From assembly GCF_024345995.1 (NCBI RefSeq), contig NZ_JAGQCE010000017.1, positions 1 to 57,816 on the forward strand: a stretch of 57,816 bases of DNA. The letters are read 5' to 3'. This stretch comes from Synechococcus sp. Cruz-7E5. Lineage in GTDB: Bacteria > Cyanobacteriota > Cyanobacteriia > PCC-6307 > Cyanobiaceae. A model generated the notes under the pieces. The model had not been told where the DNA came from. It did not search any database and saw nothing but the letters and a program-made list of their open reading frames with translations. The position numbers were made by a program, and so were the translations under genes. Of this stretch, positions 1-57,816 are shown in pieces; the stretch's first letter is position 1, and each line of letters starts with the position of its first letter.

Positions 1-89
1 TCCATCTCGGCCAGAAATCGCTCGCGCCTTGTGCGCTTCTTGGCCGTGGCTTGCTCGTAATCACCGAATCCGAGCTGCTTGCTGCCCAT
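1..89 (-). CDS. IS5-family transposase, N-terminal fragment cut by window edge
   Basis: Reading leftwards from an ATG at 89 the frame gives MGSKQLGFGDYEQATAKKRT followed by RRERFLAEMD, which I recognise as the conserved start of a common IS5-family transposase. Only 29 codons are inside the window. The catalytic DDE domain lies beyond the edge. The same 29 codons occur in mirror image at 57728-57816. Family assignment rests on recalled similarity; the truncation is certain because the sequence ends here. Confidence 0.8.
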   Translation of the reverse strand, partial: MGSKQLGFGDYEQATAKKRTRRERFLAEM

Positions 90-159
90 GAACCCAGTCC
101 GCGCTTGCGATTACAGGGGTATTTTCGTGCGGATGGCTCGGGTTTTCCAGAGCTTCCCT
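1..159 (-). mobile_element. IS5-type insertion sequence, left-hand partial copy
   Basis: The first 159 bp are the reverse complement of the last 159 bp of the window, with one mismatch seen at position 128. The outer part encodes the start of a transposase reading leftwards. The inner end (about 135-159) carries a terminal-repeat-like stretch ending in CCCT, next to CTAG. The IS is cut by the window edge, so full length and target duplication cannot be read. A diverged third copy of the same end lies at 36615-36746. Confidence 0.85.
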
Positions 160-160
160 A

Positions 161-967
161 GTGATCGCTTCTGATAGTAGGCTTCGTGGGGAGTTTACAT
201 GGGACTCCTGTCCGAAGATCTTCCCACTAAACAGAACTGACTGTGCACTTGCATTTGCTGGCGATACGGCTATTGCGTACCCACTTATCATTCAGATTAA
301 CACTGCGCTCAAGCTCTTTGGAAAGTCACTAGATCGTGGCCAGCCCCTGAGTGATTACAAGGGCCATGCTCTTAGAATAATTAATGACATGCGTAACAAC
401 ATGTCCGACTTTGCCTTGAAAGATGGCCCCAGCGCCGAAAAGGAAACATTTTTGTTGTTGGCAGGGTATTGTTGGAAACAGCAGAAGTTCCTGATTTGGA
501 CGTTACATCTAGATGCGCAGACCAAAGAGTTTACCTTCCGCCCATCGCGTCCGTGGAATGGAACCGACGGACTGCGAATGATTGCAATCGTGGGCGACAG
601 AACTGAGGATGCCAAGCAAAGAATTGTAGCGAGGCTACGCGAAAAGGGTGTCTTGGAAGCTGGTGGATTTGACATGGAGCCGTTCGAAGCCTTGAGAGAC
701 ATCATTAGAGAGAACCTTGATCACACAATCGGCGGCGCCCCGCAAATGGTTAAGGTCTACCGTTATCTAAACTATGCTCCTGTTGGCGTCAACTGGCCAA
801 CAGAACGAGAAGCAAATATTGCATTGTTTGGCCGTTATCTTCTGCCATATGAGAAATGCCGTTATGGGATCTTGGATCCTGATACATTGCTCATAAGCAG
901 TGCTGACTATAACGGCATCAAACATCCAGATCCAGAAGGCGGGATTGAGAATAGCCTTCCAATCTAG
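161..967 (+). CDS. Ntn-hydrolase / proteasome-subunit-like protein, 5' end lost to IS
   Basis: The frame is open right from the IS boundary, with only a GTG at 161, so the natural start was probably removed by IS insertion. The 268 visible residues begin VIASDSRLRGE, then have AFAGDTAIAYPL, FLLLAGYCW and TIGGAPQMVKVYRY. That order resembles the Ntn-hydrolase fold of proteasome beta/HslV-like proteins (an ASDSR strand, an AGD loop, an AGY strand, a GG-P-Q segment). The nucleophile Thr would sit at the missing N-terminus, so activity cannot be judged. Base composition is clearly lower in GC than the 4-35 kb region. The next gene (DAC-like) is 89 bp downstream on the same strand and may be a partner. 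Function is unknown. Confidence 0.5.
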   Translation: MIASDSRLRGEFTWDSCPKIFPLNRTDCALAFAGDTAIAYPLIIQINTALKLFGKSLDRGQPLSDYKGHALRIINDMRNNMSDFALKDGPSAEKETFLLLAGYCWKQQKFLIWTLHLDAQTKEFTFRPSRPWNGTDGLRMIAIVGDRTEDAKQRIVARLREKGVLEAGGFDMEPFEALRDIIRENLDHTIGGAPQMVKVYRYLNYAPVGVNWPTEREANIALFGRYLLPYEKCRYGILDPDTLLISSADYNGIKHPDPEGGIENSLPI

Positions 968-1056
968 GATTTTCCCGCCCGCTTCTGATCTGGAGCGTTT
1001 GACGGATTGCATGAGTCCGCCAGCGCCTGTAGTCACTTGTATACTGATGTAGATAA

Positions 1057-2334
1057 ATGATTCAATCTATGGAAAAGCTAGATCCGGTTTCAGTGCTAAA
1101 TGACGAAAGAGTTGCCACTTTGCTTAACGATTCAAGTTATTCAGCAAGAAGAGAGCTGTTGAAGGAAGTCCTTAGAATCTCGTTTATTGCAGGGTTGCAT
1201 TTAAACGAAGGACGACAGCTCAGGTTTGCGATAGCGATAGAAGACAGCGTCTTGAAAACGACCCGAGTAGATCGGTTTGATCCCCCTATACCGCTGGAGG
1301 CAAGGTATCTCCAATCTCTGAGCCCTGCTCTCTCTGAGAATGTTGACTGTTTTATTGTTGAAGAAGGCGCAAGACACGGCAATACGTTGATGATCGTAGG
1401 CACTGCTGCCCTGCCACAGGCCCAGCTGCTTCCTTCTTCGATGTATCTTCGGCCTCTTGTAGTGTCAGTAAATGGTCCAGGAAGGATATACCTCGAGATT
1501 GGCGATGTGAAGATTGCCTATGATAGAGGTGATTGGACGGATTGCAGTCGTAGTCGGGTTGAAAGTCTTTGGAAGGAGATAGCTCCGGCTTTTGTTGGCA
1601 AGGTCTCAACCCCGTGCAATTTTAGTAACGGCTTAACTTATGGCCTGTATGGGCATCCTAGTCTTGATGTCAACTCATGGGAGTCCTACAAGAGTGATTA
1701 TGCCAATTATGCACAAGAATATTGTCCTACATTGCTTGGCGGGGTTATTGAAGTAATTGTCAGAGAGATTCAAAGGGCTGATCATGGTGGTGCATTCATG
1801 CTGCTGCCATCTCCGGTGCGAAGTGACAACAACCTCTTTCAGGAAAGGCGCTGGTATTCAGGAATTAGGCAAGAGTTAAGTGAAGCGATCCATAAATCAC
1901 TTGCTCTCAACACAATCTATATTCTGGCATCACAAGGAAAGTGGATATATCCCGAGGGTGTACTCCCAACTCAGCCGGATGACTTGCGATATTGGGTGGA
2001 TCGCATTGTCTACCCGCAGCTTACAAACTCATTTATTGATCTTAGAAGTCAATGCCAGCGGATAGCACACCTTGCCAACGCTGACGGTGCAGTTGTGCTA
2101 AACACAATGTTTGGCCTGGAGGCATTTAGTGCGAAGCTTAAGTGTGAAACGAATAATCTTCCCGCCGAACTGGCGTTATTTCTCGGCTCAAGAGGCAATC
2201 GTCACAACTCGATGGCTAGGGCTATCGCCACAGTGCCAAGCTCAATAGGCGTAGTAGTTTCACAGGACGGGAATGCGGTTTGCTTCCATAATAGCCCTGA
2301 AAATGATGTTGAATTCTTTGAGCTAATTCTGTAA
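1057..2334 (+). CDS. Hypothetical protein with diadenylate-cyclase-like (DisA_N-type) C-terminus
   Basis: A 425-residue cytosolic protein with no signal peptide or membrane segment. About residues 340-420 contain ADGAVVL, then GSRGNRHNSMARAI, then IGVVVSQDGNAVCF. This order resembles the DAC domain (DGA motif, G-RHR motif, then a final VVVS-E/Q-G strand). RHR is replaced by RHN, so catalysis is doubtful and a nucleotide-sensing role is possible. The N-terminal 330 residues match nothing I recognise. The start at 1057 (ATGATT) lacks a clear ribosome site; an in-frame ATG follows at codon 5. GC is low, as for the upstream gene. The pair looks like an acquired accessory unit and could be signalling or defence, but the sequence does not prove this. 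Confidence 0.5.
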   Translation: MIQSMEKLDPVSVLNDERVATLLNDSSYSARRELLKEVLRISFIAGLHLNEGRQLRFAIAIEDSVLKTTRVDRFDPPIPLEARYLQSLSPALSENVDCFIVEEGARHGNTLMIVGTAALPQAQLLPSSMYLRPLVVSVNGPGRIYLEIGDVKIAYDRGDWTDCSRSRVESLWKEIAPAFVGKVSTPCNFSNGLTYGLYGHPSLDVNSWESYKSDYANYAQEYCPTLLGGVIEVIVREIQRADHGGAFMLLPSPVRSDNNLFQERRWYSGIRQELSEAIHKSLALNTIYILASQGKWIYPEGVLPTQPDDLRYWVDRIVYPQLTNSFIDLRSQCQRIAHLANADGAVVLNTMFGLEAFSAKLKCETNNLPAELALFLGSRGNRHNSMARAIATVPSSIGVVVSQDGNAVCFHNSPENDVEFFELIL

Positions 2335-2483
2335 ATGGATTACGACAGATTTCCCGTCAAACATTAAGATGTTGCGGACCGGTGATGGATGGCTATTCTT
2401 GACGCCAATCTCTTGGCGGTCGCTGATCTTGAGCGTTACGAGAGAAGCGTGACGCGCTTCTTCGGAGCCTGCGCTTCGGGAAT

Positions 2484-2600
2484 ATGCGTCGCAGCGAGTT
2501 TCACGCCTTTCTGGCCAGGATATGGACGCGAATCGAGGCGTTGCTGCCTCATAACAAACTGGTGAATGTATACCTCGATCGCATCGAGGCGATCAAGTAG
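2484..2600 (+). pseudogene. Short gene remnant overlapping the integrase 3' end
   Basis: A plus-strand frame reads ALREKRDALLRSLRFGN and then MRRSEFHAFLARIWTR, ending IEAIK and TAG at 2600. The only ATG is at 2484, giving 38 residues, but the frame is already open from about 2431. It looks like the 3' end of a longer gene whose front is gone. It overlaps the convergent recombinase gene by 8 bp. I do not recognise the family. The rest of 2335-2592 shows nothing else. Confidence 0.25.
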
Positions 2601-3846
2601 CAGGCCCTGGGGCCTGGGCCTGACGCTCACCCAGAAGACGGGCCGCCTTGTCGAAGGCGTCATCCACCACCTCATCACCACACCACTTGCTGTAGGCCGC
2701 CAGGTGGGTTTCGACGGTGTGGCCCATCGCGGCCGCCACCACCTTGGGCGGCAGCTCGCAGATCACATGAGCACGGTGCGCATAGCCATGCCGGCAGGAG
2801 TAGAGCACCAGCTTCTCCCCCTCCAGCGCATAGCGATGGCGGAGCTGATCCCAGAGGGGGCGACGGCGAAGGTAGTTCTTGAGGTCCTGCGACCCGAAGC
2901 CGGGCCTCATCGGTGGCATCCGGGTGGAGCTGAACGTCTCCTCCAGCCTCCACTGCTGGGCCCATGCATCGCAGGGAAGAACCCGCAGTGGCCGGGGTCT
3001 GGTGCTGCCGCGGGAAGACACCTTGGCGTAGTTGCACCACAGGCGCCCTTCCCGCAGCTCAAGATGCTGCAGCTCTTCTGGCCTCAGACCAAAACTGGCC
3101 AGCAGCTGGACGGCATAGCGCCAGCGCGTATCGGGAATCGATTCCACCAGCAGGAGAATGTCGTCCACACCAATCGGTGTGGTGACTGATTTGGGCTCCC
3201 GGCGGCGGCCGGTGTAGCTCGAGAGCACCAGCGGGGGCGCCCACTCCTGCGGCAGCCGCTCATTGTCCACAGCCCAGCGCAGCAAGGCGGCTGCCTGCTG
3301 CACCACCACCTGGCGCCCCCGGGAACCGGGCTGATCCTTGAGTCGCTGGGTCAGCAGCTCCAGCAGTTGACGCGGGGTCGAGGGCTTGGTCTTCCCTTTG
3401 GTGGCCTCCACCAACCGCTGCATACGAGCGGCGTAGGTCCTCTCCCAGGTCGTCTGCTTGATCAGACCGCTGCTGATCTTGTGGTCCCGGTATTGCGCGA
3501 CCAAACCCTGCCAGTCCGTGCCCTGAATGGGTTCGACCACGTCCTCTGGCGTGCTGTCGTCTTCCTCTGGAGAGGCCGATCCTGTGGCCAGTGCGATGCA
3601 TTGATCCAGAGGAATCCCACGCGCGAAGGAGGCATGGATCGCCAGCACTGCCGTGTGGATATCCTGCCGAGCAGCCGCTTCCCAGGGCAAGGGGAGCACC
3701 CGCTGGATGCGCTTGCCCCCAGTGACCCGCTCCGAGAGATTGAGCAGGGCACGGCCGCGCATTTCCGCCAGGCTCCAGCCGCTCCTCGAGCCGAGGTCGC
3801 ATTGGAGAGCTGAACGCAGGGCAGCGACCCAGTGCTCACGGGGCAA
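2593..3846 (-). CDS. int: Tyrosine recombinase / phage-type integrase
   Basis: A 417-residue site-specific recombinase of the lambda-integrase family. Catalytic residues in order are Arg about 255 in SFGLRPEEL, Lys about 275 in YAKVSSRG, Arg/His about 352-353 in YSCRHGYAHR, His about 376 in AAAMGHTVE, and the nucleophile Tyr about 385 in LAAYSKW. The N-terminal 200 residues form the usual core-binding region. The start codon at 3846 faces a tRNA-Pro 3' fragment only 160 bp away, the typical layout of an integrase beside its attachment site. It probably excises and integrates the island. All catalytic residues appear present. Confidence 0.88.
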   Translation of the reverse strand: MPREHWVAALRSALQCDLGSRSGWSLAEMRGRALLNLSERVTGGKRIQRVLPLPWEAAARQDIHTAVLAIHASFARGIPLDQCIALATGSASPEEDDSTPEDVVEPIQGTDWQGLVAQYRDHKISSGLIKQTTWERTYAARMQRLVEATKGKTKPSTPRQLLELLTQRLKDQPGSRGRQVVVQQAAALLRWAVDNERLPQEWAPPLVLSSYTGRRREPKSVTTPIGVDDILLLVESIPDTRWRYAVQLLASFGLRPEELQHLELREGRLWCNYAKVSSRGSTRPRPLRVLPCDAWAQQWRLEETFSSTRMPPMRPGFGSQDLKNYLRRRPLWDQLRHRYALEGEKLVLYSCRHGYAHRAHVICELPPKVVAAAMGHTVETHLAAYSKWCGDEVVDDAFDKAARLLGERQAQAPGPAT

Positions 3847-4009
3847 AAGACCCCCCTTGCAAGAGAAAGTGCAAGAGAAACTAGCTCAAGCCGTGGCACA
3901 GCGAGGCAACATGAGGCACCCGGCGGCACCCCTAAACACAGTGAGCACAATGCTTTTCAGCCAAGATCCCAGTCAGCGACAACGACCTCCCAGATCGGTT
4001 CCACAGAGG

Positions 4010-4051
4010 TTTGGGAGCACTAGGTCGCAGGTTCGAATCCTGTCGCCCCGA
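4010..4051 (+). other. Attachment site: 3' half of tRNA-Pro(UGG)
   Basis: The stretch starts in an anticodon loop TTTGGGA (anticodon TGG). It then has a T-arm GCAGGTTCGAATCCTGT and the acceptor strand CGCCCCG plus discriminator A. No matching 5' half (CGGGGCG, D-arm) lies upstream, so it is not a working tRNA gene. Duplication of a tRNA 3' half is what tyrosine recombinases leave when an element integrates in a tRNA gene. The intact tRNA and second att copy are not in the window. Confidence 0.8.
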
Positions 4052-4064
4052 TTCCAGTTATACC

Positions 4065-4096
4065 AAGGGCTCTCGGGGATTCCGGGAGCCCTTTTT
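4065..4096 (+). terminator. Rho-independent terminator after the tRNA-Pro fragment
   Basis: GGGCTC (4067-4072) pairs with GAGCCC (4086-4091), extended by flanking A-T pairs and followed by five T. It lies 16 bp after the tRNA fragment, as a tRNA terminator would. Confidence 0.8.
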
Positions 4097-4184
4097 CTTG
4101 CCCGTTTCGGGCCGGCTGAGCGCAAATTGAGCGCAAACACGCCAAACGACGCCAAAAAGGGGGGCGCGCAGGTTGCCTCAGCGT

Positions 4185-4253
4185 GCGCGGACAGCGCAAG
4201 GGCTACGCAAGCGCTCGGCCCTGGCGCTGTCCGCGCGGTCACTTCGGCGTCCT
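4185..4253 (+). repeat. Hairpin leader, copy 1 (upstream of ardC)
   Basis: A 13-bp perfect stem (4185-4197 with 4224-4236) encloses an inner AGGGC/GCCCT stem (4199-4203 with 4218-4222). Then come GTCAC at 4238 and GGCGTCCT at 4246-4253, with the ardC ATG at 4268. The architecture recurs at 18208, 19019, 22673 and 24319. It could be a promoter/operator or an RNA structure in the leader; no Shine-Dalgarno is seen before the ATG. Confidence 0.65.
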
Positions 4254-4267
4254 TTGCGCCCTCTGCC

Positions 4268-5227
4268 ATGGCCGCATCCAAGTCCCGTCGCAAGTTTTCA
4301 GGCCCCTCACCCGAGGAAGCGATGGTGCGCGATCTCATCGAGCTCCTCGAGGCCGGCACCACGCCCTGGCGTAAGCCCTGGGATTGCCATGGCGGCGGCG
4401 TCCACATCAATCTGCTCACCGGCCGCGCCTATCGAGGCGGCAATCCAATCCTCCTGGAGCTGGGGATGGCCATGCGCGGCTCGTCGCTGCCCTTCTGGTG
4501 CGGCTTCGCCGAGGCCAGGAAGCTCGGCATCTTCCCGGTCAAGGGCAGCAAGTCGGTCCGCATCCTCAGGCCCCAGCTGCACTCCCGCGAGGATGAGCAG
4601 GGCGGCGAAAAGGTGCTCCACAGCTGGGCCAGCTATCGCCCGGTGCCGGTGTTCAATGTCTCCGATCTGCAGGGCGAGGCCCTGGCCGGGCTGATCGCCG
4701 CCCGGATGCCAGAGGCCACGGAGCGGCCGGCGATCGAGCCAATCAGCCAGGCCGAGCAGATCCTGGGAGCCTGGTCGGTCCCGGCCGGCTGGGGCGGTGA
4801 GCGGGCCTTCTATGCCCCAGCCATCGATCGGATCCAGCTGCCGGGGCGCGAGAGCTTCCACGGCGCTGCGGCGCTCTATGCCACCTGGGGCCACGAGGCC
4901 ATCCACTCCACCGGCCACGAATCCCGCCTCAAGCGCGATCTCTCCGGCGCCTTCGGATCCAGGTCCTATGCCCGGGAGGAGCTGATCGCGGAGCTTGGCA
5001 GCGTGCTGCTGGGGCAGCGGCTGCAGATCGGCTGTGAGCTCATGAGCCACGCGGCCTATCTGGAGAGCTGGATCTCCGTCCTGCGCGAGTCGCCCAAGGT
5101 GCTGCTGCAGGTCGTAAGCGAGGCCCGCCAAGCCGTAGATCTGATCTGCCCAGAGCCCGAGGCACCAGAGGCCCTGGCAACTGCAGAGCTAGCCGCCGAG
5201 GCCGAGCCCGCCGCGCTCAGCGCCTGA
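4268..5227 (+). CDS. ardC: ArdC-like antirestriction protein (ssDNA-binding domain plus zincin metallopeptidase)
   Basis: A 319-residue intracellular protein. Residues about 15-130 form the ArdC N-terminal ssDNA-binding domain (LIELLEAGTTPWRKPW, INLLTGRAYRGGNPILL, KGSKSVRILRP). Residues about 165-300 form the zincin-like peptidase. HEAIH at 209-213 gives two zinc ligands and the active Glu; EELIAELGS near 237-245 supplies the third ligand. Proteins of this kind on mobile elements protect incoming DNA from restriction. The ATG at 4268 is chosen because the N-terminus matches the second copy at 24420 exactly (MAAS). It sits behind hairpin leader copy 1 and 217 bp after the att fragment. Confidence 0.88.
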   Translation: MAASKSRRKFSGPSPEEAMVRDLIELLEAGTTPWRKPWDCHGGGVHINLLTGRAYRGGNPILLELGMAMRGSSLPFWCGFAEARKLGIFPVKGSKSVRILRPQLHSREDEQGGEKVLHSWASYRPVPVFNVSDLQGEALAGLIAARMPEATERPAIEPISQAEQILGAWSVPAGWGGERAFYAPAIDRIQLPGRESFHGAAALYATWGHEAIHSTGHESRLKRDLSGAFGSRSYAREELIAELGSVLLGQRLQIGCELMSHAAYLESWISVLRESPKVLLQVVSEARQAVDLICPEPEAPEALATAELAAEAEPAALSA

Positions 5228-5266
5228 GGCTCAGCCGGGCCAGCCGGGAGCCCTCAATCCCGGCGC

Positions 5267-5527
5267 TCACGCATGGGCGGCCGGCGGTGCCCAGACCACC
5301 ACCGTGCCCTCCGGCCACTGCGGATGGCAGTCCTCATAAGGCCGCGGCGCCACCAGGGGCCTTCCGTCGGGGTAGAGGTCGCTTCGCTCATCCGACGGCG
5401 GCGCTGCCTGCAGGGCCAGGCCGTGCGCCGCCAGGGACGCCCAGAACAGGACATTCCAGTTCGGCCCGCCTTGGCCTGCGGCCTGGAGCGCCGCGTCGAG
5501 CGCCACTTTGTACTGCTCGGCCTTCAT
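5267..5527 (-). CDS. Hypothetical protein at the end of the phage module
   Basis: An 86-residue soluble protein beginning MKAEQYKVALDAALQAAGQG. The frame extends to a TTG at 5554, but the ATG at 5527 is preferred. It contains a Trp/Pro-rich end (PEGTVVVWAPPAAHA). It is the last gene in the minus-strand phage-module direction, separated by 84 bp from the next gene upstream. I do not recognise a family. It lies tail-to-tail with ardC. Confidence 0.45.
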   Translation of the reverse strand: MKAEQYKVALDAALQAAGQGGPNWNVLFWASLAAHGLALQAAPPSDERSDLYPDGRPLVAPRPYEDCHPQWPEGTVVVWAPPAAHA

Positions 5528-5611
5528 GGTCAGAGCAACCCCAGCCGATTCCAACCACGAGCGGAGCGTGGCGCGATCGAAGAAGCCGCCGCCACCCAGC
5601 AGCGGTCGGCC

Positions 5612-5812
5612 CTAGATCGACACGTGGATTCCATCGTCGGCCGTGGTGTACGACAGCTCGGCGCCGAAGTCCTTCAGCAGCTCATGCAGCTGCCTCAGGA
5701 ACTCACGCTCCTGCAGCTGGGGCATACGACCAGCTGCGGCCTCCCTCGCCTCACTCAGCAGCACCAGCTGGTGCTCCCGCAGCTCAGCCGGGATCAGCTC
5801 TGGCGTTTCCAT
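5612..5812 (-). CDS. Hypothetical small protein, phage module
   Basis: A 66-residue, charged, probably helical protein (METPELIPAELREHQLVLLS onwards). The ATG at 5812 overlaps the stop of the upstream gene in a TGATG arrangement, indicating translational coupling. Glu and Leu are abundant and the end is DDGIHVSI. No family recognised. Position in the operon suggests a phage accessory or assembly-related role, which is inference only. Confidence 0.55.
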   Translation of the reverse strand: METPELIPAELREHQLVLLSEAREAAAGRMPQLQEREFLRQLHELLKDFGAELSYTTADDGIHVSI

Positions 5813-6123
5813 CAGATCGCCTCCTCGAGCACGTCCCAGCCAGTCTCCCAATACAAGCGGGCGATCTGATTCGCCATCCCAGGCTGCACATCGAACAGGC
5901 GGTAATCAGGCCACTGCCAATCCGGCTTCTTGTCCACCTCCACCTCGTAGCGACGTTCGCAGCGCAGCCGGATCAGATCGATCAGGTGCTCCGGGTCGTT
6001 GCCCGCCTCCTCGACCAGGTGGGCCAGCACATCGTCCAGCGAGTCGTCCTCCCGGATCACATATTCCACCGACCCAGCGAGATACATCTCGCCCTCGATC
6101 AGCTTGAGCAAAGGCTCGCTCAT
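5812..6123 (-). CDS. Hypothetical acidic protein, phage module
   Basis: A 103-residue protein starting MSEPLLKLIEGEMYLAGSVE. It is acidic and Trp-containing, with a central DDSLDDVLAHLVEEAG segment. The ATG at 6123 overlaps the previous stop by the ATGA pattern, so the start is well supported. No domain recognised. It is the next-to-last coupled gene in the structural operon and could be a tail-associated chaperone or regulator; the sequence does not decide. Confidence 0.6.
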   Translation of the reverse strand: MSEPLLKLIEGEMYLAGSVEYVIREDDSLDDVLAHLVEEAGNDPEHLIDLIRLRCERRYEVEVDKKPDWQWPDYRLFDVQPGMANQIARLYWETGWDVLEEAI

Positions 6124-7325
6124 GCCGTCCCTCTTGGCCACAGCACACCCGTCGTCGGCCGCTGGCTGCCGCCGCCTGTGCCCTGCTGCAGCGAGTAGAT
6201 CGGATGCTGCGCCACTCCTGGCCCACCCATCGCAACCGAGCTCCAATCCATCAGGAAATCAGGCCCGGCATCAGGCCCCATCAGCACCGCGCCACGCGGC
6301 ACCTCCGGGCCGAAATACAGCCGGTCAGGGAACGTCTGCCAGCTGCTCAGCGACCCGATCGTGTTCCACCCGGCCATCGCCGCCGTGCTCGGCGGCACCA
6401 GGATCCAGCAGTCCATGCCGCCGCTGCTCATGGCTGCACCCAGCTGGTAGAAGACGCCCGGCCCGCCGGGGTTTGTCACCCGGCTCAGCCTTCGCGGGTC
6501 CGTGATCTGGTTGCTGCCGAACCAGAACAGCGACGGCAGGCTCACCCGCTCCTGCTTCGTGCGGTACTCAAAGAGCTGGCCAGGGCCATTCCCGCCAGGG
6601 ATCAGGCCCAGACCAGTCGTCAGCAGTTGCTCCAGCCCTGATGGCACATTCGGCCAGGATGGCGCCGCCACCATCACGTTATTGCTCCAGGTGTAGAAGT
6701 TGCGGCTCTCGAACATTCCAGCCAGCGCCTGCGACCGCAGTAGCGCCACACTCCAGCCGCTACTTGCAGGACTGCGGAACAGAATGAAGGTATGGTTCTG
6801 CGCGTAGGTGTCGCCACTTGTCGTCGCGATGTTGTATGCGAAGAACTCTTTACCGCCCGGCGTCGTGTCCATCATCACGATCAACCGCCCATCGGCGCTG
6901 AACGCCGGGGTGCCGGTCGGCCCGTAATACGACATGCCGGAACTGAGGCTCGCCACCGTCGTACTGAAGGTGCCGTAACCACCATTCAGCCCATCATCCG
7001 TCCAGCTGCTGGCAAGACCCAGCGCGAAGTTTGCTGACGTTGACGTTGCGCTCGATCCCTGGCTCTTGCTCAGGTTGTAGTACCTCAGCACCATCGGATT
7101 GACCGGATGGCCCAGCCGCAGCACATACCCGAAGAACGTCGTTGTGCTCGCAGCCGTGTGGTCCTTCAGCTGCGTCAGCTGAATGCCACTGTTGCCGGCG
7201 TTCGCATTGACAGCCAGCACGAACGCCGCAATGGCCTCACTGAGCCGCAGGCCCACCGATCCAGGCGCCTTGCTGAGCCAGTCAATCGCAGGCGTCCAGT
7301 CCGCCGTTGAAATCGTCAGAGTCAT
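6120..7325 (-). CDS. Phage structural protein, probable tail/fibre component
   Basis: A 401-residue protein, Ser/Thr/Gly-rich with many aromatic residues, beginning MTLTISTADWTPAIDWLSKA. It lacks membrane segments, and the composition (beta-rich, few charges) suits a receptor-binding or baseplate protein. Starts at 7325 by ATGA overlap with the gene upstream; in-frame codons further out exist but would overlap more. A segment SSGGMDCWILVPPSTAAMAGW looks like part of a beta-sandwich. Function assigned from operon context only. Confidence 0.6.
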   Translation of the reverse strand: MTLTISTADWTPAIDWLSKAPGSVGLRLSEAIAAFVLAVNANAGNSGIQLTQLKDHTAASTTTFFGYVLRLGHPVNPMVLRYYNLSKSQGSSATSTSANFALGLASSWTDDGLNGGYGTFSTTVASLSSGMSYYGPTGTPAFSADGRLIVMMDTTPGGKEFFAYNIATTSGDTYAQNHTFILFRSPASSGWSVALLRSQALAGMFESRNFYTWSNNVMVAAPSWPNVPSGLEQLLTTGLGLIPGGNGPGQLFEYRTKQERVSLPSLFWFGSNQITDPRRLSRVTNPGGPGVFYQLGAAMSSGGMDCWILVPPSTAAMAGWNTIGSLSSWQTFPDRLYFGPEVPRGAVLMGPDAGPDFLMDWSSVAMGGPGVAQHPIYSLQQGTGGGSQRPTTGVLWPRGTA

Positions 7326-8200
7326 GGCGTCGCCTCCACCAGTCGCAGGGCCAGGCGGGCGCCGCCCATCTGCAGCCAATGCGAGCCATCGGAGCCAATG
7401 AAGTATCCGAACATTCCAGCCGTCCGATTATACAACCCGAAATCAGCAGGTAGCACCACCGGATCAAACCACTGCACCGGCGGCTGCGGATTCGGCGCCA
7501 GAGAGGTAATGCCCGGTGTGATCGGCACCCACTGCACCGGCACCGTGAGCATCAGCGGCAGCGTCGAGGACGCATAATCCAGCCGCAGCGCATTCGACAG
7601 GAACGGCAGCGAGCGGTTCGCACGCCAGCCCACCACACCGATCACCGAGGCGTTATCCGTCAGCGACAGATGCCACTGCCCGGAATAGACGTCCTTGGCA
7701 ATCAGCACCACCACCGCCTGGCGGTTGCTGAAGGTGTGCTGCGAATGCGCGAAGCAGAAGTATTCCTGCCCCGGCTCCAATGAGCTGGCCACCAGGGCGC
7801 CGATCGGCAGCGGCTCCGGCAGCGGTTCGATCAGCGTGTTGGTGGTGCCAATCCCGCCCGTGAGGGCGCCATAGCCGCCCAGCGCCGCGCCTGGCACGTA
7901 CCCGCTCGCCAGGCCGCAGTGCGTGGTGATCGCACCCGTCGTCAGGTTCGCCACCCACTGGCTCATCAGCTCCACCGGCTGCCCGGCGTCGAGCACCGCC
8001 AGCCGGGCCTTGATCACCCAGCCCGTGAAGCCATGCACCTCCCCAGGGGCCTTCACGATGCTCAGCTGCTGCAACGGGTTCTGCGCATTGGCTGCCGCCA
8101 TCCAGGTGCGCAGCAGGGCATCCGCAGCGGCGAAGACCTGCGGCACCACAAACCCGCCGGTGTCACCACGGCGGCTGAGGTCCGTGATCGTGGCCACCAT
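7322..8200 (-). CDS. Phage structural protein of unknown function
   Basis: A 292-residue protein beginning MVATITDLSRRGDTGGFVVP. Beta-rich sequence with hydrophobic patches (VVVLIAKDVYSGQWHLSL) and no transmembrane helix. The C-terminus resembles in style, though not in motif, the neighbouring structural proteins. TGATG overlap at 8200 and ATGA overlap at 7325 show it is translated with both neighbours. It may be part of a tail tip or fibre-attachment complex; I do not recognise a family. Confidence 0.6.
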   Translation of the reverse strand: MVATITDLSRRGDTGGFVVPQVFAAADALLRTWMAAANAQNPLQQLSIVKAPGEVHGFTGWVIKARLAVLDAGQPVELMSQWVANLTTGAITTHCGLASGYVPGAALGGYGALTGGIGTTNTLIEPLPEPLPIGALVASSLEPGQEYFCFAHSQHTFSNRQAVVVLIAKDVYSGQWHLSLTDNASVIGVVGWRANRSLPFLSNALRLDYASSTLPLMLTVPVQWVPITPGITSLAPNPQPPVQWFDPVVLPADFGLYNRTAGMFGYFIGSDGSHWLQMGGARLALRLVEATP

Positions 8201-8640
8201 CAGGCGCCACCCGGCCCAGACGGCACGGTGTCGTATTCCACCAGGGCCAGGATGCCCACCGTGGCCGAGTGGGGCACCGCCAGCTCTGTGCGCACACGCG
8301 CCCAGACACGCTGCTGCACCGGCTGATCGGCGTTGGAATACGTCGAGCCCGGCGCTGGCTCCAGCACCGTTGTGGTCCCGTCGAACATCAGGTCCAGCAG
8401 CACACCAGCCGACAGCGGCGGGTCATCGGTGATGGGCCGCAGCGCATCCGCCGCCCGCGCTGCCAGCGAGGCATAGAACGTCACCCAGGCGGCGATCGAG
8501 CAGCTCACCGAGAGAAACCGTCCATCCACTCCCAGGTTCAGATAGGTCAGATCCAGCGCCGATGGAGCACTCACCATCGCTGTGGTGCGCTCCTCGAGCA
8601 CGCGCCGCGGCGTGTCGATCCGAGGAATCCAACTGGGCAT
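8200..8640 (-). CDS. Hypothetical phage-module protein
   Basis: A 146-residue protein beginning MPSWIPRIDTPRRVLEERTT. It contains a hydrophobic Ala-rich segment (IAAWVTFYASLAARAADAL) that is probably a helix in a soluble fold. The start at 8640 overlaps the fibre gene stop, and its stop overlaps the next ATG. No family recognised. Size and position, between a fibre and other beta-rich proteins, would suit a tail completion or fibre-assembly factor, but that is a guess. Confidence 0.55.
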   Translation of the reverse strand: MPSWIPRIDTPRRVLEERTTAMVSAPSALDLTYLNLGVDGRFLSVSCSIAAWVTFYASLAARAADALRPITDDPPLSAGVLLDLMFDGTTTVLEPAPGSTYSNADQPVQQRVWARVRTELAVPHSATVGILALVEYDTVPSGPGGA

Positions 8641-9914
8641 CAGGGCACGACCGCCACCTTGCGGATGGCCCGCACCTGCTGCTGGAACGTCTTGGAGTTC
8701 GGCTCCGGCGGGCCGTAGAACCAGTCCTGGATCACATGGGTGGTGGCCCCGTCCTGCGTCGAGCTGCCGTAGTTGATGGCCTCGAACGCCTCAGCATTAC
8801 CCGCCTGGAACGCCGTCACCGTGGTCGTGCCAGGGATCGATCCCGAGTAGTTCGCCGTGGTCGGTGGCACCGCATAGGCATTGGCGCCGAATCCAGGCGT
8901 GTTGCCCTCGCTGTTATCAGGCTTGAAGCGCCGGAACAGGATCTCCAGCTCGAACTGCGCCGGGATGTACCAATCGCTGTAGCCACCGATTGGCAGGGCA
9001 CGCGCCCACTGGTTAGCCGGATGGGTTGCATCTTTGGCCGCCTCGGAATTGGCGTAGCCGTCGAACGTGCTGGCCGTGCCGACTGTCGCGGTGTTCGCGG
9101 TCTTGCATGCCTTCAGGTCCTCGCCGCCGGCTTTCGGGGCGATCACCAGGGCGTGTGTGGCCACCCCGTTCGCGCTCTGGGAGATCAGGCCGCCGTAGAA
9201 GCCGCCCTGGAAGGCCGCACCGATGGCAGGCAGGCTGCCCACCGGGATGCCCGTCGGCCCACTGCCCAGCAGGTACACATCCCCCGTCAACGTGTCGAGG
9301 TACATGTCGCCGACGATCGAGCCGGGGATGTTGGTCGGCGGCGGGCCGCTGCCCACGAACCAGCCCGTGCCGCGTGGTCCCTCAGGCCCTGCCGCGCCGG
9401 TCGGGCCAATCGGTCCCTGGATGCCCTCCGGTCCCATTGGTCCCGTGGCGCCAGCCGGTCCCGTGCCGCCCGCAGGCCCTGTGGGGCCAGCAGCGCCAGC
9501 CGGGCCAGCAGGGCCGACCGGGCCGGAGATCGAGCCCGCATCCACCCATTGCGTGGTCTCGGTGTCCCAGACAAAGAGGACGTTGGTGCGATCGGGCGGC
9601 ACCGTCGCCACCACATAGGCGTCGCCGTCGAGCTGACCGCTGCTCGGCAACTGGGCCTGAGTGGCCACATTGCCCTTCAGGTTGATGCCCGTGCCCGCCG
9701 CACCCTGCGGGCCAGTGGGGCCGGTTGGGCCAGCGGGACCCGTCGCACCAGCCGGGCCGGTGCTGCCCGCCGGTCCCTGGGCTCCAACGGCACCGGCTGA
9801 ACCCTGTGGCCCCGCTACTCCCGTTGCACCCGCAGGCCCGCTCGCGCCTGCAGGCCCACCCGGACCCTGCGGGCCTTGGGGGCCGCGAATGTTGCCGGTG
9901 CTGGTCCAGGACAT
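8640..9914 (-). CDS. Collagen-like tail fibre with DUF1566-type C-terminal domain
   Basis: A 424-residue protein. After MSWTSTGNIRG there are Gly-X-Y triplets (about residues 10-75), a spacer naming a payload region (GTGINLKGNVATQ), and a second Gly-X-Y run (about 130-185). The C-terminal 200 residues contain GGYSDWYIPAQFELEILFRR, typical of the DUF1566/Lcl C-terminal domain of surface and fibre proteins. Gly-X-Y repeats form a trimeric collagen-like shaft, and the C-terminal domain probably binds the host surface. ATG 9914 is preferred; the frame runs 27 bp further. A TGGCAATAGG box lies 32-41 bp upstream. Confidence 0.8.
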   Translation of the reverse strand: MSWTSTGNIRGPQGPQGPGGPAGASGPAGATGVAGPQGSAGAVGAQGPAGSTGPAGATGPAGPTGPTGPQGAAGTGINLKGNVATQAQLPSSGQLDGDAYVVATVPPDRTNVLFVWDTETTQWVDAGSISGPVGPAGPAGAAGPTGPAGGTGPAGATGPMGPEGIQGPIGPTGAAGPEGPRGTGWFVGSGPPPTNIPGSIVGDMYLDTLTGDVYLLGSGPTGIPVGSLPAIGAAFQGGFYGGLISQSANGVATHALVIAPKAGGEDLKACKTANTATVGTASTFDGYANSEAAKDATHPANQWARALPIGGYSDWYIPAQFELEILFRRFKPDNSEGNTPGFGANAYAVPPTTANYSGSIPGTTTVTAFQAGNAEAFEAINYGSSTQDGATTHVIQDWFYGPPEPNSKTFQQQVRAIRKVAVVP

Positions 9915-9945
9915 GGGCCGCCGCGTTCTGGGGGGTCTCAAGCAC

Positions 9946-9959
9946 CTATTGCCACTGAT
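9946..9959 (-). promoter_or_regulatory. TGGCAATAGG box upstream of the fibre gene
   Basis: Read on the minus strand this is ATCAGTGGCAATAG followed by GTG. The same string ATCAGTGGCAATAG occurs at 14472-14485 before the capsid gene, and related forms at 12222, 21500 and 23364. Role unknown. Confidence 0.4.
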
Positions 9960-9991
9960 GATTCCGAGACCCCACCAGCCCGGGCCGCTGC

Positions 9992-10291
9992 TCAGTCCTG
10001 CTCAGGGTTGATCGGCACCCAGGCGCTGCCCGTCCAGCGCCGGGTGATGCGCTGGCGCCACTCACCGTTGATCCACACCTTTGCCAGCCGATCCATCCAG
10101 GCGCTGCCCGTCCACACCCGGAAGGCACCGCCAGACAGCGGTGTTGGTGCCGGCAGCGCCGGGCCAAAGAACTCCAGGGTGGCGTTCAGACCGCCAGCCC
10201 CCACGTCCCAGCGCTCAGCACCAGCTCGGTAGGGAGGATCGGCCGAATCGCGGATGTCCCTGGGCACGATCAGCCACCAACCATCCGGCAC
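9992..10291 (-). CDS. Hypothetical Trp-rich phage-module protein
   Basis: A 99-residue protein starting at a GTG (10291) inside the end of the gene upstream (22-bp overlap). Two short repeats, VWTGSAWMDRLAKVWINGEW and RWTGSAWVPINPEQD, share WTGSAW, a pattern common in phage fibre-linked and cell-wall-binding modules (W-G-x-W type). The N-terminus is PDGWWLIVPRD. It lies between an unknown structural gene and the collagen-like fibre. No firm family. Confidence 0.5.
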   Translation of the reverse strand: MPDGWWLIVPRDIRDSADPPYRAGAERWDVGAGGLNATLEFFGPALPAPTPLSGGAFRVWTGSAWMDRLAKVWINGEWRQRITRRWTGSAWVPINPEQD

Positions 10292-11082
10292 ACACCCTTG
10301 GCGTTACCCGTGGTGGTGGTGGTGCAGAGCTGAATCAGGCTCAAGCAGGAGTCGATGTGGAGCTCAGGCAGGGAAAGCGCCGCCCAGTCGAACACCTCCG
10401 CCTTGCTCGCCAGCACCGTGAAGAAGCCAGCCCGATACCGCGTGCAGGTCACACCGAAGTTCCCAGCTGTGCCCGTCGTCGCGGAGAGCGTGACGCTGTT
10501 GACCGCCTTGATTCCCTTCTTGCCCTGCGGCGGCAGTATCTGATAGAGACCCGAGGCGCGACTGGTGGCCGCCAGAGCAATCACCACGTTCTGAGTCGTG
10601 TCGTCGTCACACGTCACGTTCACCGTGGCGTTCACGCCCGTGGAGCCTGTGTCGGTGTACCACTCGAGCCACCACTGGAGCTGGCTGAAATCCACCAGGC
10701 CCAGCCGCTCCAGCGGAATGCCAACCACGTTCAGCGGCAGGTTCGTCGTCTGCGCCGTCGCCACGGTGCCCGAGAGGCCGCCCTGGTGGCAGAGGCGATC
10801 GTGGATCTCCAGCGTCGAGGTCGAAAGGCTCGTCGCCACATCCACCCAGGCAAGGTAATTCGTGCCCGGCGCCGAGAACGGGGCATAACCCAAGGCGCCT
10901 AGCAGGCTGTTGTTGCAGATCTGCTGCGCCACCGGCACCGCACCCTGACCCGGCTGGCCCGTGGCACGCCAGAGCGAATAGAAGCGGCCGGCCACCGCGT
11001 TGGCGATCGAGGCCTTATCGAACAGCACATGGCGCGACTGGCTGAGAGCCGCAATCAGTTGGTCCCGTGTCGTGATTGCCAT
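10270..11082 (-). CDS. Phage structural protein of unknown function
   Basis: A 270-residue protein beginning [20 protein letters not shown]. Mostly beta-rich with a Thr/Val/Ala-rich middle (STGVNATVNVTCDDDTTQN). Three cysteines sit near the C-terminus (DSCLSLIQLCTTTTTGNAKG), unusual for a phage structural protein in the cytosol. The start overlaps the preceding stop in TGATG form. Could be a capsid accessory or neck protein; no family recognised. Confidence 0.6.
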   Translation of the reverse strand: MAITTRDQLIAALSQSRHVLFDKASIANAVAGRFYSLWRATGQPGQGAVPVAQQICNNSLLGALGYAPFSAPGTNYLAWVDVATSLSTSTLEIHDRLCHQGGLSGTVATAQTTNLPLNVVGIPLERLGLVDFSQLQWWLEWYTDTGSTGVNATVNVTCDDDTTQNVVIALAATSRASGLYQILPPQGKKGIKAVNSVTLSATTGTAGNFGVTCTRYRAGFFTVLASKAEVFDWAALSLPELHIDSCLSLIQLCTTTTTGNAKGVCRMVGG

Positions 11083-11420
11083 CAGTTGGTGTCCACCCAG
11101 AGGTCATTGAGCGCAGGGCTCGGCGGTGCCGTGGTCCCCACCGTCAGCCGTGAGGCATTGAGTTTTTGGTTGAGGGCCGCCTGCAGGTCCGCCTGCGTGC
11201 TCAGGGTTCCTGTGATGCCACCCCACACCGAAGGACCCGCAGGTCCCTGTGGACCGGTTGGCCCGGTGCCTCCGGTCGCTCCGGTGGCTCCAGTCGCACC
11301 CGTCGGCCCAGCAGGCCCCTGCGGTCCGGTTGCGCCCGTCGCCCCAGCAGTCCCGGCCGCACCATCCGCGCCGTCCGGTCCCTTGAGATTCAGCCCCGTG
11401 GGGTTCCAGGTCTCAGGCAT
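11082..11420 (-). CDS. Short collagen-like (Gly-X-Y) phage protein
   Basis: A 112-residue protein. [20 protein letters not shown] leads into about 18 Gly-X-Y triplets ([16 protein letters not shown]-type), then a 50-residue tail with [20 protein letters not shown] and [15 protein letters not shown], a motif frequent at fibre ends. It shares design with the fibre at 8640-9914 and may be a second fibre or a trimerisation partner. Translationally coupled to the next gene. Confidence 0.7.
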
Positions 11421-11424
11421 CGGC

Positions 11425-12186
11425 TCAGACCATCAGCTCGTACACCTGCCCGCCGATGCGATCCAGGTACAGATCACCCAGGGCCGGTGGCGGTTGCAGC
11501 AGCTCCGTCACCGGCGGGCCATCGCCCGAATACCAGCGAGTGGCACGGCCGCCCGCCTCGCTGTTCATCGCCGCCAGCGCCGGCTCCCCATCCACCGGGC
11601 TCGGCAGGAAGCCCAGGCCACCGGAGGGGTGCAGCCGCAGTTGCCACTGCTGTGCCACCGAGCCGTTGTAGGCATTGCCCTGCAGGCCAGCACCCGGCAC
11701 CAGGGGCTCGACGCCAATCAGACCGCCCGTGGAGCTGCCAGCAGTCGGCACCGAGTAGGGCCGCACCGGGCAGCCCACTAGGGCCACCTGCAGGCTGGCG
11801 ATCGAAATGCCGATGGTGACGGTGACGGTCAGATCCTCCCGGTTCAGGTACATGTGCCGCGGGCGCGGCACATCACGGGCCAGGGCGTCCCAGCCGATCG
11901 TCTCGGTGCTGCCATCACCCCAGCTCACCGCAATCGGCTGCGGTGCCTTCACCAACGGGTCGATATGAAGCTCGATCGCTGCACTCGTGATCGGCTCATC
12001 CCAGAACCGATCAGCCGGATTCCAGTACAGCTCCAGCTGATCAGCGGGCACAGGCCCCAGCCGGTAGCCCATCCGCAACCAGCGCGGCACCTCATGGGGG
12101 ACCACCCACACCTCGAGGCCCGGGCATCCCATCGGAGGAAGCACGCGCACGCGCTCATCAGGGGCGCTGGGGAGCGGGTAGGGCAT
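11425..12186 (-). CDS. Phage-module protein, possible fibre or attachment protein
   Basis: A 253-residue protein starting [20 protein letters not shown]. It includes [12 protein letters not shown] (a PKD-like or beta-sandwich turn). The C-terminus [19 protein letters not shown] resembles the DMYLDTLTGDVYLL segment in the fibre gene at 8640-9914, a motif seen at the end of fibre shafts. A TGGCAAAGGGAGG box lies about 36 bp upstream. Role assigned from this similarity and operon position. Confidence 0.55.
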
Positions 12187-12251
12187 GGAAGGGCTCTGCC
12201 TCCTCTGGATTGGCGCTACCTCCCTTTGCCAGGAAGCCAGGGTGGGCAGTG

Positions 12252-13067
12252 TCAGCCGAGCAGATCGCCAGGGATCGACAGATCCGGCTCAGGGACGAGG
12301 CCAGGTTCAGCAGCCGCCTGCGGCTGCTCGGGAGGAGCCGTCACCGACTCCTCCCAGAGCCTGGTGGCTTCATCAACCAGCACGGCCTTGGTCTGGCTGC
12401 CATCGAGCAACACGCCGTAGTCCTCCTCGCAGCTCTGAACGATCTGCGTCTTGGTCATCGACGCGAAATCAGGCCCGGCCACCTCAGCATCAAGGCTGGG
12501 GGCAGGCTCCGGTTCCAGGCCGACCGGCTCAGACCCGACAGGTACCGGCCCTGCCGGTTCCGGCACTGCTGGTTTCGGCTCCGCAGTCGCCGGGTGGGTG
12601 CCCTGATCCGGAATGGTTCCGGGCAGGGTCACCGCTCCGCCGGTCAGATCACCCTGCAGGGCCTCTGGCGGAAGCTCTTCAGGAGTCATTTGTGCCTGAC
12701 CCTCATCGATTGACACCGGCGGGTGGACCGTCCAGCCGTTCTCCGCCCAGCGCTCAGCATGGACAGGAAAGACGAACTGATCGTCCTCGCTCGCCTTGGA
12801 GATGCGCAGCATCCCCTCCGGCGGCAGCTCCAGCACAGGATTGGCGGTCGTCAGCTCAACAGGCATGGTCGGATCAGCAGGGGTGAGCGGATCAGTGGGC
12901 TCCTCAGGCGGCCCATTGGGCGCAGGTGCAGTCGGCACCGTGGGATCACTCCCCTCCGTTCCCTCCTGCGGTGGCGCCCATGGCCTGCCGGGCTTGGTCG
13001 GCTTGATCACCGGCTTGGGCGGCGAGCCCGGCACTCCGCCGGGCGCCTTGACCTCAACGTCATCCAT
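12252..13067 (-). CDS. Pro/Glu-rich phage-module protein with HeH/LEM-like segment
   Basis: A 271-residue, strongly acidic, Pro-rich, low-complexity protein. Near residues 205-245 MTKTQIVQSCEEDYGVLLDG followed by SQTKAVLVDEATRLW has the shape of a HeH/SAP-type helix-extension-helix domain, which is common in phage capsid-neighbouring proteins. The remainder is likely disordered. It lies two genes after the capsid protein. A linker, scaffold-related or decoration role is possible. Confidence 0.55.
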   Translation of the reverse strand: MDDVEVKAPGGVPGSPPKPVIKPTKPGRPWAPPQEGTEGSDPTVPTAPAPNGPPEEPTDPLTPADPTMPVELTTANPVLELPPEGMLRISKASEDDQFVFPVHAERWAENGWTVHPPVSIDEGQAQMTPEELPPEALQGDLTGGAVTLPGTIPDQGTHPATAEPKPAVPEPAGPVPVGSEPVGLEPEPAPSLDAEVAGPDFASMTKTQIVQSCEEDYGVLLDGSQTKAVLVDEATRLWEESVTAPPEQPQAAAEPGLVPEPDLSIPGDLLG

Positions 13068-13075
13068 GGCCGCGC

Positions 13076-13498
13076 TCAGTAGGTGAGGCTGACGTGGGCG
13101 CCGTTCGGAGTGGAAGGCGTCAACGTGGCTCGGGCATAGAAGAAGGCCGGCAGCTCCACGTTGGCGGCATCAGCTGGAGCCACCGACAGGCTGCCGCCTG
13201 CGATCGGTGCCTCCACCTGGCCACCAGCGGCGGGGATCGCCACGGTGGCCGCCGTCACCCAGGTGCCGACTGTGCCGTCCTTGAGCAGCGGCGCCAGTTG
13301 CAGCACCACCGTCACCGCCCCGGCAGCACCGGGATGGCTGGCCAGCAGCGTGAAGTCATCCGCCGCATCGAGCGGCGTGGTCAGCCGCACCACCTCCGCG
13401 CTGACGCGCGTGCGCTCAAACGGGTCGGTGGCGTTGTAATTGACCCACCCCACCAGCGTGGTGGCGGCGTCGATCAGCTTGTTGCCCTGGTGGGCCAT
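13076..13498 (-). CDS. Probable head decoration or stabilisation protein
   Basis: A 140-residue beta-rich protein starting MAHQGNKLIDAATTLVGWVN. Gly, Val and Ala dominate (GAAGAVTVVLQLAPLL). It is the first gene after the major capsid gene, 36 bp away, the usual slot for a head decoration or stabilising protein. No family signature is visible, so the function rests on position. Confidence 0.5.
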   Translation of the reverse strand: MAHQGNKLIDAATTLVGWVNYNATDPFERTRVSAEVVRLTTPLDAADDFTLLASHPGAAGAVTVVLQLAPLLKDGTVGTWVTAATVAIPAAGGQVEAPIAGGSLSVAPADAANVELPAFFYARATLTPSTPNGAHVSLTY

Positions 13499-13534
13499 GG
13501 TCTTGTCCTCTCAGAAGTGAATGGGGAGGGTTGA

Positions 13535-14434
13535 TCAGGCCACAGCAGGGCCGACGTTGTAGAGGCGACAGATCGCCTTGTCGTGGCACACCGCAAAACC
13601 CACGTACCAATCGACGCGGGTGCGGAAAACCGGGGCGTCCTGCACTTCGCCGAAGTCCCGCACGGAGATCCCGTAACGGCCCTCGAACGGACCCTGGATG
13701 CCCGTCATCAGCTCATCGCCGAACGCCACGCAGTAGATCGAGGTGGTGTTACCGGCCTCTCCAAAGCCCAGCACCTCATAGCCCTGAGCGTCCTGATCCA
13801 GCACCAGGATCTCGGTGTCCTCGAACCAGTGGCGGCCGTCGATCACCTGATACAGGTCGCCGCCAGCCTCACGGCAGACATGGCTGATCTGGCGCCGGCC
13901 CGCCTTGCTGGTGATGATCACCTTCTCCCCGCCGAGGGCGTTGACCGCATCGACCAGCGCCTCCAGCTTGGTGAGCTTCACGGTGCCGCTGATGTTGTCC
14001 ACGGTCTGCATCTGGCCGGGGATCAGCCGCTTGCTGAGACCGTTGAACGCCCGCGGATCGAAGCTGGCGTCACCGTTGATGATCGCCGCCTCCAGCGTCA
14101 ACCGCATCGAGCGCACCTTCTGCTCCGTCTGGGAAGCACGGGCCTCGGGGCCGTTGAGATCGACGATCGAGCGGTCCACGTCGAGATCACCACCGAACAG
14201 GTGGACGAATTCGCTCTCCTGGGCCACCGCGCCGTAGTCGCGCCGGTAGCCCTCGTTCACGGCCCGAAAGCCGACACGGGGCATCTTCTTCTCCTTGGCG
14301 AACTGCAGAGCCCCACCCGAAAGGTTGCGGAAGGGCAGACGACGAAGCAGCTGACCTTCCACGAAGGTCTTGGACACCGCGAGCCGATCGACTCGGGTTT
14401 CATGCTTCATCGCCTCGATCAACGTGAGGCCCAT
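13535..14434 (-). CDS. Phage major capsid protein (HK97-like fold)
   Basis: A 299-residue protein starting MGLTLIEAMKHETRVDRLAV. Features typical of a subgroup of cyanobacterial and proteobacterial phage capsid proteins are the N-terminal FVEGQLLRRLPFRNLSGGAL and then RAVNEGYRRDYG, DLDVDRSIVDLNG, AAIINGD, FNGLSKRL and a late DWYVGFAVCHDKAICRLYN. ATG 14434 is preceded by GGGAGTG, a fair ribosome site; a GTG lies two codons earlier. It heads the minus-strand structural operon. Neither terminase, portal nor protease genes lie upstream; toxin-antitoxin genes lie there instead. Confidence 0.75.
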   Translation of the reverse strand: MGLTLIEAMKHETRVDRLAVSKTFVEGQLLRRLPFRNLSGGALQFAKEKKMPRVGFRAVNEGYRRDYGAVAQESEFVHLFGGDLDVDRSIVDLNGPEARASQTEQKVRSMRLTLEAAIINGDASFDPRAFNGLSKRLIPGQMQTVDNISGTVKLTKLEALVDAVNALGGEKVIITSKAGRRQISHVCREAGGDLYQVIDGRHWFEDTEILVLDQDAQGYEVLGFGEAGNTTSIYCVAFGDELMTGIQGPFEGRYGISVRDFGEVQDAPVFRTRVDWYVGFAVCHDKAICRLYNVGPAVA

Positions 14435-14471
14435 GGTCACTCCCGGGGCCTGGCCCCAGCAACGTCACCAT

Positions 14472-14485
14472 CTATTGCCACTGAT
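14472..14485 (-). promoter_or_regulatory. TGGCAATAGA box upstream of the capsid gene
   Basis: Reads ATCAGTGGCAATAG on the minus strand, 38 bp before the capsid ATG and identical over 14 bp to the box before the fibre gene. It may mark a shared promoter or operator for the structural genes. Confidence 0.4.
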
Positions 14486-14499
14486 CCTGAAAGGAGCGT

Positions 14500-14955
14500 T
14501 CAGGGCCCGTCGAGCTCGGCCTGCAGGCTCTGCCAGTCCGCCGGCAGGTCACCGCGGCGCACCATCTGCTGGAAGACGGCGTAGCAGTCGTTGCGATCGC
14601 CGTCCTTGCGGGGGAAGCCCAGCCAGAGGATCAGCAACACCTTGCGGCCCTCGGCCTCGAAGACCCGAAAGAAGAGGCGGTAGCGATCGGGCAAACCCAG
14701 CCCCTTGAGCCGTCCATAGCGCCGCAGCGGACCCGTCAGGGCAAAGCGAGCGGCATAGGGATCTGCGGCGATCCGCTCCTTGATCCCCTCCATCACCGCG
14801 GCGAGCAGCTTGACCTGGGGATGTTGCAGGAAGCTCTGCTGGTCGAGTTCCTTCTTGAGACGTTTGACCTCAGCTTTGAGCTGCTCGTACTGGCGCGCGA
14901 ACAGCTGGGGCTGGAAGACGATCTCCCAGCCATGGCGCACCAGGGCCGGGCTCAT
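14500..14955 (-). CDS. yhaV: Type II toxin, YhaV family
   Basis: A 151-residue protein with the family sequence MSPALVRHGWEIVFQPQLFA, RQYEQLKAEVKRLKKEL, FALTGPLRRYGRLKGLGLPD, RYRLFFRVF and CYAVFQQMVRRGDLPADWQ. YhaV toxins are ribosome-dependent RNases of the RelE/ParE-like fold. Length and the conserved Arg-rich RYRLFFR and KDGDRNDCY segments look complete. The ATG at 14955 overlaps the stop of the PrlF antitoxin gene (ATGA), the standard order. It follows the capsid gene promoter region head-on in the same direction. Confidence 0.85.
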   Translation of the reverse strand: MSPALVRHGWEIVFQPQLFARQYEQLKAEVKRLKKELDQQSFLQHPQVKLLAAVMEGIKERIAADPYAARFALTGPLRRYGRLKGLGLPDRYRLFFRVFEAEGRKVLLILWLGFPRKDGDRNDCYAVFQQMVRRGDLPADWQSLQAELDGP

Positions 14956-15308
14956 TCCTGTGCAGGCGCGCCCGCTGTCTCCATCGTGTCCACCGTGACA
15001 CCGGCAAGCAGCTCATCGTCTTCTGCCGCCATGGCCTCGGTGTAGGGCACAGGTCCGGCTTCTGCCGTCAACGCCTCACGGGTGAGCAGATCAAGGAAAA
15101 GGCCCAGCATGAGGCTCTCGTCCTCAGGCTCAACGCCCTGGCGCTCGCTTGGCTCGAAGCGCAGGAGCATGGTGTCGTTGCTCAGCACCTCCACTTGCCC
15201 TGGGGCGCCTGTGAACTGGGGGTGATCGCGGTAGAAAGCGGCAGGAAGCCGCAGACCGGAGGAGTTGCCGATCTGGGCCGGGGTGACGCGGTAGCGGGAA
15301 GAAGCCAT
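14952..15308 (-). CDS. prlF: Type II antitoxin, AbrB/PrlF-like
   Basis: A 118-residue protein. The N-terminal 45 residues (YRVTPAQIGNSSGLRLPAAF) form an AbrB/MazE-type swapped-hairpin DNA-binding domain. The acidic C-terminal half would bind and neutralise the YhaV toxin encoded next, with a 4-bp overlap. The pair is likely autoregulated through the antitoxin. Only about 230 bp, with no other gene, separate its start from the divergent nuclease gene at 15536. Confidence 0.75.
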   Translation of the reverse strand: MASSRYRVTPAQIGNSSGLRLPAAFYRDHPQFTGAPGQVEVLSNDTMLLRFEPSERQGVEPEDESLMLGLFLDLLTREALTAEAGPVPYTEAMAAEDDELLAGVTVDTMETAGAPAQE

Positions 15309-15535
15309 GGCAGAAGCGCCCCCAGCGCAGTGGACTTACATCTTGTTAGTCCAAACCCTAGGTCCTTCTGGCCGTCGTGGCCATGGCCTGCACGGGGGGT
15401 ATTGGCTGGCAACCGCCGTTGGCCAATACCGGTCCCCCAGCGGCAGGACCTTGAGCGCACGCTGGAGCTGCCCGATCCCCCTTGGTGATGCTCCCTCGCT
15501 GTGCATGCTGTGCATTGCGCCGCCTCGATGCAGCC

Positions 15536-16294
15536 ATGCCGATCTCCGGGGATCTGTTGAAATGCACCGCAGCGCTGGTGTTCGTCGTGCTCGTGATTGG
15601 CCTGCAGCCCCCAGCTGCGGCCCAGAGGTGCTCCAGCTTCAGGAGCTGCGAGGAGGCCATGCGCTCCCTCAGGGGTGGTAACAGGCAGATCGACGGAGAT
15701 GGGGATGGCATCCCCTGCGAGAAGCAGCTCTGCGGTGGTTCTCGTGGAGACCAGCCCAGTGGTGGCAGCAGCGGAGGCAGTGCAGGCCCTTTCGTATCTC
15801 CAACCTTCTACGTCGCCCCTCGATCCACACCGGCACCAAAGCCGCGTCAGAGCCTTCCGGATCGCCCCCTGGCCAGTGGCCCTGCATCGCTGATCTCTGT
15901 GGGTGATGGCGACACAATCCGCGTTGCCACCACCAGCGGAGAGAAGGTGACAATCCGCCTGGCCTGCATCGACGCCCCGGAGACAGCCCAGGGAGAGAGC
16001 GGAGCTCAGGCCACGGCTGCTCTGCGCCAGCTGCTGGCTGGGGGTGCTTTGGAGATCAGGCCCCAGACGGTGGACCGCTACGGACGCACCGTGGCCGAGG
16101 TGTACTCCAGCGGCCGGAACGTGAACCTGGAGCTGGTGAAAAGTGGTGCCGCCTATGTCTACCGGCAATACCTTGCCGGCTGCGATCAGGGGGCTTATCT
16201 GGGCGCCGAGCGAGAGGCTGAGATGTGGCGGCGGGGGGTGTGGCGCTCAGGGGGGAATGAGCAACGCCCCTGGGACTTTCGTAAGTCCCGCTGA
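15536..16294 (+). CDS. Secreted thermonuclease-family protein with Excalibur calcium-binding domain
   Basis: A 252-residue protein. Start chosen at 15536 (MPISGDLLKCTAALVFVVLV) because it gives a clean signal peptide ending near AAAQ. Residues about 30-65 are an Excalibur motif (CSSFRSCEEAMRSL, DGDGDGIPCE). About 115-245 form the SNase fold: VGDGDTIRV, RLACIDAPETAQG, VDRYGRTVAEV, AAYVYRQY. The key Arg, Glu and Arg of staphylococcal nuclease appear present (RLACIDAPE, ETAQGE, DRYGR). It probably cleaves DNA/RNA outside the cytoplasm, Ca-dependent. Confidence 0.82.
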   Translation: MPISGDLLKCTAALVFVVLVIGLQPPAAAQRCSSFRSCEEAMRSLRGGNRQIDGDGDGIPCEKQLCGGSRGDQPSGGSSGGSAGPFVSPTFYVAPRSTPAPKPRQSLPDRPLASGPASLISVGDGDTIRVATTSGEKVTIRLACIDAPETAQGESGAQATAALRQLLAGGALEIRPQTVDRYGRTVAEVYSSGRNVNLELVKSGAAYVYRQYLAGCDQGAYLGAEREAEMWRRGVWRSGGNEQRPWDFRKSR

Positions 16295-16311
16295 GGCTGT
16301 GCTGATAGGCA

Positions 16312-17060
16312 GGCCTCCCCCAAACGGGTGATCTGCCGCGTACCCGTCACCTGAGCAGGTGCGCCAGCCCCTGCTGTCGTGTCCGCCACCGCCCCGGCTC
16401 CGCCGACGCTCAGCAGCCAGCAGCCAGCGCCGCTCTGGCCTCCCCCATTCGGGTGATCCGCTGCCCCATCACTGAACAGGTTCCCCGGTCAGCCCTGACC
16501 AATGAGCTTCGTTACGAGCCAAAGGATCAGCGCGATGGCGAGCAGATTCAGAAGAGGAAGCTCAGAGAGCTTCGTGATCAGGATAAGAAGAGCTTGGAAT
16601 GCTTTCATTGCATGCTTGATGCTTTACCAAGCTTTCCAACGCTGAAAAGTACGATTCAGGACACATCGAAGATTGCCCAACAGAAGTCTGGGTATACATC
16701 CCCAATCATTTCAACGCTCTTTCTTTGAAGGGTCGCAGCTGAAGGTGCGCGAGTCATCGGCGCGGAGAGTTGGGTTTAGCGAGGACCAGTTGGCTGCCGC
16801 CAACACCGGGCTGGCCCATGCCATGGGGGAGGTCTGACCACGTGTCTGGTAGATGGCTGCCCTGCTCATGCCACAGGTACGCCAGCCCTCCCGCCCCTGC
16901 CGGTGAGACTGCGCCACCGCCCCGCCTGGGATCTGCCCCCTGGTGGCTATCTCACCCACTGGCGATCGAGGCCTGCAGCGGGGCTGACCACGGCTAGTCG
17001 CTGTCCAAGACAGGGCGAGACCACCCATCCGGGTGATCGACCCTCCCCCATTCGGGTGAG
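16312..17060. repeat. Four dispersed copies of a CCCCATTCGGGTGATC-like repeat
   Basis: Copies begin near 16313 (CCCCAAACGGGTGATC), 16443 (CCCCATTCGGGTGATC), 17025 (ACCCATCCGGGTGATC) and 17046 (CCCCATTCGGGTGAGT). All are in the same orientation and lie in the 870-bp stretch before the DNA-binding gene at 17164. Such repeats suit a replication, partition or regulatory site. Apart from these repeats and the small frame at 16489-16608 I see nothing in 16295-17060. Confidence 0.5.
16489..16608 (-). CDS. Possible 39-residue single-span membrane peptide
   Basis: The minus strand reads MKAFQALLILITKLSELPLL, then NLLAIALILWLVTKLIGQG and a TGA at 16489. The composition is strikingly hydrophobic, with two short hydrophobic stretches broken by KLSEL. 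The stop overlaps a GGTCAG/CTGACC inverted repeat. No good ribosome site is seen. It is AT-richer than its surroundings. Could be a holin-like or toxin-like peptide, or chance; the hydrophobic run argues against chance. Confidence 0.35.
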   Translation of the reverse strand: MKAFQALLILITKLSELPLLNLLAIALILWLVTKLIGQG

Positions 17061-17061
17061 T

Positions 17062-17152
17062 GTTCCGGATCATCCTGGACCGTCTTGCACAGTCCCGGAC
17101 TATCTGGCACGATCTGGGGAACCATCCCGGACAGTCCCGGATCATCCGGGAC
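17062..17152. promoter_or_regulatory. Three palindromic operator-like repeats upstream of the HTH gene
   Basis: The 19-bp near-palindrome GTCCCGGATCATCCGGGAC is perfect at 17134-17152, 12 bp before the ATG. Degenerate copies lie at 17062-17080 (GTTCCGGATCATCCTGGAC) and 17092-17110. Two more are inside the gene. Spacing between starts is 30 and 42 bp, about three and four helical turns. Probably binding sites for the encoded protein. Confidence 0.6.
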
Positions 17153-17163
17153 GAATAGCCGCC

Positions 17164-17889
17164 ATGCTCAGCGCCGACCCCTCAGGGCCCGATGCCCTCC
17201 TCGATGGCCAGCGCCTCTCCGACTGGATCGAGGCCGCTGGGATCAGCCGCTCCACCGCCTACGCGCTGGTGAAACTGCTGGCGATCGAACCCGAGCCACG
17301 CCGCGTACCGGGTAGCCGCAAGCCGGTGTCATTCCTGACCACCGAGCATCTGGAGCGGATCGAGCCGTTGGCCCAGCAGTTGCGGGACGGCGTGACCCTG
17401 CGGGACGTAGAGCGGATGATCAAGGACAGTCCCGGATCATCCAGGACAGAACCGGACAGGGCAGGACTGTCCCGGATCATCCCGGATGGTTCTTCGATGG
17501 AGGCGCTGGCGGCTGCCCTGGCCCGCATTGCGCCACCGCTCCCACCGGCTGATCCGCTGCGAGTGGCCCGGTTGCTGCAGGAGGCCGCCGCCATGGGGGC
17601 ATGGCTGAGCGGAGCGGAACTGGCTCAGTTGCTGGGGATGAGCCCCAGCACGATCACCCGATTGGGGGATGGGCATTCACCACGTCCGGGGTATCGCCTG
17701 GAACGGCAGCAGCCCCGGCCCGGTGCTCCGGTCTGGTGGCGGGTTGTTGCTGCTGATGGATCAACCCGCCTGGTGCCATCCCTCGCTGCCGCCCGCCGCG
17801 TTGGCTTCGGTGGTGGCGGTGACGTGATCGAAGCCCGTTTCGAGGTGTTGCCGCCGGGGCCGATGCTGTTCCCGATCACACGGTGCTGA
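17164..17889 (+). CDS. Putative DNA-binding protein with two helix-turn-helix segments
   Basis: A 241-residue soluble protein. About residues 15-40 (GQRLSDWIEAAGISRSTAYA) look like an HTH. A second HTH-like segment is near 150-170 (LSGAELAQLLGMSPSTITRL). The middle (about 85-110) is encoded by two extra copies of the palindrome found upstream (17429-17447 and 17469-17487) and reads DSPGSSRT and LSRIIPDG. The start at 17164 follows the palindrome array directly. The layout resembles plasmid partition or replication regulators and autoregulated excisionases. No ATPase (ParA) neighbour is present. Confidence 0.55.
   Translation: MLSADPSGPDALLDGQRLSDWIEAAGISRSTAYALVKLLAIEPEPRRVPGSRKPVSFLTTEHLERIEPLAQQLRDGVTLRDVERMIKDSPGSSRTEPDRAGLSRIIPDGSSMEALAAALARIAPPLPPADPLRVARLLQEAAAMGAWLSGAELAQLLGMSPSTITRLGDGHSPRPGYRLERQQPRPGAPVWWRVVAADGSTRLVPSLAAARRVGFGGGGDVIEARFEVLPPGPMLFPITRC
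17429..17487. repeat. Two palindromic repeats inside the HTH gene
   Basis: GTCCCGGATCATCCAGGAC (17429-17447) and GTCCCGGATCATCCCGGAT (17469-17487) repeat the upstream 19-bp palindrome with one or two changes. They lie 40 bp apart within the coding sequence. Confidence 0.6.
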
Positions 17890-18056
17890 TCCCCCAATCA
17901 GCCCGGGTCGTTACCAGAGCGTCGCCGTCGCCGTGAGCAAGACCATCGGCACCTGCGCAGAGTTCGCGGTGCTATTGATCCTCCGCCTCGTTCCGCTCCT
18001 GGCTGCATGTGTGAACGGGGAGAGAGAGCATCCCTGAGGCCAGGCGGGCTATCGCC

Positions 18057-18203
18057 TTAGGCGCAAGGCGAATCGGCCATACCGAAGAGATCAGGGTCGT
18101 GCGAGCCGCACGCCGCCCGATCTGCCCATGGCATCGGCAGGGCGAACTGGCCAGGCGTCGGCGAGCTCCAAGGGGCTGATGGATACGGCTCGGCCTTCTT
18201 CAT
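18057..18203 (-). CDS. Possible 48-residue WhiB-like N-terminal fragment
   Basis: A minus-strand frame starts ATG 18203 and ends with ADRAACGSHDPDLFGMADS, PCA, stop. The stretch W-ADRAAC-x3-DPDLF resembles the front of the iron-sulphur WhiB domain, but the later C-x2-C-x5-C part is absent. Its ATG sits in the CATGGTC flank of hairpin leader copy 2, so it would be divergent from the gene at 18347. Could be chance. Nothing else is visible in 17890-18200. Confidence 0.22.
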   Translation of the reverse strand: MKKAEPYPSAPWSSPTPGQFALPMPWADRAACGSHDPDLFGMADSPCA

Positions 18204-18207
18204 GGTC

Positions 18208-18333
18208 CGCAGCGGGGCAAGGGTCAAGACATGCCGGCCCGTTATTGCGCTGGGCGGATCGCCCCTGACGGTGCTCAGCCGCCCGTGCCGTGGTGGCCGG
18301 CCCTTGCCCTCGCTGCAGTCACTCAGGCGTCCT
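18208..18333 (+). repeat. Hairpin leader, copy 2
   Basis: GGGCAAGGG (18215-18223) pairs with CCCTTGCCC (18301-18309). Flanking CGCAGCG/CGCTGC and inner CCGGCC/GGCCGG (18234, 18295) extend it. GTCAC at 18318 and GGCGTCCT at 18326-18333 follow, and the next ATG is at 18347. The left flank TCATGGTC is shared with copy 5. Confidence 0.65.
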
Positions 18334-18346
18334 TCGATGGCGCCCC

Positions 18347-18874
18347 ATGGCACCGCACATCCTGATGATCCAGCGCACCACGCTGCCCTGCAGTGATCAC
18401 GCCTATTGCTCCATCAAATCCCACCTCATTCACGATGAGGTGATGCCGGCGGCGCTGCTGGCCTGGTTCTGCCAGTGCCCGCTCGATGCCATCACCGCCT
18501 GGCGTGTCGGCCCCATCTGGATCGCCCATGGCGGGGAGTGGGCGGAGCGCCAGGAGCTGGAGAGCTTTCGCTGGCCCCATCTCGGTGGCACCGTCATCTA
18601 CGGCAAGGCCATCGGTGTCATGCCCGATCAGCACACCGGTGGCTGGCGTGCTCTCACAGAAGGTGAGGCCGATCGGGCGCTGATGGTGCTCTGGCGGTTC
18701 ATGGGAGGGCTCACGCAGTCCTCTGCACCCGCCGATCACAGCTTCACGGTCACCCTCAGCCATCACCAGCTGGTGGCCTATCGAGCGGCGGATGAGGCCG
18801 GCAAGCTCGAGTTTCGCCGCAAGGTGGCCAGGGAGCGCCGTGAATTGAGGGTGGCCATGGGCCTGGCGGCCTGA
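18347..18874 (+). CDS. Hypothetical protein behind hairpin leader 2
   Basis: A 175-residue soluble protein beginning MAPHILMIQRTTLPCSDHAY. It is rich in Trp, His and Cys, with repeated aromatic patches (WRVGPIWIAHGGEWAE) and an Arg-rich C-terminus (FRRKVARERRELRVAMGLAA) that could bind nucleic acid. No family recognised. The start is placed 14 bp after GGCGTCCT, like the other leader genes. A strong terminator follows 24 bp after the stop, so it is a monocistronic unit. Confidence 0.6.
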   Translation: MAPHILMIQRTTLPCSDHAYCSIKSHLIHDEVMPAALLAWFCQCPLDAITAWRVGPIWIAHGGEWAERQELESFRWPHLGGTVIYGKAIGVMPDQHTGGWRALTEGEADRALMVLWRFMGGLTQSSAPADHSFTVTLSHHQLVAYRAADEAGKLEFRRKVARERRELRVAMGLAA

Positions 18875-18897
18875 GGCCAGATCACTCAGGCCACACC

Positions 18898-18921
18898 GGG
18901 CCGCTGTGACGGCCCTTTTTT
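18898..18921 (+). terminator. Rho-independent terminator
   Basis: GGGCCG/CGGCCC stem (18898-18903 with 18910-18915) with a 6-nt loop and six T. Confidence 0.85.
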
Positions 18922-19018
18922 GCTCACAGGTCCAAGCAAGAGCAACAGCCGCCCTACCAGCAGAACCCCCTGATCGGGGGCGACAAGGAAAGGGCTACGC
19001 ACAGGCCACTGCATGGTC

Positions 19019-19149
19019 GGGGGGTGCCTCAAGGGCTGCGCGAGTCCGGACCTGTTCCGCCGCTGCGCGGCTGTGTGGCGCCGCTGTCGCGCCGCTTCGT
19101 CGTGGTGCCGTCCCCTTGACCCACCCCCCGCCTGCTTCCGTGTCCTGCG
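19019..19149 (+). repeat. Hairpin leader, copy 3
   Basis: GGGGGGTG (19019-19026) pairs with CACCCCCC (19122-19129), and CAAGGG (19030-19035) with CCCTTG (19113-19118). Smaller hairpins lie in the loop. GTCCTGCG at 19142 precedes the ATG at 19161. The GTCAC box is not clear in this copy. A CATGGTC flank is present at 19012. Confidence 0.55.
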
Positions 19150-19160
19150 CTGCGCCTCCG

Positions 19161-19364
19161 ATGGCCACCACGCACCGCTCCACACGCGCCCGCTTCTCCG
19201 CTTGCAGCTCCGAGGCCCTCGAGGATCTGCTCTGGATCGCTGAGGGCGAATCAGCACCCTGCCGCCGCGTCGCAGGGCTGGTGGCTGATCTGCTCTTCGA
19301 GCGGCAATTGGCCACTCCCGCCAGCTGTCCGGTCTGGATCCGGCCCGAGGAGCTGCCCTTCTGA
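19161..19364 (+). CDS. Hypothetical small protein behind hairpin leader 3
   Basis: A 67-residue protein, MATTHRSTRARFSACSSEAL onwards, with a basic N-terminus and a helical middle (LEDLLWIAEGESAPCRRVAG). The ATG at 19161 is 19 bp after GTCCTGCG, as in leader 5 (20 bp), which supports this start over upstream in-frame codons. Terminator 14 bp after the stop. Unknown function; size and charge would suit a small regulator or anti-host protein. Confidence 0.5.
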   Translation: MATTHRSTRARFSACSSEALEDLLWIAEGESAPCRRVAGLVADLLFERQLATPASCPVWIRPEELPF

Positions 19365-19378
19365 ACCGGGAGTTTCTT

Positions 19379-19403
19379 GCGGGGCATTGGCCCCGCTTTT
19401 TTT
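19379..19403 (+). terminator. Rho-independent terminator
   Basis: GCGGGGC/GCCCCGC stem (19379-19396) followed by seven T. Confidence 0.85.
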
Positions 19404-19466
19404 CTGGCTCCGCCGGACCTGGCAAAGGGAAGCATCCACCCCGCCGGCGCCCTGCGTCCTGCTGCC

Positions 19467-20198
19467 ATGGCCAAGCTGATGAGCCCCGATCGCTTCCAGG
19501 ACCGCTGGGAGGCGTTCAAAGGCCAGAAGCAGCAGGTTTCCGGCGTTGAGCAGCTCTACGACGCGATCACGGCAGTCGATGGCAAGGGGCTGATCCTGCG
19601 TGAGGACGCCCCATGGGCGCTGCAGTTCAGCGAAAAGCCAGCCGCAACGCCCGCGCCAAGCAGTGGGCTCGATCCACGGGGCTCCGAGGAAGCCGGGCTG
19701 ATCGGCCCCAGGCAGAAGGCACCGGTCAAACCAGGTGATTCCTACCTCCTCGTCAATGACCGCGACGAGGACATGGAGGCCTATGACCACAGCGGCAAGC
19801 TGCTCTGGAAAGTTCCCTGTCTCGCCCGTGGCCTTGGGGCCGAGAACGAGTGGAGGCGCAAGAGCACCGACACCCCACCCGGCCTCTACAAGCTCGGTGA
19901 GCACTACCCCGACTACGAGCAGAACCCCAATCCGCCCTGCAGCAGCACCGCCCTGTCATTCGGCTGGTTCAGTTTCGACATGGTCGAGCTGGAGAACCAG
20001 GAGGCCAAAGTCGGCCGCGCCGGGGTCATGCTCCACGGCGGCGGATCAGGCTGCGGCTGGCCCGGTGCCTGGGCCGCAAAGCAACACCTGCTGCCGACGC
20101 ACGGCTGCGTCCGGCTCCGCAACATCGACCTGCGCGACAAAGTACTGCCCCTCTACAGGCAGGGCACCGTCTATGTCGGCGTCTTCCAGGAGGCCTGA
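19467..20198 (+). CDS. L,D-transpeptidase (YkuD-like) domain protein, possible lysis enzyme
   Basis: A 243-residue protein, no obvious signal peptide. The last 100 residues carry the YkuD signature: TPPGLYKLGEHYPDY, GVMLHGGGSGCGWPGAW and THGCVRLRNIDLRD, with the catalytic Cys in HGC-R. Such enzymes make or cut peptidoglycan cross-links. The N-terminal 100 residues (MAKLMSPDRFQDRWEAFKGQ) resemble phage endolysin-associated regions. A single-copy GCGTCCT box precedes the ATG by about 12 bp, and TGGCAAAGGG lies about 46 bp upstream. The membrane protein gene 12 bp downstream may be its holin partner. Confidence 0.75.
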   Translation: MAKLMSPDRFQDRWEAFKGQKQQVSGVEQLYDAITAVDGKGLILREDAPWALQFSEKPAATPAPSSGLDPRGSEEAGLIGPRQKAPVKPGDSYLLVNDRDEDMEAYDHSGKLLWKVPCLARGLGAENEWRRKSTDTPPGLYKLGEHYPDYEQNPNPPCSSTALSFGWFSFDMVELENQEAKVGRAGVMLHGGGSGCGWPGAWAAKQHLLPTHGCVRLRNIDLRDKVLPLYRQGTVYVGVFQEA

Positions 20199-20210
20199 AA
20201 TTGAGGAACC

Positions 20211-20579
20211 GTGGCAGGCAGAACACAGCCGGCCGCTGATGACCAGCAGCCCGGCGCACCACCAAGATCAACGCCATCCACGCCACATCGGCGGGTGAAA
20301 CGTCGCGGCTTGTTTGATGTCCTGTTCAGCAACAGCGGCAAGCCACCCTTCGATCGTGAACGCTTCGTCTTCAAGCTGCTGGCAGTGGTGATCCTCACCC
20401 AGCTCAGCCTTTACAGCGTGGCCACCATGGTCTGCCATCGGGTGGCCCTCAACGATCGCCGGCAGCTCGCTGAGGTCTGCCCGCGCGCACTGGATCAGGT
20501 GGCGGCGAGCTTCGATTCCACCTTGAAGCTCCTCGTCGCCCTGCTTGGCGGCGCCGCACTGAATCGCGGCAGCAAGTGA
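20211..20579 (+). CDS. Small membrane protein, holin-like candidate
   Basis: A 122-residue protein with a basic N-terminal 50 residues, then a hydrophobic segment (FKLLAVVILTQLSLYSVATM) and a second near the C-terminus (TLKLLVALLGGAALN). It starts 12 bp after the L,D-transpeptidase stop, so the two are probably one transcript. Two short membrane spans beside a peptidoglycan enzyme fit a holin or spanin-type lysis function, but no family was recognised. Confidence 0.45.
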   Translation: MAGRTQPAADDQQPGAPPRSTPSTPHRRVKRRGLFDVLFSNSGKPPFDRERFVFKLLAVVILTQLSLYSVATMVCHRVALNDRRQLAEVCPRALDQVAASFDSTLKLLVALLGGAALNRGSK

Positions 20580-20590
20580 ACAGCAGCACT

Positions 20591-20818
20591 TCAGCCCTGA
20601 GCGGCTGGTGAGCCATCCGCGCAGAGATCAAACCCGGCCATCACCACAGTCGAGTGGTTAGCCGCGGCGCTATGCACCGGCGGCGGACTGGCGAGAGAGG
20701 CAGAAGCAGGAAAGGGGCCGCCGCTGAACTCAGCCGGTGCTGGCGGCAGCGTCTCCGGGTTGATCGGCTGCTGCGCCGCCAGCCGCAAAGGCAGGGAGCG
20801 CATGATCAGCAGCAGCAC
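20591..20818 (-). CDS. Low-confidence overlapping frame (75 residues)
   Basis: Frame starts MLLLIMRSLPLRLAAQQPIN. It overlaps the last 89 bp of the gene at 20730-21089 in another frame. It may be a separate tiny gene, or the real C-terminus of the upstream gene after a frameshift, because the Ala-rich tail of that gene looks like an out-of-frame translation. Confidence 0.2.
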   Translation of the reverse strand: MLLLIMRSLPLRLAAQQPINPETLPPAPAEFSGGPFPASASLASPPPVHSAAANHSTVVMAGFDLCADGSPAAQG

Positions 20819-21089
20819 GCGGATCGAACAGGCGAAAGAACAGGCTCAGGTCCTCCCCTGCCCAACTTTCACCTGTGACGACCTCGAGCTTGGTGCGCAC
20901 CACCTGCTCCAGCTGCGCGCCGTTGCACTCCTGCAGCAGGGCCGGCAGGTAGGGATCGAGCTGCGCGAACACCAGCGGCGCCACCTTCAGGATGCGGCGT
21001 TGCACAAACCGCTTGGCGATCGGTTTCACCAAGGCCTCGATCAGACCCAGCACCAGAAAGGCGATCCCCAGATCAAGCAGCCAGCGCAT
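20730..21089 (-). CDS. Hypothetical membrane-anchored protein
   Basis: A 119-residue protein with an N-terminal membrane segment (WLLDLGIAFLVLGLIEALVK), then KPIAKRFVQRRILKVAPLVF and an Asp/Leu-rich middle. The last 30 residues are Ala-rich and doubtful. TGATG overlap with the upstream gene at 21089 indicates coupling. Convergent with the L,D-transpeptidase/holin-like pair. Possibly part of a lysis or superinfection module. Unknown family. Confidence 0.45.
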   Translation of the reverse strand: MRWLLDLGIAFLVLGLIEALVKPIAKRFVQRRILKVAPLVFAQLDPYLPALLQECNGAQLEQVVRTKLEVVTGESWAGEDLSLFFRLFDPRAAADHALPAFAAGGAAADQPGDAAASTG

Positions 21090-21472
21090 CAGCCTTCCCC
21101 CCGCTTGCTCGTACGGGTTGTTCCTGTGGCTTTCTTCGCTGGGGTACGCCGCCCTGGGGTAGGCGGCGGATCAGGAGCAGGACTGGGCGACCTCGCCGTG
21201 CGAACCCTCGCCTGCGGTGCCTGTGGCGGCGAGATGGAAGCGGAAGGGACAGAAGAACTGGCACTGCCGCTGCGGCCAGGGTCCATGAAGTACGTCGCAG
21301 CCGACTGGCCGACCAGGGCAATCGCAGGCAGGGCCAGCGCCCAGCGGTTCTCGCAGTAGGTCTGATCCACCGCTCGCAGCTCACACACCCCCACGTAGGT
21401 CATCAGCGCCAGGATTTCGGCGCCGACCAGCGCAAGGATCGGGCCGGTGGTGACGGAAGGTGTCGAACCCAT
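21089..21472 (-). CDS. Hypothetical membrane protein with disordered tail
   Basis: A 127-residue protein. Two hydrophobic segments (ILALVGAEILALMTYVGVCE and WALALPAIALVGQSAATYF) are followed by a 60-residue Pro/Ser/Arg-rich tail ending KKATGTTRTSKRGEG. The layout resembles phage membrane proteins with cytosolic tails. ATG at 21472. A CCGTGGCAACAGGAGGT box lies 28 bp upstream, in minus-strand reading. Coupled to the next membrane protein gene. Confidence 0.5.
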   Translation of the reverse strand: MGSTPSVTTGPILALVGAEILALMTYVGVCELRAVDQTYCENRWALALPAIALVGQSAATYFMDPGRSGSASSSVPSASISPPQAPQARVRTARSPSPAPDPPPTPGRRTPAKKATGTTRTSKRGEG

Positions 21473-21499
21473 CAGTGGGGCGTCAGCAGTGCCTACCTC

Positions 21500-21509
21500 C
21501 TGTTGCCAC
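21500..21509 (-). promoter_or_regulatory. TGGCAACAGG box
   Basis: Minus-strand GTGGCAACAG followed by GAGGT, 28 bp before the start at 21472. Compare 9946 and 14472. Confidence 0.35.
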
Positions 21510-21783
21510 GGTCAGCGCCCAAAGGCTGGGGGGCAACGATCCGCGCCGAGCGGCAGACGATCGAGATCGACAGACAGGGGGGCACCCAGCGCCCGTACCT
21601 GCCAGGCACCAACAGCCGCATCACCCCTCCATCAGTGATCGGCGGCGCAGGCAGGCAACACAGCGGAAACAGCAGGTGGTGAGGCTCTCTGGGATGGGGC
21701 GGGCCTGCCTGCCGCTCGTCCTTGCTCAGCTTGGCCACCTCCTGCGTCGGGGCCTGGGGTCGCGCGTCCTTTGCCATCAGGCC

Positions 21784-22344
21784 ATGGCCCGCACCTCATC
21801 CCCCAGCGATGCCGTCATCCACCAGTTCCTCTCCCTCGCTGATGTCCTCGCCTGCCGCTTTCACCGCCGCTTTCCTGATCTGATCGATCGGGATGATGCC
21901 AAGCAGGTGGCACGGCTGGAGCTGGTGCGCGCTGCCCGTTGCCTCAAGCCCAATCTCCCGCCCGTTCCCTTCCTCAAGGTGCGTATCGAAGGTGCCCTGC
22001 GCCATCACCTCCGCGATCACGGCCGCCTCGTGCGTGTCCCTCGCCGTGAGCACGAGAAAGGCACCTGCCCCTTCTCCCACAGCAGCCTCGATCTGCTCAG
22101 CCCCTGCGGCACTCCCTGGCTCGATTCCATCGCCGCACCGGAGCCTGAAGCCAGTGGCGAGGATCACAACCAGCTGGAAGCCCTGCTCGATCGCTTGCCC
22201 GCCTCAGAAGCGGCCATCATTCGCCTCCACCTGCTGGAAGGCCGGTCCCTGCGGGCCATCGGCCAGGATCTCGGCATGAGCACCATGAGCGTGCAGCGGC
22301 GGGAGAAAGCCGGCCTGGCGCGGCTCCGCCAGGAGCTGGCCTGA
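21784..22344 (+). CDS. Sigma-70 family RNA polymerase sigma factor carried by the island
   Basis: A 186-residue protein. Region 2 is about residues 10-95 (DVLACRFHRRFPDLIDRDDA, then VRIEGALRHHLRDHGRLVRV, ending VPRR). Region 4 is about 125-185 (LEALLDRLPASEAAIIRLHL, then RSLRAIGQDLGMSTMSVQRR). Regions 1 and 3 are short or absent, as in small group 3-type or phage-like sigma factors. The HTH recognises the -35 element. ATG 21784 is placed 14-20 bp after a GCGTCCTTTGCC string, which is shared with the ardC leader. It may direct transcription of the leader-preceded genes. No anti-sigma gene is adjacent. Confidence 0.75.
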   Translation: MARTSSPSDAVIHQFLSLADVLACRFHRRFPDLIDRDDAKQVARLELVRAARCLKPNLPPVPFLKVRIEGALRHHLRDHGRLVRVPRREHEKGTCPFSHSSLDLLSPCGTPWLDSIAAPEPEASGEDHNQLEALLDRLPASEAAIIRLHLLEGRSLRAIGQDLGMSTMSVQRREKAGLARLRQELA

Positions 22345-22394
22345 GGGCCCAGAGGGCCGAGGCCAGCAGGGCCGCCTCCGGGCGGCCAAGAAAG

Positions 22395-22563
22395 CCTTAA
22401 ACAACGGCGGTACCTGTTAAAGCCTTGGCCCACCTGCTTACACAAGGCAGCGACAGGTCAGGCAAGCAGCAACGGACAGGACAGCCTTAAACAAGCCGGC
22501 TCAGGCCAAATTCGGCCACCGGGCAGGAGCTCCCCGATTTTCTCCCCGATTTTCGGGGAGCTC
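22395..22563. repeat. Repeat-rich intergenic region after the sigma gene
   Basis: GCCTTAAACA occurs at 22395-22404 and 22493-22502, with a related TTAAAGCCTTGG at 22419. A perfect GAGCTCCCCGA/TCGGGGAGCTC inverted repeat (22527-22537 with 22553-22563) encloses two CCCCGATTT copies. No T-run follows, so it is not an obvious terminator. Could be a protein-binding or replication site. Confidence 0.4.
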
Positions 22564-22672
22564 AGGGCAGATAGCCCGCGCTTCGATCGTTCATGGCCAC
22601 CCCGTTGCCTCCCCCCATGGTCGCTGCGCGGCGGAGTTGGTTGGACCGGGCCGTGCCGGGTTGCCGCAGTCT

Positions 22673-22762
22673 CCGCCGGGGCAAGGGCTGCGCGAGCGGC
22701 TCCACTGCGTTCCGCCGCCCTTGCCTTCCCGGCGGCTTTGCGGGCGTCCCGTCACGGCGTCC
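22673..22762 (+). repeat. Hairpin leader, copy 4
   Basis: CCGCCGGG (22673-22680) pairs with CCCGGCGG (22728-22735) and GCAAGGG (22681-22687) with CCCTTGC (22718-22724), both perfect. The loop contains CTGCGCGAGCGG. GTCAC at 22751 and GGCGTCC at 22756-22762 follow; ATG is at 22780, 29 bp after GTCAC. Confidence 0.65.
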
Positions 22763-22779
22763 GCAGGGCGCCTGGTCCC

Positions 22780-23091
22780 ATGTCACCCAGCCTCGCTGCA
22801 ATAACCCAGGAAGATCCCGTCGCCCTGGTCGAGTCCTGCCACAGCGCTCTCACCTGGATTCTCCGCAGGCACCAGGGCACGCCGATCCCCCGCTTCTGGA
22901 TCGATCATCCCTATGGCGAGGAGGAAATCACCCTCCTGGAGGAGGAGCTGCTGCCCGCCATGGAGCAGTTCCTTGCCCGCCTCAAGGAGATCGATGAGCT
23001 CCTGCTGGCCCAGCAGGAGCTCATGGAAATGTGCCAGGCGGAGGCCAGTCGCGATGGTGCCCTGGCCGCAGAGCCGCTCGCGGCGGCCTGA
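22780..23091 (+). CDS. Hypothetical acidic protein behind hairpin leader 4
   Basis: A 103-residue protein, MSPSLAAITQEDPVALVESC onwards. It is acidic and predicted largely helical, with a Leu/Glu coiled-coil-like stretch (ITLLEEELLPAMEQFLARLK). DNA-mimic or anti-defence proteins can look like this, but nothing specific supports it. Start set by the constant 29-bp distance from GTCAC. A weak GC hairpin follows the stop (CCAGCC/GGGGCTG region). Confidence 0.5.
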   Translation: MSPSLAAITQEDPVALVESCHSALTWILRRHQGTPIPRFWIDHPYGEEEITLLEEELLPAMEQFLARLKEIDELLLAQQELMEMCQAEASRDGALAAEPLAAA

Positions 23092-23152
23092 GGCCTTCTG
23101 GGGCTGGCAGCCGCCAGCCCTTTCGGGGCTGTGCCCCCTCAGGCCCCGCCTG

Positions 23153-23341
23153 TCACCAGGGTTTGCCCTTGCGCAGGTAGGCCTCCACTTCCGCCTTGCG
23201 GATCACCCGCGACTCGTGGTTGTTGCTGATCTGCACCAGGCCACCGGTGATGGAGGCGGTGACGCGCCAGGGGCCGGGTTCAGCAGGCCCCGCCGGGGCT
23301 TCGCCCAGTACGGCTGCCAGCGCGTCTCGTACTCCAACCAT
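23153..23341 (-). CDS. Hypothetical small protein
   Basis: A 62-residue protein, MVGVRDALAAVLGEAPAGPA onwards. The second half (WRVTASITGGLVQISNNHES, then RVIRKAEVEAYLRKGKPW) looks like a compact beta-alpha fold. ATG 23341 lies 23 bp from an ATGGCAAGAGGTG box. Convergent with the gene at 22780. Family unknown. Confidence 0.4.
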   Translation of the reverse strand: MVGVRDALAAVLGEAPAGPAEPGPWRVTASITGGLVQISNNHESRVIRKAEVEAYLRKGKPW

Positions 23342-23363
23342 CGAACCTCTTGCCTCTCCACAC

Positions 23364-23373
23364 CTCTTGCCAT
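23364..23373 (-). promoter_or_regulatory. TGGCAAGAGG box
   Basis: Minus-strand ATGGCAAGAG then GTG, 23 bp before the start at 23341. A variant of the boxes at 9946, 14472 and 21500. Confidence 0.3.
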
Positions 23374-23494
23374 TGATGAAAACGGGACCCCACCAGCACG
23401 GGCCCGTGGCACGGATCTCGCTGGATGGTCACCGCCACCAAAAGGGCCATCTGCGCCTGATCTGGAACAGATTGGAGCGATTGCGGAGGTGGGT

Positions 23495-24022
23495 GTGCTG
23501 ACTGATGGCCGTGTACTCGCTCTGGTCTGTGGACTGGGACTGCTGGCGCAGGCCTCGCCTGCTCGCACTGACGAGGTGATCGGCCGTCCTGGCGACGGCG
23601 GGATCATCACGGTGCGGCCGGCCAAGCAGCACGACAGCCGCCAGGGTCTGGGTCGATTCGTGGGCATCTCCGGTGCCAACAGCGGGGCCCGCACGCTCTC
23701 GCTCAACCGCATCGTCATCCCGGCCGGTGCCAAGGCCCGGGCTCATCGCCACCGCAACTACGAGACGGCGATCTACCTGCTGCAGGGAATGGTGGAAACC
23801 CGATATGGCGCCGGTCTGCTCCAGCGGGTGGTGAACCGCGCTGGCGATTTCATCTTCATTCCCGCCGATCTGCCCCATCAACCGGTGAATCTCAGCGCCA
23901 CGGAACCAGCGATCGCGATCGTCACCCGCTCCGACCCCAACGAGCAGGAAAGCGTGGAGCTGCTTGACGATGCCGGTCAGCCCCTGCCAGCTCACCACCA
24001 GCACGGTCCCGCCCATCCCTGA
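23495..24022 (+). CDS. Cupin-domain protein with signal peptide
   Basis: A 175-residue protein with a GTG start at 23495, preceded by GGAGGT 5 nt away. The start VLTDGRVLALVCGLGLLAQA followed by SPART looks like a signal peptide. About residues 55-150 form one cupin barrel: IVIPAGAKARAHRHRNYETA, YLLQGMVETRYG, and AGDFIFIPADLPHQPVNL. The metal-binding H-x-H, E and later H are visible. Probably a small periplasmic metal-binding or sugar-related protein; substrate unknown. Convergent with a decayed region. It may be ordinary chromosomal cargo. Confidence 0.7.
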   Translation: MLTDGRVLALVCGLGLLAQASPARTDEVIGRPGDGGIITVRPAKQHDSRQGLGRFVGISGANSGARTLSLNRIVIPAGAKARAHRHRNYETAIYLLQGMVETRYGAGLLQRVVNRAGDFIFIPADLPHQPVNLSATEPAIAIVTRSDPNEQESVELLDDAGQPLPAHHQHGPAHP

Positions 24023-24102
24023 ACCGATCGGCTGCCAGCGGGTTGAGAAAGACCATGGGCCAGTAACAGCAAAGCCCGTCAGCAGCAGCGGCCCTGAGCT
24101 GA

Positions 24103-24300
24103 TGCCTCTCTCGGCTGCCTCCATGTACACGGCGGACGCGCAAGGAGCAGGCTCGCTACCAGGCAGAAGCCGACCTGCGCAGGCTGCGCCGCGCTGAGGA
24201 GATCCGCTCTCAACCCTCCAGGCCCAAGGTGGCGGTGCAGATCGCCAACGAGGACATACGAGCGCTGGAGAAGATCAAGAAACGGATCCGAGGGGGGTGT
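24103..24300 (+). pseudogene. Start-less fragment of a charged helical protein
   Basis: An open frame from 24103 reads TRKEQARYQAEADLRRLRRA, then VAVQIANEDIRALEKIKKRI before running into leader 5. No usable start codon precedes it. The amphipathic, charged composition is coding-like. Probably the tail of a truncated gene. Family unknown. Confidence 0.25.
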
Positions 24301-24318
24301 CGCGCAGGAGTCCTCATG

Positions 24319-24403
24319 GTCTGCGGCGGCGCAAGGGCTGACGCGAGTTCGCACAGCGGAGCTGCGCGAACCCTTGCCCTCGCCGCAGTCACCACTCGGG
24401 GTC
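24319..24403 (+). repeat. Hairpin leader, copy 5 (upstream of broken ardC)
   Basis: CTGCGGCG (24319-24326) pairs with CGCCGCAG (24381-24388) and GCAAGGG (24329-24335) with CCCTTGC (24371-24377), both perfect, with an inner TTCGC/GCGAA pair. GTCAC at 24388 and GGGGTCCT follow; the ATG at 24420 is 32 bp after GTCAC. Confidence 0.65.
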
Positions 24404-24419
24404 CTGCGTTTTGCCGACC

Positions 24420-25121
24420 ATGGCCGCGTCCCAGTCCCGCTCACGCAAATCCTTCGATGGCCCCACAGCAGAAGAGAAGATCGTTGCCTCCTTGATCGAG
24501 CTGCTGGAGGCAGTATCTGCCCCCTGGCGGCGGCCCTGGGATGGCAGCGGCGGTGGCCACCACGTGAATCTGCTCTCGGGTCATCGCTACCGCGGCGCCA
24601 ATCCGATCCTGCTCACCCTCGGCATGCACATCCGGGGTTCTGCTCTGCCGTTCTGGTGCGGCTTTGCCGAGGCCAGGAAGCTCGGCATCTTCCACCGCAA
24701 GGGCAGCAAGGCGGTTCACATCCTGCGGCCCCAGCTCCACAGCCGCGAGGAGTCTGGCGTTGGTGGTGAAGTCACCCTGCGCAGCTGGGCCAGCTACCGG
24801 CCGGTGGCGGCCTTCAATCCCGCCGATCTCGAAGGCGAGGCCCTTCCCGCCCTGATCTAAGCCCGCAAGGCGGCCGAAGGTGTGGAGGCCAAGCCGGAGC
24901 CCCAGCGCCTGGAAGCGGCAGAAGCCGTGCTGTGTGCCTGGCCGGTGCCGGTCAGCTTTGGCGGGGATCGGGCCTGCTATCTGCCCGCGATCGATCGGAT
25001 CCAGCTGCCCGATCGCGCCAGCTATCACTCACCCGCCGGCCTCTGTGCCACATGGGCACATGAGCAGATCCACTCAACCGGCCATGAGTCCCGCCTCAAG
25101 CGGGATACAGTCGGACAATAA
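24420..25121 (+). pseudogene. ardC: ardC paralogue broken by an in-frame stop and 3' truncation
   Basis: Starts MAASQSRSRKSFDGPTAEEK and tracks the intact ardC at 4268 throughout. A TAA at 24858-24860 replaces an Ala codon in the LIAAR position of the intact copy. The frame stays open afterwards and still encodes WAHEQIHSTGHESRLKRD, including the HExxH zinc site, before it is cut at 25121. The third zinc ligand region is missing. The first part would give a 146-residue ssDNA-binding-only protein. It keeps the hairpin leader of its own. Confidence 0.75.
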
Positions 25122-25234
25122 CGATCAGGCTGTTGGCGGCCAGAGCAAGAAGGTGCGGGTGTCCGCCCCTTCAGTGGAGGCTTTCGCAGGCTTGCCTGTC
25201 ACCGTTGAGGCCCGGATCGATACGCATGATTACA

Positions 25235-25612
25235 TCAGCGCCGGTACATCCCCGCGCCTGGTGCTCCGAAGCCCGCTCCAGGGCGAACCCCGGCTCCGGA
25301 GGCAGGCCCACCGAGACCACCTGGATTCTCCACGGGTCGTGCCTCCACACCGACACCTGCTTCTCCCACACCGGCGCCGGGCAGGACCCCTGCACCTGAG
25401 GCGGGGCCGCCGAAACCACCTGCGCCCACCCCTGGTTCCCGATCGAGGCCCAGCCCTGCCGCACCGAACCCTGCCCCGGGAGCCACACCCGCCCCGGATG
25501 CCGGGCCCCCGATCCCCCCCGGGTTCGGACGTGCCAAGCCGGCTCCGCCGGAAGCAAGGGACAAGGCCACACCAGCCAAAGCCAGAACTGCGAGTGCGTT
25601 GAGCTTTCGCAT
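25235..25612 (-). CDS. Secreted Gly-rich protein with three tandem repeats
   Basis: A 125-residue protein. The ATG at 25612 gives a signal peptide (MRKLNALAVLALAGVALSLA then SGGAG). The rest is three repeats of about 38-41 residues sharing GG-x-GGPASGAGV-x-PGAG-x-G (GGIGG, GGFGG, GGLGG versions). This is a surface or extracellular Gly-rich protein of unknown role. The repeat nature makes the length variable by recombination. Convergent with the ardC remnant. Confidence 0.5.
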   Translation of the reverse strand: MRKLNALAVLALAGVALSLASGGAGLARPNPGGIGGPASGAGVAPGAGFGAAGLGLDREPGVGAGGFGGPASGAGVLPGAGVGEAGVGVEARPVENPGGLGGPASGAGVRPGAGFGAPGAGMYRR

Positions 25613-25713
25613 GACCCATGGTTCCGTGGAGTCCCTTCCTCCTAACAGGGCGCACGGCTGAACTCCCTGGCTCTGAGCGTTCCTTCGCAGAGCCATGAAG
25701 CGTCGGGCAACGA

Positions 25714-26190
25714 TCAGCGCAGCCGAACCGGCCGAAAGTCCCAGGGGCGGGTAATCCCGCCCGGCATCTTCCAAACCCCGAAGCGGCTGCGGGACGCCCG
25801 GAACTCAGCATCGAGATACTCATTGGCGTTGCATTGGCCCAGGTGTTGGCGGTAGGCAAAGGCCATGCCGTCTTCCACCAGCGCCAGGTTGAGATTCACC
25901 TCCCCGATCACCTCCGCCCCCGTGCGGCCAAAGCGATCCACCCTCTGGGGCCTCAGCGTCACGCTGGAGCCCAGCCGCAGCCGGCTCTGCAGATAGCTGC
26001 GGGCGTTGGCGCCATCAGGGGGCTGCGCCATCTCGGGGGCGTCGATGCAGGCCAAGCGGATCGTGTCGCCATCACCGATCGAGAGCACAGTGGCGGAAGT
26101 CGGCCCTTGGGACTGCGCCATGGCCTCAGAGAAGCCGTTGCCCCACCAGGCGATGAGGGCAACGGCGCCGATCAGGGTCCACCTGATCAC
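25714..26190 (-). CDS. Thermonuclease-family protein, secreted or membrane-anchored
   Basis: A 158-residue protein if started at the GTG 26190, which overlaps the end of the hepT remnant. IRWTLIGAVALIAWWGNGFS is a signal or anchor segment. SNase motifs are TVLSIGDGDTIRLACIDAPE, VDRFGRTGAEV, AYRQHL and RPWDF. The usual Arg-Asp-Glu set is present except that the segment after DAPE is MAQPPDG, so the Glu near residue 60 is not clearly aligned. Similar in plan to the gene at 15536 but without Excalibur. In-frame upstream ATG at 26253 would overlap hepT more. Confidence 0.75.
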   Translation of the reverse strand: MIRWTLIGAVALIAWWGNGFSEAMAQSQGPTSATVLSIGDGDTIRLACIDAPEMAQPPDGANARSYLQSRLRLGSSVTLRPQRVDRFGRTGAEVIGEVNLNLALVEDGMAFAYRQHLGQCNANEYLDAEFRASRSRFGVWKMPGGITRPWDFRPVRLR

Positions 26191-26519
26191 ACCCTGAGCA
26201 GAGGCTCGATCTCCATCAGGAGAGCGGGCAGTTGCTCGCTCAAGGTGATCCACACCTCCTCGAGATCCACACGGTCATAGGCATGGATAAGCACGTCCCG
26301 CATCCCGGCCATCTCCCGCCAGGGAATCTGCGGATGTTGCTGGCGGCAGTTGTCGCTCAGCCGCTTGGTGGCTTCTCAAATGATCATGAGATTGCGCACC
26401 ACCGCGTCCTGCAAAACGTCGCTGGCCCGGAACGTCTCGCGATCGGGGATGGGAAAGCCTTGAACCCGTCGGATCGCGGTCAGGATGTCGCCCAGGGCAT
26501 CACGGTCCCTAGGATCCAT
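26187..26519 (-). pseudogene. hepT: HepT-like ribonuclease toxin (DUF86) with internal stop
   Basis: Reads MDPRDRDALGDILTAIRRVQ and RETFRASDVLQDAVVRNLMI, then I-stop-EATKRLSDNCRQQHPQIPW, REMAGMRDVLIHAYDRVDLE and a normal end. In HepT families a Gly sits where TGA occurs (IIGEA), so the lesion is a GGA-to-TGA type nonsense change. The RNase motif R-x4-6-H (RDVLIHAY) survives downstream but would not be translated. Its ATG overlaps the partner gene stop (TGATG). A sequencing error is possible. Confidence 0.7.
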
Positions 26520-26806
26520 CACAGGGGAATCGCATCGCGCTCAGCAGAGGCCAGGGCGCTTGGCTTGAGATTACGGCGGCGAATCAGATCCACGCGGCAA
26601 TGCAGCGTGTCCTCCAGGGCCAGCTTCAGGGCGATGCGCTCCAGCAGGCCGGTACGGGGGGGCAGATCCACCAGGAGGTCCAGATCACTATCGGGTCCGG
26701 CCTGATCACGGGCCACTGAGCACGGCGCCGCCAGATTGGTGGCGCCGTGCTCAGTGGCGATCTCCTGGATCCTTGGAGCCTGAGCCAGCAGTTCGTCGAG
26801 GCGCAT
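26519..26806 (-). CDS. mntA: MntA-like minimal nucleotidyltransferase antitoxin, motif altered
   Basis: A 95-residue protein of the minimal nucleotidyltransferase family, beginning MRLDELLAQAPRIQEIATEH. The NTase motif is degenerate: family GS (VFGS-ARG) reads APCSVARDQ. DSDLDLLVD supplies the two catalytic Asp. It is the standard partner of HepT and neutralises it by adenylation. With HepT broken, the pair may be decaying together. Confidence 0.7.
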   Translation of the reverse strand: MRLDELLAQAPRIQEIATEHGATNLAAPCSVARDQAGPDSDLDLLVDLPPRTGLLERIALKLALEDTLHCRVDLIRRRNLKPSALASAERDAIPL

Positions 26807-26925
26807 AGCAGCCCAGAAGCCACGGGCAGCCTAAGAGAAGCGGTTCTGCTCGGCTGGCTTCCCCGGTTCATGCTCACCGCCGGACTCAGTTCCAATGAGA
26901 AGGGCGCCCCGTGTCGGGCGCCCTT

Positions 26926-26975
26926 GGGCCGGTTGCAGGGCTTGGGCTCGCGCTGCCCTGGTCGAGGCCTCTGAT
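26926..26975. repeat. Dispersed repeat, copy A
   Basis: GGGCCGGTTGCAGGG, then GCTGCCCTGGTCGAGGCCTC and TGATTCA. Copy B is at 55814-55876 and a partial copy C at 33936-33960 (TTGGTCGTGGCCTCTGATTC). No coding meaning is seen. Could be a miniature element or a decayed insertion end. Confidence 0.45.
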
Positions 26976-27152
26976 TCATTGATAGATCCGATTGGCCGTG
27001 GCGTCGGTACGGCAAACCGATCCACCGAAGCGCGGCCGTCTCCAGTGTGGGTTTGGCACGGTCCCCTCAGATTCGCTCCCTCCGAGACCTTTCAGCCAGG
27101 AGTCAGGCCACGCAGATTGGGAGCAGCCCAACAGGATCCACAGGCGTCGCTG

Positions 27153-27809
27153 ATGTGTGGCCGCTATTCGCTCACCAGCACAATCGATCAGTTGCTGCCA
27201 AGGCTCAAGGGTCCTCTGCCGGAGGGTTTCCTGGAGCACTACCAGCCCCGGCAGCAGGTAAGGCCTGGCGAACCGCTGCTGATCCAGCGGCAGCAGCAAG
27301 GCCGGCTGGAGGTGGGCTATGCGCAGTGGGGCCTCGTGCCGAGCTGGCTGAAGGACACCCGCGGCAAGAGCCGGCCAATCAATGCCCGCAGCGAGACGGT
27401 GAGCCAGAAGCCGTTCTTTCGTGGTCCCTGGCGCCATCACCGCTGCCTGCTGCCGGCCGATGGCTTCTACGAATGGCGGCCGCCCCAGGAAGGGGAAGGC
27501 CATGGCCCCAAAGGGAAGAAGCAGCCCTACTGGATCCGCCGCCAGGACGGCGCCCCCTTCTGGCTGGGCGGGCTGTGGGACCACTGGATCGGTCCCGATG
27601 GCAGCGAGCTCCAGACCTGCTGCATCCTCACCACCACCCCCAACGCCCTGCTGCGTCCTATCCACGACCGCATGCCTGTGGTGATCAATGATGGATGGGA
27701 AGAGGCCTGGTTGATGCCGGAAGCAGCAGCCGAATTGAGGGCCATGGAGGCGCTGATGGCCCCCTGGGATCCCGCCGGTTGGGAAGTGATTCCGGTGGAC
27801 TGGTTGTGA
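27153..27809 (+). CDS. yedK: SOS-response associated peptidase (HMCES/YedK family)
   Basis: A 218-residue protein. ATG 27153 is followed by CGRYSL, exposing Cys2, which crosslinks abasic sites in ssDNA. Other family signatures: WGLVPSW, NARSETV with the conserved Asn, CLLPADGFYEW with the active-site Glu, and H in PIHDRMPVVI. It protects replication forks at abasic sites. Length is normal and catalytic residues intact. Upstream 27000-27150 holds a repeat copy and no gene. Convergent with the small membrane protein. Confidence 0.9.
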   Translation: MCGRYSLTSTIDQLLPRLKGPLPEGFLEHYQPRQQVRPGEPLLIQRQQQGRLEVGYAQWGLVPSWLKDTRGKSRPINARSETVSQKPFFRGPWRHHRCLLPADGFYEWRPPQEGEGHGPKGKKQPYWIRRQDGAPFWLGGLWDHWIGPDGSELQTCCILTTTPNALLRPIHDRMPVVINDGWEEAWLMPEAAAELRAMEALMAPWDPAGWEVIPVDWL

Positions 27810-27864
27810 TCTGCAAACTTGCTCTGGTCATCGATTGATGAACAGGCGCCCAAGCTTGAGGTAC

Positions 27865-28044
27865 TCAATCCCCAAGCTTCTTGTCTAGCCACTGCGTCAC
27901 CACATAGACACCGATGAACATCGGCAGATACGCGATCCACATGTTGGGGAGGTCCAGCTCTGAGTTGTTGATCAGAACAAGCCCGCCATAACTAATCAGG
28001 CCATAGATCAATGTTCTACGCAGTGGCCCAACAAGCTTCTTCAA
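27865..28044 (-). CDS. Small membrane protein, start uncertain
   Basis: A 59-residue protein if started at TTG 28044. The frame is open to about 28097, but ATG is absent. It has two hydrophobic segments (TLIYGLISYGGLVLI and MWIAYLPMFIGVYVVTQWL) and ends KKLGD. It follows the DUF302 gene on the same strand within 60 bp, so it may belong to that operon. No family recognised. Confidence 0.5.
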   Translation of the reverse strand: MKKLVGPLRRTLIYGLISYGGLVLINNSELDLPNMWIAYLPMFIGVYVVTQWLDKKLGD

Positions 28045-28097
28045 GTGAGGTGAAATAGTGGCTCTTTCTATGATATCTGAAGCAGAACTATTGACCC

Positions 28098-28493
28098 CTA
28101 CGCGGCCTCGATGATCGCCGTTGTGGAGGCCTCCACCGCTCGGGCCACATCCTTCAGGGAGGGATCGGCAGAGAGGATGGCGAGCATCGCCTTGGGGCGG
28201 ATCATGCCGATGCGGGTCTGGCCATTTTCTGTGTAGACGGAGATCCGGCAGGGCAGGGCCATGTTGAGCGCCATCGAGGTGCTGAGCACTGTGGCGGCCT
28301 GCTGGGGGTTGCACACCTCGAAGATGCGGCACTGCTCCAGGAACGGCAGGCCATTGCTGCGCAGGGTGTGGCCCAGATCATGCACGGCCAGCACACCGAA
28401 GCCATGCTCCTCCACCGCCTTCTGCAGGGAGTCGCTCGCCTCCTCGAAGGATTTCGGCGTGTCGAGGATGAAGAACGGATCCATGGCTGGCAT
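28098..28493 (-). CDS. DUF302 domain protein
   Basis: A 131-residue cytosolic protein beginning MPAMDPFFILDTPKSFEEAS. DUF302 features: DSLQKAVEEHGFGVLAVHDL at the front, EQCRIFEVCNPQQA in the middle, and LPCRISVYTENGQTRI and IRPKAMLAILS late. The family is linked to metal and redox stress clusters, function unproven. Starts at 28493 in TGATG overlap with the DUF305 gene, so both are coupled. An alternative ATG lies at 28523 inside that gene. Confidence 0.8.
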   Translation of the reverse strand: MPAMDPFFILDTPKSFEEASDSLQKAVEEHGFGVLAVHDLGHTLRSNGLPFLEQCRIFEVCNPQQAATVLSTSMALNMALPCRISVYTENGQTRIGMIRPKAMLAILSADPSLKDVARAVEASTTAIIEAA

Positions 28494-29188
28494 CAGGGTG
28501 TGCCGTACCAGCTGCGGTACCACTGGGTCATCTGCTCGATCTCCTGGCTCTGGACCTTCACCATGGCCTGCTGCAGCTCCCGCAGCTGCGGATGCTGGCT
28601 GTTGGCCTGAGCCATCGAGGCCATCATCACGCCCATGCGGTGGTGGGGAATCATCTGCTCGATGAAAGCGCGATCGAAATCAGCGGCGTTCTTCAGCCAC
28701 TCGATATCGGTGCCCATCATCCCCATGCCCCTTCCAGGCCCGCCCATCATTCCGCCCCTGCCGCCCATCCAGCCCCCCCAGCCGGAATAGACCCCACGGC
28801 CATAACTTCCCCCCCATGCAGGCACATCACCGCCGAACCACTGCCGGTACCAGATCCGCATCTGGGCGTTTTCCTGGGTCTGGCTGGCCTTGATGCTCTT
28901 GGCCAGCTCCTTGATCTCGGGCCGCTTCGCGCGGGTGACGGCGAGATCCGCCATGGCGATCGCCCCCTCATGGTGGGGAATCATCATCACGATGAAGCGC
29001 TGATCGTTCGGGCCCATTCGTCCGGCCCCGTCCCACCCCATGCCGGGACCAGGCTGCTGCCCTCCGCCCCAGCCCTGGGCAAGGCAGGGGCTGTTGACGA
29101 GCAACGCCAGGGCGCAGGCTCCTCCGGCCGCCAGCTGAAGAACCACGATGGATCGCTTCCCTGTGGAGCGATGGTGGACCTGGGCCAT
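28493..29188 (-). CDS. DUF305 family secreted metal-binding protein
   Basis: A 231-residue protein with a signal peptide (ATG 29188, MAQVHHRSTGKRSIVVLQLA, cleavage near CLAQG). It has two DUF305 repeats: FIVMMIPHHEGAIAMADLA and FIEQMIPHHRMGVMMASMA, each with His-His and Met residues that bind copper-like metals. The central Gly/Met-rich linker (MMGGPGRGMGMM) adds more Met ligands. Secreted or periplasmic. The upstream in-frame extension to 29494 is unlikely, because the signal peptide starts here. Coupled to the DUF302 gene downstream. Confidence 0.82.
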   Translation of the reverse strand: MAQVHHRSTGKRSIVVLQLAAGGACALALLVNSPCLAQGWGGGQQPGPGMGWDGAGRMGPNDQRFIVMMIPHHEGAIAMADLAVTRAKRPEIKELAKSIKASQTQENAQMRIWYRQWFGGDVPAWGGSYGRGVYSGWGGWMGGRGGMMGGPGRGMGMMGTDIEWLKNAADFDRAFIEQMIPHHRMGVMMASMAQANSQHPQLRELQQAMVKVQSQEIEQMTQWYRSWYGTP

Positions 29189-29388
29189 GGATCCGGCCTC
29201 CAAGGCTGCGGGTGTCTTGATCTCCACCCTGGCCACGCCGACATGGTCCGAGGGTCCTTCGAGGCATTGCTTCACGGATCCACCGCACTGCAGTCGGATC
29301 ACACCCTCGGGAAAATCTTCTGATGCAACAGTTTCAGAAGGGTCACGGCGATAGCAGCCACAGGCGCAGGCCACGAACCGATCCGTGG

Positions 29389-29799
29389 ATGCGCCACGTC
29401 CTGACTCTCTTGCTGACCTGTGGGTGGCTGGCAGCTCCGGCGATGGCGACTGAAGTGGAGGCGTGTCGGAACCTGCTGGAGCAACGCAATGCACTGGCCG
29501 AGCAGGCCATGAAGGCCGAAATCGCCTTGGTCCGCACCATCCGTGAACGGATCTGCCCGGTACTCAGCCAGCAGGCCGATCGGGCCAATGCCAACGACCG
29601 CAACGAGCTGACCATCGACTACCAGGCCCTGCTCGTCTGCCGCCACAAGGCGGAAGAACAGCTGCTGCGCAGCCAGCGGGTTCACTACGTCAACCGCCAG
29701 CGGTTCAGGTTCTACACGGCGGCTGGAGCCGAACTGGCCCGGCAAGCCGATGGACTGGATCAGGAGTTGCGGGATCGGAGGTGCTCCCAGCTGCGTTGA
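29389..29799 (+). CDS. Periplasmic hypothetical protein
   Basis: A 136-residue protein. ATG 29389 gives a signal peptide (MRHVLTLLLTCGWLAAPAMA). The mature part is helical and charged with four Cys (ACRNLLEQ, ERICPVLS, LLVCRHKA, DRRCSQLR), likely two disulphides. It is divergent from the DUF305/DUF302 pair and 87 bp before the metal-ATPase gene. Possibly part of the metal cluster. Family unknown. Confidence 0.55.
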   Translation: MRHVLTLLLTCGWLAAPAMATEVEACRNLLEQRNALAEQAMKAEIALVRTIRERICPVLSQQADRANANDRNELTIDYQALLVCRHKAEEQLLRSQRVHYVNRQRFRFYTAAGAELARQADGLDQELRDRRCSQLR

Positions 29800-29834
29800 T
29801 CAGCAACCTGCAGCCACACGGTGCCGCCGGATCC

Positions 29835-29865
29835 TTGACCCTGTAGTGACTACAGGCTGTTTGAT
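29835..29865 (+). promoter_or_regulatory. MerR-type operator/promoter of the metal ATPase gene
   Basis: TTGACC (-35) and TTTGAT (-10) are 19 bp apart, the long spacing used by MerR activators. The perfect dyad CTGTAGTGACTACAG (29841-29855) fills the spacer. Transcription would begin just before the ATG at 29886. Confidence 0.8.
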
Positions 29866-29885
29866 GGGGCCTGGATGACACGGCC

Positions 29886-32099
29886 ATGGCGGAACCTTGC
29901 TGCAGCAGCGGAACCAGCGGGCAGAAGGCCGGAGACAGCACAGCGCCGCAGCCGGAGCCTGCAAGCGCCAGAGAAACGCTGTTTCGGATCAGCGCGATGG
30001 ATTGCGCCACCGAGGAAACCGAGATCCGCCATGTCCTCTCAGGTCTCGACGGCATCCGCGGCCTGAGGTTCCTGCTGGCCGAGCGCGTTCTGGCGATCGA
30101 TGCCGAAGCAGCAGCGCTCAACTCCGCCCTTGCTGCGATCCGCCGGCTGGGATTCAGCCCGGAGCCGATCAGCCCCGATCAGCGGCCATCCGCGGCCCAA
30201 ACCCGCGCCGAACGGCGACATGAACGGCTCCGCCTGGGTGGCTCCCTTGCGCTTGCGATCACGGCGGAACTGCTGCATCTGGTCGTTCCCGCCTACCTGG
30301 GCCATGAACTGGTGGAGATCGCCCTCGCCATCGCCGCGATCGCCCTGGCGGGCTTCTCCGTGTTTCGCAAGGGCCTTGCGGCCCTCCGCCAGGGCCGACT
30401 CAACATCAATGCGCTGATGAGCGTGGCGGTCACGGGCGCCTTCCTGATCGGCCGCTTCCCGGAAGCCGCCATGGTGATGGCGCTCTATGCCGTGGCTGAG
30501 GCGATCGAAGCGCGGGCCGTGCAACGGGCCCGCCAGGCGATCACCAGCCTGATGGCCCTGGCTCCCGACGAGGCGGAGATCCGCCAGAGCGATGGCCGCT
30601 GGCAACGCGTGGCCGCAAGTGCTGTGGCCATCGGAGATGTGGTGCGCGTTCGCCCGGGCGAACGCCTGCCGCTCGATGGCACGGTGCTCAGTGGTGAGAG
30701 CGCGATCGATCAGGCGCCGATCACCGGGGAAAGCCTGCCGGTCGACAAAGGCCCAGGGGATGAGGTGTTTGCGGGCACGATCAACCAGGGCGGCGCCCTG
30801 GAAATCCAGGTGACGGCGCCGGCTTCGCTCAGCACCCTGGCGCGCATCATCCAGGCCGTGGAGGAAGCCCAGGTCTCCCGTGCTCCGATCCAGCGCTTCG
30901 TCGATCGCTTCGCGGCCCGCTACACCCCGGCGGTGTTCGTGGTGGCACTGGCTGTTGCCCTGCTGGCGCCGCCCTTGCTGGGGTTCACCCCTCTGCAGGC
31001 GATCTACAAGGCGCTGGTGCTGCTGGTGATCGCCTGCCCTTGTGCGCTGGTGATCGCTACACCGGTCACGGTGGTGAGCGGCCTGGCCACCGCCGCCCGT
31101 CGCGGCATCATCATCAAAGGCGGCCTTTATATCGAGGAGGCCCGCAAGATCAAGGTGCTGGCCCTCGACAAGACCGGCACAATCACCCTGGGCCAGCCCC
31201 AGCTGGTGGCCTTCTCCCCTCAGCAAGAAGGGGCAGACGCTGGCGCTCTGAAACAGCTGGCCAACAGCCTGGCGGAGCGCTCCGACCATCCGGTGTCACG
31301 GGCCATCGCCGCAGGCCTTGATGGCGAGCGGCTGGCCGTGGAGGCCTTCGAGGCCCTGCCGGGGCGAGGGGTGCGCGGCGTGATTGCGGGGCGGCCGCTG
31401 ATGCTGGCCAACCACCGCTGGATCGAGGAGCTGGGACTCTGCTCCAGCTCACTGGAAGCATCGATGCAGGTCCACGAGCGCCAAGGTCGCTCGCTCAGCC
31501 TGCTCGCGGATGACAGCGGCGTACTCGCCTTGATCGCTGTTGCCGACACCGTTCGGCCCAGCTCGACGGCCACCATGGCGGCCCTGAGAGCCCTGGGCGT
31601 CAAACCGGTGATGCTCACGGGTGACAACGCAGCCACCGCCGGTGCGATCGCAGCCCAGGCCGGCATCGATGAGGTGAAGAGCAACCTGCTGCCCCAGGAG
31701 AAGCTCGAGGCGGTGGCCGCTCTGCAGGCCCGCTATGGATTCGCGGCCATGGCCGGCGATGGCATCAACGACGCCCCGGCCCTGGCCCAGGCTGACATCG
31801 GTTTTGCGATGGGGGCCGCGGGCACCCAAATCGCCATCGAAGCGGCCGATGTGGTGATCATGAACGACGATCTGATGCGTGTACCGGAAACGATCGCCCT
31901 CTCTCGCCGCACCTTCTCCATCCTGCGCCAGAACATTGGCCTGGCACTGGGAATCAAGGCCCTGTTTCTGGTGCTAACCGTGGCCGGAAATGCCACCATG
32001 TGGATGGCGGTCTTCGCGGACATGGGCACCAGCTTGATCGTGATCGCCAATGGCCTGCGGCTGCTCCGCACTCCCACGCTTGGCAAGATCAAGGGCTGA
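29886..32099 (+). CDS. P1B-type heavy-metal exporting ATPase (Zn/Cd/Pb type)
   Basis: A 737-residue membrane ATPase. The N-terminal metal domain contains MDCATEETEI (about residue 38), of the MDCPTEE type seen in CadA-like pumps. TM-metal motif CPC lies near 383 (LVIACPCALVIATPV), phosphorylation DKTGTIT near 427, TGES before it, and GDGIND near 625. It exports divalent soft metals using ATP. The short leader behind a MerR operator and a divergent MerR gene after the stop show metal induction. All catalytic motifs intact. Confidence 0.88.
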   Translation: MAEPCCSSGTSGQKAGDSTAPQPEPASARETLFRISAMDCATEETEIRHVLSGLDGIRGLRFLLAERVLAIDAEAAALNSALAAIRRLGFSPEPISPDQRPSAAQTRAERRHERLRLGGSLALAITAELLHLVVPAYLGHELVEIALAIAAIALAGFSVFRKGLAALRQGRLNINALMSVAVTGAFLIGRFPEAAMVMALYAVAEAIEARAVQRARQAITSLMALAPDEAEIRQSDGRWQRVAASAVAIGDVVRVRPGERLPLDGTVLSGESAIDQAPITGESLPVDKGPGDEVFAGTINQGGALEIQVTAPASLSTLARIIQAVEEAQVSRAPIQRFVDRFAARYTPAVFVVALAVALLAPPLLGFTPLQAIYKALVLLVIACPCALVIATPVTVVSGLATAARRGIIIKGGLYIEEARKIKVLALDKTGTITLGQPQLVAFSPQQEGADAGALKQLANSLAERSDHPVSRAIAAGLDGERLAVEAFEALPGRGVRGVIAGRPLMLANHRWIEELGLCSSSLEASMQVHERQGRSLSLLADDSGVLALIAVADTVRPSSTATMAALRALGVKPVMLTGDNAATAGAIAAQAGIDEVKSNLLPQEKLEAVAALQARYGFAAMAGDGINDAPALAQADIGFAMGAAGTQIAIEAADVVIMNDDLMRVPETIALSRRTFSILRQNIGLALGIKALFLVLTVAGNATMWMAVFADMGTSLIVIANGLRLLRTPTLGKIKG

Positions 32100-32115
32100 G
32101 CCTGGTCGGAAATGA

Positions 32116-32532
32116 TCAGATCTGAGCCTTGTCGATTCCAGCCGAACGGTTCAATTCCATGAGGATGCCGCAGGTCTTCACCTCATCCGGTTGCTGACAA
32201 AGCCCTCTGAGCTGCCGTAGCTGATCCTGAAGCTGGCGCAGTTCATCGACCCGCGCATCAACCTCGGCCATCTTCTCGTCCAGCAAGGCGTTCACTGTCC
32301 GGCAGCTCCCGGCTAGGGCGTCCCGCGCCTCGATCAGGAGGCGCACCTCCTCCAGGCTCATGTCAAGGCTGCGGCAGTAGCGGATGAAGCGCAACTGCTC
32401 CACATGCCGCGGCGTATAGAGGCGGTAATTGCCATCCGTGCGCTGCGGCACCGGCAGCAAGTGCTCGCGTTCGTAATAGCGGATGGTTTCGATCTTCACC
32501 CCCGTAGACCGTGCCAACTCGCCGATCTGCAT
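32116..32532 (-). CDS. MerR-family metal-responsive regulator (CadR/PbrR-like)
   Basis: A 138-residue regulator. Starting at ATG 32532, MQIGELARSTGVKIETIRYY then EREHLLPVPQRTDGNYRLYT is the MerR winged HTH. A coiled coil runs at about residues 75-115. Cys residues in SCRTV and CQQPDEVKTCG match the three-Cys metal site of the CadR/PbrR group. It would distort the 19-bp spacer promoters at 29835 and 32595 on metal binding. It lies convergent with the ATPase (16 bp between stops) and divergent from the NRAMP remnant. Confidence 0.88.
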   Translation of the reverse strand: MQIGELARSTGVKIETIRYYEREHLLPVPQRTDGNYRLYTPRHVEQLRFIRYCRSLDMSLEEVRLLIEARDALAGSCRTVNALLDEKMAEVDARVDELRQLQDQLRQLRGLCQQPDEVKTCGILMELNRSAGIDKAQI

Positions 32533-32594
32533 GGATTCATTCTCTTGGGTTGGCAGGTCGGGCGGGCAAGACTCCATACCGCAACGCTAGGCCC

Positions 32595-32625
32595 TTGACC
32601 ATGAAGCCACTTCAGGCTGTTCGAT
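32595..32625 (+). promoter_or_regulatory. Second MerR-type operator, facing the NRAMP remnant
   Basis: TTGACC and TTCGAT 19 bp apart, with the dyad TGAAG-CCA-CTTCA between them. Flanks CAGGCTGTT and GATGGG match the operator at 29835. It lies 63 bp upstream of the MerR ATG and points away from merR. Confidence 0.75.
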
Positions 32626-32753
32626 GGGTGCATCTCCTCCTCGCGACTTCTGAACTGGCGGTGATCCCTTCCCCAGGGTGGGCTCAGGCCAGCCATGCCC
32701 CAGCAGGATCTCAGCCACCCTCGCCTTAGCGTCCAGCTCCGCTGCGTCGCTCC

Positions 32754-33846
32754 ATGCCCGAGCCCCTCTTGCCCCTGCCAGGCGGAATGACGCGCAGGCC
32801 GTGGAGGTGCCCGCCGGCCTGGGCATGCTGCGCACCTTCCTGCGGGTGGTCGGTCCCGGGTACCTGGTGGCCGTCGGCTACATGGATCCGGGCAACTGGG
32901 CCACCGATCTGGCGGCCGGTACCCAGTTCGGCTACCGCCTGCTCTGGGTGATCGGGCTCTCCAGCCTGATGGCGATGGTGCTCCAGTCGCTCTGCTGCCG
33001 GCTGGGCATCGCCACGCGGCTGGATCTGGCCCAGGCGTGCACCCGGCTGCTGACGCGGTTTTGCCGGATTCCCCTGTGGCTGCTGGCCGAGGTGGGCATC
33101 ATTGCCTGCGACCTGGCTGAGCTGGTGGGCAGCGCTTCGGGATCCGCCGGCTGGAGGCCCTGGTGATCGCCCTGGTGGCCTTGGTGGGCGGTTGCTTCGC
33201 GGTGGAGAAGCTGCTGCTCCAGCCCAATTGGAGCCAGGTGGGCCAGGGCTTCCTTCCCCAGGCCGCGAGCTCAGGGACGGGCAGCAGCTGTTTCTGGCCG
33301 CCGGGACTCTCGGGGCCACGGTGATGCCCCACAACCTCAATCTCCAATCCTCGCTGGTGCAATCCCGCTGTTGGATGGGCGGGGTGCGGGCCCAGGCCAG
33401 GGCCCTGGCCTGCAGCACTGGGACACCCTGATCGCCCTCAGCCTGGCCTTTCTGATCAATGTCTCGATCCTGGTGCTGGCCGCCGGCAGCTTCTACGGAC
33501 GACTGCCGCAGCCGGTCACGGACCTGAGCGAGGCCTACCGGCTGCTGACGCCGATGCTGGGCACCACCGTCAGGCCGGCACCATCGCCCTGGCCCTGATT
33601 CCGGCGATGGCCACGGTGATCCTGTTCGGGGAGCGGGCCACCACGAATCTGCTGGTGCTGAGCCAGGTGGTGCAGTCGCTGCAGTTGCCGTTCGCGGTGA
33701 TCCCGCTGGTGTGGTTCTGCGGGCGGCGCGGTCTGATGGGCGAGCTCAGAGCGCCGCTCGCTCTGCAGGCCGCGGGCTGGCTCAGCGCCAGCGTGATCGT
33801 CCTGATCAACCTGTCGCTACTGCGTGCTGTCCTGCGGGGCGCCTGA
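32754..33846 (+). pseudogene. mntH: NRAMP-family divalent metal transporter, multiply frameshifted
   Basis: Pieces in order: [11 protein letters not shown] (32754), then in another frame [20 protein letters not shown] with the family [13 protein letters not shown] motif, [25 protein letters not shown]. After a shift and deletion of about a TM pair, [16 protein letters not shown]. Next frame RDGQQLFLAAGTLGATVMPH. Then LIALSLAFLINVSILVLAAG. Finally, after a large deletion, TIALALIPAMATVILFG to LLRAVLRGA. At least four frame changes plus deletions make it dead. A MerR operator still points at it. The lost middle includes most of the transport core. Confidence 0.85.
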
Positions 33847-34394
33847 GCCATGGACAGCCTGCTTGAACCAGCCAACGAAGCTTCCATCCATGGAGCGGAG
33901 GCTCCTTACGGCGCTCTCTGTCACCCGAGAGAATCCTTGGTCGTGGCCTCTGATTCGTATATGGAGCCCATTGGCCACTGATCCTCCAGCTGCGAAGGCG
34001 GTCCATTGCAGCAGGCTGTCCATTCTTCTATTTTACAGTCCATATTGGGTGCAGAATTTCACCTGGGCATGTTCCGAGTCGCATTTCTCGTTCCACACAT
34101 TGGATAAGTGCGGAGGAGAAAGAAGTCCCCGAACTGCCGAACATGGCGGCGTCCTAGGCACTTGTTCTTTCAGTTGACGCAGAACTTAGCCCTGCCACAA
34201 TCCAATGATAATAGTCCGTTTCAGAGTTTATCAGAAGTAGAGACAAGGATCGGTTTGTATCGCCTTTTATCTTGATATTTGCCGCGACTCCAATGCTTCG
34301 CTTTCAAGCTATCCGATAAGGCACAGATTCCGAACGAGCCCTCACAAGACCGAAGCGTACACAGCAGAGACTTCTGCCCAGTCTTCGTTGCCGC
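33847..34394. other. Intergenic stretch without a recognisable gene
   Basis: GC falls and no convincing frame is present. It contains partial dispersed-repeat copy C at about 33936-33960. I see nothing else that can be supported. Confidence 0.5.
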
Positions 34395-34610
34395 TTAGTC
34401 ACACTTCCTCAGCCTTCTTGGCCTGGAAGGGGAGAGCAGGCTTCTCGCTTCGATGCTTCGGCGCCACCACTGCTTGAGTTCAGGCATACAGCGAAAGCCA
34501 TGATCTCTGGCTAGCAGGCGTGCTGCGTCAGCCACCACAACCAGACAGGGCTGTCGGGGCAGACGACCATTGAGCAGTTTGTCCACGAATTCGGTGGCGC
34601 GCTCCCACAT
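34395..34610 (-). pseudogene. Remnant of an unidentified gene
   Basis: A minus-strand frame, MWERATEFVDKLLNGRLPRQ onwards, ends in KCD-stop at 34395. Upstream the same frame reads ALAHGIPI-stop-AAHGVLTERFYLTQ before MWERATEF. A TGA therefore interrupts a longer coding sequence. C-terminal basic region (RRSIEARSLLSPSRPRRLRK). No family recognised; probably a broken gene or transposase tail. Confidence 0.3.
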
Positions 34611-34853
34611 CTGGGTGAGGTAGAAGCGTTCGGTCAGGACACCATGCGCTGCTCAGATCGGGATGCCATGGGCCAGGGCCTGGAATGAAAAGTTGGGTGC
34701 ACCTTCTCTCAGCTGATGCCAACACAGGCTCAGTGCCAAGGATTGAGCGGGTCCGGTTTCGCCTGGATGTTCAGATAGGTCTCGATCTAGGGCCGAACGA
34801 AGCTTGCGTCATGGGCAGCCAATTAGAAATGGTTGATTGACAAGAGGCTTTCC

Positions 34854-35792
34854 ATGTCCACGAAAGTTGCTGTCATACAAAAGCCCCCGGTAGTGCTCGA
34901 CCGGGAGAGGACGATTGCTCGGGTGGTTGAATCGATCAATGAGGCCGCCGGCGCTGGTGCAACCCTGCTGGTGTTTCCAGAAGCCCATATCTCAGGCTAC
35001 CCGGCCTGGATCTGGCGGCTGAAGCCAGGGGGTGACATTGCGCTGTCGAGCGAGCTTCATGCCAGGCTGCGCCAGAGCGCTGTTGACCTGAATCGACAAG
35101 ACCTGCGCCCGCTGCAGGATGCGGCAAGCAAGCATGCGGTGACCGTTGTCATGGGAATGAACGAGATCGATAGCTGCTATTCAGGAACAACGCTGTTTAA
35201 TACCGTTGTCGTTATCGGTTCAGATGGGACGCTTCTCAACCGGCATCGCAAATTGATGCCAACTAACCCAGAGCGAATGGTCTGGGGAGTGGGAGATGCC
35301 AGTGGACTGCGAGTAGTCGATACACCCGCCGGTCGGCTGGGTGCACTCATTTGCTGGGAAAGCTACATGCCGCTCGCACGGTATGCCCTCTACGCGCAGG
35401 ATCTGGAAATCCTGGTTAATCCAACCTGGGATAATGGCGAAACTTGTCTAGTGACCTTGCGCCACATTGCCAGAGAAGCTGGCTGCTGGGTGATAGGAAC
35501 CGCCACAGCGCTGCAGGGCTGTGACTTATCCGATGACTTTCCGGAGCGTGACAGACTGTACAAGCCGGACGAATGGATCAACGACGGTGATGCTGTTGTG
35601 GTCAATCCAGCCGGAAAAGTCACCGCCGGGCCATTGCACCGGGAGAAAGGTATTCTCTATGCCGAAATCGATATTGAAGACGCAAGGAGAGCGCGTCGGT
35701 CATTGGACGTCTGTGGCCATTACTCACGACCAGATATCTTCTCGCTTTGTGTGAACCGCAAGCCGCTCCAGCCAGTGGAGTTCTTGGATTGA
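34854..35792 (+). CDS. Nitrilase-family C-N hydrolase
   Basis: A 312-residue enzyme. The catalytic triad is visible: Glu in LLVFPEAHISGYPAW, Lys in NRHRKLMPT, Cys in LGALICWESYMPLAR. The GYPAW and WESYMPL context is that of true nitrilases (branch 1), which convert nitriles to carboxylates and ammonia; the amide substrate range cannot be read. ATG 34854 gives MSTKVAVIQKPPVV. It is flanked by debris on both sides, so it looks like an isolated acquired gene. Base composition is lower in GC than the metal cluster. Confidence 0.85.
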   Translation: MSTKVAVIQKPPVVLDRERTIARVVESINEAAGAGATLLVFPEAHISGYPAWIWRLKPGGDIALSSELHARLRQSAVDLNRQDLRPLQDAASKHAVTVVMGMNEIDSCYSGTTLFNTVVVIGSDGTLLNRHRKLMPTNPERMVWGVGDASGLRVVDTPAGRLGALICWESYMPLARYALYAQDLEILVNPTWDNGETCLVTLRHIAREAGCWVIGTATALQGCDLSDDFPERDRLYKPDEWINDGDAVVVNPAGKVTAGPLHREKGILYAEIDIEDARRARRSLDVCGHYSRPDIFSLCVNRKPLQPVEFLD

Positions 35793-35793
35793 T

Positions 35794-35815
35794 CCGAGCA
35801 CGGCATGATGCTCGG
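35794..35815 (+). terminator. Hairpin after the nitrilase gene
   Basis: CCGAGCA (35794-35800) pairs with TGCTCGG (35809-35815), starting 1 bp after the stop. No T-run, so termination strength is uncertain. Confidence 0.35.
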
Positions 35816-35909
35816 CTCGCTGAGGCCCGACCAGCGCTCCCAGCTCTGCCCGTACAGTCTGGGACTCGCTGATGACATCACGGCCCTCGCTGAGCAGCCT
35901 GATACACCC

Positions 35910-36240
35910 GGTGTCGCTCTTCTTCGCCAGGCCCCCCTTACCAGCTCACCTCTACCGAGCTCTACGGGGTACTGATGCCATCGTCAGGGACCATGACCAA
36001 CCGCATCAATCGTCTCGAGAGCCAAGGTCTGGTGGAGCGTCACCGTGAGTCCGCGAATTGAAGCAGCATCTATGTGCGACTCACGGCCAAGGGATCTCAG
36101 CTGGTGGAATCCATCTTGTCGGAGGTCCTCGAAAGTGAACAGCGACGTCTGGAACGGTTCACCGCGGCCAAGGAGCGTGATCAGTGGCGGGTCTTCTGCT
36201 CTTTCAGCTATTGGATACTGGAGGGGCCGACGGCTGATCA
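35910..36240 (+). pseudogene. MarR-family regulator remnant
   Basis: GPPYQLTSTELYGVLMPSSG, TMTNRINRLESQGLVERHRE and SAN are followed by TGA (36059) and then SSIYVRLTAKGSQLVESILS in the same frame. TSTELY, SSGTMTNRI and GLVERHR are the MarR winged-helix signature; the basic wing is where the stop falls. The N-terminal dimer helices are out of frame or lost. It lies after the nitrilase and may once have controlled a neighbour. Confidence 0.65.
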
Positions 36241-36614
36241 CGTTCATTGCACCCCGCCGAGGCTTCGGGACCTACATCACCCGGCGACTTATCACCGCCA
36301 GACCTGGCCGACTGCGCGGGTCCTAAAACCGGGAGATGTTCGAGCCGGGGCATATCAGCTAGGGAACAAGGATCAACGATGCTGGCGCCATCGCCATGAT
36401 GAGGAAGCCCACCGCTCCACCCGCTCGCGCCTGCTCGGGCTTCGCTCCGCGGCTCGTGGAGGCCCCGACATGCTCCGTCTGTGGAGAGGATTTTTTATTT
36501 CCAGGTTTTGCGACATTTCCGAAGCGGTCCCCGCGCGATTCTCATTTTCGGTGGTATTACCCCCCCCCTTTTTTAAGATGTGGTTGTTCCCCCCTGCGTC
36601 AGGAAAGAAGTCTG
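36241..36614. other. Stretch without a recognisable gene
   Basis: Several stops in all frames. A C9 run and a T-rich segment occur near 36560-36580 (GGTATTACCCCCCCCCTTTT). Nothing else is supported. Confidence 0.4.
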
Positions 36615-36746
36615 CTCGTAATCACCCTAGGCGAAGCCCTCCGCGAAGCGGTAGCCGAGCTGCTTGCCACCCATTAACCCAGTCCTGGCCAAAGGCCATG
36701 TGTCCATTATCCCGCGATGGGGCTCAGTTTTCCAGAGTCTCCCTAG
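36615..36746 (-). mobile_element. Decayed end of the same IS5-type element, with an inserted small repeat
   Basis: CTCGTAATCACC (36615-36626), then GCCGAGCTGCTTGCC and CCATTAACCCAGTC (to about 36683), and GGCTCAGTTTTCCAGAGTCT ending CCCTAG (36746), match the left window end in the same orientation. An extra 28 bp at 36627-36654 (CTAGGCGAAGCCCTCCGCGA then AGCGGTAG) interrupts it. The start codon has become ATT. An old, inactive copy. Confidence 0.7.
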
Positions 36747-37314
36747 ATCCAGAAGCGAGATTGATAGCAAAGATGAATAGTTCATCATCACTTCCATCTG
36801 AGCTTATGGAGACTCCCTAACCGCGGAAGAGATCTCCCGACTTGGAACAGTTGCGTTTGCCTTGCCCCTCCAGCGGCAAGGATGCTCCCGACAGACCAAC
36901 ATCTTTATTTCTAGAAACCCAGCCCTGCGAAGGGGAGTAACGAACGAGACGGTCTCAACCCGGTAAGCACAAATGCTTATGCACTTCCGAGACTTGGTCT
37001 GTTCTTCTGTCCGTTAGCTCAATGCTTCCACCGTTCGTCATGTCGACTCCCCGATGTGATTGCAGACACCTCGTTGTGATCTGGGCAGGGGGAATGCTAA
37101 ATGAGCCATGTACTCCGGATGGTGGCTTCTGCCCTTGGGTATCGCCTAAAACACCAGATCTGGTGGGATGAACCTACCAAGGAGATTCTCCATAGGCCTG
37201 ATCCAGATAACCCGCCTCCCTGACCTCCCGCCTCATACCTGTTGACACCAGCAGCCAGAGCGGCTAGTACGGTTGTACTCGCCCTGCTGCCATGAGATCT
37301 GTTTCCTCTCCCTA
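36747..37314. other. Stretch between two IS elements without a gene
   Basis: No long or coding-like frame. A TATGGAGACTCCCTAA string at 36805 resembles another worn terminal repeat. Otherwise nothing recognised. Confidence 0.4.
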
Positions 37315-39040
37315 CGCAGGGCTTCCTGAGAAAGGCCAGACCAGCTGTGCCGCAATGGACTTGAGCAGTTTATAGCTGTAGAATGTACGCATTTCGGCTC
37401 GATATTGCCGAGAAGCAGTCCAGAGTTTTCCACATGTATCGACGCGAGCATCGCCATCAGCTCTCGTTTGAGGATTTCTTCCTGCCGTTTGGTGGCAAGC
37501 TCTCTGGCAATAATCGGTGGATCAAGCTTGCGGAGCTCATTCCCTGGGACGAGCTGGAGGACGACTACGCGTCGCAGTTCTGCAAAGGCTTTGGGGCACC
37601 TGCCAAGTCATTTCGAATGGCACTGGGTGCCCTGATCATCAAGGCCCGCCTGGCAATCACAGACGAGGAGCTGGTAGAGCAAATCAAGGAAAATCCATAT
37701 CTTCAGTACTTCATTGGATTGGAAGCGTTCCAATTATCCGCAGCATTCGATCCATCGATGATGGTCTATTTCCGGAAGCGCCTGCCGGAGTCGGTGATCA
37801 ACGACTGCAACGAACGGATCGTTCGCCATGGTCTGAACGTGATCCAGTCCGAAGGTTCCGACGATGATCAGGATGCCGGCAAGGATGGTGGTTCCGCCAC
37901 AGGGCATGGCAGCAATGAGCAGGGGCTTAGCCCATCGGTCAACCAGGGCACACTCTTGATTGACGCCACCTGCGCACCCGTAGATATCCGTTACCCGACT
38001 GATCTATCCCTGCTCAACGAAGCCAGAGAAGTCACCGAGATGCTGATTGACGCTATGCATCCCCCAATCAGAGATGCTTTTGGCCAGAAGCCACGCACGC
38101 ATCGCAAGAAAGCCCGGCAGCAGTTTCTTGCAGTGGCCAAACAGAAGCGCCCTAGCATCAGCAGGATTCGAAAGGCGATCAAGCACCAGCTCGGTCATCT
38201 ACAGCGGAATCTTGTCAGCATTGATGCCCTGATCGCTTGTGGTGGAAGCCTTCTGGCCGCTGGAAAGCACTGGTACCACAAGATCCTGGTGGTCAGCGAA
38301 CTGGTGCGCCAGCAGAGAATTCTTTACCACTCAGACAGCAGAAGCATCCCCGATCGAATCGTGAGCCTCTTCCAGGCTCACATCAGGCCGATTGTTCGCG
38401 GCAAGGCCAGGTGCAATGTCGAATTCGGAGCCAAGATCTCCATTGCGGTCACGGGTGATGGCTTCACCTATCTGGACCGGCTGAACTTCAATCCCTACAA
38501 CGAAGGAGAAGACCTGAAGGTCCAAGCACGAGCCTACTGGCGTCGCCACGGTCATTATCCAGAGGTGATCTGTGCCGATCAGATTTATCGGACTCGAGCA
38601 AACCGCGCATTCTGCCAGCGTCATGGTATCCGGCTGAGTGGACCTCGTCTTGGTCGACCCAAGAATGATCCGGAGTTGGTGGCTGCAGAGAAGCAGCAGT
38701 TTCTTGCTGATCAACGCCAACGAAATGCTGTCGAGGGAAAAATCGGACAGGGGAAGCGGCGGTTCGGAATGGGCCTGATTCGTGAGAAGCTGGCTGTCAC
38801 CCAAGGATCGGCCATTGCGTTGAGTGTCCTGGTAATGAACCTCGAGAAGCTGCTGGAGCTTCTTTTTGTCCTTTTTGCTTTCTTGTTACAGATGCTGATC
38901 GGCAATGAAGCCAATGGAGAAGTCGAAGAGCGGCTCCTCAGCAATCAACCGGCTGCAGCCTGAAGATCACTCAGAGATCAGCCTGGCGGCTCCACTTTGT
39001 TGGAATGGGGCTGGATCTCACTTTCTCAGGAGGCCCTACG
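37315..39040 (+). mobile_element. Complete 1.7-kb insertion sequence (IS5/IS1182 superfamily)
   Basis: Near-perfect 20-bp terminal inverted repeats, CGCAGGGCTTCCTGAGAAAG (37315-37334) and the complement of CTTTCTCAGGAGGCCCTACG (39021-39040), match at 18 of 20 positions. They bracket one intact transposase gene. A target duplication could not be set with certainty. The element is intact and may be mobile. Confidence 0.75.
37434..38963 (+). CDS. Transposase of the IS5/IS1182 superfamily
   Basis: A 509-residue DDE transposase if started at ATG 37434 (MYRREHRHQLSFEDFFLPFG); the frame runs 51 bp further. The N-terminal domain contains FRMALGALIIKARLAITDEE and PYLQYFIGLEAFQ, as in this group. Likely DDE residues: LIDATCAPVDIRYPTD, the D of AVTGDGFTYLD or ICADQIYRTR, and the E of NAVEGKIGQGKRRFGMG. 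About 500 residues is usual. Apparently full length. Confidence 0.85.
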   Translation: MYRREHRHQLSFEDFFLPFGGKLSGNNRWIKLAELIPWDELEDDYASQFCKGFGAPAKSFRMALGALIIKARLAITDEELVEQIKENPYLQYFIGLEAFQLSAAFDPSMMVYFRKRLPESVINDCNERIVRHGLNVIQSEGSDDDQDAGKDGGSATGHGSNEQGLSPSVNQGTLLIDATCAPVDIRYPTDLSLLNEAREVTEMLIDAMHPPIRDAFGQKPRTHRKKARQQFLAVAKQKRPSISRIRKAIKHQLGHLQRNLVSIDALIACGGSLLAAGKHWYHKILVVSELVRQQRILYHSDSRSIPDRIVSLFQAHIRPIVRGKARCNVEFGAKISIAVTGDGFTYLDRLNFNPYNEGEDLKVQARAYWRRHGHYPEVICADQIYRTRANRAFCQRHGIRLSGPRLGRPKNDPELVAAEKQQFLADQRQRNAVEGKIGQGKRRFGMGLIREKLAVTQGSAIALSVLVMNLEKLLELLFVLFAFLLQMLIGNEANGEVEERLLSNQPAAA

Positions 39041-39228
39041 CAACCTTCCGCGCCGAGGATTGGATGCAAGTTGGCTACGGAGCCTTTGCGCAGTCACAGG
39101 AGCCATCTACATCTGAGCGCCCTTCAAGCCCATCAACTCCCGCTTCCCTCAGCAATCACAGGGATTGGGGCTCAAAGAGCAAGCCAATTGTGAGCTATCC
39201 ATTGAGCGGGTAATCCTGAGGCGACGCC

Positions 39229-39348
39229 ATGGTCGACCCCCTACCCCGCACTCTTCAACACGGCGGCATCGTGGCGGTGGCGGCTTGGCTGGTACTGCTC
39301 AACATGGTCGATCCACAGGCCCCACCCCGGCCCAGGGGGATCAGATGA
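39229..39348 (+). CDS. Possible 39-residue membrane peptide
   Basis: MVDPLPRTLQHGGIVAVAAW then LVLLNMVDPQAPPRPRGIR and a TGA. One hydrophobic segment, with a GAGG ribosome-like site 8 nt before the ATG. It lies between the IS and the DUF1295 gene. It could be real or the leftover of a disrupted gene. Confidence 0.35.
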   Translation: MVDPLPRTLQHGGIVAVAAWLVLLNMVDPQAPPRPRGIR

Positions 39349-39410
39349 ATGTTGTGCACGATCGCAACGCCCGCCAGGGTCGATAGGGTGCCGTCAGCGA
39401 GGGTGCGCGG

Positions 39411-40082
39411 ATGGCTGAATCAGCACGGGACGAGGGCCAGGCCCCGCCGGCGGGCTGGAGCCAACTCACGGCGATCAACACCGCCAAAATGCTCACGATC
39501 GTGCTGCTGCTGGTGCTCGCGGCCGTGGTCGGTGTGAAGGACATGCGCCAGGTGGTCTATCTCAGCCTGCACATCAGCTACTGCCTCTGGTGGCTGCTGG
39601 AGCAGTGGCTGTTTCCCGAGCGGGCTCGCCAGCTGTTCAGCGAGCGTGTGGGAGTGGTGGGGTTTGGCTTCGCCCTGCTGTTCATCGGGGTGCTCTACAG
39701 CCTGCCGGGGCTGCTGGCCTTTCTCAATCCCATGCCGATCTCCCAGGCCGCCGTGGCCGTGGCGCTGGGGCTGTTCAGCTTCGGCAGCCTGATCAACGCC
39801 AGCGCCGATGCACAGAAAACCACCGCCAAGGCAATGGGTGCCGGCCTGGTGAGCGACGGCATCTGGCGGCGCGTGCGCCATGTGAACTACCTCGGCGATC
39901 TGCTGCGCTACCTGAGCTTTGCGGTGGTGGCCGGCAACGGCTGGGCCTACCTGGTGCCGGCTCTGGTGCTGCTGATCTACCTCCAGCGCATTGGCCAGAA
40001 GGAAGTGCAGATGGCGGCGAAGTACCCGGAGTTCAGCACCTGGCAGCAGCGCAGCGCGCGGCTCCTGCCAGGCCTCTGGTGA
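39411..40082 (+). CDS. DUF1295 / isoprenylcysteine methyltransferase-like membrane protein
   Basis: A 223-residue integral membrane protein with about five segments (TIVLLLVLAAVVGV, VVGFGFALLFIGVLYSLPGL, AAVAVALGLFSFG, YLVPALVLLIYLQRI). The family signature is near the C-terminus: GIWRRVRHVNYLGDLLRYLS and KYPEFSTWQQR. Members alter lipids or sterol-like substrates by reduction or methylation; the exact reaction cannot be told. Start ATG 39411. Confidence 0.75.
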   Translation: MAESARDEGQAPPAGWSQLTAINTAKMLTIVLLLVLAAVVGVKDMRQVVYLSLHISYCLWWLLEQWLFPERARQLFSERVGVVGFGFALLFIGVLYSLPGLLAFLNPMPISQAAVAVALGLFSFGSLINASADAQKTTAKAMGAGLVSDGIWRRVRHVNYLGDLLRYLSFAVVAGNGWAYLVPALVLLIYLQRIGQKEVQMAAKYPEFSTWQQRSARLLPGLW

Positions 40083-40176
40083 GGCCCACGCAGCCGCACT
40101 CAGCAGTCACGACCTTTGTACTCGCCGGGGTGCGGGTGCGGGTGATGAGGATTCCCCCGTAACCCGGTAGCCGGGG

Positions 40177-40377
40177 CTATCCAATGCGTCCATAAAGGGC
40201 GTGCTGGCATTGGGTTTGCTCAAGCAGGTACTTCCCGCTGTCAATGCCGATACCTCCAGTGCCGCAGGCAGTCAGCTCATCGCCCAGGGCGAGCATGGCG
40301 CCGAGAGCCTTCTCGTATTCGGCGGCAAACAATGGGATCTGCGGTAGTCGACTGCAGTGCAGCAGGGCATTCGTCAC
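40177..40377 (-). CDS. Low-confidence small hypothetical protein
   Basis: A 66-residue frame, MTNALLHCSRLPQIPLFAAE onwards, ending HALYGRIG, between NDH-2 and the DUF1295 gene. Composition is plausible for a protein but nothing is recognised. It may be part of a broken gene. Confidence 0.3.
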   Translation of the reverse strand: MTNALLHCSRLPQIPLFAAEYEKALGAMLALGDELTACGTGGIGIDSGKYLLEQTQCQHALYGRIG

Positions 40378-40386
40378 GGCTGCTGC

Positions 40387-41787
40387 TCAGGCGGACGCGC
40401 GTGAAGCCTGGTCTTGCCGGACGGCACGTTGCAGGCCCACATCCACACCCAGGTGCTGGTCGGGGCGGCCGGTGATCAGCAGGGCGGTGCGCTGGCGGGT
40501 GGCGATCTGCCACATCCACTTGCTGAACAGGGCGATGCGGTTCTCCGTGTCGGGGATGAAGGCCAGGTGGGCCAGGGCCCAGAGCACCCAGCCCGGCAGG
40601 CCGGTCACATGCAGGCCGCGCAGGTCGGCCACGGCATGGAAGGGGCCGATCACGGCCATGCTGCCGAGATCCGTCCAGCGGAAGGGAGGCAGGCGGCGCT
40701 CCTCCAGACTGGCCAGGATGTCGCGGGCCACCCAGCCTCCCATCTGCACCGCCGGGCCCGCCATCCCGGGCAGGGGCTTGCCATCACCCGTGTGGCTGTA
40801 GCAACAGAGATCCCCCACAGCCCGGATCTCGGGATGGCCGGGGATGGAGAAATCGGGCTCCACAAGCAGACGCCCACCCCGGTCGACCTCGCAACCGGTG
40901 CGGTCGGCCAGCAGCTTGCCGAGGCGGGAGGCGCGCACGCCGGCGGTCCAGCAGATGGTGGCCGCTTCCAGCTGCTCGGGGTCCCCGGCTTCGCCGGTGG
41001 TGACGAGGCTGACCCGTCCAGGAGCGATCGACTCCACCTTCGCTCCCAGTTTGAGCTCCACTCCCGCCCGGCCCAGATAAGTGCCGGCCGCCTCCGACAG
41101 GCTGGGGTGCATGGCGGGCAACACCCTCTCCACCACATCCACCAGGATCACTCGGCAGCGGTCTTGATCGAGCTGCTTGAAGTCGTACCGGATGGCGCGG
41201 TGCATCAGCTCGATCAGGGAGCCTGCAAGTTCGCAGCCAGCTGGTCCGGCGCCCACCACCACGGCGGTCTGCAGGAAGCGGAGGCGCTCGGGATCTTTCG
41301 TCTGCTCCGCTTCCTCCAGGGCCATCAGCAGGCGACGGCGGATCTCATCGGCGTGCTCGAGGATCTTCATCGGCGGCGCCAGGGGACGCCATTCCTCATG
41401 GCCGAAGTAGGTGCTGCCAGATCCGCTGGCCAGGATCAGATGGTCGTAGCCGTAGCGGTGGTCGTTGAACACCACCTCCTTTGCTTTGGGGTCGATGTCC
41501 ACCACCTCACCCAGCAGGATCTGGATGTTGGGGGCCTGGCCCACCATCTGGCGCAGGGGCGAGGCCACGTCGGCTTCCGAAACCAGACCGGATGCCACCT
41601 GATACAGGAGCGGCTGGAAGAGGTTGAAGTTGCGCTTGTCGATCAGGGTGACGCGCACAGGCTTGCGGGCCAGGGCGTGGCAAACCTTGAGACCGGCGAA
41701 GCCACCGCCCACGATCACCACATGGGGGAGGTCCTGCCACTGGGTTTCGGGCGGATCGAGTTCGAGGAAGAAGCGCTCCGGTGCCAT
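40387..41787 (-). CDS. ndbA-like: Type II NADH dehydrogenase (NDH-2-like FAD oxidoreductase)
   Basis: A 466-residue flavoprotein. From ATG 41787, MAPERFFLELDPPETQWQDL leads to the FAD-binding PHVVIVGGGFAGLKVCHALA. The NAD(P)-binding GxGxxG is near residue 180 (VVVGAGPAGCELAGS). Others: LASGSGSTYFGHEEW, CWTAGVRAS, FSIPGHPEIRAVGDLC and AVQMGGWVARDI. It oxidises NADH and reduces quinone without pumping protons, at the membrane face. A C-terminal amphipathic region probably anchors it. The last 25 residues are basic and unusual. Gene symbol is by resemblance only. Confidence 0.85.
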   Translation of the reverse strand: MAPERFFLELDPPETQWQDLPHVVIVGGGFAGLKVCHALARKPVRVTLIDKRNFNLFQPLLYQVASGLVSEADVASPLRQMVGQAPNIQILLGEVVDIDPKAKEVVFNDHRYGYDHLILASGSGSTYFGHEEWRPLAPPMKILEHADEIRRRLLMALEEAEQTKDPERLRFLQTAVVVGAGPAGCELAGSLIELMHRAIRYDFKQLDQDRCRVILVDVVERVLPAMHPSLSEAAGTYLGRAGVELKLGAKVESIAPGRVSLVTTGEAGDPEQLEAATICWTAGVRASRLGKLLADRTGCEVDRGGRLLVEPDFSIPGHPEIRAVGDLCCYSHTGDGKPLPGMAGPAVQMGGWVARDILASLEERRLPPFRWTDLGSMAVIGPFHAVADLRGLHVTGLPGWVLWALAHLAFIPDTENRIALFSKWMWQIATRQRTALLITGRPDQHLGVDVGLQRAVRQDQASRASA

Positions 41788-41883
41788 CTGGGAGGCGTGA
41801 CACACAGAACAACCTGACCCTATGCAGCAAGCAGCACTGATCGTTGTCGCAACGGCTGCCGACCTCGACAGGGCCGTCTCATT

Positions 41884-44202
41884 TCAGCGTGCTTCGATGA
41901 GCCGCGCCTGCGCATCACGGCTCCGATCCCCTACCTGAGGACCGGCGGCTGAGAGCACGCTGCGATCGAACCAACCCTGGGGCGGCACCGGCTGGAGCAG
42001 CAGAGCCAGCACCGCCAGCAGGGCCAGGGCCTCAAAGGGGGCCTGATGGCTGGGCCACTCACCGGGTCCCCGGTAGAGCAGAGCCTGCAGAGCTTCGGTC
42101 TGGGAATCGCTGAGAGGCCCCCAGCGGCAACCGATCCTCAGCACACCTAGCTCGGAGCGACGCTGCTCCACCCGCAGGGGCAGGGCGTCCACAATGCCGC
42201 CGGGCCAGGCCAGGCTCCAGCTGCCAGCATCGCCATCTAGTCCGGCGCCAGGCAGTTGGCCAGCGGGATCGGCATGGGCCAGGGCGAGTTCCACGCCCTG
42301 CTCGCTGATGGCCAGGATCCGGGCGGGCCGGAACCCAAGGGCTGTACGCATCTGCAGCGTCAGCCCGTCGATCCGCAGCCACGGCACCGGGCTGTCCTGA
42401 GGTCGGTCCCAGCAGGTGCGCAGCGCCAGCAACAGACTTGTGCAGCCCAGCAGCGACCAGGTGAGACCAAGCGCCTGGTTGGCCGGAACGAGGCTGGAGG
42501 CTGCCGCCCCGATCGCTCCATTCATGCCGCGGCCGACGATCAGCAGGGTGAGATTGAGCAGCTGCAGCCCCAACAGACCCAGCAACGGCACCAGCAGGCG
42601 CTGCTCTGGGCCGGGCCGGGCCCTGTCGGCGACCGCCTTGGGGGTGACCCGGAAGCGCTGGGGCCGGCCCGCCACTGTGCTGAGCACGGCCCCCACGAGC
42701 GGCAGCAGAAAGATCCAGCGGTACAGCTCCGGCAGCAGGGCGTTGCGGGAGCCGCGGCTGAACCAGCTCACCAGCAGCAATTGAGAGAGATAAAACGGCA
42801 AGGCCATGGTCACCAGGCCCTGTCCCTGCACCAGGATCGGGGCCACACCCAGCAGCCCCAGGGAGAGCGGCATCAGCAGCAGAACCAGCTGGGGCACCAC
42901 GTTGAACCAGTGCAGGATCCCCTCCAGATAGGCGATCCGCTGCAGAGGGGTGAGCCCGGCGATAGTGAACGGATTGGCGCCCGTGCGCAGGGTCTGCAGG
43001 GTGCCACTGGCCCAGCGGCTGCGCTGGCGTGCCATGGCACCGATCGTGAATGGCGCCAGACCGGCGCTCAGCTTCGCGTTGAGGTAGAGGTTGCGGTAGC
43101 CCGCCGCCGCCAACCGGATGCCGGTGGCCAGGTCTTCGGAGGGGGTACCAGTCTCGAAGCCACCCACCCGCTCCAGGGCCGAACGACGCATCACGAACGA
43201 AGTGCCGGCACAGACCACCGCTCCGACCGCCTGGCGGGTGGGCTCGATCCAGCGGTAGAAGCTCTCCTCATCGGGCATGAGCCAGCGCTCCAGCCGCAGG
43301 TTGCGCATCACCGGATCGGCGTTCATATAGGTCTGGGGAGTCTGCACGAACCCCACCCGCGGATCTGTGAACAGGCCCACGCTTCGGGCCAGAAAGGCCG
43401 CTCGCGGCACCACATCGGCATCGAAGACCGCCAGCAGCTCGCCCTTCAGATGGGGCAGGGCGTGGTTGAGGTTGCCCGCCTTGGCATGGGTGTTGCTGTC
43501 GCGGCTCAGGTAGTGGCAGCCAAGGCGACGGCAGAGCTGGCTCAGCTCCGGGCGAGCGCTGTCATCAAGCAACCAGACCTGGTGGCGCGGGTAGTCCATC
43601 GCCAGGCAGCCGCGCAGGCAGCGCTCGATCAGGTCGGCCGGTTCACCACAGCTGGGCACCAGCACGTCAACAGCCGGTACGTGCCAGGGTTCCCTGGCGA
43701 TTCGCTGCTGGAGGGTCCGCTCTGCGACCGCGGCCTCCTGGGGTACCGGCGGCTGCCGTGCCCAGGTGAGCCAGAGCTGCAGCAGGCCATTGGCCAGCAG
43801 GGTGAGCTCCGCCACCAGCATCAGCAGGCTCAGGACGGTGCTGATGGGCGTGGCCAGGTTGAGGGTCTCCCCGATCCGCCAGAACAGGTAACGCCCCCCC
43901 AACAAGGTGATCACCAGCACGGCCGAGCGCCGAGCGGCCAGGGGCAGGGTCTGCTCTGGTCGGCTCGCCAGCCAGCTGGCCCACAGCGCGACAAGCATGG
44001 CCGGCAGCGGCACGGTCCAGCTGGGGAGCATGGCGGTTGGGCCCACCAGAGCGGCGGCCAGCAGCGGCAGGCTGGCCGAGAGGGCGATCTGGGTCGGCGA
44101 ACTGGTGCAGGCCGTCGGGGAGGCGGAACGGACGATCACGAGGGGGAGTGGGCTATTGGATCGTGTACCGGCGAACACACCAAACGGATGGTGTGACTGC
44201 AT
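41884..44202 (-). CDS. Glycosyltransferase 2 / cellulose-synthase-like protein with PilZ-type C-terminus
   Basis: A 772-residue membrane enzyme. The N-terminal TM helices (about 35-120) are followed by the GT2 domain: DVLVPSCGEPADLIERC, LDDS, LLAVFDADVVP, EDLATGIRL and the RQRSRWASGTLQTL motif (about 170-420). Then come about four TM helices. At 590-720 a region with RPARILAISEQGVELA resembles a PilZ domain that senses cyclic-di-GMP. Such BcsA-like proteins polymerise cell-surface glucans. ATG 44202; no bcsB or other partner adjoins. Confidence 0.85.
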   Translation of the reverse strand: MQSHHPFGVFAGTRSNSPLPLVIVRSASPTACTSSPTQIALSASLPLLAAALVGPTAMLPSWTVPLPAMLVALWASWLASRPEQTLPLAARRSAVLVITLLGGRYLFWRIGETLNLATPISTVLSLLMLVAELTLLANGLLQLWLTWARQPPVPQEAAVAERTLQQRIAREPWHVPAVDVLVPSCGEPADLIERCLRGCLAMDYPRHQVWLLDDSARPELSQLCRRLGCHYLSRDSNTHAKAGNLNHALPHLKGELLAVFDADVVPRAAFLARSVGLFTDPRVGFVQTPQTYMNADPVMRNLRLERWLMPDEESFYRWIEPTRQAVGAVVCAGTSFVMRRSALERVGGFETGTPSEDLATGIRLAAAGYRNLYLNAKLSAGLAPFTIGAMARQRSRWASGTLQTLRTGANPFTIAGLTPLQRIAYLEGILHWFNVVPQLVLLLMPLSLGLLGVAPILVQGQGLVTMALPFYLSQLLLVSWFSRGSRNALLPELYRWIFLLPLVGAVLSTVAGRPQRFRVTPKAVADRARPGPEQRLLVPLLGLLGLQLLNLTLLIVGRGMNGAIGAAASSLVPANQALGLTWSLLGCTSLLLALRTCWDRPQDSPVPWLRIDGLTLQMRTALGFRPARILAISEQGVELALAHADPAGQLPGAGLDGDAGSWSLAWPGGIVDALPLRVEQRRSELGVLRIGCRWGPLSDSQTEALQALLYRGPGEWPSHQAPFEALALLAVLALLLQPVPPQGWFDRSVLSAAGPQVGDRSRDAQARLIEAR

Positions 44203-45080
44203 GGCCTGCGTAGGGCGTCAACGTCTGAACCGCTGTCACCACATGGTCAAGTTCAAATCTGACGTTAGATCAACGATCCGGTGGAGCGCGTCCCCAAGGT
44301 CGGCTCCTGCCGCTCAGGCGTGACGCGGAGCTCCACCGGATCGGGCGGCTTGTGCACAAGCGAGGCTCCGCAGAGCTTCTTGCGAAGGGTCCAGGGATCC
44401 CTGACGTCTTCCACACCAGTCGCTTCACAGACGAGGATCACGTCATCACGGCGATCAGGGCATCGATGTAGAGCGGGCTATGGACATGGGGCTGGGTGTT
44501 CATCAGCGATTGGCAGCCTGTGCTGGCAGGCGCTTTACCACAAGCTCGAGCTAGGGGCCCTGCTCGGTCAGCACGCCCAGGAAACCACCAGCCGTCAGAG
44601 CCAGCACGGCAAACCAGTCCAGAGACGTCCAGAGAACAGCCTTCAGGGCCTCGGAATCTGCCAGCGCTGCAGGAGGGTCACCGGAACGATGGCGGAGCAA
44701 AGTGCTGACGCATGGGGACGCACGAGAACCAGGGCCAGGTGTCTGATTTTCAAGGATCGCAAAAGGCTTTTGATGAAGACCCGTGTTGGCAGGACACGAG
44801 CCGTCTGCTCGCCCCCCCGAGTGATGCTCCCGATCACCCAGCGGTTGCAGACCTGTGGAAAACCGACTGGAGGCCTGAACGGCTCTGAGCAGGGCTCCAT
44901 CACCAGAGCTCACCCTGCTGAGGCAGCAGGAGAGCGCCTTTCCCATGCCAAGGGCCAGGACGGTGACTCAAAACACAGTTTGGTGTAGTTAGCCACAGAC
45001 AAAGCAGCGTCTCCTCCTGCTCGAAGAGGCTTATGGTTGAACTGCGGATCTGTTTTTTCCGCTTCTCCCAGTCCAGCCCA
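44203..45080. other. Stretch without a supportable gene
   Basis: Frames exist but look like shadows or debris. One minus-strand piece (WTSLDWFAVLALTAGGFLGV and LTEQGP-stop, near 44555-44640) has membrane-like sequence. Another (DVILVCEATGVEDVRDPWTL) lies at 44280-44440 without a start. Probably remnants of lost genes. Confidence 0.35.
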
Positions 45081-45260
45081 ATGTCCAACGCCTCCAGCAA
45101 CCCTGCCCGCGAACAAGCCCTTCGGGACTCGCTGCTCGTGCGCTTCGCCGCAGCAGCAGCAGCTGGCAACATCGAAACAAAAAAGGCCCTCAACCACGAA
45201 GCCACCTACCTGGGCATTCAGCTCAACAAGAGTGACGGCTCGACGCCTGGCATCCACTGA
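45081..45260 (+). CDS. Hypothetical small protein
   Basis: A 59-residue protein, MSNASSNPAREQALRDSLLV then RFAAAAAAGNIETKKALNHE, ending STPGIH. The ATG at 45081 lies within a longer frame. Charged, Ala-rich, probably helical. No family. It lies just before VapB remnants. Confidence 0.4.
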   Translation: MSNASSNPAREQALRDSLLVRFAAAAAAGNIETKKALNHEATYLGIQLNKSDGSTPGIH

Positions 45261-45262
45261 AG

Positions 45263-45400
45263 CCCCCCACTGTCAGCAAAGAAGTCCGCACCCTGGTGCA
45301 GTTGCACCGGCAGAGTGAGATCCGTTCGTTCCGTGGCCGGCTCCAGTGGGACGGTGAGCTGGAGGTCCAGCGGCTTGATGAGCCCGATGCTCCGGCGTGA
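45263..45400 (+). pseudogene. vapB: VapB antitoxin, 3' fragment
   Basis: An open frame ends TLVQLHRQSEIRSFRGRLQW then DGELEVQRLDEPDAPA and TGA, the C-terminal toxin-binding part typical of a VapB family. The DNA-binding N-terminus is absent. Its stop overlaps the following vapC GTG (GTGA). Confidence 0.5.
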
Positions 45401-45645
45401 TCATCGTTGATTCCTCGGTCTGGATCGACTTCTTCAATGGGCTCAGCATGTCTGAGGTGGATAGTCTGGATGGGCTACTCGGGGAGTAGCCAATGGCGAT
45501 CGGCGATATGGTCCTGATGGATTTGCTGGATGGATTCCGCCATGAGCGTGATGTCGCCAAGGTCTGGCAGCCTTTCCGTTCGCTGACCCTGCTGCCGATG
45601 ATGGAGGGCAGCAATGCGTGGAAGGCGGCGACAAGGAACCCCTAA
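45397..45645 (+). pseudogene. vapC: VapC PIN-domain toxin with internal stop and truncation
   Basis: GTG 45397 starts VIIVDSSVWIDFFNG, the first PIN strand with its catalytic Asp. After DSLDGLLGE an in-frame TAG (45487) interrupts. MAIGDMVLMDLLDGFRHERD follows in frame, then SLTLLPMMEGSNAWKAA. The frame ends at 45645, before the last catalytic acidic residues. Dead toxin fragment in normal vapBC order. Confidence 0.65.
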
Positions 45646-46188
45646 GCCTCCTTGAAAAGGACGAGCAAAACCGCAACGCCCTTGGGCTGGGCTGCCTGCG
45701 GCTGAATGGCGAGGGCTGAGGTGGATGGCGGCATCAAGCTGATCATTCAGATCGTCGCAGAACACCACGGCCTGCTCGGGGCCCAGTCCTTGCGCAGGAT
45801 CCGGTTCGCCGCTGTTCACGGCGAGCAGGGTATTGAGCCGGTCCCGGATGGTCAGCGCCGCTCCCGTGCGGCGGTACAGGGCATAGGCGGCACAGCAGTA
45901 GCGCTCATCCTCGTCATTGGGAGCGAACTGACTATCGCTCACCAGCTCGCGCTGGCGGGTATAGCTGATCAACTTCGATTCGAAGTGGGCCGTGATCGCG
46001 GTCACCGCCGTACCGTCCACATCGACGCTCATATCGAGAGCCTCAAGCGCAGCAAACAGCAAGCGGGCCTTGGTTTCCAGGAAAGCGATGGCCCGCTTGG
46101 GGCTGCAGCAGGCTGACCTGCAACGGTAGGAATCGAGATGCAGGAGTCCTGGCGGGATGGTCGACCAGGCATCAGCCCTTGGCCGCAT
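45475..46188 (-). CDS. Hypothetical protein, C-terminal part doubtful
   Basis: A minus-strand frame of 237 residues. The middle (about 45690-46100: FLETKARLLFAALEALDMSV, KLISYTRQRELVSDSQFAPN, DEDERYCCAAYALYRRTG) looks coding. The last 70 residues run antisense through the vapC remnant and are probably not native, so the gene may be truncated by whatever brought vapC. No family. The start near 46188 overlaps the stop of the small gene at 46172. Confidence 0.4.
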   Translation of the reverse strand: MRPRADAWSTIPPGLLHLDSYRCRSACCSPKRAIAFLETKARLLFAALEALDMSVDVDGTAVTAITAHFESKLISYTRQRELVSDSQFAPNDEDERYCCAAYALYRRTGAALTIRDRLNTLLAVNSGEPDPAQGLGPEQAVVFCDDLNDQLDAAIHLSPRHSAAGSPAQGRCGFARPFQGGLGVPCRRLPRIAALHHRQQGQRTERLPDLGDITLMAESIQQIHQDHIADRHWLLPE

Positions 46189-46363
46189 CGCTGAACAGCT
46201 CAGGGGACGGCGTTGGGGTCAGAAGGGCAACCACACCCTGCGCCAGATCATCCAGCGGCAGCTGAGGATCATCCGCCGCCTGACAGACTCGATCGATGGC
46301 CTCCCGCAGCAGCAGCTTGCTTGAGGTGGTGTCGAACTTCACAGGCAAGCCTGACGGGATCAT
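46172..46363 (-). CDS. Hypothetical small protein upstream of the above
   Basis: A 63-residue frame, MIPSGLPVKFDTTSSKLLLR then EAIDRVCQAADDPQLPLDDL, ending SDAAKG. Composition is coding-like. The overlap of 17 bp with the next gene suggests a unit, or one gene split by a frameshift. Not recognised. Confidence 0.4.
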   Translation of the reverse strand: MIPSGLPVKFDTTSSKLLLREAIDRVCQAADDPQLPLDDLAQGVVALLTPTPSPELFSDAAKG

Positions 46364-46483
46364 CCTGGTTAGCCCAGCCAGCCCCGTCTTCCCCGCCGCC
46401 TCATGGGCACTTCAACCGGAAGCCCGGGGGATTGAAAGTCCAGGGGAGTGCCGGAGGCGGCGCCAAGAGGCAGTTCGGGCATC

Positions 46484-47245
46484 ATGGGAAAACGATTCCA
46501 TCGAGTGCCCCAGGGGTTGGCTTCGGTTCTCATCACCCCCCGCTACAGCGAGGCCCTGCAGTGGGCGGCGGATCTGCATCGCGAACAGCGGCGTGACGGC
46601 AAGGAGGTTCCCTACCTGTCGCACGTCATCGCCGTAAGCTCCCTGGTTTGGGAAGACGGAGGCAATGAGGACCAGGCCATCGCCGGCCTCCTGCATGATG
46701 CGATCGAGGATGCCGGCCAGAGCCACAGTTCGATCGCCCATCGCTTCGGCAGCCCAATAGCGGACATCGTGCAGGATTGCACCGACCCCGGCAAGCATGA
46801 CGCCGACGGCAATGCCGCCGCCTGGTTCCACTGGAAACGCCTCTATCTCGACAGCCTGGCCCGAAAACCAGAGGCTTCCCTGCTGGTGACCGCGGCGGAC
46901 AAAGCGCACAACGCCTGGGATCACCTGCTCGACAGCCACCGCGATCCCACCTGCTGGCAGCGGGCCAGGGCGGGTCTGGAAGCCTCGGCCTGGTACTTCC
47001 AGCGGTTGGAACAGGAGCTGAAGAGACGGCTGCCGGATAGCCGGTCGGTTGAACGACTGGGCGGGGCGGTGGAAGGGATTCTCGCGTTGCCGGAATTCCT
47101 CCGCGTGGTTCCTCGCGGCGGTGATCCCATGGAGTGGGCCCTGGCCTACGAACGGCGACTGGCGACCATTCAAGGCGATTCTCGGCCCCACGCCCGGGAA
47201 GGTGAAGGCGGACCCTCCAGGGAAACGCCTTCCCGGAGCGGCTGA
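46484..47245 (+). CDS. HD-domain phosphohydrolase (RelA/SpoT-hydrolase-like)
   Basis: A 253-residue protein. After MGKRFHRVPQGL come the HD residues: RYSEALQWAADLHREQRRDG, KEVPYLSHVIAVSSLVWEDG, and AGLLHDAIED with the HD pair. VTAADKAHNAWDHL supplies the last Asp. This is the N-terminal hydrolase fold of RelA/SpoT; the synthetase domain is absent, as in stand-alone ppGpp-hydrolase-like or other nucleotide hydrolases. Substrate unproven. The C-terminal 30 residues are low complexity. The next gene starts 6 bp downstream. Confidence 0.8.
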   Translation: MGKRFHRVPQGLASVLITPRYSEALQWAADLHREQRRDGKEVPYLSHVIAVSSLVWEDGGNEDQAIAGLLHDAIEDAGQSHSSIAHRFGSPIADIVQDCTDPGKHDADGNAAAWFHWKRLYLDSLARKPEASLLVTAADKAHNAWDHLLDSHRDPTCWQRARAGLEASAWYFQRLEQELKRRLPDSRSVERLGGAVEGILALPEFLRVVPRGGDPMEWALAYERRLATIQGDSRPHAREGEGGPSRETPSRSG

Positions 47246-47250
47246 TTCGC

Positions 47251-48236
47251 GTGGCCCTCTCCCCGCCCTTTCCCATCCGCTCCAAGACGGCCGGCGCCCA
47301 TCTCACGGAGCTGGTTCCACGTGCGCTGGCGACCGAGCAAGCAGACGATGTGCGCACCCGTCTGGCGCGCGGGGATTTCAAAGTGGTCGAGTCGCTGTAC
47401 GTGCTCGACGAAGCCGGGAGGCTGCAGGGGCTCGTCGCGCTGGTGGATCTGCTGGCGGCGCCTGCGGAGACCTCGATGCTTGAGCTGTTCCGGCCCGTAC
47501 GGGTGTGCGTCCATCCCCTCGACGACCAGGAGCAGGTGGCCGGGCTGGCAGTGGAGCACCAGCTGGCCGCCGTTCCGGTGGCGGACCGCGAGGGCCGCTT
47601 CCTCGGGGTGGTCCCCCCCCTACGGCGCTGATCACGATCCTGCGCCGGGAGCACATCGAGGATCTGAACCTCCTGGCCGGTCTGCAGCACGATCACCTGC
47701 GCTCCCTCCGAGCGATGACCGAAGCACCGGTCCAGAGAGCCAGGGAGCGGCTGCCGTGGCTGCTGGTGGGCCTGGCGGGCAGCTTCCTGGCCACCTGGGT
47801 GGTCTCCCGCTACGAGGAGACCCTGAGCCGGAATGTGATGGTGGCGTTCTTCATGCCAGCCATCGTCTATCTGGCCGATGCCATCGGCACCCAGTCGGAA
47901 GCGATCGCGGTGCGCGGCTTCTCGATGAACCACGTGCCACTGCGCCGTTCGATCGTGGGGGAGATCCAGACCGGCTTTCTGATCGGCTCAGTCCTTGGCC
48001 TGCTCAGCGTTCCCCTCGTGGTGATCGGATTCGGCAGCCAGCGCCTGGCCCTGGCGGTGGCGCTCTCGATCTTCGCCGCCGGCGGGATGGCCACCAGCAT
48101 CGGCATCCTGCTTCCCTGGGGGCTGGAGCGGCTCGGACGGGACCCAGCCTTCGGCTCCGGGCCCGTGGCCACCATCATCCAGGACGTTCTGAGCCTGGTG
48201 ATCTACTTCCTGATGGTGCAGTTTCTGGGGGTGTGA
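47251..48236 (+). pseudogene. mgtE: MgtE-type magnesium transporter, frameshifted at a C8 run and lacking the N-domain
   Basis: GTG 47251 starts ALSPPFPIRSKTAGAHLTEL and a CBS pair (DFKVVESLYVLDEAGRLQGL). That frame stops just after eight C at 47613-47620. The second frame continues TALITILRREHIEDLNLLAG and the transmembrane domain: RERLPWLLVGLAGSFLATWV, FFMPAIVYLADAIGTQSEAI, and IYFLMVQFLGV-stop. Two fewer C (or one more) would join them. The MgtE N-terminal sensor domain is absent. Slippage on the C run or a sequencing error are alternatives to decay. The 3' end overlaps the convergent ATPase gene by 62 bp. Confidence 0.75.
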
Positions 48237-51200
48237 CTGCCTCTGCCGCGGTTCTCGCCGAGGGAGAGCTGCCGCCCCTTGCAGACCGTGGCGTGGAGCC
48301 AGGAACTGCCCGCGGCGGGGTCAGCCAACTCTGCAGCCAGGGAAGCACCACACCCACCCCGGTGCCGACCGCCGTGGCTGTGCCCGCCTGCAGCAGTCCC
48401 AGAGGCCCCAGGGGCCGGCAGCCGAAGGCCTGGCTGAGCACGGGAGTCTGGACCGTGGCGAGCAGCGCGCCGAAGGAGCCCATGCCGGTAAGCAGGTTCA
48501 GACCGTCCGTGCGGCGCGTGGCCATCGCCTGACCCAGCTGGGTGCCCACCAGCGCCAGCAGGCCGACGGTGTTGGCGGCCTGCCGATCGCCGGCCATCCC
48601 TGCCACCGAGCGGGCGATGCCGGCGCTGAGGGCCGTGATCGTGGCCGTCCGCAGGATGTCCTGATCCAATGCCTTCCCCAGACTCGCCTCGGGGCCTTCC
48701 TCAAGCAGGTCCTCGGGCTTCAGATCCGCAGGGGGCCGCAAGGCGATCGCGAGCGCCGGGGCAACGTCGGTGAGCAGGTTCAGCAGCAGCAGCTGGCGCG
48801 TGGTCAGCGCCGGCCGCCCCTCCCCCAGTCCGGTGAACAGGGTGAAGCCGATCTCACCGAGGTTGCCCCCAACCAGCAGTCCCACCGCGTCCCGCACCGA
48901 CCGCCACAGCGCCCGGCCCTCCAGCACCGCCCGCACGATCGTCTCGATCCGGCCGTCGGTCACCACGATGTCGGCGGCGGAACGGGCGGCTTCTGTGGCC
49001 CGGGAGCCCAGGGCGATGCCCACATCCGCCAGGCGGATCGCGGCTGCGTCGTTCGCCCCGTCGCCGGTCATGGCCACCACCCGCCCGGCCTGCCGCAGGG
49101 TCCTGACGATCTGCATCTTCTGCATCGAGGTGATCCGCGCGAAGACCGACGCCGACAGCACCGCTTCCTGCAGTTCGGCGTCGTTCATGTCCTCGAGCAT
49201 CGGACCGGTGAGCACGCTCCCGTCGGTGGGCAGATCCAGCTCCCGCGCGATGGCGGCGGCGGTGGCCGGATGGTCGCCGGTGATGATCTTCGCGGCCACT
49301 CCCGCCCGGCGCAGATCGGCCAGCGCCTCCCGCGCCGTCTCGCGGATGGGGTCCTCCAGCGCCACGAAGCCAACGAACTCCAGATCCCTCACGTCGACAT
49401 CGGCGAGTTGGCCGCAGCAGGAGTCGGACAGCGCCCCGGCCTCGTCGGGACTCCGGGAAGCCACCGCCAGCACCCGCAGCCCCCTCTTGGCCAGATCCCT
49501 GGCCACCCCCATCAGACGTTCCCGGGCCGCACCGTCCATCAGCACCGGCCCGATGGCGGTGCGCTCCTGCACGCTGGCGGCAAGCACGATCTCCGGTGAA
49601 CCCTTCACGCAGAGGAGCCGCCGACCGTCCTGGCGGCAGAGGCTGGCGTGGTAACCGCGAGAAGGCTCAAACGGCAGCGAGGCCTCCGCTGGACACTCCG
49701 CCCGGATCAAACCAGCCTTCTCCGCGCCCTCCAGCAGGCCGCGATCGGTGGGATGGGCCAGCCGCTTGCCGGGTTCGGGCACCGGTGTGGCCCATAGCGC
49801 CAGACGCAGCACCAGCGTTCCCGCCGCATCCAGCTGCTCGGGGGCCATGGAACGGATGCCATCGGACACCTCCACCAGCCGGATGTGACCGGAGGTGAGC
49901 GTGCCGGTCTTGTCGAGGCAGATCACGTCGACGCGACCGAGGGACTCGATGGCGCGAGGATTGCGCACCAGCACCTTCTCGCCCGAGAGCCGTTCGGCTG
50001 CGGCGAACTGAGCCAGGCTGGCGAGCACCGGCAGCCCCTCCGGCACTGCCGCCACCGCCAGCGCCACGCCCTCGCCTAGCGCTCCGCGCGGATCCCGGCC
50101 GCGGGCCAGCGCGGAGAGCAGCACCGCAAGACCGCTCATTGTCGCGATCGGCGTGGTGATCTCGGTGAGCGATTCCAGCCGCCCCTCCACGCCACCAGCG
50201 AGGGCGGCATCCCTCACGGCCGCCAGCCCCCGCCGGGCTTCCGTGGCGTCACCCACGGCGATCACGACCGCCTCCACCTCACCGGCCACGACCGTGGTGC
50301 CCGCGTAGAGCATCGATCGCCGCTCCGCCAGCGCCAGAGCAGCGGTGGCATGCGGGTCCTTGGCGACGGGGAACGACTCGCCGGTGAGGACGGCCTCATC
50401 CACCTGCAGGCCCGTCGACGAAAGGATGCGGCAGTCGGCCGGCACCACCTCGCCGGCCTCCAGGCCGATCACGTCCCCGACCCGCAGGCCAGCGGCATCG
50501 ATGCGGCGCAGTTCGCCGCCATGCCGCACCCAGACGGGCGCGGCATGGCGGCACTGGAGGGCCGCGACCGCCCGCTCCACCCGCTGTCGCTGGAAGGCTC
50601 CCATCAGCGCGTTGCCGGCAAGGACCGCGAGGATCAGGCCCGCATCCACCGGCGAGGCCACGAGAGCCGAGAGGGCCGCACCAGCGGTGAGCACCGGCAC
50701 CAGTGGGCTGTCCAGTTCCTCCAGGACAAGCCGCATCAGATCGCTCCCCGGCGGGCCCCGCCGTTCCTGCGCCGAATCCCCTTCCGACTCCTCCACCGTT
50801 CCGTCGCGGCCTCGATGGTCGACGCCCAGGCGCTCCAGCACCTCCTCCACCTCCATCGCGTGCCAGGGGGTGGTGTCGGCCGCCGGCTCCGGTGGATGGG
50901 CCTCAATGCTGCGGGCCAGGCGGACGCCGTTGGCGATGGCGATCACCGCCAGCAGATGGGTGGCCTGGTTCACCCCCAGGGTGGTGCGGCGGTCAACCCC
51001 GTCCAGGCAGAGGGCCAGCCCCACCACCACCTCGATCAGGGAGGCCTGCACGCTCTGCCTGGCACAGCGACGTGCCGTTCGGCAGGCAGGCAGCAGCAGC
51101 CAGGCGGCGGTGAGGTCGGGCCCTGCGATCACATGCGCGCCCCAGGGGGGAGGGCCCTGCTCCTGCCGGAAACCCACCCCCAGATCCGCTGCGGCCAGAG

Positions 51201-52449
51201 CTTGCAGGTGCGGCCCAGCGAACACCATCACCCCGCGGCCTTCGGCCTGCAGGGCGCGCACCGCCGCCGTGGCGGCCTCACCGGGGGGGCAGCGCCGATC
51301 GGCATCGCCCGGAAGCCGCTCCTCCGCTTCCGCCACCACCACCCGCATCAGGCCCGCCTCCCGGGCCGCTGTCAGCAGTGCCTGCCCCCAGACCGCATCG
51401 AGGAGGGCGCTCTCGATCACCAGGCAGTCAATCCGATCGAGCCGCTCGAGGGCTTCCGGGTCGAGCAGCAATGCGCCGCTCTCCGCCAGGCGGTGGGATA
51501 GCTCGAGGGTGAAGGCGCTGCGTCCCAGCACGGCTGGTCGTGGTAGCGACGCCAGCACCGCCCCCGCCGAGCCCTCCAGGTCCCCGCTGGACGCCAACCC
51601 GAAGCCGAATGCGCCCAGCGCAAGCATCCCCGCCTTCTCGGCGTAGATCTCGATCGCACCCTCCCGTAGAGGGCAAGGGCGCTCTCCGATCTCCGGACTG
51701 CATTCGGGGTGATCGCCTGGCTCGGCGCTCAGCTGTGCTTCGATCTCCTCCCACTGGCGTCGTTGCCGCAACCGCGCCCGCAACTGCAGGGAGTGCTCGA
51801 GCAGGGCCACCAAAGGCCCGGCCAGGCCCCGCAGCAGGGCATGGTCCACCCCATCGGCCAGGGAGAGGATCAGATCGGCCACGCCGCTGCCCAGCACCCG
51901 CTCGATGGCCTCCCGCAACCCGGGCACCGATTCCACCGAGCGGAGCACAGCCGCCAGGTCGATGCCCAGCCGCTCGCCCACTCCGGTGCCGCGCAGGGCG
52001 ACTCCGACACCGCCGCCGACAAGCTGCGCCGCCAGGTCGACGAGGCCGCGCAGGATGGGCTCCAGGTCGGCCGGGTGCTCGCCGCAGGGGCCACCGGGCA
52101 CCCCGAGTTCCTGATCCAGCAGACCGAGCCGTGCTTCCAGTTCCTCCAGACGCCGGACCAGCCTCTGGGGATCGCTTGCCGCGGCGGGGCCGTCGATGAC
52201 GACGCGCCGGGCCTCGGCGTTGTAGCGGGCCCAGTTCACGTCCTCCTGCCGCTCGAACAGGGAGCGCACCGCCTCGGCAAAAAGCTCCTCAACGTCACTG
52301 CCAGGGTCCGGAGAGCGGACCTGGACGTGGGCACGCTCCGGCCCGGCCCAGACGTGGCGATTGCGCTGCCGAAGGAAGGCGAACCAATCCATCAGCAGAC
52401 CCTCGGCGGTGGCCTGCCGGTAGGTCTCCGGCCCGTGGGGCTCTGCCAT
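48175..52449 (-). CDS. Double-length P-type ATPase with a degenerate first half
   Basis: A 1424-residue protein. The second half is a normal P2-like cation ATPase: TGESFP (about 686), VICLDKTGTLTSGH (about 845), TGDHPATA and GDGANDAAAIRLADVGIALG (about 1129). The first half repeats the architecture without catalysis: ALERLDRIDCLVIESALLD replaces DKTG (about 342), GVMVFAGPHLQALAAADLGV replaces GDG-ND, then ACRTARRCARQSVQASLIEV. Similar giant pumps (CtpI-like) are known in actinobacteria. Cation unknown. Starts at ATG 52449, with a GTG one codon earlier. Confidence 0.85.
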   Translation of the reverse strand: MAEPHGPETYRQATAEGLLMDWFAFLRQRNRHVWAGPERAHVQVRSPDPGSDVEELFAEAVRSLFERQEDVNWARYNAEARRVVIDGPAAASDPQRLVRRLEELEARLGLLDQELGVPGGPCGEHPADLEPILRGLVDLAAQLVGGGVGVALRGTGVGERLGIDLAAVLRSVESVPGLREAIERVLGSGVADLILSLADGVDHALLRGLAGPLVALLEHSLQLRARLRQRRQWEEIEAQLSAEPGDHPECSPEIGERPCPLREGAIEIYAEKAGMLALGAFGFGLASSGDLEGSAGAVLASLPRPAVLGRSAFTLELSHRLAESGALLLDPEALERLDRIDCLVIESALLDAVWGQALLTAAREAGLMRVVVAEAEERLPGDADRRCPPGEAATAAVRALQAEGRGVMVFAGPHLQALAAADLGVGFRQEQGPPPWGAHVIAGPDLTAAWLLLPACRTARRCARQSVQASLIEVVVGLALCLDGVDRRTTLGVNQATHLLAVIAIANGVRLARSIEAHPPEPAADTTPWHAMEVEEVLERLGVDHRGRDGTVEESEGDSAQERRGPPGSDLMRLVLEELDSPLVPVLTAGAALSALVASPVDAGLILAVLAGNALMGAFQRQRVERAVAALQCRHAAPVWVRHGGELRRIDAAGLRVGDVIGLEAGEVVPADCRILSSTGLQVDEAVLTGESFPVAKDPHATAALALAERRSMLYAGTTVVAGEVEAVVIAVGDATEARRGLAAVRDAALAGGVEGRLESLTEITTPIATMSGLAVLLSALARGRDPRGALGEGVALAVAAVPEGLPVLASLAQFAAAERLSGEKVLVRNPRAIESLGRVDVICLDKTGTLTSGHIRLVEVSDGIRSMAPEQLDAAGTLVLRLALWATPVPEPGKRLAHPTDRGLLEGAEKAGLIRAECPAEASLPFEPSRGYHASLCRQDGRRLLCVKGSPEIVLAASVQERTAIGPVLMDGAARERLMGVARDLAKRGLRVLAVASRSPDEAGALSDSCCGQLADVDVRDLEFVGFVALEDPIRETAREALADLRRAGVAAKIITGDHPATAAAIARELDLPTDGSVLTGPMLEDMNDAELQEAVLSASVFARITSMQKMQIVRTLRQAGRVVAMTGDGANDAAAIRLADVGIALGSRATEAARSAADIVVTDGRIETIVRAVLEGRALWRSVRDAVGLLVGGNLGEIGFTLFTGLGEGRPALTTRQLLLLNLLTDVAPALAIALRPPADLKPEDLLEEGPEASLGKALDQDILRTATITALSAGIARSVAGMAGDRQAANTVGLLALVGTQLGQAMATRRTDGLNLLTGMGSFGALLATVQTPVLSQAFGCRPLGPLGLLQAGTATAVGTGVGVVLPWLQSWLTPPRAVPGSTPRSARGGSSPSARTAAEAVTPPETAPSGSRSPGSERPG

Positions 52450-52452
52450 CAC

Positions 52453-52846
52453 CGCAGGCTAGAAGCGCCGGTCCGTGGGCCGTCCAGAGTCCATTCCCGT
52501 GCTGTCCTGCACAAGCCGGGAACCCCGTTCTGAGGCGCTCCGATTGATACCAGGACCGATCCTCTCCTTGTTGGCGCCCAACTGGCTGCTGATGCCGATC
52601 CGGTGCCTGCCCTGCAGCGGGCCGCTCCAGCTCATCGATCGACTGCTACGGGGCATCGGCTTGATGGCTGACTGTCTAGGGAGAGTGGGCGTGATCGCCG
52701 CGTCCGATGGCATCGGAGAGCTTGACGGGGACCTGATAGAGGAACTGTTGGAAGTCCTGACCTCGTGGTGCACGGCTTCAGGACTCATGCACACCCTGCC
52801 GACGATGAAGGACTCATCGCACATCTGTGTCGCCGCGAAGCACGGC
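52453..52846. other. Stretch without a supportable gene
   Basis: Open frames occur on both strands but none looks coding. GATCGC-type words are present. Probably the promoter region of the ATPase gene plus unassigned DNA. Confidence 0.35.
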
Positions 52847-53587
52847 TCAGCTGCGCAGCTGAGGTTCCTGGGCTCCAGCACCGCCCTGCCCCTCTCCCTC
52901 CTCCTCAGCCGCCACCGGCGGCTGCGAGCCGCTCAGACGATCGGCGATCCCCCGCAGCACACCGCTGGTGAGGCCCGCCAGCAGGGCCGCTTCCTTCTGC
53001 AACACGGACGTGGTGACTTCCACCTGATCGCTCACGGTTTCGGCGAGGGCCCGGCCCAGGCTCGTCACCCCCTCCTTCACGGCTGAGCCGACTGCCGATC
53101 CCGACGCTCGCGCATGGTCCGCCACATCCACAAGGGTCGTGCGGGTGAAACCAGCCGCGCTGGATGCCGTCTGGCTGACGGTCTCGATGAAGAGGGATTC
53201 CAGGGTGGAGAGATCATCCAGACGCCGCCGAAGTGTCTGCCGGGAGAAGGCGCCGGCATTTCCGACGGCCTCTTCCAGGGTCAGGCGGGTCGCCTGGGCT
53301 GCGGCAGCCAGGGCCTCATCGAGTCCTTGCAGGGCCTCCCTGAGAGCCAGTTGCCCGTCACTGGCTCCATCAGCGCCGCCGGTGGCGCCGGCAACCACCG
53401 CGCGAACCACCTTCTGGACAGCGCCTTGATCCAGTTTTCCTTCGGTCAGGGCGCGGAGGGTGAGGCTGCGGACCTCCTTGCTGATGGCGGCCGGGTTGTC
53501 GCTCAGCACGGCGCGGACTTCCCGCTCGAGGGTTTCCTCCTGTCCGAGCGGTTGCTCCTGGGTCGGGGTCTGTTCCGGGATGGTCAT
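52847..53587 (-). CDS. Ala-rich helical protein of unknown function
   Basis: A 246-residue protein beginning MTIPEQTPTQEQPLGQEETL at ATG 53587; a TTG at 53626 would add 13 residues. Long amphipathic helices (DEALAAAAQATRLTLEEAVG, SAVGSAVKEGVTSLGRALAE) resemble phasin-like or bundle-forming proteins. No signal peptide. Ends in an acidic tail. It lies between the large ATPase and a small gene on the other strand. Confidence 0.6.
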   Translation of the reverse strand: MTIPEQTPTQEQPLGQEETLEREVRAVLSDNPAAISKEVRSLTLRALTEGKLDQGAVQKVVRAVVAGATGGADGASDGQLALREALQGLDEALAAAAQATRLTLEEAVGNAGAFSRQTLRRRLDDLSTLESLFIETVSQTASSAAGFTRTTLVDVADHARASGSAVGSAVKEGVTSLGRALAETVSDQVEVTTSVLQKEAALLAGLTSGVLRGIADRLSGSQPPVAAEEEGEGQGGAGAQEPQLRS

Positions 53588-53738
53588 GGCCGCTTGCACG
53601 GAGGCTCTGCCTTCCACTGTGGTCAAGGCTTTACCCGGGCGGGATGGGACGCGCTACTTGCGTCACACAGCGGCTTACTGATCGTGCCATGGTGTTCGCC
53701 GCCAGCGGTTTTTTGCTTGGTTCATCAGTGACCACCCC

Positions 53739-53960
53739 ATGCGATTCACCTTCTCCCTGCCGCTGAACACCGCCTCGGTGCGCAAGGTCCTCAAGGCCCG
53801 CGGCATTGAAGCGGTCCTGGCGCAATGGCCTGAGTTGGAAGCCCATCGCTCACTGCTCAGCCAGGTCCAGATCGAGGAGCAGGAACGGGCGGCCTACGAA
53901 CGCCTCAGTCAAGTGGCGGCAGGCCGGGTGGAGCGGTTGCTCGAGCTGCTCAAACAATGA
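53739..53960 (+). CDS. Hypothetical small protein
   Basis: A 73-residue protein, MRFTFSLPLNTASVRKVLKA then RGIEAVLAQWPELEAHRSLL. Charged and helical. Its TGA overlaps the ATG of the thiamine-binding protein gene (ATGA), so the two are co-translated. No family recognised; a partner or regulator is possible. Confidence 0.6.
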   Translation: MRFTFSLPLNTASVRKVLKARGIEAVLAQWPELEAHRSLLSQVQIEEQERAAYERLSQVAAGRVERLLELLKQ

Positions 53961-54253
53961 AGGTGATCGTCGATCTCTGCGTTGTTCCGATTGGGGTTGG
54001 CGTCAACCTGGCGCCCTACATCGCAGCCTGCGAGCGGGTGCTGCTGAACGCCGGTCTCAAGATCCAGCTCCACCCCAACGGCACCGCGATAGAAGGCGAG
54101 TGGGCGCCTGTTTTCGCAGCGATCGAGGCCTGTCATGCGGCCGTGCATGCCATGGGCGCTCCACGCATCTTCACCACCGTGAAGGTCAACACCCGCACCG
54201 ATCGAGACCAGACGCTGGAGGACAAGGTTGCAAGCGTCGAGGCGCTGCTGTAA
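53957..54253 (+). CDS. MTH1187-family thiamine-binding protein (YqgV-like)
   Basis: A 98-residue protein: MKVIVDLCVVPIGVGVNLAP, YIAACERVLLNAGLKIQLHP, NGTAIEGEWAPVFAAIEACH, APRIFTTVKVNTRTDRDQTL. This is the small ferredoxin-like fold DUF77 family, members of which bind thiamine or related ligands. Length is normal. A decayed copy of its middle lies at 56794. Confidence 0.85.
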   Translation: MKVIVDLCVVPIGVGVNLAPYIAACERVLLNAGLKIQLHPNGTAIEGEWAPVFAAIEACHAAVHAMGAPRIFTTVKVNTRTDRDQTLEDKVASVEALL

Positions 54254-54284
54254 CAGCGTTTGCCGCCCGGGTAAGCCCCAGAGC

Positions 54285-54680
54285 TCATGGCTGATTGCCC
54301 CAGGGCCTCCAACCCGACTCGCGGAACATGCGATAGGCCACGGTGCTGTTGACGATCGGGTCCAGCAGCTGGTCCGGCGTATGAATGCCCATCGCGGCCA
54401 TCAAGCGACGGTTTGCCGTGTAGTGGATCTGGAACAGACCGATGCAAGCCCCGGCGCAGCCACGGGCGGTGGGGGACAGGCCGCTCTCCAGGCGCGCCAG
54501 CCGGATGGCGGAATCATGGTGCGCAGCGGGCCACACCTGGCGGATGGCTGTGAGCACTTGGGACTGACCCGCTTGAGTGGCTTGAGCAGCGGGAGCCACC
54601 CAGGGAGTGGCCCCAAGGGCCAGGGTCGCACCGAGCAGCAGAGGGATGGCTCGTCCGGCAGAGACAGCGTGAAACAGCAT
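54285..54680 (-). CDS. Secreted lysozyme-like transglycosylase
   Basis: A 131-residue protein. Signal peptide MLFHAVSAGRAIPLLLGATL then ALGATPWVAPA. The mature part is an SLT-type fold: DSAIRLARLESGLSPTARGC with the catalytic Glu, ACIGLFQIHYTANRRLMAAM, and STVAYRMFRESGWRPWG. It would cleave peptidoglycan outside the cytoplasm. Convergent with the thiamine-binding gene. Confidence 0.75.
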   Translation of the reverse strand: MLFHAVSAGRAIPLLLGATLALGATPWVAPAAQATQAGQSQVLTAIRQVWPAAHHDSAIRLARLESGLSPTARGCAGACIGLFQIHYTANRRLMAAMGIHTPDQLLDPIVNSTVAYRMFRESGWRPWGNQP

Positions 54681-54829
54681 CCATCCACCCGGCCAATTGA
54701 GTTGGACGGTATCGGCTACGGGGAGGCTTGACCAGTGGCCGACCCGTCAGGACATACCGATGGGTGTCGACCTACTGGAGCTCATTCACCCAGGCCGGAT
54801 GGCAGCAACCGGTAGCCCATGTTCTGCCG

Positions 54830-55003
54830 CTAGATCGTGAAGCTCAGGCAAGCAGTGGTGGTTTCATTTGCACGCCTCCGCCGGTTACAGACTTCCTGGG
54901 CACAGGCGGCTTCGGTGGCTGACCAGCGCGCGAAATGCCGACTAGCCTTATCGGAGAGCGTCAACGGTACCTCAAAATTGACTACCACGCTCTCCAGAGG
55001 CAT
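54830..55003 (-). CDS. Possible 57-residue peptide or gene fragment
   Basis: ATG 55003 starts MPLESVVVNFEVPLTLSDKA, then SRHFARWSATEAACAQEVCN, ending TACLSFTI-TAG. The frame is open upstream to about 55140 without another ATG (GHQVLSLSRLQDQFGISSGH). It may be the 3' end of a broken gene. The rest of 54681-55348 shows no other gene. Confidence 0.25.
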   Translation of the reverse strand: MPLESVVVNFEVPLTLSDKASRHFARWSATEAACAQEVCNRRRRANETTTACLSFTI

Positions 55004-55348
55004 GGGAAGACCAGGCTCTGCAATGCTTCTCGTGCCATGGCCCCGTGAGACTTGGAACTTTTCGAGATGCCCCGAAGAGATCCCGAATTGGTCTTGAAGC
55101 CGCGAAAGGCTTAAGACTTGATGACCTACAGCTCCACTACTCTATCAACAGCAGTTTACCTGCATCGGAGATCACCCACTGCCGTATCCCAGGCATCTTG
55201 ACGGCAGGGGTTTTCATTATCGTTTCATGGTTTCAGTAATGCCTGCATGCGGAAGCACTGACTCCGAAACTCGCCAAGGTTTGTGTCGCGATGACCGCCT
55301 GATTGCCAGCCCTGAGCTGTAATGAATGGAACCGAACAGGGATTCTCC

Positions 55349-55768
55349 ATGACCCCCGCCGAGGCCTTCGCTGCCATTCCCCTGGCTGCCGTGTGCTGCG
55401 ACAGCAACTTCAGCCTTGAGGAGGCGCACATCCTCAAGGAGCAGCTGATCCACCGCTCTCCTTACCGGAGCATGACACCGGTGGCCTTCGGCCAGCTCAT
55501 CGATGGTTTGCTTCACCTCCTCCGCCGTGATCACTGGCAAGAACTGATCCGCCAAGCCGTGCCGGCCCTCACCGCCGCGCAGCAGGAAGTGGCCTACGGG
55601 TTGGCGACCCAGCTGGTGTTCTGCGATCGGGTGGTGAAACCGGAGGAGGAGACTTTCCTAACCATGCTGGGCACCGAACTTTCCCTGCCACCGGGCCGGG
55701 CCGTCCAGATCCAGGAGGTGTTTGCGCTGCTCCAGTGCGATGTTCTGGCTGATGTGGCCGGTGCCTGA
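55349..55768 (+). CDS. TerB-like tellurite-resistance family protein
   Basis: A 139-residue protein from ATG 55349 (MTPAEAFAAIPLAAVCCDSN). The TerB fold is suggested by FSLEEAHILKEQLI near the front and VVKPEEETFLTMLGTELSLP near the end, the two acidic helix-loop pairs of the family, plus AYGLATQLVFCDR. TerB proteins act in metal-linked stress complexes. No ter operon is nearby. Confidence 0.75.
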   Translation: MTPAEAFAAIPLAAVCCDSNFSLEEAHILKEQLIHRSPYRSMTPVAFGQLIDGLLHLLRRDHWQELIRQAVPALTAAQQEVAYGLATQLVFCDRVVKPEEETFLTMLGTELSLPPGRAVQIQEVFALLQCDVLADVAGA

Positions 55769-55813
55769 TCCCACCCCGGCCGTCGAGTGCCCTACTGCTG
55801 CGCAGAAGCCAAG

Positions 55814-55876
55814 GGCTAGGGCCGGTTGCAGGGAACTGGTTGGTGCTGCCCTGGTCGTGGCTTCTGATGCAGGAAG
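55814..55876. repeat. Dispersed repeat, copy B
   Basis: GGGCCGGTTGCAGGG then GCTGCCCTGGTCGTGGCTTC and TGATGCA, matching copy A at 26926. It extends into the ZIP gene's first codons, so the start at 55867 is favoured over 55840. Confidence 0.45.
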
Positions 55877-56748
55877 AGATCCGCCAGCCCTCTTTGTCAG
55901 TACGGCAAGCCGGCCCAGCCGCTCGCTTGCTGGAGCTTCGCGCAGCAGGATCGGGACTGATCGTCGCCGCCGGTGTGATCGAATTTCTGAGGACCCTCGA
56001 TCCTCTGCTCCAGGCTCTGATCGCCACCCTGCTCGCCTGGGCGGTGACGGCCGCCGGCGCCTCCCTGGTGTTCTTCACCGCCACGCTGAACCGCCGGGTG
56101 ATGGATGCCACGGTGGGATTCGGCGCCGGTGTGATGGTGGCGGCCAGCTTCTGGTCGTTGCTGGAGCCGGGAATCGCCCTTGCCTCCCAGCTGGGGCAGA
56201 TCAGCTGGCTCACGGCGGCGGTAGGCGTTCTGGCAGGAGCCGTGCTCATGCAGCTGATGGAGCATTTCCTTTTGCCGGGGCGGCATCAGCGCACTGCCCT
56301 GCTGGTGACGGCGATCACCCTGCACAACGTGCCCGAGGGTCTGGCGGTGGGTGTGGCCTTCGGTGCCGCGGCAGCCGGCCTGCCTGCGTTCAGCCTGGGG
56401 TCAGCGGTGGCGCTGGCTCTGGGCATCGCCATCCAGAACTTTCCGGAGGGTGCGGCCGTCTCACTCCCACTGCGCCGCGAGGGTTGGAGCATGTGGCGCA
56501 GCTTCCTCGTCGGGCAGGCATCAGCGCTGGTGGAGCCCTTGGCCGGCGTGATCGGCGCGGGCGCCGTGCTGGTCATGCGGGGGATTCTTCCCCTGGCGCT
56601 CTGCTTTGCGGCCGGAGCCATGCTCTACGTGGTGATCAGCGAGCTGGTGCCGGAATCGCAGCGCCAGCGCCGCAATTCCGCGATCGTGACGATGGCGACC
56701 CTGGTGGGGTTCACGGTGATGATGACGCTTGACGTCGCCCTCGGTTGA
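55867..56748 (+). CDS. ZIP-family divalent metal transporter (ZupT-like)
   Basis: A 293-residue membrane protein (MQEEIRQPSLSVRQAGPAAR start). About eight TM helices. Metal-site motifs: TLHNVPEGLAVGVAFG with H-N-x-P-E-G and IAIQNFPEGAAVSLPL, the second helix-V site. It imports Zn or related divalent ions. A short His-poor loop is present. It stands alone between TerB and a gene remnant. Confidence 0.85.
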   Translation: MQEEIRQPSLSVRQAGPAARLLELRAAGSGLIVAAGVIEFLRTLDPLLQALIATLLAWAVTAAGASLVFFTATLNRRVMDATVGFGAGVMVAASFWSLLEPGIALASQLGQISWLTAAVGVLAGAVLMQLMEHFLLPGRHQRTALLVTAITLHNVPEGLAVGVAFGAAAAGLPAFSLGSAVALALGIAIQNFPEGAAVSLPLRREGWSMWRSFLVGQASALVEPLAGVIGAGAVLVMRGILPLALCFAAGAMLYVVISELVPESQRQRRNSAIVTMATLVGFTVMMTLDVALG

Positions 56749-56793
56749 CCCCGATTGGGCCCGCGGATCCTGCTGGACGACCGCCCAGGACCC

Positions 56794-56890
56794 TGCTGCA
56801 CCCCAACGGCACCGGAATCGAAGGCGAGTGGGCTTGTCTTCAAAGCGATCGGGACATGCCATACGGCCGTGCACGCCATGGGCTGCCCCC
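56794..56890 (+). pseudogene. Decayed duplicate of the thiamine-binding protein gene
   Basis: CACCCCAACGGCACC and GAAGGCGAGTGGGC match 54073 onwards, then GCCATACGGCCGTGCACGCC ATGGGC matches the HAAVHAMG codons. A 2-bp loss after GAGTGGGC shifts the frame. Only the middle third of the gene remains. Confidence 0.6.
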
Positions 56891-57207
56891 CTCTGCCAGG
56901 AAAGTTGACGCCTCTCCATCCCGACCGCTTCAGCCACCACGGACCGTTAACCAGCGGCGGCCTGTCATATCTGGGCCATTGGTGTGGGGGATGAGCCAAT
57001 CAGACCTCGCGTCCATCGCACGCTCCGAAGTAACAAACAGAGGGGGGTGTTTCGTAAATCAAACCGGTGTCTCCAAGTCTAATAAGAAACAACAGGGCAC
57101 ATATCAGGGCGACCAGTCAAAACAATGCAACGCGAGGTTGATTCAGGCCTTCATTCGGCTACTTGCACTGGCGGGCTAACATCAATCGCAGGAGAGTGGA
57201 ATAGACT

Positions 57208-57657
57208 ATGCCTGGTAAACCTGACGAAACGTCGTCTATTAAGAGCTTGCGCGTCGGCATGCCTGCGTACTGGTATTCTCAAATACCCGTGCTGGTAGCG
57301 GTCAGCAAGCATGTTGAACTCATCTTAATGAATTGCCCGTATATTGTCAATGGTGTTGGAGCCGCCATGATGCTAAGTCTCGATGAACAGCGTATTGTTC
57401 TTGTAGCCCAGCAGATGGGGCTACTCAGACAAGGCAGGCCTCCCAATTATCTCAGGCCAAACCTCTGCATTTTTTTGAGTATCGCACTAGCACCTTTGAC
57501 ACTCGGTTTTTCGTTTCTGTTCGTTCCTATCTTATGGGTGATTCAGCATGACCTCACTGCCTCAAAGCTTGTGCGGCTTCGTAGTGAAATAGAAAGCCAG
57601 GCAAGGATAGCTCAAAAAGCTTCCCAATCCGCCCCTCAAAGGCAGGATCAATCCATA
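57208..57657 (+). CDS. Membrane protein truncated by the right-hand IS
   Basis: ATG 57208 has AGGAG 10 nt upstream. The native part (150 residues) ends about QDQS at the IS boundary; the frame then runs through the IS to 57756. One central hydrophobic stretch (NLCIFLSIALAPLTLGFSFL, FVPILWVI) gives one or two membrane spans, followed by a charged tail. GC is low as at the left end. Function unknown. Confidence 0.55.
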
Positions 57658-57816
57658 AGGGAAGCTCTGGAAAACCCGAGCCATCCGCGCGAAAATACCC
57701 CTGTAATCGCAAGCGCGGACTGGGTTCATGGGCAGCAAGCAGCTCGGATTCGGTGATTACGAGCAAGCCACGGCCAAGAAGCGCACAAGGCGCGAGCGAT
57801 TTCTGGCCGAGATGGA
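57658..57816 (+). mobile_element. IS5-type insertion sequence, right-hand partial copy
   Basis: Mirror image of 1-159. The terminal-repeat-like end starts at AGGGAAGCTCTGG (57658), then the leader, then the transposase start. The element continues beyond the window edge. Being in opposite orientation to the left copy, it would block assembly here. Confidence 0.85.
57728..57816 (+). CDS. IS5-family transposase, N-terminal fragment cut by window edge
   Basis: ATG 57728 begins the same MGSKQLGFGDYEQATAKKRT sequence as the left copy on the other strand. 29 codons are visible. It overlaps in another frame the read-through of the truncated membrane protein gene. Confidence 0.8.
   Translation, partial: MGSKQLGFGDYEQATAKKRTRRERFLAEM

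Follow-up and report, generated by a model that had tools for sequence, protein, structure and literature searches.

Tycheposons of Prochlorococcus are integrated at tRNA genes, encode a deep-branching tyrosine recombinase together with hallmark genes, and carry cargo. By description, the elements reported here resemble them in tRNA-gene integration, tyrosine recombinase and cargo. The same three features are described for an element with a tRNA-Phe/Cys integrase, which can likewise be likened to ours by description (PMC10187409). A second kind of likeness, in gene content, exists with the integrated cfPICIs, which are described as encoding their own major capsid protein (MCP), portal and terminase and as obtaining their tails solely from a helper (PMC10690885). 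The element family described here also has its own MCP, portal and TerL, and no tail genes were found in it; however, its members measure 49 to >115 kb, bear large cargo and encode sigma factors. TerS, head-tail connectors, a head maturation protease and an HNH nuclease count among the further features of cfPICIs. Capsid-forming satellites are described as being not larger than their helpers (PMC11389934). The Streptomyces satellite MulchRoom is described with TerS, TerL, portal, MCP, scaffold, head-to-tail adapter and integrase, its tail being thought to be helper-derived. A structural module of its own, an integrase and a presumed helper tail liken it to our elements, in which TerS and the adapter have putative counterparts, but its host belongs to another phylum and no large cargo features in the part of its description consulted.

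Two published cyanobacterial loci are of direct relevance. In Synechococcus RS9917, P-SS2-like islands of 42 kb at tRNA-Ser and 65 kb at tRNA-Met were described as relic, degraded prophages, with a P-SS2-like lysozyme reported (PMC2784084); likened by description, they probably belong to the same family. In Synechococcus SynAce01, phiSynAce1 was identified by PHASTER as an 8.2-kb replication-defective prophage (PMC6337551). It occupies 65.5–73.8 kb and overlaps a TerL gene at 70.0 kb, upstream of an MCP gene at 20.0 kb; the MCP-to-TerL span alone is about 50 kb, as opposed to the 8.2 kb published.

Organisation of the window

The window, i.e. the whole stretch of DNA analysed (57,816 nucleotides), is a complete 57.8-kb contig (C9) of the Synechococcus sp. 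Cruz-7E5 genome (Table 1). The genes downstream of the MCP gene, on the minus strand, mostly adjoin or overlap, bearing out the coupled operon recognised in an earlier note on this DNA. The MCP is 37–40% identical to those of phages P-SS2, S-CBS2 and S-CRES3. Gly-X-Y repeats are present in two products, the short collagen-like protein and f8, in line with the two collagen-like fibres of that note. A decoration role is possible for f1, the predicted beta-sandwich protein; fold searches with its model gave no match at E ≤ 0.001. The f7 family profile matches S-CRES3 gp94, S-CBS2 gp031 and P-SS2 gp087 at 1e-23 to 6e-20. The single f6 protein found no match by tblastn, and the AlphaFold model of f5 is poor (pLDDT 37). 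In the Rhodobacter phage, the gene for gp40, the relative of f13, lies shortly after the tail-tip genes. The YhaV toxin gene and the open reading frame upstream, probably its antitoxin, form an insertion in the element (14500..15308). The gene caller misses low-GC genes, and a number of start positions and small genes should be taken as approximate.

Table 1. Features of the window and, in the last three rows, elements flanked on both sides by tRNA repeats. Four contigs from the window's genome and two IMG/VR loci are counted among the 18 regions.
Feature	Position or length	Strand	Evidence
Tyrosine integrase	2593..3846	-	PHROG_1 E 7.6e-16; no Pfam match
tRNA-Pro(TGG) 3' fragment, putative att core	4010..4053	+	42/42 bp identical to tRNA-Pro at C4:26034-26108
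ArdC-like anti-restriction protein (start possibly upstream, 4007)	4322..5227	+	Pfam ArdcN, MPTase-PolyVal; PHROG_7245 E 1e-62
f5, last conserved operon gene, related to siphophage gp72	6120..7325	-	Family HMM vs S-CRES3 gp72 6.5e-16
f6, related to S-CRES3 gp72	7322..8200	-	HMM 2e-8
f7, related to part of larger phage structural/fibre proteins	8200..8640	-	Family HMM
f8, collagen-like fibre	8640..9941	-	Pfam Collagen 5.8e-15
f12, related to Rhodobacter phage RcZahn gp41	9992..10291	-	HMM 6e-14
f13, ~50% identical to Rhodobacter phage gp40	10270..11082	-	Sequence and HMM comparison
Short collagen-like protein	11082..11420	-	Pfam Collagen 9.9e-8
f9, operon protein	11425..12186	-	Family in 11/18 regions
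f0, proline-rich, directly after f1	12252..13067	-	14/18 regions
f1, predicted beta-sandwich protein after MCP	13076..13498	-	Family in 14/18 regions; mean pLDDT 69
Major capsid protein	13535..14434	-	PHROG_212 (major head protein) E 3.5e-54; Pfam GP7 4e-14
YhaV toxin	14500..14955	-	Pfam Toxin_YhaV 2e-41
ORF upstream of YhaV, putative antitoxin	14952..15308	-	No Pfam match
YkuD L,D-transpeptidase domain protein, plus-strand module	19467..20198	+	Pfam 4.3e-5; 8/18 regions
f14, small conserved protein beside YkuD	20295..20579	+	9/18 regions
Sigma-70-like factor	21694..22344	+	Pfam Sigma70_r4 3e-10; PHROG_351 1.8e-13
Second ArdC-like gene, apparently split into two ORFs	24420..25121	+	Family f23; blastn to C4, C2 ArdC regions
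Cargo zone	25714..54253		Pfam and recurring families
Contig-end repeat, taken as IS end	57658..57816	-	159 bp also at contig start (99%, inverted)
G090 element	113.4 kb		Exact 47-bp tRNA-Gly repeats
G004 b element	48.9 kb		tRNA repeats, exact or nearly so, on a single contig
C30+C2 element (window's genome)	at least 115.7 kb		48-bp tRNA-Met repeat at 94%

Family profiles for TerL, TerS, portal, the putative connectors f33 and f26, and scaffold had no match in the 833 six-frame stretches of at least 40 aa in the window, and the profiles for MCP and integrase did match. The tape measure profile found nothing in the window or in other regions. A capsid-fibre operon without terminase, portal or tape measure, as originally noticed, is thus confirmed.

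The tRNA-Pro fragment was also correctly recognised: positions 4010-4051 are 42 bp that exactly match the 3' end of tRNA-Pro(TGG), the intact tRNA being on contig C4 of the same genome. Allowing up to two mismatches, the 29-bp att core occurs at only these two sites of the genome. The recombinase and the fragment, however, do not flank the operon as had been proposed; both are on the same side, with the integrase beyond the fragment. As the integrase lies across the att core from the capsid operon, it is provisionally assigned to a neighbouring element, of which it most likely forms the end. In two relatives with tRNA repeats on one contig, G090 and G004 b, the integrase is at the early-gene end, and the idea that the window integrase drives the window's capsid element was dropped.

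The conserved unit extends rightward to about 25.1 kb and element-type cargo to about 54 kb. Pfam matches in the cargo zone comprise an SNase-family gene, a P-type ATPase, an IS, a redox enzyme, a glycosyltransferase and a cation ATPase; a nucleotidyltransferase-like pair, an SRAP-like gene and a MerR-like gene were recognised by eye only. Of the cargo families, f29, f77, f78, f80 and f81 occur again in G090, between its MCP and scaffold genes; f54, f79 and the families at the right end of the zone, f82 and f83, recur on contig C28 of G006. The presence of the same 159-bp repeat at both contig ends implies that the assembly broke at this repeat on both sides; joining the ends by overlap gave no join, both being copies of one repeat.

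Packaging genes and whole elements

The window's genome contains two sets of TerL, portal and scaffold genes, both on other contigs (C4 and C30/C2), and three MCP loci versus two TerL loci. The earlier note had counted missing genes on adjacent contigs of the same prophage as evidence against its reading; these sets come near to that, but they are unassigned to the window copy, which has the MCP but neither portal nor TerL and no assignable or linked packaging set. Pfam Terminase_6N found no match in this genome although TerL is present, so that model misses this TerL family.

In homologous elements, TerL, a sigma factor, the portal, two putative connectors and the scaffold are encoded upstream of the MCP, on the same strand. 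TerL has this orientation for 41 of the 48 MCPs sharing a contig with a listed TerL, at distances of 7.9–76.6 kb; a further 42 MCPs have no listed TerL on their own contig. These distances cover 90 of 112 MCP and 66 of 115 TerL rows, leaving out fragments, rows with stops and some long rows (one 278-residue MCP, several TerLs of 370–490 residues). By eye, a dropped TerL fragment (G222 C61) would add one concordant pair. The closest relative with a linked TerL (94% MCP identity) has it 76.6 kb from the MCP. The conserved TerS-like gene just before TerL has no family match, and f33 and f26, which follow the portal, have weak links to gp75 (E 5e-4, 0.003) and gp77 (2e-4). The earlier idea of a satellite-like island therefore stands as regards the tRNA site, the structural genes and a probable need for a helper, but not as regards islands lacking terminase and portal, since the relatives carry TerL, portal and scaffold.

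Across 400 family genomes, MCP was found in 59 (E ≤ 1e-10), TerL in 56 (E ≤ 1e-20) and both in 49 (Fisher p 5e-45). Complete genomes likewise have more capsid than TerL genes: a manual count, in which adjacent TerL pieces were taken as one locus, gave 17 MCP and 12 TerL loci in nine single-contig genomes with MCP. None of the nine lacks TerL, which is split in one case.

Three cargo-carrying elements are bounded on both sides by tRNA repeats (Table 1). The sites seen are marked by tRNA-Met, tRNA-Gly(TCC) and tRNA-Gly(CCC) repeats and, in the window, by the tRNA-Pro fragment. These sequences show that a full member occupies a tRNA gene, flanked by direct repeats of the tRNA 3' end, and that it encodes an integrase, early genes, TerL preceded by the TerS-like gene, sigma factors, portal, f33 and f26 in connector position, scaffold, MCP and a fibre module, with tens of kb of cargo. 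The portal-scaffold interval is 1.3–5.0 kb in all 13 regions having both. After the MCP, on the same strand and up to the first opposite gene, none of 20 loci encodes a protein of more than 514 aa, and in the smaller structural type only six proteins (64–349 aa) follow.

Relation to siphophages and search for tail genes

Each of P-SS2, S-CBS2 and S-CRES3 has matches to the MCP, scaffold, portal, TerL and sigma families; the early genes tested have no match in these phages. In P-SS2 and S-CRES3 the homologous TerL, sigma, portal, scaffold and MCP genes are in the same relative order as in the elements, and S-CBS2 has the same head genes, its record being cut at another point. All three phages (genome lengths 72 kb for S-CBS2 and 108 kb for P-SS2) have a tail operon, whereas none was found in the elements, which look like P-SS2-type siphoviruses minus the tail module. 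Within the sensitivity of the profiles, the major tail, tape measure and tip genes expected of a P-SS2-type prophage were thus missing. Among the phages searched, siphophages have the nearest head genes, with no phage MCP above about 40% identity among the matches listed. Rooted on the tailed phage Mwe-JY26, the elements are monophyletic, as the MCP tree suggests weakly (support 0.66) and those of TerL (0.83) and portal (1.00) also indicate.

HMMs built from P-SS2, S-CBS2 and S-CRES3 were run at E < 1e-3 against 25 regions (the 18 regions plus seven more, chromosomal flanks included). They gave 14 TerL, 14 portal, 14 scaffold, 20 MCP and 15 sigma matches, and none for major tail, tape measure, gp86, gp87, gp88, gp92, gp95 and gp98. 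In 34 IMG/VR contigs, within the flanks present, scaffold was matched in 30, portal in 24 and TerL in 13, and seven tail or head-tail profiles in none. A tail-gene search across the 400 family genomes was also negative, but its set had no positive control and it carries little weight. The gp86 and gp80 profiles each included a wrong P-SS2 row, as seen in leave-one-out hits. Sensitivity was gauged with Mwe-JY26, whose MCP is 36–41% identical: TerL, portal, scaffold, MCP and tape measure were detected, but not sigma, major tail, gp86, gp87, gp88 or any of the four head-tail families tried. The sequence test for tails is therefore weaker at this level of divergence. Portal and scaffold also adjoin in Mwe-JY26, where the tail follows the MCP; portal-scaffold spacing alone thus proves nothing, and the short block after the MCP is also needed. 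What appears to be consistently absent from the elements examined is the tail, not the packaging genes, although very divergent short-tail genes may be present among the element proteins.

Discussion

We consider it fairly probable that the elements are capsid-forming satellites of a cfPICI-like kind, though larger and with cargo, that would take up helper tails, and that the window holds the capsid-fibre half of one member. Helper dependence and mobility are what we infer from the gene content. Upon induction or helper infection, an element would excise, replicate, and build and fill its own capsid, for which an infecting siphophage of the P-SS2/S-CBS2 type would provide the tail, and probably lysis too. 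Adsorption may be altered by fibre-related proteins that the element itself encodes. The copy in the window and another member, whose integrase end adjoins it, would form a tandem pair; the packaging set of the window copy would be either beyond the contig-breaking repeat or lost. If lost, it could be provided in trans from C4 and C30/C2, where sibling elements are located. More tentatively, the family may form a two-tier system, in which cargo-carrying (DISARM, metal transport) tailless satellites of >100 kb borrow siphophage tails and spawn capsid-only copies packaged by their siblings.

The window copy itself may lack a packaging set. That it is a capsid-only derivative, in effect a second-order satellite for which siblings supply TerL, portal and scaffold in trans, is compatible with helper-tail docking, and the surplus of MCP over TerL loci, both in the window's genome and in the nine single-contig genomes, is consistent with it. 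It is a doubtful proposition nevertheless, as the contig stops in a repeat at 57.8 kb, while TerL may be as distant as in the closest TerL-linked relative, and decay of the window copy is an equal reading.

Autonomous temperate phages, whose tail, either short (podovirus-like) or of an unrecognised kind, would consist of f0/f5-f9/f13 or f49-f52 plus f26/f33, are a minor possibility. The elements do have their own integrase, early, packaging and fibre genes, and the Mwe-JY26 comparison illustrates both that profiles can miss divergent tails and that portal and scaffold adjoin in a tailed phage. The affinity of the head genes to siphophages, the six small proteins after the MCP in the smaller structural type and the lack of a clear lysin among the window proteins scanned argue against it.

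The elements could also be degenerate P-SS2-like prophages that lost their tails by random deletion, as proposed for the RS9917 islands (PMC2784084). The loci are rich in IS, TerL is split in G079, 4 of 112 MCP matches have internal stops and many are fragments, and MCP occurs without TerL in complete genomes. Such a deletion remnant, the alternative held open by the earlier note, is nevertheless distinctly unlikely for the family. Gene order is constant: the 13 portal-scaffold regions and 20 MCP loci looked at all show the tailless arrangement, which speaks against random remnants. The elements are also monophyletic, and among the matches listed no phage MCP exceeds about 40% identity. All 14 genus MCP matches are free of internal stops (one is a fragment), and MCP dN/dS versus the four nearest copies is 0.05–0.10; medians for TerL (0.32), portal (0.43) and scaffold (0.55) are moderately low, with dS near saturation in many pairs. 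A domesticated gene-transfer agent packaging host DNA would fit the occurrence in many family genomes and the low MCP dN/dS, but is very improbable, since the tRNA repeats, the presence of integrases, early genes and cargo, and the occurrence in multiple copies are the marks of a selfish element.

If the elements are indeed capsid-forming satellites with borrowed tails, the P-SS2/S-CBS2/S-CRES siphophages are the candidate helper group, and own-capsid satellites can exceed 100 kb, contrary to the published view of their size relative to that of helpers (PMC11389934). If the two-tier system exists, prophage finders have reported such satellites as short defective prophages. The family would explain islands dismissed as relic prophages and would constitute a dedicated picocyanobacterial vehicle for moving defence and metal genes.

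Capsid and packaging genes

The capsid gene of the window is real (PHROG_212, E 3.5e-54), and PHROG, Pfam and tRNA comparisons place the integrase, the tRNA-Pro 3' fragment and two collagen-repeat reading frames where the earlier note had put them. Its claim that terminase and portal are missing also held: element-family profiles found no large terminase subunit (TerL), small-subunit (TerS)-like gene, portal, scaffold, f33 or f26 (small proteins that follow the portal in relatives) in the window, and the major capsid protein (MCP) and integrase profiles of the same search matched there. The window is the whole of contig C9 (57,816 bp), in a 3.16 Mb genome of 31 contigs. Using the proteins of relatives as queries, TerL and portal were located in this genome on contigs C4 and C30; the element-family profiles place the TerS-like gene, f33, f26 and scaffold alongside them.

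Elements of the single-contig genome G004 have the portal (Pfam DUF4055; PHROG_145, E 1.6e-18), scaffold (PHROG_206, E 2e-12), TerL and TerS-like gene all upstream of MCP; the TerS-like gene lies just before TerL and matches no family. Compared with large terminases from P-SS2, S-CBS2 and S-CRES phages, element TerL shows 34-35% identity. When distances were tabulated for 90 MCP loci, counting only listed TerL matches, 48 shared a contig with one; TerL was upstream on the same strand, 7.9-76.6 kb off, in 41 of these and otherwise placed in seven. Among relatives in which TerL is linked, the one whose MCP is nearest to that of the window (94% identical, genome G090) carries TerL 76.6 kb from MCP. 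Contig C1 of G089, with coordinates identical to the complete SynAce01 chromosome, has a second MCP (103.6 kb) without a TerL of its own.

Positions of genes noted in the window and in related stretches
Stretch	Position	Feature	Observation
Window	161-2334	plus-strand gene pair adjoining integrase	one Ntn-hydrolase-like by eye, no Pfam match; other with DACNV sensor domain and weak DAC match; no PADLOC match for the pair
Window	14500-15308	YhaV toxin gene and probable antitoxin ORF	between MCP and plus-strand module
L006 (C4)	4247-15729	DISARM genes	cargo of a capsid-bearing element; DrmA 1.6e-250, DrmMI E 0, DrmB 8e-65
L095	13068-14210	f26-family protein after portal	weak matches (E 4e-5 to 5e-4) to LysM-bearing PHROGs: transglycosylase, endolysin, baseplate hub
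G008	C6:102281	TerL	packaging set without such a capsid; no MCP match at 1e-10
G008	C6:108182	portal	same set

Search for tail genes

The tailed cyanosiphophages P-SS2, S-CBS2 and S-CRES3 all have matches to the element MCP, scaffold, portal, TerL and sigma families. In the reverse test, profiles built from these three phages were run against 25 regions (1.36 Mb, E<1e-3). Five head, packaging and sigma profiles gave 14-20 matches each; those for major tail protein, tape measure, gp86, gp87, gp88, gp92, gp95 and gp98 gave none, and one of five head-tail profiles matched (gp77, once, an f26 protein). As a control, profiles made without P-SS2 recovered 14 of 14 tested families in that phage, two of the matches falling on genes other than those assigned, which means that a wrong row had entered the gp86 and gp80 profiles. 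Mwe-JY26 is more distant; there the tape measure was the only member of the tail set found and sigma was missed; the sequence test for tails is therefore not decisive by itself. Tail profiles likewise had no match on 34 IMG/VR contigs with an element MCP, within flanks of up to 10 kb per side.

Gene layout is the stronger argument for taillessness. The portal-scaffold interval contains only f33, f26 and small insertions, spanning 1.3-5.0 kb in 13 of 13 regions, compared with 32 kb in S-CRES3 and 67 kb in P-SS2. In Mwe-JY26 the portal adjoins the scaffold as in the elements, but tail genes come after its MCP. The genes that come after element MCP run f1-f0-f9-f13-f12-f8-f7-f6-f5 or f1-f0-f52-f51-f50-f49, with variants and shortened forms. 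Between MCP and the first opposite gene, none of 20 loci encodes a protein longer than 514 amino acids, which leaves a long tape measure without a candidate. Within the fibre module, f5, f6 and f7 are related to siphophage proteins, and f12 and f13 to paired genes that lie close to the tail-tip genes of a Rhodobacter phage.

Element boundaries

In G090, exact 47-bp repeats of tRNA-Gly(TCC) lie 113.4 kb apart, with an integrase adjoining the tRNA. Copy b of G004 spans 48.9 kb between 93-bp repeats (90% identity) at tRNA-Gly(CCC); a third, partial repeat copy 14 kb beyond suggests a tandem remnant. For G105, G182 (two stretches) and G204, testing the single tRNA found in each stretch gave no second copy.

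Contig C30 carries tRNA-Met adjoining an integrase. The 3' end of this tRNA recurs on C2 as a 48-bp copy (94%) adjacent to the final fibre gene, so that C30 and C2 probably represent the halves of a single element (at least 115.7 kb). The tRNA-Pro core has two copies in the genome: the intact tRNA of C4 and the window's fragment. The window integrase probably ends one element, perhaps that of C4, and the capsid operon probably starts the next. A similar integrase-fragment-fibre junction is present on two contigs of a relative, and a circular or tandem form would give the same appearance. C9 begins and ends in copies of a single repeat, which leaves its flanks open.

Distribution, maintenance and cargo

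Two further MCP copies are present in the same genome, on C4 and C2 (84% and 73% identical); what they share with the window extends beyond the operon to parts of its plus-strand module (18-25 kb). MCP was found in five of nine genomes of the genus, with up to four matches per genome, and in 59 of 400 genomes (14 of 59 genera) of the wider family; TerL was found in 56 of the 400, 49 of them with MCP. Scanning named genomes yielded 20 loci, distributed over Synechococcus strains (1G10, J7-Johnson, SynAce01 and others), Cyanobium strains, one Aphanothece and MAGs.

The window MCP has a dN/dS of 0.05-0.10 against the four nearest copies examined; the median over all usable pairs is 0.27. Rooted with Mwe-JY26, the trees of MCP, TerL and portal each group the elements in a single clade (support 0.66, 0.83 and 1.00). 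Internal stops occur in 4 of 112 MCP matches, and further ones are fragments. The pattern is that of a maintained lineage rather than of repeated decay, though single copies are broken.

Window cargo comprises metal transporters, a redox enzyme, a glycosyltransferase and a transposase; relatives carry families of this zone in their own cargo zones, and a PADLOC scan of seven window proteins gave no match. Contig C29 of G006 has both the YhaV toxin and putative antitoxin families close to a truncated MCP. In the C4 element, the gap between sigma and portal holds low-GC reading frames, by eye an ATPase-like gene and a partner.

Relation to earlier work and proposed mechanism

Sullivan et al. 2009 (PMC2784084) described P-SS2-like islands at tRNA-Ser and tRNA-Met of Synechococcus RS9917 as relic prophages. 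The SynAce01 paper lists an 8.2-kb 'prophage', phiSynAce1 (PMC6337551), which overlaps TerL of one of these elements; of that element, distinct from the one with the MCP at 103.6 kb, phiSynAce1 covers the packaging region alone. In subsequent work on that lake, prophages (up to 19 kb) were interpreted as remnants (PMC9716671). Among the titles and abstract openings listed for tycheposons, for phage satellites of cyanobacteria and Synechococcus with capsids, and for picocyanobacterial prophages, none describes this element family; tycheposon work may already cover related elements.

Sequence supports the gene content, the tRNA repeats, the conservation and, through layout, the taillessness of the elements. 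Beyond this, we propose that the element would excise and then replicate, that its DNA would be packaged into its own capsid, and that these capsids would dock helper tails, with lysis supplied by the helper. Capsid-forming PICIs and Streptomyces satellites (PMC10690885, PMC11389934) follow the same principle. The likeliest helpers are siphophages of the P-SS2/S-CBS2/S-CRES type, because the head genes of the elements are nearest to that group.
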